Part shown: positions 1-37,429 of the stretch, piece by piece | How positions within the stretch are numbered: the first letter of the stretch is position 1 | How the letters are laid out: each line of letters starts with the position of its first letter | From: Armatimonadota bacterium | GTDB lineage: Bacteria; Armatimonadota; UBA5829 | DNA length: 37,429 bases | Assembly: GCA_012522555.1 (NCBI GenBank) | Contig: JAAYKG010000141.1 | Span: 1-37,429, forward strand | Direction of reading: 5' to 3' | Made by a program: the position numbers and the translations under genes | The notes under the pieces: generated by a model | Database searches by the model: none | Seen by the model: only the letters and a program-made list of their open reading frames with translations | What the model was told of the DNA's origin: nothing

Positions 1-5
1 ATATA

Positions 6-503
6 TCATTCTTCCGTCTTCTTATTCTTCGCGTCTACAGACTCAGGTTTCGGCAATTCTCCACCAAGTTCCATCAGTTTTTCCAGGTCATAGACCATTG
101 CATCGCGGTCGTAGCAGGCCAGCTCAAACGTTCGGCCGGGCAGCAGGCACTTGGTCGGGCAGACCTCCATGCAAAGCCCACACCACATACATCGCGATAT
201 ATTTATCTCAAATTTCGCCGGCTTTTTGTCCTTGGGATCGGACTTATCCATCTCCACCGTAATAATATGCTCCGGGCAAATCCTTGCGCACGCGCCGCAC
301 GCGATACACCCCGACCGGCCCGTATCCGGGTCCACCGGCAGAGTGGGTAGACCTCGATAGTTCTCCGGGAGGTCCGGCAGATCCTCCGGGTATAGCTCAG
401 TCACCGACGGGCGCAACACGCTCCAGTGGGTCACTGTCACCCACATCCCTTTGGCTATGCTCACAAACGAATTGGCGATATCCTTTATGAGTCTTGCTTT
501 CAC
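6..503 (-). CDS. nuoI: NADH-quinone oxidoreductase subunit I (NuoI)
   Basis: NuoI is the peripheral-arm ferredoxin-like subunit of respiratory complex I and passes electrons through two 4Fe-4S clusters (N6a/N6b) toward quinone. Two cysteine clusters are visible, GCIACGACARICP and RCMWCGLCMEVCP, each with the CxxCxxCxxxC spacing. The reading frame is open further upstream, inside nuoH, but I chose the GTG at 503-501. It overlaps the nuoH stop as GTGA and gives a 165-residue protein of normal NuoI size beginning VKARLIKD. That overlap suggests translational coupling to nuoH. The C-terminus is a charged tail rich in Lys and Glu. The operon presumably continues leftward (nuoJ and others) beyond the window. 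Confidence in the family is high; the exact start is less certain because a TTG lies five codons upstream. Confidence 0.93.
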   Translation of the reverse strand: MKARLIKDIANSFVSIAKGMWVTVTHWSVLRPSVTELYPEDLPDLPENYRGLPTLPVDPDTGRSGCIACGACARICPEHIITVEMDKSDPKDKKPAKFEINISRCMWCGLCMEVCPTKCLLPGRTFELACYDRDAMVYDLEKLMELGGELPKPESVDAKNKKTEE

Positions 504-1555
504 TTGGCCATCCAAAACGCGACATAAGCGCCGGTCAGCAGCAAATTGACCAACCCCGCCGGGATCAGCGCCTTCCAGCTCAGGTTCATAAGCTGATCCA
601 TCCGCACCCGCGGCAGAGTCGACCGAATCCACATAATCCCAAGCACCACCACCCAGCACTTAAACAAAAACCAAAACAGGGAAATAAGCGAGAACAACGG
701 GATAACCCCGAAGAGCTTGGCGGTGATCTGCGCCCCCAGGACATGCAGCGGTGGCTGGTATCCTCCCAAAAACAGGGTAACTATAATCGCAGAGAGGGTG
801 AAGCTGGCCGCGAACTCGGCAAGGAAGAAAAGCGCGAACTTCATCCCGGAATACTCCGTGTTGAACCCCGCCACAAGCTCACTCTCCGCCTCCATTATGT
901 CAAATGGCGCCACGTTTATCTCAGCCAGCCCAGCTATCAGCAAAATTAAAAACGCAAGCGGCAGCATCGGCAGCCCTTGAAATATATTCCAGCGCCAAAA
1001 CCCTCCCGCCTGCGCCTGCACTATTTTATCGAGATCAAGGGTTCCGGTTATCAAAATTGGCGCGGCAAGGGCAAGGATGATCGGCACTTCATATGCAATC
1101 AACTGGCTGGCGCCTCTAAACGCGCCCAGCAGCGACCATTTGTTGTTGGAAGCCCATCCTGCGACGATGATCCCGATCACGCCGATGCTGGATATCGCGC
1201 TGATGTATATCGCGCCGACATTGAGGCTTCTTGCGGTAAGCCCTTCTCCAAACGGGATGACCACATACACCAGGTAAGCGGGCACGAAGACGATCGCAGG
1301 GGCGATAGTGAACAGCCACCGATCAGCCCCGCAGGGGATAATATCTTCTTTTTGAAACAGCTTCAGCGCATCAGCAACGGTCTGCGCCACTCCCCAAGGC
1401 CCGGTGCGATTAGGCCCCAGCCGGGATTGGATTCGAGCTATCACCCACCGTAACTTAAGAACCAGATACAACACAACGACCAAAACGAACAGCAAAACCG
1501 CTATCGCAATGGCAGCAATAACACCCAGTTCTTTGATTAGCCCAAGAAGATCCAT
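500..1555 (-). CDS. nuoH: NADH-quinone oxidoreductase subunit H (NuoH)
   Basis: NuoH is the membrane subunit of complex I that forms the quinone-binding chamber with NuoB and NuoD. The 351-residue protein is very hydrophobic, with about eight membrane segments. It has the family signature QSRLGPNRTGPWG near residues 43-55 and the acidic loop EAESELVAGFNTEYSG. One residue departs from the families I know: the usual E-T/I-N-R-x-PFD motif reads EINVAPFD, so Val replaces a normally conserved Arg. The gene starts at ATG 1555 without an obvious Shine-Dalgarno. It overlaps nuoI by four bases. It is the first gene after a strong promoter at 1665-1693, so this nuo cluster begins with nuoH, and subunits A-G must lie elsewhere if they are present. 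Confidence 0.95.
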   Translation of the reverse strand: MDLLGLIKELGVIAAIAIAVLLFVLVVVLYLVLKLRWVIARIQSRLGPNRTGPWGVAQTVADALKLFQKEDIIPCGADRWLFTIAPAIVFVPAYLVYVVIPFGEGLTARSLNVGAIYISAISSIGVIGIIVAGWASNNKWSLLGAFRGASQLIAYEVPIILALAAPILITGTLDLDKIVQAQAGGFWRWNIFQGLPMLPLAFLILLIAGLAEINVAPFDIMEAESELVAGFNTEYSGMKFALFFLAEFAASFTLSAIIVTLFLGGYQPPLHVLGAQITAKLFGVIPLFSLISLFWFLFKCWVVVLGIMWIRSTLPRVRMDQLMNLSWKALIPAGLVNLLLTGAYVAFWMAK

Positions 1556-1664
1556 CTAGCGAAGACCGTCCGTGAAGGTAATCCGTATGGAGAGGGCGCT
1601 TTGCGCTGACTTCTATATAAACAATCGCCTCTCAGGATCGAAGTCACGCTGTCCAGTCCACGCA

Positions 1665-1693
1665 ATTATACTCCCGCCCCCACTCAGCGTCAA
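1665..1693 (-). promoter_or_regulatory. Sigma-70 type promoter for nuoHI
   Basis: Read on the minus strand, TTGACG (1693-1688) and TATAAT (1670-1665) are separated by exactly 17 bp. Transcription would start near 1658, giving a leader of about 100 bases before nuoH. Confidence 0.75.
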
Positions 1694-1756
1694 GGACATA
1701 CGCGAATCCCCTTCAGGCAGTTCGCAGGAGGCTGATTTCTCTTAGCGGCTGCAACA

Positions 1757-2359
1757 CTACGCCAAATCCACCACCACAAGCTCATACAAACCAAGGGTGG
1801 GGGCGACAAACTCGATCAGGTCTCCGCAGCGCTCAAACGACAAATCCACCCCCGCTCGCAAAGCCCGTATCCTTTTGACGTTATTTTGCCTCAAGCCGAT
1901 TTTTACGCCGGCAATCGGGATGATCTCCGAGATCGGACGCTGCATATCCCCGGTGTTGTTCACCATATGGATCAGCAGCAGCCTGCCATCGGCGCTGCGT
2001 CGAACTTCAACCTCCAAAGTGGCCGGAGCATCCACCTCAATCGCTATCGGGTCGCTGTGTGCCCAGCGAATCACATCGTCTATCAACCTCTGATATTGAG
2101 CCATCTTAAGTCGGCCATAGAACTCCCCCACAAGCGACGGGAGATAGACGGTTCTTCCCTCTTTTGAATCGCTGGCGATTAGAGCCGGGATGTTCGATTC
2201 CCCTTTAAGCGGCATATAATTGCCGGCGATTTCATTCAAAAAGACCGATGGGGTCTGAACATCTTCAGCCGCCTCACACTTCAGGCTATAGACCGGCCTC
2301 GGGATGAACTCGCCTTCTCTGAATCCGGTCAGAATCGCGCTTTGCGAGCGCACGCGCAC
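1757..2359 (-). pseudogene. C-terminal fragment of the glycoside-hydrolase-like gene, cut off by an in-frame TAG
   Basis: This 200-residue reading frame is in the same frame as the gene at 2363-3982 and is separated from it only by a TAG at 2365-2363 and one Tyr codon. It reads naturally as the remaining part of a beta-galactosidase-trimerisation-like domain plus a C-terminal beta-sandwich. It contains stretches such as SLVGEFYGRL and LLIHMVNNTGD that are typical of the tail of such enzymes. The first possible start is a GTG at 2359 with no Shine-Dalgarno, so independent translation is doubtful. The simplest reading is a nonsense mutation in a roughly 740-residue gene. Read-through or a sequencing error are alternatives. 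No clear terminator is visible downstream. Confidence 0.6.
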
Positions 2360-2362
2360 ATA

Positions 2363-3982
2363 CTACTCGGCGGAGCGAGGCGTCATCATCTCTCCGACCC
2401 CATTCACCCCAAACAGATCAAGCAGCGGATTTGTCTGCCGAGGTTTGCCCATCTCATCATAAGCCCCAGTCTCGAACTCCGCGACCACCGAGCCGCCACA
2501 TCGCACGAATTCTCGTATATTTTCTATCTGATCGTCCGACAAGCACGCTGAGTTTGGCAGTATCAGTGTTTTATATTTTGAAAGCCCCTCCGCTGAGATA
2601 TGTCCATCCAGGATCACATCAAATGGAATATGAGAGCGCGTCATCGCCGAAAAGTAACCGATATAAGAATTGTTGACAGTCGCCTCACAGGTCTCCTTGC
2701 GCATCTTCCAATCGACGGTCCTCGCGCCCCCTCCCGCATCTACGCCGAGGTTCACTTCTTTGCCGCTGCCCGCCTCTCCATAAAACTGCGGACGATTCGA
2801 CACATAATAGGTTGCCGTCTGCGACGAGTTCAGCAGCGCTACGCTTGCGCACGATTCGGTCTGGGTATAAAACTGCTCATTTTCGGCCAGGAAGCTCTGC
2901 ATCTCTTTGATCGGCTCGATAGCCGCGGCTCTGCTGTGGTCCAGCGCATAATCAAACACTGCAAACCACGGGTTCGCTCCGCAAGCCACGGTCTGAGGAA
3001 TTGCCAACTCGGCTTCATATTTCGCCAGTGGAATATAATGCCAGGCCCCAAGGGTATGATGGCTGAAGACAACCGAGGGCTTGCCGCCTGCAGCCATATA
3101 TTTGCCGGTTGCAGCCCATCCCAACAGAAAATTGCTGTGCCCAGGATGGAAGAACTCCTCCGCTCCGTTGAAATCCTCATAATCGCTGACCGCGTCCAGA
3201 CACCTCGCATACCGCCACGTGTTCGCATGCCATGTGCCGGCGTTCAAGAACGCAACAGCCTCAGGATTGACAGACTTCGCCGCCTCCCTGCTGTCTCGCA
3301 TAAACTCCGCCAGCGAATCCGACCGGAATTGCACAAAATTGAGCCAGTTCGGATCCGACCAATCCTCCGTCTGCGGCAGATCTTCGCCATATCGCCGGGC
3401 GAATTTTTCCCGACAAGCGTCGCAGTAGCAGCATCCGGGGAAGATCACCGGCCCATCGAGAAAGACTCCGTCGATCCCGGTTTTCATCGCCTCTCGAATA
3501 ATCTCCATCCCCCAATCACGCCAGCCGCCGTTCACGCACAGCGTGGTTCCGCTGCCATAAAGCGGGAATTTGCTTCCATACGAAACCCCATCATTTGTCA
3601 ACTGCTCCCAGCCCGGATGTTTTGCCGCGAAATCAAATGAAAACCAATGCATGTTCATATACGCCAGCACCCGAAGGCCATACTTCCTGGCATAAGGCAG
3701 ATATTCTCTGATGACGTCGAAATCCCCGAGGGAGGGAGTCTTATCGAATTTGGGGGTGTTGAATGTGGTCTGATAGGCCAGTCCAGGGGCCGAGCCGAGG
3801 GTGCCAACCACCCATTCGCAGTTGATATGCCATTCATCGCGCTTGCTTCGCGCCAGCGCATCGAGGTCATCTTCACGCATCCGGTTCATCTCGCCCAGAT
3901 AATCCAACCGCATCATACGCACGGGCCGTTCATACCATTTGAGATCAGCCAATTCTTCCACCTCTACCGGTCTTTCCGACAT
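2363..3982 (-). CDS. Putative glycoside hydrolase (GHL6-like barrel plus trimerisation-like domain), truncated by TAG
   Basis: The 539-residue product resembles bacterial proteins with a hypothetical glycosyl hydrolase 6-type TIM barrel followed by a beta-galactosidase trimerisation (class I amidotransferase-like) domain. Supporting features are the barrel strand GIDGVFLDGPV, a Cys cluster CCYCDACREKF after it, and the alpha/beta segment YKTLILPNSACLSDDQIENI near the C-terminus. No signal peptide is visible. I chose ATG 3982 because GGGAGG lies about six bases upstream; the frame is open 23 codons further. The substrate cannot be told from sequence. The gene ends early at a TAG, and the matching C-terminal part continues in frame at 1757-2359. 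An intrinsic terminator lies just upstream at 4011-4041, so its promoter is unclear. Confidence 0.7.
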   Translation of the reverse strand: MSERPVEVEELADLKWYERPVRMMRLDYLGEMNRMREDDLDALARSKRDEWHINCEWVVGTLGSAPGLAYQTTFNTPKFDKTPSLGDFDVIREYLPYARKYGLRVLAYMNMHWFSFDFAAKHPGWEQLTNDGVSYGSKFPLYGSGTTLCVNGGWRDWGMEIIREAMKTGIDGVFLDGPVIFPGCCYCDACREKFARRYGEDLPQTEDWSDPNWLNFVQFRSDSLAEFMRDSREAAKSVNPEAVAFLNAGTWHANTWRYARCLDAVSDYEDFNGAEEFFHPGHSNFLLGWAATGKYMAAGGKPSVVFSHHTLGAWHYIPLAKYEAELAIPQTVACGANPWFAVFDYALDHSRAAAIEPIKEMQSFLAENEQFYTQTESCASVALLNSSQTATYYVSNRPQFYGEAGSGKEVNLGVDAGGGARTVDWKMRKETCEATVNNSYIGYFSAMTRSHIPFDVILDGHISAEGLSKYKTLILPNSACLSDDQIENIREFVRCGGSVVAEFETGAYDEMGKPRQTNPLLDLFGVNGVGEMMTPRSAE

Positions 3983-4010
3983 CTTAACCCTCCCCCGCCT
4001 TCGCGTCAAC

Positions 4011-4041
4011 AAAAAAAGCCCCGACATTTGTATGCCGAGGC
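4011..4041 (-). terminator. Rho-independent terminator of the TPR-protein operon
   Basis: On the minus strand a 10-bp stem (two G-T pairs), with arms 4041-4032 and 4027-4018 and loop ACAA, is followed directly by seven T residues (4017-4011). It lies 41 bases past the stop of the TPR gene. It also sits only 28 bases ahead of the next gene's start, so some read-through or attenuation is possible. Confidence 0.85.
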
Positions 4042-4081
4042 CGAAAATCAATAGTATTCTCTTGGGTTTGTCTCCTGGGCG

Positions 4082-4912
4082 CTACTGCAGCGGTTCTTTT
4101 TGGAGCAACTTCAGCTCCCATGAAGCACACTCGTGAGTCTCCTTAGTTGCAGGCAGCTTTAGCGCCTCTTCATACTCGGCAATAGCCAACTCTCTCCACG
4201 GCTTGGTTGTAAGATGTTTGCCGTTAGCCGAGACAGTTCGACCCTTACACATGTAGGCTTTGCCAAGAAACCGGTGAGCGCGAGCCCATTTCGGGCGCAC
4301 AAGAACCAGCCTTTGCAGAGTCTCTATCGACGCATCCACCTCAGAAGGCTTCTTGTTCAAATAAGCGCCGCCAAGCCACAACATCGCCTCCACGTTTCCC
4401 GGATCACTTTTTAATAGCTTCTCGAGTATCTTTATGGCCCGTGGAGGATCGGTCGCGAAAACGTGGGCGCCAAGCGTCAATGCGGCAGCGCTCAACGTCG
4501 GGTCGAGCTGGAGGGCCTTTTCAAGCTCCGAGAATGCCTTTTCGAGCTGATCATGATGGTAGACCCCCGCTTCTGAAGCCTGTACATATTCGTAGCTGTT
4601 CGCCAGAAGATAGGCATAACCCAGTTGGAAGTGTTTGAGCGCAGACTTTGGCTCTTTTTTGACTTGCCTTTCGTAGCCGGGAATTTCCTCCGCCAGTTTC
4701 AGCTTTTGGGCTGCATCAAGTATAGAAACCACAATGCTCTCAGCGGCGGTCCGCTTGGTAGTTAACCCTTCGTTAGCTTCCATGCCGGCAAATACCGGTA
4801 AACCGCTGTTTATCCCTGGGTCCCACCCCTGTGAATTTACGGCATAAACAACACCCAATCCTACACCTGCAGCCACGAACACAATCAAGAGTGCAATTTT
4901 CGCAGTAGTCAT
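4082..4912 (-). CDS. Exported or membrane-anchored TPR-repeat protein
   Basis: The 276-residue protein begins with a hydrophobic segment (MTTAKIALLIVFVAAGVGLG), a signal peptide or anchor. After a linker of about 50 residues it contains several tetratricopeptide-like helical pairs. Examples are ALKHFQLGYAYLLANSYEY, AFSELEKALQLDPTLSAAAL, AIKILEKLLKSDPGNVEAML and a pair ending in AIAEYEEALKLP. TPR arrays mediate protein-protein contacts; no enzymatic motif is seen. I chose ATG 4912, since GGAGG sits eight bases upstream. An earlier in-frame ATG at 4927 overlaps that ribosome site and is less likely. It follows the small secreted protein by 16 bases, so the two are probably one operon from the promoter at 5148-5176, closed by the terminator at 4011-4041. 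Confidence 0.85.
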   Translation of the reverse strand: MTTAKIALLIVFVAAGVGLGVVYAVNSQGWDPGINSGLPVFAGMEANEGLTTKRTAAESIVVSILDAAQKLKLAEEIPGYERQVKKEPKSALKHFQLGYAYLLANSYEYVQASEAGVYHHDQLEKAFSELEKALQLDPTLSAAALTLGAHVFATDPPRAIKILEKLLKSDPGNVEAMLWLGGAYLNKKPSEVDASIETLQRLVLVRPKWARAHRFLGKAYMCKGRTVSANGKHLTTKPWRELAIAEYEEALKLPATKETHECASWELKLLQKEPLQ

Positions 4913-4928
4913 TAAATTATCCTCCATT

Positions 4929-5108
4929 TTATAGATCGTGGTTCTCCACGTGATAAACTGGTCTATCAGGAACTTTGACCTTGAAGCCGGATATCGCCGC
5001 GGCTTTGTCCCCGGCTGCCCATTTCTTGTTCGGATCGGCCAAAACCGAAACTTGCGCCGCCAAAGAAAAAATGAGCAGTGCTACACATACAATCACAAAT
5101 ACCCTCAA
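4929..5108 (-). CDS. Small secreted protein, 59 residues, TTG start
   Basis: This is a short gene with a TTG start preceded by GGAGG at seven bases spacing. The first 25 residues form a clear signal peptide (basic MR, then VFVIVCVALLIFSLAAQ, then a VLA cleavage site before DPNKK). The mature part is only about 34 residues, charged and without cysteines, with a piece reading GFKVKVPDRPVYHVENHDL at the very end. I do not recognise the family. It stands 45 bases downstream of a strong promoter -10 box and 16 bases ahead of the TPR protein gene, so the pair may act together at the envelope. The combination of promoter, ribosome site, signal peptide and tight spacing argues for a real gene. Confidence 0.75.
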   Translation of the reverse strand: MRVFVIVCVALLIFSLAAQVSVLADPNKKWAAGDKAAAISGFKVKVPDRPVYHVENHDL

Positions 5109-5147
5109 TTTAGTACCTCCCTCTTCAATATAGATCCCGATGACCGT

Positions 5148-5176
5148 AGTGTATAGCAGGAATAACCCTGTGTCAA
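5148..5176 (-). promoter_or_regulatory. Sigma-70 type promoter for the small secreted protein and TPR operon
   Basis: On the minus strand a perfect TTGACA (5176-5171) is followed after 17 bp by TACACT (5153-5148). The predicted transcript starts near 5141, about 33 bases before the TTG start codon. Confidence 0.75.
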
Positions 5177-5264
5177 GGGGTGCAATGAGAAAAAAACGTT
5201 ATAATTACCCCCCCCCGTATGACAATGTTGGCTGATGTAGTCTTGCTTGGCGCTAATCATGCAC

Positions 5265-5286
5265 AAAAAACAGCCGCCAAAGCAGC
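5265..5286 (-). terminator. Weak intrinsic terminator candidate after fruK
   Basis: A 5-bp GC-rich stem (GCTGC / GCGGC, one G-T pair, loop TTTG) is followed by TG and six T on the minus strand. It lies about 125 bases past the fruK stop, which is far, so the call is tentative. Confidence 0.4.
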
Positions 5287-5411
5287 AAATTGAGGTGAGA
5301 ATAAAGTCATTGCAGCGGGCTAATTACATTGAATGAGCACAGAGCAGGGACTCTGCGGCCGTCGACGCGCCCGAGGATATGCTGAGGATAAATCGAGTCC
5401 GCTTTGCGGAC

Positions 5412-6356
5412 CTAGACCTTGGTCACTTCGATTTTGGTCACCCTGGCCTCCGGCAGCAGCCTGTCCACATCGTCTTTCTTTCCGATATCGGTGCCATCGC
5501 TGAGAGCAGTCGCCGCCCCAGCCGCGCAGCCGAGAGCCAGACAATCCTCGATTGGAAGCCCCCTCTCCAAACCGCACACCACCCCTGCGATCAATGAATC
5601 GCCGGACCCAATCGTGCTCTTCGGCTCGACTTTCGGAGTAGTCGCGTCGTATATCGAGCCTTCATAACACGCGATTGCCCCCTGCTTGCCCAGCGATATG
5701 ATCACAAGCTCGATTCCTAACTCCGACAGTTGCAAAGCCGCACGCGCCACATCGGATTTCGACTCCAAAGTCTTGCCAAGCAGCCTCTGCGCCTCGTCGA
5801 TGTTCGGTTTGATCATAAACGGCCTGGCCTTGACCCCCTCGGTGAACGCATCGCCATCAGCATCCAGCACAGCCTTCGCCCCGCCGGCTTTGGCAATTTG
5901 AACGAGAACATTCTTGACATCCGGGTTGACCCCCAGCGGCACACTCCCGCCAAGCACCATATAGCTGCTCTCCCTCGCCAGATCCTTCGCCCTCTCAAAA
6001 AACTCCACCAACTCCTTGTGTTCGATCGGGCCGCCTCTCTCATTAAGAGTGGTCGGGGGCTTGCCGGTCGACTCTTCTATGCAAACGTTGGTGCGGGTCT
6101 CCGAGACGGTCGGCACCACCACCGACCCTACGCCCTGTCTATCCAGAACGAACTTGACATAATCCCCCGCTTCCCCGCCGAAAAACGCAAGCGCGGTGGT
6201 CTCCGAACCCAACTCCCGGATCATTCGTGAGCAGTTGATTCCTTTGCCGCCGGCGTCGATCTCGACTTTCAGAATGCGGTTGGTGTCGTAGCACAAGAGC
6301 TTGTCTACATATACGGTTCTATCGAGGCAAGGGTTTAGTGTGATGCTTGATATCAT
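5412..6356 (-). CDS. fruK: 1-phosphofructokinase family sugar kinase (PfkB superfamily)
   Basis: The protein phosphorylates a sugar phosphate, most likely fructose 1-phosphate (or tagatose 6-phosphate, as LacC) to the bisphosphate. The 314 residues cover the whole PfkB fold. The N-terminal ITLNPCLDRTVYV is typical of FruK/LacC. The sugar-binding DAGGKGIN is at residues 34-41. The C-terminal signature has the anion hole and catalytic Asp253 in STIGSGDSLIAG. Fructose-bisphosphate aldolase is encoded directly upstream in the same direction, so kinase and aldolase act in sequence to yield triose phosphates. The gap to fba is 76 bases and contains a strong hairpin. No PTS gene is visible nearby, so the exact substrate stays open. 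The start ATG has only a weak ribosome site. Confidence 0.85.
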   Translation of the reverse strand: MISSITLNPCLDRTVYVDKLLCYDTNRILKVEIDAGGKGINCSRMIRELGSETTALAFFGGEAGDYVKFVLDRQGVGSVVVPTVSETRTNVCIEESTGKPPTTLNERGGPIEHKELVEFFERAKDLARESSYMVLGGSVPLGVNPDVKNVLVQIAKAGGAKAVLDADGDAFTEGVKARPFMIKPNIDEAQRLLGKTLESKSDVARAALQLSELGIELVIISLGKQGAIACYEGSIYDATTPKVEPKSTIGSGDSLIAGVVCGLERGLPIEDCLALGCAAGAATALSDGTDIGKKDDVDRLLPEARVTKIEVTKV

Positions 6357-6382
6357 TGGATTGAATGTCCCGAATCCGATAT

Positions 6383-6411
6383 GACGCCGCCCGGCTTCAA
6401 CGAGCGGCGTC
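6383..6411 (-). other. Perfect 8-bp stem-loop between fba and fruK
   Basis: Arms GACGCCGC (6383-6390) and GCGGCGTC (6404-6411) flank a 13-base loop. No T-run follows on either strand, so it is more likely an mRNA processing or stability element than a terminator. Confidence 0.5.
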
Positions 6412-6432
6412 TAATTTATACGATGAGTTGCT

Positions 6433-7383
6433 TTATTTGTTGAGCGCGGCTCTCACTTCGTCAAGATTGCCGGCGGAGCCGAGCAATTTATTGCGGCTGG
6501 CGATAAATTTGGCATATTCTTCCTGGAATATCTTGCCAACCGGGCGGAAGTCGAAAACCTCCGGCTTATCGCGGAAGAACTCGCGGTGGACCCTCGTCCA
6601 CACAAGTCTGCCGTCAGTATCAATGTTGATCTTGCACACGCCGAGTTTGGCAGCCGGCAAATACTGGTTCGGGTCAACACCCTTAGCGCCTTTGAGCGCG
6701 CCTCCCGCTGCGTTGATTCGCTCGACTTCATCCTGCGGAACCGAGCTGGAACCATGCAGAACCAACGGGTATCCCGGGACAAGTTTCTGGATGGCTTCGA
6801 CGATCTCGAAGTGCAGTCCCTGGCTACCGCTGAATTTGAACGCTCCGTGGCTGGTCCCGATCGCGCAGGCCAGGCTGTCGCATCCCGTGCGCTTTATGAA
6901 CTCCGCGGCTTGGGCCGGGTCTGTGAGGTGAGCGTGATCCTCGCTTACCGATATGTCCTCTTCGACTCCGCCGAGCTGCCCCAGTTCCGCCTCAACACTG
7001 ATTCCTTTGGGGTGCGCTTTGTCGACAACCCTCTTGGTTATAGCGATATTCTCTTCAAAAGACTCGTGGCTGGCATCGATCATAACCGACGAATAAAACC
7101 CGCTGTCGATGCAGTCATAACAGGTCTGCTCATCGCCGTGGTCGAGGTGTACCGCGAAGACCGCCTCCGGAAAAATCTCGTCGGCCGCTCGGATCATTCC
7201 TTCGAGCATAAGTTTGTTGGTATACGAACGCGCGCCCTTGGAAATCTGAATAATAAACGGCGCTTTTGATTCGAGATTGCCTTGGAACAAGCCCATAGTC
7301 TGCTCGGCATTGTTGATGTTATATGCGCCTAATGCATATTTGCCGTAGGCCAGTTCAAAAAGCTGCTTGGTAGTTACGATCAT
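6433..7383 (-). CDS. fba: Class II fructose-bisphosphate aldolase
   Basis: This enzyme cleaves fructose 1,6-bisphosphate to dihydroxyacetone phosphate and glyceraldehyde 3-phosphate, or runs in reverse in gluconeogenesis. The class II metal site is complete: catalytic Asp81 and zinc ligand His82 in AVHLDHGD, His179 in GTSHG and His210 in VLHGSS. The segment SVEAELGQLGG is also typical. At 316 residues it matches the usual length. The start ATG 7383 has AAGGAG nine bases upstream. That ribosome site directly follows the TAA of a possible 28-codon ORF (7398-7484). Together with hpf upstream and fruK downstream it probably forms one transcription unit from the promoter at 8138-8166. Confidence 0.96.
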   Translation of the reverse strand: MIVTTKQLFELAYGKYALGAYNINNAEQTMGLFQGNLESKAPFIIQISKGARSYTNKLMLEGMIRAADEIFPEAVFAVHLDHGDEQTCYDCIDSGFYSSVMIDASHESFEENIAITKRVVDKAHPKGISVEAELGQLGGVEEDISVSEDHAHLTDPAQAAEFIKRTGCDSLACAIGTSHGAFKFSGSQGLHFEIVEAIQKLVPGYPLVLHGSSSVPQDEVERINAAGGALKGAKGVDPNQYLPAAKLGVCKINIDTDGRLVWTRVHREFFRDKPEVFDFRPVGKIFQEEYAKFIASRNKLLGSAGNLDEVRAALNK

Positions 7384-7397
7384 CTGTTGGACTCCTT

Positions 7398-7484
7398 TTA
7401 TAATATCCGCTTGCCGCCGTACATCAAAAAACCGTCCTGCGAGAGCTTATCAAGCTTGACCCGAACGGCCGTGCCTTGCGGCAT
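7398..7484 (-). CDS. Possible 28-residue small ORF between hpf and fba
   Basis: The frame from ATG 7484 reads MPQGTAVRVKLDKLSQDGFL, then MYGGKRIL and a TAA stop. The stop is immediately followed by the AAGGAG of fba, a spacing typical of a true operon gene. A TTG some nine codons upstream would extend it to about 38 residues. Neither start has a good ribosome site, and the peptide matches no family I know. It could also be a fortuitous frame in a 150-base intergenic region. Conservation in relatives would decide. Confidence 0.3.
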   Translation of the reverse strand: MPQGTAVRVKLDKLSQDGFLMYGGKRIL

Positions 7485-7489
7485 CTTTG

Positions 7490-7522
7490 GCGTCGCTTCA
7501 GTTGTATAGGCCAAAGCGACGC
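7490..7522 (-). other. 9-bp stem-loop just after hpf
   Basis: Arms GCGTCGCTT (7490-7498) and AAGCGACGC (7514-7522) are perfect inverted repeats with a 15-base loop, 16 bases past the hpf stop. No T-run follows, so it is not a standard terminator. It could stabilise the upstream hpf message or reduce transcription into fba. Confidence 0.45.
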
Positions 7523-7537
7523 TCGGTGACGGCGGAT

Positions 7538-8092
7538 TTATGCGGGCTCTATCAGTCCGTAGTTTCCGTCTTCACGCAAATATATTACATTAACTTCCTC
7601 AGTCTCCGCATTGCGGAACACAAAGAAGCTATGGTGCAAAAGCTCCATCTGCTGGGCAGCTTCTTCCGGGGTCATCGGCTTCAGCGCAAAGCGTTTTGTG
7701 CGAACCAGCGAAGGCATATCTTCTTCGATATCATCTTCAGCGCCATAAGCTTCGACCCTGGCCTGATCCCGCACCAACTGTCGCGCTTTGGGTCCCTCTT
7801 CGATGCTCTTATCCCGTTTGCGCTTGAACTTTTTGACGCGCCCCTCCAGCTTTTCGACCACTTCGTCTATGCTGGCATACATATCATTGACCCGGCGCTC
7901 CTCGCCGCGCAGCAGGATTCCGTCGCCTTCAAGCAGGACTTCCACCATCTGCATCCCGCGCTGCACACTCAAAACAACGTTGGCTTCGCGGATATCCTGG
8001 AAATACTTCTCCAGCTTGGGCAATTTTTTCTCTATATAGCTTCTGAGGGCATCGGTGACTTCCACATTCTTGCCCTTAATATTGATCAACAT
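7538..8092 (-). CDS. hpf: Ribosome hibernation promoting factor, long form
   Basis: Long HPF binds the 30S decoding region and pairs ribosomes into inactive 100S dimers under starvation. The 184-residue protein has the N-terminal S30AE fold (MLINIKGKNVEVTDALRSYI to about residue 100). A charged linker leads to the C-terminal dimerisation domain with the hallmark RTKRFALKPMTPEEAAQQME and a NYGLIEP end. Length fits the long type exactly. I chose ATG 8092 with AAAGGAG eleven bases upstream. The GTG at 8113 overlaps that site and adds seven unlikely residues. It is the first gene after a strong promoter and is followed in the same direction by fba and fruK. Confidence 0.95.
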   Translation of the reverse strand: MLINIKGKNVEVTDALRSYIEKKLPKLEKYFQDIREANVVLSVQRGMQMVEVLLEGDGILLRGEERRVNDMYASIDEVVEKLEGRVKKFKRKRDKSIEEGPKARQLVRDQARVEAYGAEDDIEEDMPSLVRTKRFALKPMTPEEAAQQMELLHHSFFVFRNAETEEVNVIYLREDGNYGLIEPA

Positions 8093-8137
8093 CGGTAGAG
8101 GGACTCCTTTCACAGGCTCGTCAAACCAAACCCACCA

Positions 8138-8166
8138 AGTTTAGCATACCCAATGCCGCCTGTCAA
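8138..8166 (-). promoter_or_regulatory. Sigma-70 type promoter for the hpf-fba-fruK unit
   Basis: Minus-strand TTGACA (8166-8161) and TAAACT (8143-8138) are spaced by 17 bp. It lies directly downstream of the stop codon of the putative glycosidase gene. The predicted leader before hpf is about 40 bases. Confidence 0.75.
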
Positions 8167-8183
8167 CCACGAATTGGCTTCGC

Positions 8184-9998
8184 TCACCACGCAAAACACG
8201 TCACATCCCACTCTGTTCGCACACGTAATAAACGAAATAATTGCGTCTCGGATCGATAAAACGAACTGATCCCGGTTGCAGACACAAACGAACCGACAGG
8301 AGGGACCCAGCCGACGTTTTCCATCGAGACGCGCAAACCCGGAGGCATCCCCAAGCTTGCATCAGGAACCTTATAATCATCAACACCCGAGCCATCGTTC
8401 AGATAGAAATAATCCGCACCCGCAAAGCTGACAACGCCTGCCGCTTTCACCAACAGCCCGTTGTTGCTAAGCCCCACAACATCAGACCACACCCGCGCCG
8501 AGATATCGTCCTCCTTTATCCACCTCCATGCGCCGGCTCCACTGCCTAGAGAGCGGGAACTGATAAAAAGAGGGGTGATCGGCGTGTTAGTCCTGCCGGT
8601 CACGGTCAGGGTTGCGGCGGTTAGAATCCGTTCCTGGTTTGCGGCGGTCTCCATTCGACCTACCGCATTTACTTCATCGCCGATGCTGACTGCCTCCGGC
8701 CAAGCTGTGCAAATCGCCGCCGAGCGATCTTGGGCTTCGATATAAATGGAATTCACCGATTCACTTTCGGGAAATACCCCGACGACGCACCCGGATATCG
8801 CTCCTATCCGGGTGTCCGCGAGCGCTTTCACCACAGATATGGGTTGTATGGGGTGCAAGTTGAAGTTGACAGTGACGGCTTTGTTTACTACGACCGTTTT
8901 ATCTGCAATGCCATGCGTCGCGAACCCCGGCGCACTCGCGCTGACGGTGTATGTTCCGACGGGGACTGTGAACGTATAATTTCCGCTCGGTTCAGCCTGC
9001 GTGGAATATCCACCCGGCGTTGCAGTTATTGTGGCGCCCCCAAGACCGGTTCCGTCGGCCTTTTTCACTCGCCCGAGTATGCGGCCGGTCTCCGGCTCCC
9101 AGGTGGTCTTCATATAATCTGCCACCGAAGTGCCTATGACTTCATAGTTTGACCAGGAAGTTTGGTCTCCCTGTTGGAATACGAATACCGCCACCACCTC
9201 GTTCGCGCAGCCGGCTCGATAGATTTTCATCTGGTCGATATATTGTTGCTCGCTGAGCTTGTTTCTATCCCGCCACCCCGTTCGGAAAAGACCATCCCCA
9301 CAGTATTTACACGGCCCCCAATCCACATCACTGCCGAATTCGCCGATAAACCACGGCTTGCCGCGCAGGTAGGAATTGTTCGCTATGGCGATGTCACGAT
9401 GTCGGAAACATCGATTCGGCAGGCAGCAGTTTACCTCAAAATCGAAGTATTCGTGGGTTTCGACGGCATCAGCCGCGTTGACTGCCGCCATCAGATCCGG
9501 GTCTTGCCAAGTCGCTGCGCTGATCCAATCGGGCGGAAACGAGCCGAACACTATTTGTCCCGCATATCCAAGCTGCCGCAGCCGATTTTTATAGTTGACA
9601 AACTCTGCGCAGGTTCTTTTGGCTTTCGTGGGATTAGACCAATCGAATTCGTTGCGATAGCTGACCGCATCCGGTTTTTTAGCCAGATTGGCTATTTTCG
9701 CCCACACCAGATCCGCATAGCTGGAGCCTGTTCGCTGGTCGGGAAGATAGCCATTCTCCCAATAAACGGTATCCGCGGTGAACGGCCGATAAAAGACTTT
9801 TGATCCAGTCGCCTGGGCGGGAGGGATGTCGTTTTCAAATATTACCTTGATCCAAGTCGCGCCCTGCGCCCAACGATCGATTTCGTTATTCCATCCGATT
9901 ACGTGTGGGCACATCGGCGGGTTGATGGCCAGGCATCTGCCCGTTGCGAGCAGGCACAATGCGATTGACACCACCGCCAAAACAAGTCTATTTTGCAT
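8184..9998 (-). CDS. Secreted multidomain putative glycoside hydrolase with carboxypeptidase-regulatory-like and OB-like domains
   Basis: The 604-residue protein starts with a signal peptide (VLAVVSIALCLLATGRCLA). Residues about 30-310 look like a clan-A type TIM barrel. A candidate acid/base Glu sits in YRNEFDW and a candidate nucleophile in KPWFIGEFGSD, with GSFPPDW and ETHEYFDF between. Next, residues about 315-395 form a carboxypeptidase-regulatory-like beta-sandwich (GRILGRVKKADGTGLGGATI, then GNYTFTVPVGTYTVSASAPG). The last 200 residues are an OB-like module (GLLVKAAGVVSFAGADYFYL, NDGSG, VGSFVSATGISS). That module is also present at the C-terminus of the TIGR03790 protein at 21795-23792. 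The glycosidase assignment is inferred from fold-level motifs only; the substrate is unknown. A TATACT -10-like box lies upstream but its -35 is poor. Confidence 0.65.
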   Translation of the reverse strand: MQNRLVLAVVSIALCLLATGRCLAINPPMCPHVIGWNNEIDRWAQGATWIKVIFENDIPPAQATGSKVFYRPFTADTVYWENGYLPDQRTGSSYADLVWAKIANLAKKPDAVSYRNEFDWSNPTKAKRTCAEFVNYKNRLRQLGYAGQIVFGSFPPDWISAATWQDPDLMAAVNAADAVETHEYFDFEVNCCLPNRCFRHRDIAIANNSYLRGKPWFIGEFGSDVDWGPCKYCGDGLFRTGWRDRNKLSEQQYIDQMKIYRAGCANEVVAVFVFQQGDQTSWSNYEVIGTSVADYMKTTWEPETGRILGRVKKADGTGLGGATITATPGGYSTQAEPSGNYTFTVPVGTYTVSASAPGFATHGIADKTVVVNKAVTVNFNLHPIQPISVVKALADTRIGAISGCVVGVFPESESVNSIYIEAQDRSAAICTAWPEAVSIGDEVNAVGRMETAANQERILTAATLTVTGRTNTPITPLFISSRSLGSGAGAWRWIKEDDISARVWSDVVGLSNNGLLVKAAGVVSFAGADYFYLNDGSGVDDYKVPDASLGMPPGLRVSMENVGWVPPVGSFVSATGISSFYRSETQLFRLLRVRTEWDVTCFAW

Positions 9999-10126
9999 AT
10001 TTTCACTCTCTTGAAATCACTGCCTGCAGTATACAACAAAAAAACGATTGTCGCAGGAATCCGAACGTATTCCGATTAACCTTTCAGGAACAATCGACAA
10101 TGCTCACTCGTAATGGATTTCAGGGC

Positions 10127-10155
10127 TTGCGCTAAAGCCTTTTGCCGCCGATAAT
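10127..10155 (+). promoter_or_regulatory. Possible promoter for the coiled-coil protein gene
   Basis: TTGCGC (10127-10132) and GATAAT (10150-10155) are 17 bp apart. The start point would be near 10162, just ahead of the GGAGG site at 10166-10170. Confidence 0.5.
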
Positions 10156-10181
10156 AGACCTGTCTGGAGGTGGTCTGTTCC

Positions 10182-10862
10182 GTGGAAGAAACCAATCTGC
10201 TTGATAAAATCGAAAAACTCAAAGAAAAACTGAATCGAACCACCCGCCGAATGACGGGGCTGAAAGAAAAAAGCAGACTGCTGGAGATGCAATACGAAGA
10301 TGCCAGAAGCCGTGAACAAAACTCCAACACAGTGGTAGGCGAACTCCTCGAACGCCAGCGCGAACTCAATGTTATGCTCAACAGGGCGAATATTATGCTC
10401 AACCGCACCCAGGAAGCTATGGCGCTAAGCTCGATGGAATTAAACGAAATGGCTAAAGCCCTTCCTGAGCCAAAAAAGGCTGAGTGGGCGGATCGAGTCT
10501 CGCGAGTTAATGAACTATTCAAACAGACCGGCATTCAGGACGCCGAACTCGGCGCGTTGGGCAGCGGATTATCGTCTACTGATTCATTTGGCGATTCCAA
10601 TATGAAAAAGCAGTCCGAAGAGGCCTTCGGCGCCAGGCGCTCCGTCTGGGATTCCCCTCAAAGACGAGAACCCCCAAGGGTGCAGGCCGAACTAGTCGAA
10701 GAAGAACCCCAGCCTACTGAGCCGATTCAATTGGTGGCGGACGAAAATGACCGGCAAGAGCAGCCCCCGGAGGATCATGTGGATTGTCGGATGGATGAGC
10801 AGCCCGGCGATGAAGATCCGGCTGAGCAGCGTCGCAGATCCTGGTGGCGAAGATTTGCTTGA
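10182..10862 (+). CDS. Cytoplasmic coiled-coil protein of unknown function
   Basis: The 226-residue protein has no signal peptide or membrane segment. Residues about 1-100 are a long charged helix with heptad character (EETNLLDKIEKLKEKLNR, then MTGLKEKSRLLEMQYEDARS and GELLERQRELNVMLNRAN), predicted to form a coiled coil. The second half is acidic, rich in Glu, Gln and Pro and probably disordered, and the protein ends in a basic-aromatic tail RRRSWWRRFA. I chose GTG 10182 because GGAGG lies eleven bases upstream; a GTG at 10170 overlaps that site. I do not recognise the family. The basic, Trp-rich end could bind membrane or nucleic acid, but that is only a guess. It is divergent from the putative glycosidase. 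Confidence 0.7.
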   Translation: MEETNLLDKIEKLKEKLNRTTRRMTGLKEKSRLLEMQYEDARSREQNSNTVVGELLERQRELNVMLNRANIMLNRTQEAMALSSMELNEMAKALPEPKKAEWADRVSRVNELFKQTGIQDAELGALGSGLSSTDSFGDSNMKKQSEEAFGARRSVWDSPQRREPPRVQAELVEEEPQPTEPIQLVADENDRQEQPPEDHVDCRMDEQPGDEDPAEQRRRSWWRRFA

Positions 10863-10973
10863 TCGACACCCCAGTGCCTGTCCCGGCCGGCGCGGATGAG
10901 GATTTTGCGACAGGCGGATTGGCTCGACTTCGGGCCTGGCCTTGTATCACAACGGCTCAAGACCACAGCCGGC

Positions 10974-11003
10974 TTGACGATAACATTGCACAACGCATAG
11001 AAT
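10974..11003 (+). promoter_or_regulatory. Sigma-70 type promoter for the secreted Ig-like protein
   Basis: TTGACG (10974-10979) and TAGAAT (10998-11003) with 18 bp spacing. The leader of about 80 bases contains the hairpin at 11037-11065. Confidence 0.6.
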
Positions 11004-11036
11004 AGGCTGGCGATGAGGTGTTGGGGGAGTGCATTG

Positions 11037-11065
11037 CGGGAAAAGGCGTAAAAAGGCTTTTCCCG
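11037..11065 (+). other. Stem-loop in the 5' leader of the secreted Ig-like protein gene
   Basis: Perfect 9-base arms CGGGAAAAG (11037-11045) and CTTTTCCCG (11057-11065) with an 11-base loop are followed by GTTTTG. It lies between the promoter and the start codon and could act as an attenuator or stability element. The short T-run makes true termination uncertain. Confidence 0.45.
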
Positions 11066-11090
11066 GTTTTGCGTGCGTGGGGTGAAAACA

Positions 11091-12899
11091 ATGACGAATT
11101 GGCGTTGTGTCTGGGCGAGCCTATCGGTCGTCTTGACGCTTTTATACGTGGCTGCTTCGGCGCAAGCCGATTTCAAACCGAGGGTTTCGTGTTCGGCGAC
11201 GGGCAACACCGGCTCGGTAGTTATAAATGGAGATGTCGCTGTCCGCTTTCAGGTTTCAAATGGCAGCCTGAGCGGCCTGGAACGCGCGAAAATAACCAGC
11301 GACCGACTCGCGGCGTTGGTTAACGCGAAGTTCAATCCCTCGACGATCCGCGTGCAGGGCGATAAAAGCTCGGCCAGGGTTTTGTCCGGCGATCAACTGA
11401 TATGTATTGCGACGGCAGGTGACGCCAAATCGGCGAAAAGTACTCCCCTCGATCTGGCTGGCAAATGGGCGTCGCAGATGCGCTCTCTGCTTCTTCTGCC
11501 GCCAATCGCCCTGTCCCCAGCGGAAGTTACTGTTCCTGTCGGTGAAAATCGTCAGGTCGAGGTTAAAGGAGCCGCTTCTGGGCCTGTCTCGGCACGCATC
11601 GACGATGAGGAACTTGCTTCTGTGCAGCCGGATGGCAGACGGTTGACGGTTTTGGGCAAGAAGCTCGGCAGAGCGCTTGTCGAGGTAGATATACAAGGAG
11701 AACGAGCCACCCTCGTAGTCAACGTAAAAAAATACGCCGGTGCGATTCCGGGATTGATTATAGGGCAGGTGACGGGAAACCCGTGTCCGGCTCAGCTTGT
11801 GTGTTACTCTGCCCGCCAGGCTACCGCACAAGCGGCCGCCCTTGAACCGGGGGCAAACATCGAGATCGGCGAGGTCGTTTGCCCGAAAGAACCGCTGAGT
11901 TCAGGCAAAGGCAGATATATCAAAGTCAATGCGCGCATAAGTGGATACGATTATATTCCTGTATCAACAACCGCTAATGTCGAAGTGCAAAACATCGTTC
12001 TGCCTCGGGAAGATGCCGTTCAGCTTTTCTATAGCAATGACCCTGAAAGCATTCGCAAATATCAGCCGCTATACGCAGCGCGGGTCGAACCCGACAAAGT
12101 GACGCGAATCCTATATCACCATCAAAGCGAAATGTCCCAGAGGGTGCATGTTATCGTCGAGTTGGCTAACCCCAACGATACCGCCGCCAAAGTCAGGATT
12201 TTCCGCGGCATATCTCCGCCATCTGTCGATACCATCTATGTCGGCCACGTAGCGGCCAATGCGTTTATGAGGGATTATGCCAACGATATCAGCGTTGTAG
12301 AGACGATTCCTCCGCAGTCGAGGCTCGTGCTGGTCTCCGATATGTTGTCAAAAAAACAAACCTCCAGCGGGATACTGCAAATTAAGCAGATAGCCGGGCA
12401 AAGCGCTTATGTGCGCATAACTGCGGCTGAGCCGGGAATCGACAATGTTGATAAGGGGTCTATGGCGAAGGCCTCTGACCCCCGCGTGCTGCAGTTGTCC
12501 GATCACGTATATCCATCCCCTATAAAGACGGTGGATGCGGAATATGAAGTTGGGTCGCGTTGGGCGTTTATCTCGATCGGCAAACACGCACTGACCGATT
12601 CCACCGCTCAAAAAACACTATACGGCAACTATGGCGTAACATATAACATCAACGTGCGTGTGCACAATCCCACTGGCGAATCCAAAAAGATCAACTTTGT
12701 GTTCGACCCCACCGCAGGCCCTTGTTCTGCGGTGTTCATAGTCAATGGCAAGTTCGCGCCGGTGAAATATGCCCAGCCGCCAAGCGAGATAACCCTGGAC
12801 AGTATAACGCTGAACCCTGGGGAAACTCGCATGTGTCGCGTTATCACGGTTCCGTTGGCCGGCTCAAACTATCCGGCAACCCTTATCGTCAGATCATAG
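11091..12899 (+). CDS. Secreted protein with a bacterial Ig-like domain, function unknown
   Basis: The 602-residue protein begins with a signal peptide (MTNWRCVWASLSVVLTLLYV, cleavage after ASAQA). Around residues 135-210 there is a Big_2-like Ig fold: LSPAEVTVPVGENRQVEVKG, then VQPDGRRLTVLGKKLGRALV and a final VNV strand. The remaining 390 residues are predicted beta-rich, with no catalytic motif I recognise. They include segments like VHVIVELANPNDTAAKVRIF and YNINVRVHNPTGESKKINFV that suggest further beta-sandwich domains. I chose ATG 11091; the frame opens 18 bases earlier at a GTG. It has its own promoter at 10974-11003 and is followed by a hairpin at 12938-12959. It may be a surface or periplasmic structural protein. 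Confidence 0.75.
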   Translation: MTNWRCVWASLSVVLTLLYVAASAQADFKPRVSCSATGNTGSVVINGDVAVRFQVSNGSLSGLERAKITSDRLAALVNAKFNPSTIRVQGDKSSARVLSGDQLICIATAGDAKSAKSTPLDLAGKWASQMRSLLLLPPIALSPAEVTVPVGENRQVEVKGAASGPVSARIDDEELASVQPDGRRLTVLGKKLGRALVEVDIQGERATLVVNVKKYAGAIPGLIIGQVTGNPCPAQLVCYSARQATAQAAALEPGANIEIGEVVCPKEPLSSGKGRYIKVNARISGYDYIPVSTTANVEVQNIVLPREDAVQLFYSNDPESIRKYQPLYAARVEPDKVTRILYHHQSEMSQRVHVIVELANPNDTAAKVRIFRGISPPSVDTIYVGHVAANAFMRDYANDISVVETIPPQSRLVLVSDMLSKKQTSSGILQIKQIAGQSAYVRITAAEPGIDNVDKGSMAKASDPRVLQLSDHVYPSPIKTVDAEYEVGSRWAFISIGKHALTDSTAQKTLYGNYGVTYNINVRVHNPTGESKKINFVFDPTAGPCSAVFIVNGKFAPVKYAQPPSEITLDSITLNPGETRMCRVITVPLAGSNYPATLIVRS

Positions 12900-12937
12900 G
12901 TATCAACAACCTGCGAAATATGGAAAATTAAGACAGA

Positions 12938-12959
12938 ACAGACCCCCGTCGGGGTCTGT
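12938..12959 (+). terminator. Terminator-like hairpin after the secreted Ig-like protein gene
   Basis: Perfect 9-bp stem ACAGACCCC / GGGGTCTGT with a CGTC tetraloop, 38 bases past the stop. The tail is GTTGTTGTG, not a clean T-run, so termination may be partial. The next gene starts about 50 bases later. Confidence 0.55.
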
Positions 12960-13008
12960 GTTGTTGTGCAGTAGTTGATGATATATCATTGTGCGCAGAG
13001 AGAGCTAA

Positions 13009-14649
13009 ATGTTTATACGGATTCTACAGGCAGGGATAGCGTTAATGTTCATCAATTCAGCTTCAGTTGCAGACGGTGTTGCGGGATCGCTCGCTCGGCA
13101 GGAGGGAGCACAGGCGCGGGTGATGTGGTTCGATGCGGAAGCCAACATGAAAACCCTCTCCTCTCAATCAGGCGTGCAGGATATGGTCGAGAAATGCAAA
13201 TCCGCCAATATAAACACGATTATAGTCGACGTGAAGCCATTAGCCGGCACGGTACTTTATAACAGCGAGATCGCTCCAAAAATCAATGCTGCCCGTTATC
13301 CGAAGGGCTACGATTTGCTGCAGACAATGATCGACGAATGCAAAAAAGCGCGAATACCCGTCTATGCGGCTATCAATGTCTTTTCTGAAGGGTCAAAAAA
13401 AGCGCCGGGCGGGCCTGCGTATAAGCATCTGGACTGGCAATGCATACAATACGAAGTCGAACGGGTGTTGAGCGTCGAAGGCGCGGAACCGATTCTCCTG
13501 ACACGCCCGAATACCTTGTTACGCAAAGGAGAAGTTTGTTTATACGGAATCAGTTCCGAACCCGCCGGCAAACTGCCTGAAAACACCTTCTACGTCCGAG
13601 TCTCTCACAAAGGGGCCTCATTGCAAAGCGGAACGGCCAGCGGAAAGGCCAAAATATCCGCGCCGGAGGATGGTTATCTGTTGATCGGATCAGGTAAAGC
13701 GGGTGATTGGCTGCGCGATGCGGTCTCTGCTGGCAAGCGCTTCCAGCTCGATACCAGGGATACGCTGGTCAGGGCAGGGGAGGCGGCCGACATGCACCAG
13801 GCCATTTTCGTAAACCCGCTGCACCCCGAGGTCAGAAGTTATGCTTTGAGCATCATCGAGGAGATATGCACTAAATATCAGGTGGACGGGATAGTCCTGG
13901 ACAGAATGCGATACCCCGGCCTCTACGCCGATTTCAGCGATCTTTCCAGGCAGGCATTCGAGAAGCAGCTTGGCCGGCCAGTGGAGAACTGGCCGCGCGA
14001 CATCATAGTGCGAACCCCGACGGGCTGCCAGGACCCCGAACGAGGCCCATTGTTCAAAGATTGGTTGAAGTTCCGCGCCCAAACGATGCGAGATTTCCTT
14101 GCTGAAGCGCGCTCGACGGTTAAGGCCGTCAAACCTGCGGCCCGTTTGGGAATATACGTGGGTTCGTGGTATCCATTGTATTACGATGTTGGTGTGAATT
14201 GGGGCAGCCCAACAAACGCTGCGGGATATGAGTGGTGGCCGGAGGGCTACGAAGCCACCGGTTATGCCGATCAGGTCGACTTTATGTGTACGGGGTGCTA
14301 TTATACCCATCCCACCCGCAAGGACGCTATCAGAGCCGGGGATCCGGAGTGGATGAGCGTGGAAGCTGCGGCCCAGGAATCAGTCAACGCGGTCAAAGAC
14401 GACACATTCGTATATGCAAGCCTATACCTCCTCCAGTATCAACGCAGGCCGCAGGCTTTCGCTAAGGCGATCGCGGAGTGCCTGTCCAACAGCCAGGGCT
14501 GCATGCTCTTCGATCTGGTCTATGCGCGCGACTACGATTGGTGGGATGTGCTCAAATCCTCATTCCCAACCTCCACCAAAGCGCCGCACGAAGTGCACGG
14601 ATTGCTCGAAAAAGTTCGATCCGCCAATAAACGTCAGGCAAGCAGATAA
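13009..14649 (+). CDS. Secreted GHL10-type (DUF187) glycoside hydrolase-like protein
   Basis: The 546-residue protein has an N-terminal export signal (MFIRILQAGIALMFINSASV). Its barrel resembles the glycosyl hydrolase-like 10 family (YngK/DUF187). Typical stretches are ARVMWFDAEA, MVEKCKSANINTIIVDVKPL, ARIPVYAAINVFSEG, YQVDGIVLDRMRYPG and a later KPAARLGIYVGSWYP. The Asp in IVLDRMRYPG sits where these families keep a catalytic or substrate-contacting acid. About 130 residues between the INVFSEG and VNPLHPEV strands form an inserted beta domain (residues about 150-260). Such enzymes are thought to act on cell-wall or exopolysaccharide substrates, but the substrate is not established here. The start has GAGAGAG close upstream. 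It may be co-transcribed with the preceding secreted protein. Confidence 0.75.
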   Translation: MFIRILQAGIALMFINSASVADGVAGSLARQEGAQARVMWFDAEANMKTLSSQSGVQDMVEKCKSANINTIIVDVKPLAGTVLYNSEIAPKINAARYPKGYDLLQTMIDECKKARIPVYAAINVFSEGSKKAPGGPAYKHLDWQCIQYEVERVLSVEGAEPILLTRPNTLLRKGEVCLYGISSEPAGKLPENTFYVRVSHKGASLQSGTASGKAKISAPEDGYLLIGSGKAGDWLRDAVSAGKRFQLDTRDTLVRAGEAADMHQAIFVNPLHPEVRSYALSIIEEICTKYQVDGIVLDRMRYPGLYADFSDLSRQAFEKQLGRPVENWPRDIIVRTPTGCQDPERGPLFKDWLKFRAQTMRDFLAEARSTVKAVKPAARLGIYVGSWYPLYYDVGVNWGSPTNAAGYEWWPEGYEATGYADQVDFMCTGCYYTHPTRKDAIRAGDPEWMSVEAAAQESVNAVKDDTFVYASLYLLQYQRRPQAFAKAIAECLSNSQGCMLFDLVYARDYDWWDVLKSSFPTSTKAPHEVHGLLEKVRSANKRQASR

Positions 14650-14830
14650 AATAACGCGCCGGCGATTCTGAATTTATGTCGCGTTAGGCAGATATAGCCG
14701 TTCGCCACCCTCAGAACCTCTCTTTTCTATAGTCTTTTCTCACCTTCAGACCCTAACTGGCATTTTGCACAGCCGGTGAGGGCACGCATCTTGAAGATAC
14801 TATACGTAGATGCCTGGAGGAAGGAAAAGT

Positions 14831-15133
14831 ATGAAGGTTCGAGTTAGCGGTGAGAGTATAGTCCTGGTCATGATCTGCCTTGCTGATATGCTTTCAACCC
14901 TCTTCTTCGTTCTGAGAGGATCCGCCGTCGAGCAAAACCCCATTATGGCGGCTTGCCTGGATAAAGGGCCGTGGGTGTTTGTGCTCGTGAAAATCGCCAG
15001 TTTTGTGCCATTTGTAGTTGCGGTCGAGCTATATCGGAAACGAAACGCCGCATTTGCTCGGCTGGCCTGTCGGAGCGCGATAATAATCTACGTTGTGACA
15101 TTCACTGTGTTGACCGTCGGTCTGAATGTATGA
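14831..15133 (+). CDS. DUF5658-like small integral membrane protein
   Basis: The 100-residue protein has three membrane segments: SIVLVMICLADMLSTLFFVL, WVFVLVKIASFVPFVVAVEL and AIIIYVVTFTVLTVGL. It carries the layout of DUF5658 proteins: an Asp inside the first helix (LADMLSTL), a VEQNPIM motif after it, and a Lys inside the second helix (VLVKIASF). The function of the family is unknown. The start ATG 14831 has an excellent GGAGGAAGG ribosome site. It converges with the HTH gene on the opposite strand, and a long hairpin at 15204-15238 lies between them. I find no clear promoter in the 180 bases upstream. Confidence 0.75.
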   Translation: MKVRVSGESIVLVMICLADMLSTLFFVLRGSAVEQNPIMAACLDKGPWVFVLVKIASFVPFVVAVELYRKRNAAFARLACRSAIIIYVVTFTVLTVGLNV

Positions 15134-15203
15134 CGCGCCGTTTTATGTAACTTTTAATTCATCCAATTAATTGCTTGTTGTCTCTCTTCTCCACGTCGCT
15201 CTT

Positions 15204-15238
15204 GATCGGCCGACCGGCTTGTAACCGGTCGGTCGATC
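15204..15238. terminator. 14-bp stem-loop between convergent genes
   Basis: Arms 15204-15217 and 15225-15238 pair over all 14 positions with one G-T pair; the loop is CTTGTAA. It lies 70 bases past the DUF5658 gene and 15 bases past the HTH gene stop on the other strand. No T-run follows on either strand, so it is a block or RNA-stability hairpin rather than a textbook terminator. Confidence 0.5.
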
Positions 15239-15253
15239 GCATACCAAGGCATT

Positions 15254-15769
15254 CTATGGATTATGCCGATTCGGCCAACGCGACACCCGGTTCACCTCGC
15301 TCAGATATACCTCATACCAACCGGCATACGGCCCTTGCAGATAGGCTGCGCGGATGTGTCGTTTTGCAATTCTCAGCCGCTGCTTTACCACTCTCCTCTT
15401 GATACCCAGCATCTCGGAGATGCGCTTGCCGGTAAATCCCGCAATCCACAAGCGCCATATTATCTTCTCGATCTCGTTCAAGTCGGCCGCATCAATCAAT
15501 TCGTCTATCTGCCGATCAAAGGCAAGTTCGATCGTCGGCTCATAGAGATCATCCTCATGCAGGGACTCGAGTCTTTTGCGCTCGTCTCGAATCTTGCGGT
15601 TGAGTCGCGTATTGGTATAGATGCCGCTTTGTGCGCCGAATTTAACGCAGGTCTCCAGCAACTGGTCGGCACGCGATTCGATTTCTTCTTCTGTCAGGTC
15701 GCTGTTGGCGCTTGGGTCTGCTTGCGGAGTCAAAATCGGATTGGTGGACTGCAGGAGCGGGACGATCAT
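15254..15769 (-). CDS. Sigma-70 region-4-like HTH DNA-binding protein
   Basis: The 171-residue protein has a C-terminal helix-turn-helix of the sigma region 4 / LuxR type: EIEKIIWRLWIAGFTGKRIS, then EMLGIKRRVVKQRLRIAKRH. A helical, acidic N-terminal region (TEEEIESRADQLLETC) precedes it. No sigma region 2 is visible, so it is not a complete sigma factor; it is more likely a stand-alone regulator. ATG 15769 is chosen because GAGG lies eight bases upstream. Its promoter at 15815-15843 carries a small palindrome over the -10 box, so autoregulation is possible. Neighbours give no clear hint of the regulon. Confidence 0.7.
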   Translation of the reverse strand: MIVPLLQSTNPILTPQADPSANSDLTEEEIESRADQLLETCVKFGAQSGIYTNTRLNRKIRDERKRLESLHEDDLYEPTIELAFDRQIDELIDAADLNEIEKIIWRLWIAGFTGKRISEMLGIKRRVVKQRLRIAKRHIRAAYLQGPYAGWYEVYLSEVNRVSRWPNRHNP

Positions 15770-15814
15770 TGTCTTCACCTCTGTGTGGTTTTTTTGCTGC
15801 TATAACTAGACGTT

Positions 15815-15843
15815 AGTCTACTATGTTCACAGCCAGTAGTCAA
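15815..15843 (-). promoter_or_regulatory. Sigma-70 type promoter for the HTH gene, with an overlapping palindrome
   Basis: Minus-strand TTGACT (15843-15838) and TAGACT (15820-15815) are 17 bp apart. The palindrome TAGAC-N4-GTCTA (15807-15820) covers the -10 box and could be an operator. Confidence 0.65.
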
Positions 15844-15870
15844 CAATTTCACGCAAGTTTTTTAGAGGCA

Positions 15871-15907
15871 ATAAAACAGCGGGAACGCTGAGCTGCGATC
15901 CCGCTGT
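15871..15907 (-). terminator. Rho-independent terminator of the DUF2961/GH172 gene
   Basis: On the minus strand a perfect 9-bp stem ACAGCGGGA / TCCCGCTGT, with a 14-base loop, is followed by TTTATT. It begins 16 bases past the stop codon. Confidence 0.8.
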
Positions 15908-15923
15908 AAATCTGAATGAGAGG

Positions 15924-16997
15924 TTAAATGATTTCCAGATAATCCTTATCCGGCAATTCGGGGAACGGCGCGGTCGGCAGGGTTTGATACCAATACGCAC
16001 ATGAGGCGATGTCATCTTGCAGCGGCAAATAGCGGCCACCGGACCTCCAGCCCAGCGCCTGCATCGTCACCCTCAGGTCGCTTTCAAATCGCACCGGATC
16101 CATTATATGCCACCGATACAGGCCGAATCGCTCCTGTGCTTGCAGCGCCCCATCCGGACGGATCACCTGCGGCATCCCCGCATATGGGGTGGTGAACTCC
16201 GTATATTTGCCCTCCTCAAGGAAACAATACGATCCGCAGAAATAGTCCTCAGTGCCGGTCCCGCAGATAGTAGGGAATTGTGTGTCTCCATCCATGAAAA
16301 ACTTGATTTCCCCTTCTCCCCACCAACCGTTGTTGTTTATCCCCCAGCACATATACACCCCCACATACTGCCCCTGCCCTTGGACACCATCGAGAATGGT
16401 GTAGTCCTTTTTATACGGCAGCGGGTTCTCGCGTCTGAACTGTGCGTGGAAGTAGGCGCAATCCGCTGGGACATCGGTGAGAGTGTAGTTGATCTGGTAG
16501 TATAAGACCATGTTTTCGTCGGAGATATTGGTCATTGTGATTCGGCAATGCTTACGGAAGGGCATCTCCCAATAACAATTGAGGCCGCTAAGCGGATTGA
16601 CGCATACTGCAAGCGAGGAAACCTGCGCATATTTCTGCCATCCACAGGCGAAAAAATCCCCTATCGGGCACTCAACCGAGGGTTGTTCCTGATGATCCCA
16701 ATAGATGCGCAGAATTTGATGGCGCCAGTGCCCGGTGGGAGTCATCCAAATCTGTTGAATAGCGCCGGGGCCATCAATGTTGGCGATCTCCCGGCATTCT
16801 CCGGCTGCTATCACTATAGCCGGCGATACCTTCCAGCCTTGTCCGAGTTCGCGAGCGGCGCCGGTGCTTATACCCTCCGCGGCCATCCCGCCTTCCCCTT
16901 TGCCCCCGCCAAAGTTTTCGGCGCTGATCGATCGACTTTTTGCCGACGACACCCGGCAAAGATTGCCCATATTCATACCAAGCCCGTTGAAAGCCAT
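15924..16997 (-). CDS. DUF2961 / GH172 family protein
   Basis: The 357-residue protein belongs to the DUF2961 family, now glycoside hydrolase family 172, whose characterised members act on fructofuranosyl or arabinofuranosyl linkages. Recognisable features are SISAENFGGGKGEGG near the N-terminus, GPGAIQQIWMT, LRIYWDHQEQPSVECPIGDF, WGEGEIKFFMDGD and the signature CGTGTEDYFCGSYCF. No signal peptide is visible, so it seems cytoplasmic. ATG 16997 has GGAGG seven bases upstream; the frame is open 19 codons earlier. A likely promoter (17026-17054) and a strong terminator (15871-15907) show it is a single-gene unit. The substrate cannot be told from sequence. Confidence 0.85.
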   Translation of the reverse strand: MAFNGLGMNMGNLCRVSSAKSRSISAENFGGGKGEGGMAAEGISTGAARELGQGWKVSPAIVIAAGECREIANIDGPGAIQQIWMTPTGHWRHQILRIYWDHQEQPSVECPIGDFFACGWQKYAQVSSLAVCVNPLSGLNCYWEMPFRKHCRITMTNISDENMVLYYQINYTLTDVPADCAYFHAQFRRENPLPYKKDYTILDGVQGQGQYVGVYMCWGINNNGWWGEGEIKFFMDGDTQFPTICGTGTEDYFCGSYCFLEEGKYTEFTTPYAGMPQVIRPDGALQAQERFGLYRWHIMDPVRFESDLRVTMQALGWRSGGRYLPLQDDIASCAYWYQTLPTAPFPELPDKDYLEII

Positions 16998-17025
16998 GCT
17001 GTTGCCTCCGATGGATAGTTGAGGA

Positions 17026-17054
17026 AGTGTATCACACAACCAGCCATACCGCAA
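17026..17054 (-). promoter_or_regulatory. Possible promoter for the DUF2961/GH172 gene
   Basis: Minus-strand TTGCGG (17054-17049) and TACACT (17031-17026), 17 bp apart. The -35 is weak (three of six bases). Confidence 0.5.
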
Positions 17055-17088
17055 TTAATATGCCGCGTGTGCGAGGGCAATCGCCTGG

Positions 17089-17182
17089 CCCCTCCCGTTG
17101 GAGAATGCGTTCCCCTAATCCCCTCCCGTTGGAGAATGCGTTCCCTTAATCCCCTCTCCTGGGGGAGAGGGTTAGGGTGAGG
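17089..17182. repeat. Two tandem 31-bp repeats plus a third partial, inverted-repeat-bearing copy
   Basis: Units 17089-17119 and 17120-17150 differ at one base. Each starts CCCCTCCCGTTGGAG and ends CCCTAAT or CCTTAAT. A third copy starts at 17151 (CCCCTCTCCTGGGGGAGAGG) and diverges into a hairpin-forming segment followed by GTTAGGGTGAGGG. This resembles widespread intergenic repeats of the CCCTCTCC...GGAGAGGG type. It lies between the PRC-barrel gene and the promoter of the GH172 gene. Confidence 0.7.
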
Positions 17183-17274
17183 GCGAAGAAAGAAAACAGG
17201 CTATGTAATAATGAAAGGCCGCCGTATCGACACTGCCAATTCTATTTGTGCCTTGCCCGATGTTGTAATGGCCG

Positions 17275-17301
17275 AAAACAAAGGGGCGACAGCGCCGCCC
17301 C
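17275..17301 (-). terminator. Rho-independent terminator of the PRC-barrel gene
   Basis: Minus-strand stem GGGGCG / CGCCCC with a 7-base loop, followed by TTTGTTTT. It begins 13 bases past the stop. Confidence 0.7.
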
Positions 17302-17313
17302 CGGCCGCAATAA

Positions 17314-17703
17314 TCATCCGGACTGCGCCCTCGCCAAATTCAGCCAATACTCCACAAACGGCATCACATCGACCACGTTTTCTGTGAAGTCGGGGCTGTC
17401 GAGAACATCCGACTCCAAGGCAGGCACAACAACGAGAGCATGGGATATGTCCAGATACATCCCCTCCACGGGAACAAGCGACACCTTGTGCGATTCTTCA
17501 TCCTTGATCGCAACGAATACGATTTGCCCACTGCCTGCGTCGGCAAGCATGTCGGAAACAGTCCCGAATATGACCCCTTCCATATCCGCTACTTGCCAAC
17601 CCATTGCATCCGGCTGTCCATCCGCCAACTGATATGTTACACAGCTTAACCTGACCAGGCCGATCTGCGCATCTTCTTGTTCAAAATCCGGGTAGTACTG
17701 CAT
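17314..17703 (-). CDS. PRC-barrel domain protein
   Basis: The 129-residue protein carries one PRC-barrel-like beta fold at residues about 20-100. It opens with MGWQVADMEGVIFGTVSDML, continues with QIVFVAIKDEESHKVSLVPV and ends with the ISHALVVVPALES strand. PRC-barrels occur in RimM and in photosynthetic reaction-centre subunit H, and stand-alone versions often bind proteins or RNA. No signal peptide or partner domain is present. The start has GAGGTA five bases upstream. It is divergent from the PAS sensor gene and has its own terminator. Confidence 0.8.
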   Translation of the reverse strand: MQYYPDFEQEDAQIGLVRLSCVTYQLADGQPDAMGWQVADMEGVIFGTVSDMLADAGSGQIVFVAIKDEESHKVSLVPVEGMYLDISHALVVVPALESDVLDSPDFTENVVDVMPFVEYWLNLARAQSG

Positions 17704-17879
17704 TTAAGTACCTCGCCGTTACCTGGCCAACGCCAATGCGCCGGTTCGGTGTTTTTGATATGTAGCTCGATTGCCGCATCGTAATATGTCACGGCAATCA
17801 TGTACGGGTTACCCGCACCCTCATTGGCTCACACGTACCAAGGCCGACAAAAGCATGTGTGAAAATTTATTTGATGAGA

Positions 17880-17908
17880 TTGATATGTTTCGACTTGGGG
17901 TATAAAAT
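17880..17908 (+). promoter_or_regulatory. Sigma-70 type promoter for the multi-PAS sensor
   Basis: TTGATA (17880-17885) and TAAAAT (17903-17908), 17 bp apart. The start codon follows about 50 bases after the expected start point. Confidence 0.65.
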
Positions 17909-17967
17909 CAGGCAGGAAGCAAGCAGAGAAATGTGCAATTAATTGAGGATATCGTCCACACAATATA

Positions 17968-20900
17968 ATGGCACAGTCCGACAAAAACCCAATATTCGAA
18001 GACAAAATCGAGCATGTCCCCGATTGGATTTGGGAGATCAATCAGGAGGGCATCGTTACATATTCTAACAATATAGTATCCGACACGCTCGGCTATAACG
18101 TGCAGGAAATAATCGGGCGACCCTTACTTGACTTTGTGCCCGGGGAAGATAAAAACCGCTGCATAGAATTGATGCGAAGCGCACTCGATGAAGGACGTGC
18201 CCTCAGAAATATACACACCCATTTTTATACAAAAAACAAAGACACAAAAACTCTGGCGGTAAGTTGTGTTCCGATATCGGGCAATGGTAAACCCGCCGGC
18301 TTGCGTGGAGTCGCCAGAGATATCACCGATCACCTCGATAGACTGCATCTCGCCGAGCAAGTGCTGGAGCATTCCCAGACGGGAGTGTTTGTCTTGCTCG
18401 ACAACATCCTGGTTTATGTCAATCAGGGTCTCTGCGAGCTGATGGGGTACACTGAAAGCGAGGTGCTCGGCACGCCGATCTGGAAATATGTCCACCCTGA
18501 CGATATAGCCTGGCTGCTAGATCATCAGAACCGTCGATTGGCGGGGGAGGACGTATCTACCGAGTTTGTGGCCAGGGGGATTACAAAAAGTGGTGAGGTT
18601 CGATACTACGAACTGCGCATTTCGCCTCTAATCTACAAGGGGAAGTTCGCGCTGCTGGTCAACGCTGCCGACACCACTGATGAGGTGTTGGCCCGCGAGT
18701 CGCTTGCCGAAAGCGAACGTAACTTTCGTGACCTTGTCGAGAAAACCAGCGACTGGGTCTGGCAGATCAACGCCAATTTTATTTATACCTATGCTAGCCC
18801 GCGAGCCAAAGAAATGTTTGGTTATGACCCGCAGGAGATGATCGGCAAATCCATATTCGATCTAATGCCGCCGGATGGCGTCGAGCACATCCGCGAGATC
18901 TTTGAACAATCGAGGCGGGACAAAAAACCCGTCGTGATGCTGGAAACCGGAATGCTGCACCGTGATGGACACGTTCTGACTATCGAAACGAGCGCCGAGC
19001 CGATCTTTTCCAACGGCGATTTTTTAGGCTATCGGGGAATAGACCGCGACATCACCACCCGCAAACAAATCGAAGAACAACTGCGCAAAGCATTTTCGGA
19101 ACGCGAGAGTATTTTGCACGCATTTCCGGACGTCTATTTCTGGCTGGATACGGACGGCAAGATACTCGAGTGTCACGCAGCCGACGAAGCTGAGCTTTAC
19201 CAGCCGCCTGGACAGTTCTTGAATAAGAGGATGCAAGACGTATTGCCGGAGGATGTGGGCAGGCAATTTGCCGAAGCCATAGCCGAATTAAAGCACACCC
19301 AGTCAATAGTCTCACTCGAATACACGTTGAAAATCGAGGACACGGAGAAACACTTCGAAGCAAGGATGATGCTGATTTCGACTGGCACGATCATCGTCAT
19401 CGTAAGAAATATCACCGAGCGATACATCGCAAATGTCTCTCTTACAGAGTCTAGAAAAATGCTCGAATTGGTGCTCGAAAATATCCCGCAATACGTGTTT
19501 TGGAAGGACACCAATCTTGTCTACCTGGGATGTAATGACAACTTTGCCGAAGCAGCGGGGGTAGGATCGCCCGAGCACATAGTGGGCAAAACGGACTATG
19601 ATCTGGCCTGGGAAAAAAACGAAGCCGAATCATACCGCAAGTGGGATCGTCAGGTGATCGATGAAGATAAACCCGTTCTCAACATCATTGAAAGCCAGCG
19701 TCGACCGGATGGCCATATATCGTGGGTCGATACCAATAAAATACCTCTGCACAGCGCCGAAGGAGAAGTAATCGGTGTGCTCGGCACTTATGAGGACATT
19801 ACCGAGCGCAGAAAAGCCGAGCAAGCGCTTCACGAAGCCGAATCCAAATATCGAAGCCTGGTCGAAGAGACGATGGTTGGGGTCTATATGATCCAGGATG
19901 ATCACCTCGTATACGTCAATCCTCGTTTTCTCGAAATATTCGGAGCGAAGCAGGTCGATATGCTGGGCCAGCCTCCGCTCAAGTTCGTAGCCCCACAAGA
20001 CAGGGTCATGGTGGCCGAAAATCTGCGAAAACGATTCTCAGGAGAAACAAAAACAATGCGTTATGCGTTCAAAGCACAACGCATCGACGAAACCCCCATC
20101 GACGTCGAGGTGCATACGGCGGTTATGGACTACCAAGGCAGGCCGGCGGTTATCGGCTCGCTGTGGGATATAACAGAACGCAAACGATACACCGAGGCGC
20201 TGCAGGACAATGAAGAGAGATATCGACGGCTCTTCGAGCACAGCCCGGATATGGTTTTCGTGCTGTCCGCCGACACCGGGACGTTTATATCTATGAACCC
20301 TGCCGTGACACAAACTCTGGGATATGCGCCTTATGACGTACTGGGCAAAACTCCGGGCGATATAAGTCCGGAATACCAACCTGACGGCAAATCATCAAGC
20401 GAGGAGGCTATCAGGCTTATCAAAGCTCAACCCGGCGCGCCGGCGCAGAGGCTGGAATGGGTACACAAGAAAAAGGACGGCGCATTGGTCGATTGCGAGA
20501 TCAGCCTTGTAGCTTATAAACAGCATGGCGAGGTTCTCATACAGGCGATAGCCCGAGATATTACGGAACGTAAACAAGCCGAAGAAAGCCGACGAAAACT
20601 CGAACAGGAACTCGACAGGCAAAAGAGAGTCTTCTATCGCGAAACCATCCTCAGCGTAACCGGCGGCAAGCTCAATATATGCGATAATGTTGATGTCGAG
20701 CCATACATAATTCGTTCATCTGATATGTTCGAAGTTGAGGAGACATCGCACGTCGGTGCCGCGCGTCGTCAAACTGCGTCGAAATTGGCTGAGTATGGAT
20801 TGACAGAAGATAGATTGGATGGTTTTTTGGTCGGCATCGGGGAGGCGTTGACTAACGCAATTAAACACGGCAAACACGGCACAGTGCATGTTGGGCACGA

Positions 20901-21165
20901 TGATGACACCGTGTGGGTGGTTGTTTCCGACAAAGGCTCCGGAATTGAGTCACTCATCTTACCACGCGCCGTGCTGTTCAGGGGGTTCTCGACGAAGCCG
21001 TCGTTGGGTCTGGGTTATTCGATAATGCTCGAAGTCAGCGACCGCATCCTTCTCAGCACAGGCCCGCAGGGCACGAGCGTCGTGCTTATAAAGGAAAAGG
21101 TGGCTAATGAGTTGGCTCTTGCGACCGATTTTCTGCCGGACACGTGGGATAACATACCGGGCTGA
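17968..21165 (+). CDS. Seven-PAS sensor protein with C-terminal RsbW/SpoIIAB-like ATPase domain
   Basis: The 1065-residue protein has no membrane segment. Seven consecutive PAS/PAC modules are recognisable at about 11-120, 128-240, 250-367, 371-485, 493-614, 622-740 and 747-870; most end in a D-I-T-E/T-R-like PAC motif (RDITDH, RDITTRK, RNITERY, EDITERRK, WDITERK, RDITERK). After a short coiled coil comes an HATPase_c_2 domain (about 922-1045). It has an N-box GEALTNAIKHG (Glu959, Asn963), a G1 box SDKGSGI and a G2 box GLGYSIM. There is no HisKA dimerisation helix and no phospho-acceptor His. The catalytic part therefore resembles anti-sigma serine kinases rather than ordinary histidine kinases. 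Input could be redox, ligand or light; no heme or flavin site can be assigned. The start lacks a clear ribosome site. Confidence 0.88.
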   Translation: MAQSDKNPIFEDKIEHVPDWIWEINQEGIVTYSNNIVSDTLGYNVQEIIGRPLLDFVPGEDKNRCIELMRSALDEGRALRNIHTHFYTKNKDTKTLAVSCVPISGNGKPAGLRGVARDITDHLDRLHLAEQVLEHSQTGVFVLLDNILVYVNQGLCELMGYTESEVLGTPIWKYVHPDDIAWLLDHQNRRLAGEDVSTEFVARGITKSGEVRYYELRISPLIYKGKFALLVNAADTTDEVLARESLAESERNFRDLVEKTSDWVWQINANFIYTYASPRAKEMFGYDPQEMIGKSIFDLMPPDGVEHIREIFEQSRRDKKPVVMLETGMLHRDGHVLTIETSAEPIFSNGDFLGYRGIDRDITTRKQIEEQLRKAFSERESILHAFPDVYFWLDTDGKILECHAADEAELYQPPGQFLNKRMQDVLPEDVGRQFAEAIAELKHTQSIVSLEYTLKIEDTEKHFEARMMLISTGTIIVIVRNITERYIANVSLTESRKMLELVLENIPQYVFWKDTNLVYLGCNDNFAEAAGVGSPEHIVGKTDYDLAWEKNEAESYRKWDRQVIDEDKPVLNIIESQRRPDGHISWVDTNKIPLHSAEGEVIGVLGTYEDITERRKAEQALHEAESKYRSLVEETMVGVYMIQDDHLVYVNPRFLEIFGAKQVDMLGQPPLKFVAPQDRVMVAENLRKRFSGETKTMRYAFKAQRIDETPIDVEVHTAVMDYQGRPAVIGSLWDITERKRYTEALQDNEERYRRLFEHSPDMVFVLSADTGTFISMNPAVTQTLGYAPYDVLGKTPGDISPEYQPDGKSSSEEAIRLIKAQPGAPAQRLEWVHKKKDGALVDCEISLVAYKQHGEVLIQAIARDITERKQAEESRRKLEQELDRQKRVFYRETILSVTGGKLNICDNVDVEPYIIRSSDMFEVEETSHVGAARRQTASKLAEYGLTEDRLDGFLVGIGEALTNAIKHGKHGTVHVGHDDDTVWVVVSDKGSGIESLILPRAVLFRGFSTKPSLGLGYSIMLEVSDRILLSTGPQGTSVVLIKEKVANELALATDFLPDTWDNIPG

Positions 21166-21168
21166 TTA

Positions 21169-21197
21169 TTGACCTGGTTGTGCCGCATTGTTATACT
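21169..21197 (+). promoter_or_regulatory. Sigma-70 type promoter giving a near-leaderless transcript
   Basis: TTGACC (21169-21174) and TATACT (21192-21197), 17 bp apart. The expected start point, about seven bases past the -10, falls at 21204-21206, on or next to the ATG at 21206. Confidence 0.65.
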
Positions 21198-21205
21198 CAA
21201 GCTAC

Positions 21206-21664
21206 ATGAAACCTCATAAAAACGATGCAAACTTTCCACAAAAGCCCCCCAACGACGCTCGTCGGGGCGTGGCTTCGCCATCGACAAGTCTAGCGACGAT
21301 TATTGTCGCAGTAATATGCGGGGCGGTGGCGGGGTGGGCTGTAGGATTGCTCGGCTGGTCGGTGTTGTTTATTTCAGCGGGATATGGTGTTTTGTGCGGT
21401 GAGATGATACTACGGGCGTCAGATCGACGATGCTCTATTGGGTGCAATATATCGGTCGTTATCGCTATGCTGGTCGGCGCCATCGGCGGCAGGCTCGTAG
21501 TGGCCGCTTTGGTGATGCGCTCTTTAGGGGTTAAACCACCACTTGGGGCGTTGGATGTGATCGCCGATTTGGTCAGCCCCTCCCCGATTCCTCTGACCGC
21601 TCTCCTGCTTACTTTTGCGTTTTCCGCAGCTTGGATCCGGTATTCCACCAGGCGCACCCATTGA
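21206..21664 (+). CDS. Small integral membrane protein of unknown function
   Basis: The 152-residue protein has a polar N-terminus of about 30 residues. It then has roughly four membrane segments: LATIIVAVICGAVAGWAVGL, LFISAGYGVLCGEMIL, SVVIAMLVGAIGGRLVVAAL and TALLLTFAFSAAWI. I do not recognise the family. I chose ATG 21206. A TTG at 21188 in the same frame would sit within the promoter. No Shine-Dalgarno is present, in keeping with a leaderless message. The stop codon overlaps the -35 box of the next promoter. Confidence 0.6.
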   Translation: MKPHKNDANFPQKPPNDARRGVASPSTSLATIIVAVICGAVAGWAVGLLGWSVLFISAGYGVLCGEMILRASDRRCSIGCNISVVIAMLVGAIGGRLVVAALVMRSLGVKPPLGALDVIADLVSPSPIPLTALLLTFAFSAAWIRYSTRRTH

Positions 21665-21689
21665 CAAATATTGTCAGTGAGGATATAAC
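21661..21689 (+). promoter_or_regulatory. Strong promoter for the TIGR03790 gene, with palindromic operator candidate
   Basis: TTGACA (21661-21666) and TATAAC (21684-21689), 17 bp apart. The inverted repeat TGACAA-ATA-TTGTCA (21662-21676) overlaps the -35 box and could bind a dimeric repressor. Confidence 0.7.
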
Positions 21690-21794
21690 TCAGTGCAAGC
21701 TGGCGTGCATTTTGGTTCGACGTCTTGTCCGCCGGGTGTTCCACATTATAGCGGTTCTTCATGAAGCCGGATACGAATACTGGGGGGCGCAGAA

Positions 21795-23792
21795 GTGTTT
21801 CGGCCTGCTTTCCGTCTCACTGGGTTGTGGAAGATTGTTATCTCATCGGTTGTGCTATTGTCGCCTGTCACGTGCGTCTATGGCGGCGGCTCGGCACGTA
21901 ATGTGCTGGTTGTCGAGAACATCCATAGCCCTGCCTCCATAGAAATCGCTGACTACTATGCCGCCGCCCGAGGCATCCCATACAGCAATCGCTGCCGAAT
22001 CAGGTGCTCGACCAGCGAAACCGTGAGCCGCGTCGAATATGAAACCAATGTCCTTGCGCCGATCAGACGAAGCCTTCAAAACCCTGCCATCTCAGATAAA
22101 ATCGACTATATCGTGCTTACGAAAGGCACTCCACTGCGGGTGGAATATGGTTTGTCGACCGGCCCGCTGTCCGTAACCAGCATGCTGACCTGTATCGGTG
22201 AACTGGATATTACATCTTGTTTTGAAAATCCGTACGGCCCGTTATACTGGAACCCGAACCCTACGGCTTTTTCTCATCAGACCAATTTCTATGGCAGACA
22301 CCTCTATCTGGTCACCAGGCTCGACGGCTACACCACTAGCGATGTTCTGGCGATGATAGATCGCGGCCTCGACGCGTCTTCCCCGAGCGGTCCGGTGATG
22401 TTGGATCAGAAATACTTGGGCGCTAATCCGGCAGGCTCGAGTCTCGCGTTGAATCAACGAATTGGCGATGCCAACAATTGGCTTATGCAAAACGGAATCC
22501 CAACAATATTCGATGATACGTCGAGGTTTCTGTCCGACGGTGAAAATCTGATGGGTTATTTCAGTTGGGGCAGCAATGACCCGTCTTATTCAAGAGCCGC
22601 ATATACGAGCAATATGTTCGCCCCTGGGTCGATTGCAGACTCCTACGTTTCCAGCAGCGGGCGCACTTTTTTTGACAACCCAAACGGGCAATCTCTTGTG
22701 GCTGATCTTATCGCGCAGGGCGCTTGCGGGGTATGCGGCCACGTATCCGAGCCATATATGGCCTACGTGACCTATCCGGATATACTGTTTAAGATGTATA
22801 TGCAGGGGTTTACTTTGGCCGAGAGTTTCTACGCCGCCTGCCCGATGCTGTTCTGGAAATCAGTTGTAGTGGGAGACCCGCTGATGGCTGCATATGCAAC
22901 AACCCCGAAAGTCAGCATTGTGGTTCCGGACGAACCTTTGACCGGGCTTGCACAACTCCAAGCCACGGCCGTCGACCCGAAAGGCATCGCTAAGGTCGAG
23001 TTTTATATGAACGGCGCTCCCGTGGGTGTGAGTTATAGCATTCCCTACAGTGTCCCGCTGGATACGACGCAATATTATGTCGGGACTCATGCAATAGAGG
23101 CCAGGGCAGTGCAGGCCGGGCCGGTGGAGTCTGAAAGTTGGGCATCTGCCAGAGTGCAGATAGCAAACCCGGTATCCGCGCTTCGCGTGATAGCGGATGC
23201 GTTCGGATGTGACGACGGGCAGGGTGTGTGGTGCGCCGATAAAGTTGTGATGGCGGGTACGGCCGATTTGGGTTCAAATGAATTTTATGTGCAGGAATTC
23301 AACGGGGCCAGCGGCATCAGAGTGATATGGGATGGAGCGGTGGATGCGGGTGACATTGTGAGCATCTACGGGTCTTTGATCACAGATGAGGGCGAAAGAA
23401 GTATTCTGGCTGAGTCGGTAATAATCGAGAATTCAGTGTTGACACTTCCCGCCCCGAGGGCAATGTCCAACAAAACCGTCGGCGGTGGCGACGCCACCCG
23501 GCACACCCCTGGTATCACAGGGGGGATCGGGCTGCGCAACCAGGGCTTGCTGATAAAAACCTGGGGCTGCGTCACTTATGTCGGAGCGGACCACGAGGAC
23601 TTCTTTTATATTGACGATGGAAGCCGTTTGGATGATGGCAACAGTCACGTCGGCTTGAGAGTAAAATCCAGAAATCTGATCAAACCGGCTGTCGGCAGCT
23701 TCGTCATCGTGACCGGTATCAGCAGCTGCCAGTTGGTGGGCGACAAAATCATACGAACAATCAAGCCCAGGCAGCAGGACGATATAAGATAG
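21795..23792 (+). CDS. Secreted TIGR03790-family protein with Ig-like and OB-like C-terminal domains
   Basis: The 665-residue protein has a signal peptide (LWKIVISSVVLLSPVTCVYG). Residues about 33-370 match the TIGR03790 family of unknown function: ARNVLVVENIHSPASIEIAD, YYAAARGIPYSNRC, VLTKGTPLRVEY, the segment GACGVCGHVSEPYMAYVTYP and a closing VVGDPLMAAYA. The family looks like a Rossmann/caspase-like fold, but a protease role is only a guess. Residues about 375-455 are a Big-type Ig domain (KVEFYMNGAPVGVSYSIPYS). The last 200 residues are the OB-like module shared with the putative glycosidase at 8184-9998. The GTG start 21795 has GGGGGG seven bases upstream. The protein is likely exported to the envelope or outside. 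Confidence 0.85.
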   Translation: MFRPAFRLTGLWKIVISSVVLLSPVTCVYGGGSARNVLVVENIHSPASIEIADYYAAARGIPYSNRCRIRCSTSETVSRVEYETNVLAPIRRSLQNPAISDKIDYIVLTKGTPLRVEYGLSTGPLSVTSMLTCIGELDITSCFENPYGPLYWNPNPTAFSHQTNFYGRHLYLVTRLDGYTTSDVLAMIDRGLDASSPSGPVMLDQKYLGANPAGSSLALNQRIGDANNWLMQNGIPTIFDDTSRFLSDGENLMGYFSWGSNDPSYSRAAYTSNMFAPGSIADSYVSSSGRTFFDNPNGQSLVADLIAQGACGVCGHVSEPYMAYVTYPDILFKMYMQGFTLAESFYAACPMLFWKSVVVGDPLMAAYATTPKVSIVVPDEPLTGLAQLQATAVDPKGIAKVEFYMNGAPVGVSYSIPYSVPLDTTQYYVGTHAIEARAVQAGPVESESWASARVQIANPVSALRVIADAFGCDDGQGVWCADKVVMAGTADLGSNEFYVQEFNGASGIRVIWDGAVDAGDIVSIYGSLITDEGERSILAESVIIENSVLTLPAPRAMSNKTVGGGDATRHTPGITGGIGLRNQGLLIKTWGCVTYVGADHEDFFYIDDGSRLDDGNSHVGLRVKSRNLIKPAVGSFVIVTGISSCQLVGDKIIRTIKPRQQDDIR

Positions 23793-23828
23793 TCGTCGAA
23801 AATAAACCAGATAATGTTAATAATGGCC

Positions 23829-23857
23829 TTGACAATCCTGGGTCCTGGGGGTAATAT
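23829..23857 (+). promoter_or_regulatory. Sigma-70 type promoter for the PEP-CTERM pair
   Basis: Perfect TTGACA (23829-23834) and TAATAT (23852-23857), 17 bp apart. The leader is about 85 bases. Confidence 0.65.
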
Positions 23858-23950
23858 GCGATAAAATGTAGCGAGGGGACGCAAGCCGTGGGAGTTGGTG
23901 TGATCCGCATGGCCGCTTGCTATATATAAGCACTGTTAAGGAGGAGAATA

Positions 23951-24514
23951 ATGGCTTCAAATCGCGTAATTATATTAGTTGCGGCGATGATCTTGTTGGC
24001 GGCGGGTGTCGTTGCATCGGCTGATGTTGTTGTTGCTGAATCGACCGACACGCTCACCGGCGACGGAACAGTTGGTAGTCTCACTTGCAAGGCGACGGTT
24101 ACTCGTGGAGTAGACAATATTTACACATATTTGTACGAGCTGACCTATACAACCGGCACTTCGGCGGTTCATACGTTCTCGCTTGAGAATCCTAACCGCG
24201 TTGATTTCTATGATGCGAATAATATTCCTGTTATTGGTGTGAAGATATTCCAGGGCCCGGAGGACGGGTCAGATCATTTTCTTGATTGGAAACACGGCGA
24301 GATCAGGCCGAACGATCAACACCAGTTCAGCTATAAATCCGCATATGCGCCCATGCTGGATGTTAAGGGGTTTGCGATTGTGATTGACGGTGGGAGTTAT
24401 GCCGAGGGTTTGACCCTTGTCATGGGTGATGTCATTCCCGAGCCAGCGAGTTTGCTGGTTGTTTTGTTCGGTTCCGCTGGGGTGGTTCCGATGATCCTGA
24501 AACGCCGCAAATAG
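23951..24514 (+). CDS. PEP-CTERM sorting-domain protein 1
   Basis: The 187-residue exported protein has a signal peptide (VIILVAAMILLAAGVVASA) and a C-terminal sorting signal of the PEP-CTERM type. That signal is VIPEPAS, then a hydrophobic helix (LLVVLFGSAGVVPMIL), then the basic end KRRK. Such tails are cut by exosortase and the protein is retained at or released from the envelope, often with exopolysaccharide. The middle is a beta-rich domain (CKATVTRGVDNIYTYLYELT) that resembles the corresponding part of the next gene, so the two are tandem paralogues. The ribosome site AAGGAGG is excellent. No exosortase gene is in the window. Confidence 0.85.
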   Translation: MASNRVIILVAAMILLAAGVVASADVVVAESTDTLTGDGTVGSLTCKATVTRGVDNIYTYLYELTYTTGTSAVHTFSLENPNRVDFYDANNIPVIGVKIFQGPEDGSDHFLDWKHGEIRPNDQHQFSYKSAYAPMLDVKGFAIVIDGGSYAEGLTLVMGDVIPEPASLLVVLFGSAGVVPMILKRRK

Positions 24515-24526
24515 AATAGTTTGTTG

Positions 24527-24562
24527 GCCGCCGTGAATGAGCGGCGGCACAGCATTCTTTTT
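24527..24562 (+). terminator. Terminator-like hairpin between the two PEP-CTERM genes
   Basis: 7-bp stem GCCGCCG / CGGCGGC with an 8-base loop, then nine bases and a run of five T. Probably partial, letting some transcripts reach the second gene. Confidence 0.5.
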
Positions 24563-24594
24563 CGAGGTAAGTTCTGAGTGTTTGGAGGGATAGT

Positions 24595-25134
24595 ATGAGC
24601 AGACAATCTAAACTAGCCCTTGTATTTGGGCTGATTCTCGTGTTGGCGAGCATCACAATTGCCCAGGCTTGGGCTGTGACCGATAATCCATATATAAGTA
24701 ATCTTTTTCGCACCGGGAGTCGGCCATATTCAAATCAACTCACTGCGACAGTGACGACAATTCTGGATGGCACATATCATTACGCTTATGAACTCATATA
24801 TGATAGCGCGGCATTTGCCGGCCAATTGCTGACTTCGTTCAGCGTCGCCAATGATTATGACATGCCATTCACGAATCAGTGGTGTGACTACGATTTTACG
24901 GCAGCTCAAAGTGATAATTCCATCTATTGGTATGTGAATTTGCCACTTGGCACTACCGTCAACTTTTCTTACGATTCTCCGGCGTTTTACGACGTAGTCG
25001 ATTCGGCTATGTCGGCTGGCTTGCCGGCTGGCGGGCTGACACTGGGCATGGTTCCTGAACCCGGCACGGTTGCGGCGCTTCTGTTCGGTCTTTGCGGCGC
25101 GATGTGGGCTGGGATCAAGCGTAAAAGGAAATAG
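24595..25134 (+). CDS. PEP-CTERM sorting-domain protein 2
   Basis: The 179-residue exported protein starts with a signal peptide (LALVFGLILVLASITIAQAWA) and ends with MVPEPGT, a hydrophobic stretch (VAALLFGLCGAMWAGI) and KRKRK, a PEP-CTERM signal. The central part (LTATVTTILDGTYHYAYELI, then SFSVAND) aligns by eye with the first protein, which suggests duplication followed by divergence. GGAGGG stands five bases before the ATG. It probably shares the promoter upstream of the first gene, with a hairpin between. Its role at the cell surface is unknown. Confidence 0.85.
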   Translation: MSRQSKLALVFGLILVLASITIAQAWAVTDNPYISNLFRTGSRPYSNQLTATVTTILDGTYHYAYELIYDSAAFAGQLLTSFSVANDYDMPFTNQWCDYDFTAAQSDNSIYWYVNLPLGTTVNFSYDSPAFYDVVDSAMSAGLPAGGLTLGMVPEPGTVAALLFGLCGAMWAGIKRKRK

Positions 25135-25169
25135 TATAGGTTAGCTCCGCAAATATCTGTTTTGCCGCC

Positions 25170-25198
25170 TTGACCGGATCGGATGCGCAACATATAAT
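25170..25198 (+). promoter_or_regulatory. Strong promoter for tRNA-Ser
   Basis: TTGACC (25170-25175) and perfect TATAAT (25193-25198), 17 bp apart. The start point near 25205 leaves only about eight bases before the mature tRNA 5' end. Confidence 0.8.
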
Positions 25199-25212
25199 TG
25201 TGTAGGCACTGT

Positions 25213-25298
25213 GGAGGCGTGGCCGAGTGGTTTAAGGCGGTGGTCTTGAAAACCATTGGACGAAAGTCCCAGGGGTTCGAATCCTCTCGCCTCCGCCA
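25213..25298 (+). tRNA. tRNA-Ser (anticodon UGA)
   Basis: A complete 86-base class II tRNA. The acceptor arms GGAGGCG and CGCCTCC pair fully, the discriminator is G and CCA is encoded. The anticodon loop CTTGAAA gives UGA at 25247-25249. The long variable arm GGAC-GAAA-GTCC is typical of serine tRNA, and the T-loop reads GGTTCGAATCC. Confidence 0.97.
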
Positions 25299-25335
25299 GT
25301 TATTTCTTAAATTCCTTCCACAACTCTGACAGCTC

Positions 25336-25344
25336 TGCTACAAT
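25336..25344 (+). promoter_or_regulatory. Extended -10 promoter candidate for nrfA
   Basis: TGCTACAAT fits the extended -10 pattern (TGnTATAAT). The matching -35 at 17 bp (TTCCAC) is poor, so activation by a regulator is possible. Confidence 0.4.
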
Positions 25345-25375
25345 AGCTTAATGTATTTATGGTTGGAGGCGGATT

Positions 25376-26596
25376 ATGTCCAGATTGCACATGCCAAAAT
25401 GGTCTGGCTACGTTGTTTTGCTTACGATTGCTGCGGCAGTTGTGCTCGCTGCTGCACTGGACCCAGCGATTATCGGCAATAATTTTCCGGATCAATTCGC
25501 GTCGTTCAAAAAAACTGCGATCGACACCGATTCCACCCCGTATGGCGGCTCGAAACCATTCGACAAATTGGAGCGGGACCCGTCTCTCAAGCGTCTCTAT
25601 GCGGGATATGCGTTTGCGGTTGAATACAATGAAGAGCGTGGGCACTACTATGCCCTGATCGACCAGCAGACATCCAAACGAGTAGAGGTCGCCAGCCAGC
25701 CGGGAGCCTGCGCCAATTGCCACGCCTCTGAAGCCCCCGAGCTTATCGAGCAGATGGGTTGGGAGACATTCTGCAAGACTCCGCTCAAAGAGTTGTCCGG
25801 CAAGCTGCACCACGGCACCAGTTGTGTTGATTGCCACGATCCTGATACTATGGAGCTGAGAATATCCAGGCGGGCTTTTATCGAAGGAATGGCGCAGCGC
25901 GGGGTCGATGTTACCAATGCCAGCCAACAACTGATGAAAAGTTATGTGTGCGGGCAGTGTCATAGCGAATACTATTTCAAAGGCGAAAACAAACTCCTCA
26001 CTTTTCCGTGGAAAAACGGCCTCACAATCGACGACATCGAAAATTATTATAATGAGGTTGGCTTCTCCGATTGGACTCACGCCGAGACTGGTGGGCCGAT
26101 ACTCAAGGTTCAGCACCCCGATCTCGAGATGTGGAGCACCGGCATACACGCTAAATCCGGCGTTTCGTGCGCCGATTGTCATATGGCCAAAATAAAAAGC
26201 GGTGACTCCAAATATACGGATCATCAGGTTCGCAGCCCGCTGCTCGCCGGTATGAGAGCCTGCAAGGTATGCCATCAGAGGAGCGAAAAAGACCTGCGTG
26301 ACCGAGTGGCGCTGATTCAGGATCGCACCGCCGGATTGCTGAAAGATACCGAGGTTGCTTTGATCGATGCAATCGACGCCATAAAAGCCGCGAAACAGGC
26401 CGGGGCCACCAGCGCCGATCTGACAAAAGCGTATCAGCTATACCGATCAGCGCAACTCAGATGGGACTTTGTTTCTTCCGAAAATGGGATGGGATTCCAC
26501 AGCCCGCAGGAGGCCGCGCGGATTCTGGCAACCTCCATCGACCGGGCGCGACAAGCCCAACTGGCGGCGGTTCAATTCAATAAAAAAATTGATTGA
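25376..26596 (+). CDS. nrfA: Pentaheme cytochrome c nitrite reductase (NrfA), CxxCH type at heme 1
   Basis: NrfA reduces nitrite to ammonium with six electrons outside the cytoplasmic membrane. The 406-residue protein has an N-terminal signal anchor (YVVLLTIAAAVVLAAAL). It has five heme-binding motifs: C112ANCH, C150VDCH, C192GQCH, C265ADCH and C296KVCH. The context of motifs 3 and 4 is typical of NrfA: CGQCHSEYYF with the catalytic Tyr, FSDWTHAETGGPILKVQHP with the catalytic His247, then the ADCHMAK segment. The active-site heme 1, usually CxxCK, is CxxCH here, as in some NrfA lineages. No nrfH lies next to it, so the quinol-side electron donor must be elsewhere or different. GGAGG is six bases upstream of the ATG. 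Its stop overlaps the pyr promoter. Confidence 0.9.
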   Translation: MSRLHMPKWSGYVVLLTIAAAVVLAAALDPAIIGNNFPDQFASFKKTAIDTDSTPYGGSKPFDKLERDPSLKRLYAGYAFAVEYNEERGHYYALIDQQTSKRVEVASQPGACANCHASEAPELIEQMGWETFCKTPLKELSGKLHHGTSCVDCHDPDTMELRISRRAFIEGMAQRGVDVTNASQQLMKSYVCGQCHSEYYFKGENKLLTFPWKNGLTIDDIENYYNEVGFSDWTHAETGGPILKVQHPDLEMWSTGIHAKSGVSCADCHMAKIKSGDSKYTDHQVRSPLLAGMRACKVCHQRSEKDLRDRVALIQDRTAGLLKDTEVALIDAIDAIKAAKQAGATSADLTKAYQLYRSAQLRWDFVSSENGMGFHSPQEAARILATSIDRARQAQLAAVQFNKKID

Positions 26597-26621
26597 CAGC
26601 TTGCCGGACAAGGCTTATAAT
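26593..26621 (+). promoter_or_regulatory. Perfect-consensus sigma-70 promoter for the pyr operon
   Basis: TTGACA (26593-26598), 17 bp, TATAAT (26616-26621). The -35 box overlaps the nrfA stop codon. The leader to pyrR is about 160 bases and carries the attenuator. Confidence 0.9.
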
Positions 26622-26639
26622 TACAAAAATTTGGAAGTC

Positions 26640-26672
26640 ACCTTTAATTCAGCCCCGCGAGGCTGGCAAGGT
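26640..26672 (+). promoter_or_regulatory. PyrR-binding hairpin (anti-antiterminator) in the pyr leader
   Basis: Lower stem ACCTT / AAGGT, an internal bulge, upper stem CAGCC / GGCTG and loop CCGCGA match the known PyrR-binding loop (core CCnGnGAGGCU). UMP-bound PyrR would hold this hairpin and so free the downstream terminator. The GGCAAGG on its 3' side is complementary to the first arm of the terminator (CCTTCTTGCC with one bulge), providing the antiterminator. Confidence 0.85.
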
Positions 26673-26713
26673 TAAGTGAAGAGAGATACGTGCCAAAGTG
26701 CGTCAACATATGG

Positions 26714-26748
26714 GCCTTCTTGCCAAATCGCGGCAGGAAGGCTTTTTT
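26714..26748 (+). terminator. Intrinsic terminator of the pyr attenuator
   Basis: 11-bp stem (one G-T pair), arms 26714-26724 and 26732-26742, 7-base loop, then six T. It lies 43 bases ahead of pyrR and downstream of the PyrR-binding hairpin. Confidence 0.9.
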
Positions 26749-26790
26749 GTCAAATATGGGGTTATAGAACCGACGAAGACCGGAGGGGAT

Positions 26791-27342
26791 ATGGCGGAAA
26801 ATTCGACGAAAGTGATGGATGAAGGCGAGATCAGGCGGGCGCTGCGTAGAATCGCCCACGAGATTCTCGAACGCAACAAGGGCGCCCAAAACTTGGTCAT
26901 CATTGGGATTCAGAGCCGGGGTGTGCCTATGGCGCAGAGACTTGCTAAGCTGCTTGGTGAGATCGAAGGTGTCGAGTTGACGGTCGGCAGCCTGAATGTG
27001 GCCTTGTATCGGGACGACTTCGCGACTCGCACGGCGCGAACTATCTCGGCCAGCGAGATTCCGTTTGATGTGGCCAACAAAAACGTGATCCTTGTCGACG
27101 AAGTATTGTATACGGGCCGATCAACGAGAGCCGCTCTCGATGCGATTATGGATCTGGGCAGAGCTGCAGTTATACAACTCGCTGTGCTCATCGACAGAGG
27201 ACATCGTGAACTGCCGATTCGGGCGGATTATGTGGGCAAAAACCTGCCCACTGCGCGCAGAGAGAGCGTGCAGGTTCAATGGATCGAGACCCACGGACAA
27301 GACGCCGTGATGATCACAAAAGAAGATGTGGCGGAAGACTGA
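26791..27342 (+). CDS. pyrR: Bifunctional pyr operon regulator / uracil phosphoribosyltransferase
   Basis: PyrR binds the pyr mRNA leader when UMP is abundant and causes early termination; many members also make UMP from uracil and PRPP. The 183-residue protein has the type I phosphoribosyltransferase fold. It shows the PRPP loop VILVDEVLYTGRSTRAAL (residues 99-116, with Asp-Glu in place of the more common Asp-Asp), GIQSRGVPMA and ALYRDDF. I chose ATG 26791 with GGAGG just upstream. The frame is open further back, through the attenuator. It is the first gene of the operon and its own RNA target lies at 26640-26672, so the circuit is self-contained. Confidence 0.96.
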   Translation: MAENSTKVMDEGEIRRALRRIAHEILERNKGAQNLVIIGIQSRGVPMAQRLAKLLGEIEGVELTVGSLNVALYRDDFATRTARTISASEIPFDVANKNVILVDEVLYTGRSTRAALDAIMDLGRAAVIQLAVLIDRGHRELPIRADYVGKNLPTARRESVQVQWIETHGQDAVMITKEDVAED

Positions 27343-27350
27343 GGATCGAT

Positions 27351-28289
27351 ATGCAGCTTCAACGTAAAGATATTTTGGGACTACAAGATATGAGCGCGGC
27401 TGAGATCCGGCTGATCCTCGAGACCGCGTCGTCATACAAGGAAATATTGACACGGCCGGTCAAAAAGGTGCCGATTTTGCGGGGCAAGTCGATTTGCACG
27501 TTGTTTTATGAAAACAGCACCCGCACCCGCACCAGTTTCGAGCTTGCCGCAAAGATCATGAGCGCCGACACCACCAGTATATCTGCGGCGGGATCGGCGG
27601 TCAATAAAGGGGAATCGTTCAAGGATACCCTGCTCACCCTCGAGGCGATGGGTATTGATCTTTTCGTCATCCGGCACTCCGCCAGCGGCTCCTCGCATTT
27701 TGCCTCACAAATCGTCAAATCGCACGTTGTAAACGCCGGCGACGGGCTGCACGAACACCCTACACAGGGCCTGCTCGATATGCTCACGATACAGGAAAAT
27801 AAGCTGCGACTTGAGGGTCTCAGAGTTGTTGTGATCGGCGATATCTTGCACAGCAGAGTTGCTCGCTCCAATATATGGGGATTGAGCCATATGGGCGCAC
27901 AGGTGAGGGTCTGCGGGCCTAACACGCTGCTGCCAGCCGAACTCGATAAGCTGCCGGTGCAGAAGTTTACTAACCTCGATGAGGCGCTTGAAGGCGCCGA
28001 TGTGGTCAACATACTGCGAATCCAGCTCGAACGGATGGATCGCGGGTTTTTCCCGAGCGTGAGAGAATATTCCAGGTTCTTCGGGATCAACAAGCAGCGA
28101 CTGCGCAGATGCGCGTCGGATGTGCTGGTGATGCACCCTGGGCCGATGAATCGCGGGATCGAGATCACCCCGGATGTGGCGGATGGTGAGTTTGCAGTTA
28201 TAACAGATCAGGTGACTAACGGGGTGGCGGTGCGGATGGCGCTGTTGTATCTTTTGATGGGAGGTGGGGCGAGTGTGGCTGCTGCTTAA
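27351..28289 (+). CDS. pyrB: Aspartate carbamoyltransferase catalytic subunit
   Basis: PyrB joins carbamoyl phosphate and aspartate to carbamoylaspartate. The 312-residue protein has the carbamoyl-phosphate loop ENSTRTRTSFE (residues 54-64), AGDGLHEHPTQGLLD and the aspartate-binding MHPGPMNRG at 261-269. ATG 27351 is chosen, eight bases past the pyrR stop, with GAGG near the stop. No pyrI regulatory subunit is adjacent. Its 3' end overlaps the start of pyrC by 17 bases, indicating coupled translation. It consumes the product of carA-carB, encoded at the far end of the same operon. Confidence 0.97.
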   Translation: MQLQRKDILGLQDMSAAEIRLILETASSYKEILTRPVKKVPILRGKSICTLFYENSTRTRTSFELAAKIMSADTTSISAAGSAVNKGESFKDTLLTLEAMGIDLFVIRHSASGSSHFASQIVKSHVVNAGDGLHEHPTQGLLDMLTIQENKLRLEGLRVVVIGDILHSRVARSNIWGLSHMGAQVRVCGPNTLLPAELDKLPVQKFTNLDEALEGADVVNILRIQLERMDRGFFPSVREYSRFFGINKQRLRRCASDVLVMHPGPMNRGIEITPDVADGEFAVITDQVTNGVAVRMALLYLLMGGGASVAAA

Positions 28290-29547
28290 GGGCGGTCGGA
28301 TTATCGATCCGTCGCAAAATATAGATAAGGTCGGCGATTTGTTGATAGTCGACGGCCGGATAGCTTGGAATCAAGAGGTCCCGCAAAACCAGGAAGGACA
28401 GACTATCAATTGTGCTGGGCTTGTTGTGGCTCCGGGGCTTATTGATATGCATGTCCATATGCGAGAGCCTGGTTATGAGCACAAAGAGACCATAGCAACC
28501 GCTGCCAAAGCCGCAGCTGCGGGCGGGTTCACTACAATAGTCGGCATGCCGAACACCAAACCTGCCATAGACAATCGCGCGGTGGTGGATTACGTATTGT
28601 GTGAAGGGCGTCGCGCCGATGTGCATGTTCACACAACAGGGGCGGCGACCAAGGGTAATGAGGGTATCGAGATGGCCGAGATCGGTGATATGATCGAAGC
28701 CGGCGCGGTCGCTATATCCGACGATGCATATCCCGTGCAAAACGCTGATTTGATGCGGCGGGTTATGGAGTATAGCCGCATGTTCGATGTGGCGGTGCTG
28801 GCGCATTGCGAGGATACATCCCTCACCCGTGACGCGGTGATGAACGAGGGTCTCAACTCAACCATCCTCGGTCTCAGACCGTGGCCGAGGCAAGCTGAGG
28901 CGATTATGGTGATGCGCAACATATTGCTGTCCGAGTTGACCGGCTGCCGATTGCATATTCAACACATTAGCGCCGCGGAATCGATCGCAGCCGTCAGATG
29001 GGCCAAAAGCAAAGGAATACCAGTCACCGGCGAAACGGGGCCGCAATATTTCTCCTTGACCGACGACGCTCTTTGCAACTACGACACAAATGCAAAGGTC
29101 AATCCTCCTCTGCGAACCCAAGCAGATATCGAGGCGATCAAAGAAGGGTTGGCGGATGGGACGATCGACGCTATTGCAACCGACCACGCCCCGCATTCGC
29201 TCGAAGATAAGCAGGTCGAGATGCAGTATGCGGCGTTTGGGATTGTGGGGCTGGAAACCGCCGTGCCGCTGGTGATAACCAATCTCGTAAAACCCGGTGC
29301 ATTATCCATAAACGACGCCATTGCCAGGATGACAATAGAACCCGCGAAGATTCTTGGGATCGAGGCGGGAAGCCTGGCTGATGGGGCTGTGGCGGATGTT
29401 ACGATCATTGATCTCGACGCAAGCGTAGTGGTGCGGTCTGGCGAGTTCAAATCTATGGGGAGAAACACTCCATTTGAAGGCGCGCAGCTAACGGGCAAAG
29501 CCGTAAAGACGATAGTCTCCGGCCAATTGGTCTCACCGGCACAGTGA
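28273..29547 (+). CDS. pyrC: Dihydroorotase, type I
   Basis: PyrC closes carbamoylaspartate to dihydroorotate. The 424-residue metallo-enzyme has the binuclear metal motif GLIDMHVHMREPG, the substrate-contacting MPNTKP, AISDDAYPVQ and the catalytic Asp in IATDHAPHS. I chose the GTG at 28273, since GGGAGG lies eight bases upstream; the GTG at 28264 overlaps that site. The gene overlaps the end of pyrB. It is the long, aspartase-associated type that often forms complexes with PyrB. Membership in the operon fits pyrimidine synthesis. pyrD, pyrK and pyrF are not in this window. Confidence 0.96.
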   Translation: MWLLLKGGRIIDPSQNIDKVGDLLIVDGRIAWNQEVPQNQEGQTINCAGLVVAPGLIDMHVHMREPGYEHKETIATAAKAAAAGGFTTIVGMPNTKPAIDNRAVVDYVLCEGRRADVHVHTTGAATKGNEGIEMAEIGDMIEAGAVAISDDAYPVQNADLMRRVMEYSRMFDVAVLAHCEDTSLTRDAVMNEGLNSTILGLRPWPRQAEAIMVMRNILLSELTGCRLHIQHISAAESIAAVRWAKSKGIPVTGETGPQYFSLTDDALCNYDTNAKVNPPLRTQADIEAIKEGLADGTIDAIATDHAPHSLEDKQVEMQYAAFGIVGLETAVPLVITNLVKPGALSINDAIARMTIEPAKILGIEAGSLADGAVADVTIIDLDASVVVRSGEFKSMGRNTPFEGAQLTGKAVKTIVSGQLVSPAQ

Positions 29548-29563
29548 GGAAAGGTTTCGGCAT

Positions 29564-30160
29564 ATGAACGAATTATACGAGAAAATATTCGACGCCGGGT
29601 GTATCAAATTCGGAGAGTTCAAGCTCAAAAGCGGGATTATCTCACCGGTATATTGCGATTTTCGTGGTCTCGTTGGCCTGCCTGTGCTGCTGAAAGAGAT
29701 CGGCGAGGCGTTAGCCAAAAGAGCCGCTCAAATTGGATGCGACCGGATCGCTGGTATACCCTATGCCGGTTTGCCGTTGGGCGTGGCAGCGAGTCTGGCC
29801 GGAGGGATTCCGATGATCTATCCTCGCAAGGAGGCCAAAGACTACGGCACCAAAAAACTCATCGAGGGAGAATATCGCGCGGGCGACAAGGTTTTGGTGA
29901 TCGACGACATCATAACCGACGGGGCGTCGAAGATCGAGGCCATAGCCCCGCTCGCTGAGGCGGGTTTAGTGGTAAATGACGTGTTGATTATCCTGGATCG
30001 CGAGCAGGGCGGGGACAAAATCCTCGCTGGCGCTGGCTACCGGTTGCATTGCCTCGGCACACTCAGCGAGATTCTGGATGTATTGGTGGATGCGGGCAAA
30101 GTCGAATCGAAAATGCGCTCAAAAGTGGCGGAGTTCATTACTCAAAATCAATTTGCGTGA
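29564..30160 (+). CDS. pyrE: Orotate phosphoribosyltransferase
   Basis: PyrE converts orotate and PRPP to orotidine 5'-phosphate. The 198-residue protein has the PRPP motif VLVIDDIITDGASK, the flexible-loop region PRKEAKDYGTKKLIEGEY and an N-terminal FGEFKLKSGIISPVYCDFR typical of the orotate enzyme. A GAGGAAAGG ribosome site precedes ATG 29564. It lies 16 bases after pyrC and 12 bases before carA. The next enzyme, OMP decarboxylase (pyrF), is missing from the cluster. Confidence 0.96.
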   Translation: MNELYEKIFDAGCIKFGEFKLKSGIISPVYCDFRGLVGLPVLLKEIGEALAKRAAQIGCDRIAGIPYAGLPLGVAASLAGGIPMIYPRKEAKDYGTKKLIEGEYRAGDKVLVIDDIITDGASKIEAIAPLAEAGLVVNDVLIILDREQGGDKILAGAGYRLHCLGTLSEILDVLVDAGKVESKMRSKVAEFITQNQFA

Positions 30161-30172
30161 TCGGAGTATCTT

Positions 30173-31216
30173 TTGAAAGCCATTCTTATACTAGCAGATG
30201 GGACGACGTTCGAGGGCGAATCTATCGGGGCGGCGGGGACCGCGATTGGTGAGGTTGTTTTCAATACCGCGATGACGGGATACCAGGAGATGCTCACCGA
30301 TCCGGCAAACGCCGGTCAGTTGTTGACCTTCACATACCCGCTCATCGGCAACTACGGTGTCAACGACGAGGACAACGAGTCCGACGCCATCCACCCGGAG
30401 GGGCTTATCGTTCGGGAACTCTGCAATCAGCCCAGCAACTGGCGATCCACCCTCAGCCTGCAGGAATATCTCATGCTCGGCGGCACGGTCGGCATACAGG
30501 GCATAGACACCCGTGCGCTCACTCGCCATTTAAGAAAGAACGGCACGATGATGGGCGCGATAAGCGCCGAGCTTACCCGATCCGAGCTTACCGCCGTGCT
30601 AGGCAGCGCCCCAAAATACGACGAGATCAATTTTACACAGCGAATATCGACCGATCAAACCTTTGTATACCAATCCAAACAAGCCGAGTGCAAGCGACAT
30701 ATTGCATTGATCGACCTTGGAGTGCGCCGCAGCTTGCTCAATTTGCTGGCGAGTCAGGGATGCAGGGTCACGATTCTGCCATACAGCGCCTCTGCCGAAG
30801 AAGTTCTGAACCTGAAGCCTGACGTGGTTGTATTTTCATCAGGCCCTGGCAATGCCGCTCTGCTGAGCGAGCCTGTGGCGGCCGCGCGAGATCTGGCGGG
30901 AAAGGTTCCGCTTTTTGGTTTTGGTGTGGGTCATCAGGTGTTGGGCATCGCTTTGGGGGCGGAAATTGTTAAGCTCAAATATGGCCACAGAGGGGCCAAT
31001 CACCCGGTTAAAAATACAACTACCGGCAAGATCGCAATCACTTCGCAAAATCACGGCAGCGTTATTGACGCTGCGAATATGCCTGATGAGTTGGAGGTTA
31101 CGCATGTCAGCCTCAACGATTCTACAATAGAGGGCCTGCGCCACAAGAGCCTGCCCATTCGCTCAATCCAATATCAGCCGGAAGAATCCGACTTTAATCT
31201 GCTCTGGGAGTTCTAA
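30173..31216 (+). CDS. carA: Carbamoyl-phosphate synthase small subunit with a degenerate glutaminase site
   Basis: CarA normally splits glutamine and feeds ammonia through a tunnel to CarB. The N-terminal domain is well kept (residues 26-52, [20 protein letters not shown]; later [19 protein letters not shown]). The class I amidotransferase domain is present but altered. The nucleophile motif, normally GICLGHQ, reads G249-F-G251-V-G-H-Q, so the Cys is Gly. The triad His of the usual HPEA reads Gln335 in YQPEE, while Glu337 and SQNHG remain. The SPGP tail is shortened and the protein ends at residue 347. The usual DFGxKxN reads DLGVRRS. Glutamine hydrolysis should therefore be lost. Start is TTG 30173 with GGAG upstream, and the stop overlaps carB as TAATG. 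It probably still serves as a structural partner of CarB. Confidence 0.9.
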
Positions 31217-34200
31217 TGCCAAAACGTGTTGATCTGAAAAAAGTTATGGTTGTGGGAAGCGGGCCGATCATTATCGGGCAGGCTGCGGAGTTCGACTACG
31301 CTGGCACGCAGGCGTGCAAAGCGCTGCGCGAGGAGGGGATATCGGTCGTCCTCATAAACTCCAACCCGGCCACAATCATGACCGATATAGAAGTCGCTGA
31401 TAAGGTCTACATCGAGCCGATCAACGTCGAGTTTGCCACCCGAGTCATTGAACAGGAGCGGCCGGACGGGCTTCTGCCGACTCTGGGCGGGCAGACGGGG
31501 CTTAATCTGGCTGTGGAGCTTGCAAACGCCGGCGTGTTGGAAAAGTATAACGTGGAGCTGCTGGGGACCCCTTTGGATTCGATCCAGAACGCGGAGGATA
31601 GAGAGCTGTTTCGGGCGCTGATGCGTAATATCGGGGAGCCTGTCCCGGAAAGCTGGATTGTCCAGACACGCGAAGAACTCGAAGCGGTAATCCACGAAAA
31701 CCCACCCTGGCCGCTGATCGTGCGCCCGGCATACACCCTGGGCGGAACAGGGGGCGGGGTGGCGAATACCCCGGAGGAACTGATCGAAATTGGCGTCCGG
31801 GGGCTAAAATTGTCTCTCAAGAGCCAGGTGATGATAGAGCGCTGCCTGCTTGGATGGAAAGAAGTCGAGTTCGAGGTGATGCGCGACGCCAACGATACCT
31901 GCATTACGATATGTTCGATGGAGAACTTCGACCCTATGGGCGTTCATACAGGAGACTCCATCGTCGTCGCTCCCATGCAAACGCTTACAGACAAAGAATT
32001 CCAGATGCTGCGCGCGGCCTCACTTAAAATAATCCGCGCCCTGCGCATCGAGGGCGGCTGCAACGTCCAACTCGCGATGAACCCCAACGGATTTGAGTAT
32101 TATATTATCGAGGTCAACCCCCGAGTCAGCAGATCTTCGGCTTTGGCCTCTAAAGCGACGGGTTTTCCTATAGCGCGAGTGGCGGCGAAGATCGCAACCG
32201 GACTTCATTTAGACGAGATTCCCAACGCAGTCACCGGCACCACCAAAGCCGCTTTCGAGCCGACTATAGATTATATCGTGGCCAAGATCCCACGCTGGCC
32301 GTTCGATAAATTCTACCAGGCCGACCGCACAGTCGGCACTCAAATGAAAGCGACCGGCGAGGTTATGAGCATCGATCGCACTTTTGAGGCTGCGTTGATG
32401 AAAGCGGTGCGCTCGCTGGAGATTGGTCTGCACTGGCTGAGATTGAAAAATGCAGATGAGATCAGCGATGAGCAGATCGAGGCCGGACTGGTCAAAGCTA
32501 CCGATGAAAGAGTGTTTCTCATAGCAGAGGCGTTGAGGCGCAAGATGCCCCCGGAACGGGTGGCTAATCTGTCGCGAGTCGATATATGGTTTATCGAAAA
32601 AATCAAAAATATTGTGGATGTGGAAAATGAGCTTCGCGACCATAGCGCAGAAATGCGAGCGCTTACATCCGGCCAGATCGCCGGCCGGCCGCAGACTCTG
32701 GACTTGTTGCGACGAGCCAAGGCGATGCGTTTCCCGGACAAGGTGATCTCGAATTTGACCGGCGCTCTGGAAAACCAGCTTCGGTTTATCCAAAAGAAGT
32801 ATGGCATGCTGCCGGTTTATAAGATGGTCGACACGTGCGCGGCCGAGTTTGAGGCCCAGACTCCATATTTTTATTCTTCACACGAGATACAGGATGAGGC
32901 CGGCTGCGCAGAAGAATGGCCGGGTATCGGTTCATCGGCCACTGATATTCTGTCGAAAAAACCCAAAGCCATCGTGATCGGTTCCGGCCCTATCCGAATC
33001 GGCCAGGGTGTTGAGTTCGACTATTGCTCGGTTCATTCGGCGTGGGCGCTGCGGGAGGCTGGTTATGAATCGATAATCATCAACAATAACCCCGAGACTG
33101 TTTCTACCGATTTTGACACATCCGATCGCTTGTATTTCGAGCCGCTGGCTCTTGAGGATGTGTTGAATGTCATAGCTTACGAGCAGCCTGATGGGGTCAT
33201 TTTGCAATTCGGCGGCCAAACCGCAATCAACCTCGCAAAGCCGCTGCATGCTATGGGGGTGCCCATCTTCGGGTCGGATTTCAAATCCATCGACATCGCT
33301 GAGGATCGAGACAAGTTCGAAAAGATTCTATGCGAATTGGATATACCGAAGCCGGCCGGGAGGGCCATTTTCGGTGTAGAAGAAGCTGTGCAAGTTGCAA
33401 ACGAGATCGGCTATCCTGTTCTGGTTCGTCCGAGCTATGTTCTGGGTGGACGCGCTATGGAGATCGTCTACACCCAGGCTGAGCTGGAGTTGTATATGAA
33501 GCATGCTGTAGACATTTCTCCGGATCCTGACGCGCCGATACTTGTTGACAGGTATGTGATGGGCAAGGAGGTCGAGGTCGATGTGATAGCCGATGGCGTC
33601 GATTGCCTGATCCCCGGTATTATGGAGCATATCGAGCGAGCGGGGGTGCACTCCGGCGACAGTATGGCGGTATGCCCTCCGCAAACCCTCAGTCAAAATA
33701 TTATCGACCAGATTGTGACAAACGCCACCAAGCTTGCCTTGGCTCTTGAGGTGCGTGGGCTGATGAACTGCCAGTTTGTGGTGGACGCCGATGAGGTGCA
33801 GGTGATAGAAGTAAACCCGCGCGCCAGCCGCACGGTGCCGTATCTCAGCAAGATCACCGGGGTCCCTATGATCCAGGTCGCGACGAACGTTGTGCTTGGC
33901 AAGAGCCTGAAAGAGCAGGGTTATGGCTCGGGGCTATATAAACAACAGCGCAGCCTCGCGGTCAAGGCGCCTGTGTTTAGTTTCCAAAAGCTGACGGAGG
34001 TCGATGTATCTTTGGGACCGGAGATGAAATCCACCGGTGAGATCATGGGCATCGACAGGGACTTCTCGCGGGCGTTGTATAAGGCTATGATCGCCTCCGG
34101 GCTTGATGCTCCGATTGGCGGAAGGATGATTGCTACTATCGCCGACCAGGACAAAGAAGAAGCTTTGCCGATAATCAAGGCCTTTGTCGATGATCTTGGC

Positions 34201-34533
34201 TACTTGGTCTACGCCACCGAGGGAACGGCGCACTATCTTAACGCAAATGGCGTGCAAGCAATTGAAGTCGGCAAGATAACCAGCACGAGCGAGCAGAATT
34301 TGATGGATTTGATAACCGGCGCTAAAGTCGATTTGCTCATAAACACCTCTTCCAAGGATAAGAAAATAGAACAAGAGGCCTCGATGATCCGAAAAGCCAG
34401 CGTGCAGCGATATATTCCGTGCCTCACATCTCTGGATACGGCAGAGGCGCTGCTGGTGGCGCTGCGATCGAAACGGCGCGGGGAGATGCCGGAATGCCTG
34501 CCGGTTGATAGATATTTGACTGATCCGGCCTGA
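31216..34533 (+). CDS. carB: Carbamoyl-phosphate synthase large subunit
   Basis: CarB makes carbamoyl phosphate from bicarbonate, ammonia and two ATP. The 1105 residues hold two homologous ATP-grasp halves. The first includes [30 protein letters not shown] and [12 protein letters not shown], for carboxyphosphate formation. The second includes [35 protein letters not shown] and [15 protein letters not shown], for carbamate phosphorylation. The C-terminal MGS-like allosteric domain (about 960-1080, [24 protein letters not shown]) usually senses UMP and ornithine. All visible catalytic motifs look intact, in contrast to the changed CarA. The length is slightly above the usual 1060-1080. The ATG overlaps the carA stop (TAATG), so subunits are coupled. 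Confidence 0.97.
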
Positions 34534-34820
34534 GTTAGGATAGCCCTTAGACGCTGATCCGGTAGACCACGCAGGATTACCAGGTATAAGGCCATAATTA
34601 GTCCGTATGTAGTGAGATACAAATCTGCTCAACAGATTACTCTGTTGCTTTGTGGCTGCTCAACCGATAATGGTATCGCTTACTGACGATCTCGACCGGC
34701 TGACGTCGCTGGCAGGCAGCCGCTGGAACTTTGCACCGGCGCAGGTTCGTCAGTCAATATGGCTGTGGTTGGAGCCGAGTTGATATGGTTGAACCGACCC
34801 GACATGGAGGCAATTATAGT
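34534..34820. other. Gene-free region between carB and the Big_1 protein gene
   Basis: No supported gene in these 287 bases. The only structure I see is a short hairpin, CAACAG / CTGTTG (34630-34647), without a T-run. A promoter for the next gene should lie here, but I cannot point to a good one. Confidence 0.5.
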
Positions 34821-36848
34821 ATGATAGCAGGGATGACAAGGACGCTGTCCGGGCGTTTAGCGGTGATGCTGGTAGTGGCTATGCTGATGACAATTATGTC
34901 GCCGGCGATTGCTGCAGACACTCCGAAACTCGAATCTGTTGTGATTTCCAGCCTTACCAATCTTGCAGGGGATTTGCACATCAACGCCGGAAAAGCTGAG
35001 GGCGTAACAGTCGGCGCGGAAGGCGCTGTCCTCAGAGACGGCAAGGAAATTGCTAAATATAGAGTCGTGGATGTAAACTGGGGGGTCTCGCGCATCAGCG
35101 TCTATGATCTGCAGTCCGGCTATACTGTCAAAGCCGGCGACCAGGCGCCCGTGCGTACTAGTGTACAAACCACCAAATCGAAATCATCCACATGGAAAGT
35201 CGTTGGCGCGATACTGGGAATCGGGCTGATTGCTGCACTTGTCAGCGGTGGAGGCGGCGGAAGTAAAGGCCCATCGGCCAGCGACATTACCGTCACCATC
35301 CAAAAAAACAGCACATCAACAGCCGATGGCGACGTGACATCTACGGCCACCATTTCGGCTAAGATAGATAAAGCAAACGGTGAGCCGATTCCGGATGGGA
35401 CTGCGGCCATCTTTTCAACCACCGCCGGCACTTTGAACGTCACCCAGACCCGCACAGTAGCGGGGGTGGCTACGGCGGTGCTGACCTATAATTCAGCCAT
35501 AGATACCGCGACCGAAGCGAAAGTTACGATCAGATGCGCAGGAAAAACACAGCAGGTTACGATTTCCTTTACATCCAGCATTGAGCTGACCGCTGACAAC
35601 AAAACGATCCAGGCTGTGGGCAGCGGCGGAGCCATAACCGAGACTACCGTGAGAGCAACCTGCAGGGATATCCTCGGAAACCCGGTTGCATCCGGCAACG
35701 TCAAATTTACCACCAATATAGGCCATATCTCGGACACGGCGGCAATCGGCGCCGGTGGAGTTGCCAGTGCTGTATTTACCAGCGAAACCCCCGGTAAAGC
35801 GGCGATCAGAGCGACCTATTCAAACAGTGCCGCTAACCTGAACATAACAATCCAAGCCGGCCCTCCGAGCAGCGTCGTTGTAACCAGCAACAAAGATACT
35901 CTTGCCAGCGACGGCAATTCTTTTGCCAGGATCACCGCCGATGTCAAGGATGCGGCTGGGAACCCTGTGACCGACGGAACCGTTGTCAACTTCTCTGTAG
36001 AGCCTGATGGCGGTGGCGGAGGTAATGGTACTATCACTGATCGAGCAACCACAACAGGCGGGCGGGCTACGGCAAGCCTGGTCACGAAAGACGCCGGCGG
36101 AGTTAAGAGCCTGCCGGGTGTTGCCACGGTCAAAGCCCAGGTGTTGGCAGCCGGGCAGCCTTCGACGATTCCGTCTCCGGCCGCCGATTTGCAGGCTGAT
36201 GTCACCGTGAATTTCATATCCACTACGGTCGCCAGTGTCAGCCTTGACGCGACCAAGAAAAACATTCGCGGCCTTGATGTGGTCGGCAACACAACCAATC
36301 TAATAGTAATAGTCTCCACCTCGGATGGACATGCTGTTGCGGATGATACTGCGGTGACATTCACGACCAATCGAGGCTCGATATCCAATGTCACCAAGAC
36401 CTACGCCGGGCAGGCCACTGCTGTGCTCACTGGTGATAGCAGTGGCGGAGACGGAATCGCCACGGTTACTGCGACTGCAGGCGGGGTGACAAGTGCGCCG
36501 CTCACGATAATTTTCTCTGGTGCGCCCAGCGCAGCCAACTGCAACATAGAGATATTCCCGGCCACTCTCGCGAAATCCGGCGGCAGCGCAACGATAACCG
36601 TCACGGCGAGAGACATAAACAATCATCCGGTAGTTGACAATACGCCTGTAACCATTGTGACCAGCAAAGGGTTTGTGGAACCGATATCTAATCAAACCAA
36701 CGATGGGGTTGCGGCGTTTACGCTGAGGACAAGCGCGGATGCGGAAAGCCCGACCGAGCCGGGTGACGGGACCGTAACGGCCACGATATCGGCTGGCGGC
36801 ACAGGCAGCAACGTTATACTGACGAAGCAATTTACGGTAACGCCGTAG
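34821..36848 (+). CDS. Envelope protein with five Big_1 (invasin-like) Ig domains
   Basis: The 675-residue protein has a signal peptide (LAVMLVVAMLMTIMSPAIAA). A small beta domain follows at residues 36-112 (INAGKAEGVTVGAEGAVLRD, rather like the C-terminal part of FlgT/MreC-type beta-barrel segments). After it come a Gly-rich membrane segment (VVGAILGIGLIAALVSGGGG) and five Big_1-like domains at about 155-250, 253-345, 348-466, 471-566 and 574-675. The repeats share motifs such as DGTxVxFxTxxG and a following GxATAxLT strand. Such proteins are usually surface exposed, acting in adhesion or as rigid stalks. ATG 34821 is chosen with GGAGG ten bases upstream. The next gene carries the same domain, so the pair is a surface-protein locus. 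The hairpin at 36863 ends it. Confidence 0.82.
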   Translation: MIAGMTRTLSGRLAVMLVVAMLMTIMSPAIAADTPKLESVVISSLTNLAGDLHINAGKAEGVTVGAEGAVLRDGKEIAKYRVVDVNWGVSRISVYDLQSGYTVKAGDQAPVRTSVQTTKSKSSTWKVVGAILGIGLIAALVSGGGGGSKGPSASDITVTIQKNSTSTADGDVTSTATISAKIDKANGEPIPDGTAAIFSTTAGTLNVTQTRTVAGVATAVLTYNSAIDTATEAKVTIRCAGKTQQVTISFTSSIELTADNKTIQAVGSGGAITETTVRATCRDILGNPVASGNVKFTTNIGHISDTAAIGAGGVASAVFTSETPGKAAIRATYSNSAANLNITIQAGPPSSVVVTSNKDTLASDGNSFARITADVKDAAGNPVTDGTVVNFSVEPDGGGGGNGTITDRATTTGGRATASLVTKDAGGVKSLPGVATVKAQVLAAGQPSTIPSPAADLQADVTVNFISTTVASVSLDATKKNIRGLDVVGNTTNLIVIVSTSDGHAVADDTAVTFTTNRGSISNVTKTYAGQATAVLTGDSSGGDGIATVTATAGGVTSAPLTIIFSGAPSAANCNIEIFPATLAKSGGSATITVTARDINNHPVVDNTPVTIVTSKGFVEPISNQTNDGVAAFTLRTSADAESPTEPGDGTVTATISAGGTGSNVILTKQFTVTP

Positions 36849-36862
36849 GCAGACGAATATTA

Positions 36863-36903
36863 GCCCGGCAGACTGCAAAGCTCTGCCGGGCCTTGCGCTT
36901 TTC
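36863..36903 (+). terminator. Intrinsic terminator-like hairpin after the Big_1 protein gene
   Basis: Perfect 10-bp stem GCCCGGCAGA / TCTGCCGGGC with a 9-base loop, followed by CTTGCGCTTTTC. The T-run is short and delayed, so it may be leaky into the next gene. Confidence 0.65.
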
Positions 36904-36924
36904 TCTGAGGAGTCTATTAACCTC

Positions 36925-37429
36925 ATGCCGATCTCCAGAGTATGCATAGCCTTGTTGGGGCTGTTTATACTGAGTGCTGGACAATCCGGAGCTGCCGCTC
37001 TGGTTTCGGTCGACGCTAACACTCCATATATTCCTGCCGATGGCAAGAGCTACACGCAGATTCTGGTTACGGTCTTTGAAGGATCAGGCTCCCCGGTTGC
37101 CGACGGGGCTGAGGTCCGTCTGACGACTACTGCCGGGGATGTTTCCCCTGTAATCTACACCACTGGCGGTCGAGCCACGGGGATCCTAACCTCTTCCAAC
37201 TGCCCGCAAACCGCCATAGTTCAGGCGTTTTGCAGCGGCGAGGTCGGTTCGGTGCAGGTCGAATTCACCACTCCTACACACGTCGGAGAGACAACAGCCG
37301 ATGAATCGTCAATTTCAATGACAGGCGGGTCGCTGGCATACTGCGTCGAACGAGATACGATTATCGGAAGCAGCGGGATAATACTCGACTACAAAGGTAT
37401 GACAATAGAGGCCGATAGCCTGCAAATGC
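36925..37429 (+). CDS. Secreted Big_1-domain protein with OstA-like segment, 3' end outside the window
   Basis: This reading frame stays open to the window edge (168 codons). It starts at ATG 36925 with GAGGAG 13 bases upstream. A signal peptide is clear (VCIALLGLFILSAGQSGAAA). Residues about 28-115 form a Big_1 domain (SVDANTPYIPADGKSYTQIL, VADGAEVRLTTTAGDV, GGRATGILTSS). The last visible part, about residues 140-168, ends in SSGIILDYKGMTIEADSLQM. This resembles the repeating 'y.g..i.AD.l' pattern of OstA/LptD-like domains of outer-membrane assembly proteins. If correct, it is a Big_1-OstA-like fusion, which fits a diderm envelope. The remainder lies outside the window. Confidence 0.7.
   Translation, partial: MPISRVCIALLGLFILSAGQSGAAALVSVDANTPYIPADGKSYTQILVTVFEGSGSPVADGAEVRLTTTAGDVSPVIYTTGGRATGILTSSNCPQTAIVQAFCSGEVGSVQVEFTTPTHVGETTADESSISMTGGSLAYCVERDTIIGSSGIILDYKGMTIEADSLQM

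Follow-up and report, generated by a model that had tools for sequence, protein, structure and literature searches.

Two window proteins with a common C-terminus

The window, i.e. the whole stretch of DNA that was analyzed (37,429 nucleotides of a contig from an Armatimonadota bacterium), contains two genes on opposite strands whose products end in the same type of module, which is roughly 205 residues long. The features concerned are as follows.

8184–9998, minus strand: secreted protein of 604 residues, with signal peptide, N-terminal region, CarboxypepD_reg domain and tandem OB module
8187–8855, minus strand: tandem OB module of the 604-residue protein (BLASTP, left-out profile, AlphaFold)
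21795–23792, plus strand: TIGR03790 family protein of 665 residues, with Big_7 Ig spacer (residues 371–436) and tandem OB module
23163–23789, plus strand: tandem OB module of the TIGR03790 protein (BLASTP, left-out profile, AlphaFold)
23454–23552, plus strand: module residues 98–130, the most conserved stretch, forming the connector into the first strand of barrel 2

The coordinates of the two genes had been given correctly in a preliminary description of this DNA, which also assigned the plus-strand gene to TIGR03790; this label was borne out by a score of 182 bits against a cut-off of 67. The minus-strand gene had been called a putative glycosidase, but this was not confirmed. A CarboxypepD_reg spacer (residues 307–381) was the sole domain recognized in the domain search, and the N-terminal region of the protein matched no recognized family there.

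Five motifs that had been reported as common to the two C-termini were all located in both proteins. For the 604-residue protein and the TIGR03790 protein, respectively, these are GLSNNGLLVK and GLRNQGLLIK, GVVSFAGAD and GCVTYVGAD, YFYLNDGS and FFYIDDGS, GLRV and GLRV, and VGSFVSATGISS and VGSFVIVTGISS. BLASTP aligned residues 416–599 of one protein with residues 495–664 of the other, a span of about 185 residues (31% identity, 70 bits, E = 1e-16). A profile built from 40 other module copies, with both window sequences excluded, matched the TIGR03790 module with 237 bits (E = 6e-73) and the module of the 604-residue protein with 136 bits (E = 7e-42) when searched against the window ORFs; no further copy was detected by this profile among the remaining ORFs of the window. 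The similarity of the two modules is real, and chance is excluded.

Several other window genes are of the exoproteome type and carry no module, namely those at 2363–4051 (minus strand, GHL6/GH42-trimerisation), 13009–14649 (plus strand, GHL10-DUF4985) and 34731–36848 (plus strand, repeated Invasin_D3/Big_1 protein). The gene at 17968–21165 (plus strand) encodes 1,065 residues with repeated PAS domains and a C-terminal anti-sigma-type HATPase domain; no HisKA was recognized in it.

Fold and conserved connector

AlphaFold models of the two modules were calculated from alignments of natural relatives, and gave a mean pLDDT of 93.8 and a pTM of 0.90 for the TIGR03790 module, and of 85.6 and 0.83 for that of the 604-residue protein. 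Both models consist of two five-strand OB units with identical strand order. In the TIGR03790 module, the predicted strands span residues 21–31, 40–44, 51–55, 64–75 and 78–91 (barrel 1), and 130–140, 147–151, 165–168, 180–192 and 195–201 (barrel 2). According to model and fold comparison, these units belong to the OB-fold superfamily, having the five-strand barrel with a long, shared strand 1. The best folds found by Foldseek in the PDB were OB proteins, including the tandem-OB HIN domains, Cdc13/Stn1, RPA14 and YgiW. Single barrels reached target-normalized TM scores of 0.5–0.7, but the whole module only 0.3–0.4, indicating that the relative arrangement of the barrels is unmatched by a known one.

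The two halves of the module are themselves related (hhalign, 92%, E = 5e-7), and a profile of the first barrel also matched the second (E = 1.6e-4). Residues 98–130 contain eleven of the most conserved columns, with the pattern P98...GG107-108...G117...GL-NN-GLL123-130. The conservation of the connector columns was 0.91–1.00 among 56 sequences, and GG...GLNNIGLLV is the family signature. In the model of the TIGR03790 module, the connector before residue 130 has no long regular secondary structure, yet its pLDDT is mostly above 90. The common C-terminus is one homologous domain, made up of two related OB barrels and a conserved, structured connector.

No family in Pfam or NCBIfam spans the module, the best partial OB matches being 3.9e-5 (Pfam) and 0.0058 (NCBIfam). 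The partial Pfam matches were to tRNA_anti-codon in 10 of 42 members and to RMI2 in 12 of 42. Judging by title and abstract, the literature found to combine Armatimonadota with OB-fold, or Armatimonadetes with PEP-CTERM, concerns other subjects. The module is apparently an unnamed domain family of known OB fold.

Since most of the best-matching folds are those of DNA-binding OB proteins, the module might bind extracellular DNA and so fix enzymes to matrix DNA, as has been proposed for the OB region of ExeM and Xds. The nuclease activity of both ExeM (PMC6085458) and Xds (PMC6746945) needs the OB-containing region. Profile matches of the first barrel to the EEP nuclease chain 9sf8 (E = 1.9e-4) and, weakly, to the ExeM/NucH family NF033681 (best 0.0099) point in the same direction. 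However, the ligand cannot be predicted from matches to OB folds, and the modules are acidic on average (net charge -2.7, s.d. 4.9; 23% positive), which makes DNA less likely as the ligand. No nuclease fusion was recognized among the scanned hosts. An EEP domain was found neither in the window hosts nor in 19 further hosts of the same genome, and did not figure in the top 25 families for 57 module proteins of a complete relative (G019). DNA binding is consequently regarded as very unlikely.

Distribution of the module

The window's own genome contains 36 matches to the module at E ≤ 1e-3, of which 32 reach E ≤ 1e-12, and the complete relative G019 (one contig) has about 61 near-complete copies. 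The module was found in 24 of the 28 genomes of the class; it is absent from G005, G009 and G012, which belong to one genus, and from G024. Genomes in the remainder of the phylum have 0–3 matches each, mostly partial or weak. A scan of 84,980 species with a single conserved pattern from a 9-row alignment, which distant copies elsewhere could escape, gave 56 loci, all titled Armatimonadota, Armatimonadetes or merely 'bacterium'; the lineage had been correctly described beforehand as Armatimonadota-like. The module is a hallmark of one Armatimonadota class, in which it was multiplied onto tens of unrelated exported proteins.

In a family outside the class (f32; loci L184, L185 and L186), internal full modules occur in giant proteins of more than 2,000 residues, with dockerin-like calcium repeats at their ends. 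Two IMG/VR contigs also encode the module (L133:5974–6618, plus strand, and L134), which may represent either misbinned host DNA or real carriage.

Fusion partners and position of the module

In the window's own genome, the partners of the module are S8 subtilases, C25 and M6 peptidases, GH3, GHL10, an esterase, an amidase, an RCC1 propeller and TIGR03790, and several hosts have no recognized domains. TIGR03790 proteins occur both with and without the module. In G019, 98 Pfam families matched the 57 hosts, the commonest of them only four times. Where the N-terminal parts of two hosts were dissimilar (3,376 pairs), the modules were still similar in 90%. The preliminary description had proposed a tandem OB-like module on differing N-terminal functions, with profile search, structure prediction and a tabulation of fusion partners as checks; sequence, models and dozens of further fusions agree with this proposal.

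Signal-peptide-like N-termini were detected by a crude rule in 40 of 60 hosts (67%) and in 21 of 105 neighbours (20%), i.e. about three times more commonly in hosts. The stop was seen for 181 non-redundant copies; 155 of these (86%) end no more than 30 residues before it, and 26 (14%) are internal or N-terminal, including one GH3 enzyme with the module directly behind the signal peptide. The longer tails inspected among these copies showed no transmembrane, sortase or PEP-CTERM anchor behind the module, and neither a PEP motif nor a basic end. Likewise, LPXTG, SLH or dockerin domains were absent from the window hosts and from 19 further hosts of the same genome. Half modules of about 155 residues, in which a signal peptide is followed directly by the connector and second barrel, exist as separate secreted proteins:

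L240:2475–2942 (minus strand), L243:1499–1960 (minus strand) and L241:3253–3729 (plus strand): stand-alone half modules in G003, G007 and G011, adjoining other module genes
L067:8058–8486 (plus strand): stand-alone half module of the window's own genome, running off its contig

The very wide, unselective range of partners and the strong divergence of the paralogous modules (about 30–40% identity) would fit a structural spacer, or a cap for folding or stability, which has no ligand of its own and was spread by domain shuffling and drift. The near-invariant connector residues and the terminal position point to something beyond a spacer, and the existence of half modules as separate secreted proteins also speaks against this explanation, which appears highly improbable.

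Alternatively, the tail could be read by a dedicated secretion or attachment machine, in the manner of the type IX C-terminal domain, so that the cargo crosses the outer membrane and is fixed there. This would be in line with the position of the module as the last domain in most copies, with tens of unrelated cargos per genome in one class only, and with C25 and S8 peptidases among the cargos, C25 peptidases being typical type IX cargo in Bacteroidota. However, none of the 28 class genomes passed the cut-off for the translocon protein SprA (TIGR04189), and the module greatly exceeds the usual length of a sorting tail. The lack of SprA, together with the non-terminal copies, makes a strictly C-terminal export tag less likely, and an export signal of this kind is considered unlikely. 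One host (L063:4566–8621, plus strand), a gingipain-type C25 peptidase with propeptide and the OB module at its end, comes from a genome without recognized SprA.

Exosortase and loss of the exoproteome

The exosortase (PF09721), PEP-CTERM proteins and the module are all present in the same 24 of the 28 class genomes and missing from the same four. Exosortase and 4–38 PEP-CTERM proteins per genome are thus encoded in an Armatimonadota class, with examples at G000:C138:3317–4075 and G000:C85:13551–14342. A functional coupling of module and exosortase was rejected as unspecific, since the control domain PF13620 falls from 10–67 copies to a single one in these four. As a generic secreted domain drops too, the perfect co-occurrence is attributed to joint loss of the exoproteome. 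G005, G009, G012 and G024 have retained one copy of CarboxypepD_reg, but neither the module nor exosortase, PEP-CTERM or TIGR03790. Most of the exoproteome was apparently lost twice independently, at similar genome size.

Clustering of PEP-CTERM and module genes in G019 was likewise discarded as not robust (p = 0.003 at 3 kb, but 0.09–0.11 at 2, 5 and 10 kb). The PF07589 sites in this genome fall in ORFs other than the module ORFs. No study combining Armatimonadota with exosortase was found in the literature searched.

Proposed function

The anatomy of the module proteins, i.e. secreted, with the module mostly C-terminal, without another anchor and confined to one lineage, is consistent with the common targeting, binding or anchoring role that had been suggested for the two window proteins. 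The module is probably an attachment tail of this lineage, given that it occurs on some 30–60 exported proteins per genome and is almost absent elsewhere. There is about an even chance that it is a binding domain by which various secreted enzymes are retained at the surface or matrix of the cell that produces them. According to this proposal, an N-terminal signal peptide would export the host protein, and the catalytic domain would act outside the cell, often on stalks of Ig, CarboxypepD or fn3 spacers. The double-OB tail would bind one common ligand, a glycan or a protein, of the producer's envelope or extracellular matrix, and would thereby keep the enzymes at the cell. We infer from this anatomy that the module binds, that all copies share one ligand and that the module is located on the producer's own surface. 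The internal or N-terminal copies argue against retention, as does the fact that a domain can also spread as a stabilizer or spacer.

OB folds can bind oligosaccharides, and carbohydrate-binding modules (CBMs) typically occupy an accessory position at the C-terminus, behind Ig-type spacers. Together with the GH3 and GHL10 partners, this might suggest a CBM-like accessory module by which each enzyme would be directed to an insoluble polymer in the environment. The module is, however, also found on peptidases, amidases, propellers and TIGR03790 proteins, which have different substrates, and a CBM-like role is judged quite unlikely. The presence of the same tail on enzymes with different substrates would make a common ligand on the own surface or matrix likelier than substrate targeting.

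Overlapping with retention at the own surface, the tail might, more tentatively and with a rather low probability, be the recognition tag of an undescribed display system, in which an envelope receptor or polymer sorts some 30–60 exported proteins per genome. Such a system would run alongside the exosortase/PEP-CTERM route of the same cells.

An unnamed, lineage-defining domain marks up to about 60 exported proteins, by a rough estimate 2% of all genes in a complete genome, and does so in a group that is known mainly from MAGs. A name for the domain would annotate hundreds of 'hypothetical' C-termini together and give a direct handle on exoenzyme retention in Armatimonadota. Identification of the ligand would reveal if a double-OB tail is able to act as a general surface tag.

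Comparison with known systems

Like the Por secretion tail of type IX systems, the module is a C-terminal domain on many unrelated secreted proteins of one lineage. It differs in its fold, in its non-terminal copies and in a class without SprA above the cut-off; the T9SS tail has about 80 residues and folds as an Ig-like sandwich. PEP-CTERM/exosortase sorting is found in the same 24 genomes, but the PEP-CTERM signals are carried by other, shorter proteins.

The OB domain of the ExeM/NucH/Xds nucleases (NF033681; 9sf8) resembles the module in being secreted and in the profile match of the first barrel, whereas the second barrel and the connector are unmatched. The ExeM/NucH OB region serves one nuclease, while the module comprises two barrels, is mostly C-terminal and occurs on dozens of non-nucleases. 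HIN-200, Cdc13/Stn1 and RPA likewise have OB barrels in tandem, and their single barrels superpose on those of the module (TM 0.5–0.7). These proteins are, however, intracellular and have another barrel arrangement, and the module is no member of their families by sequence.
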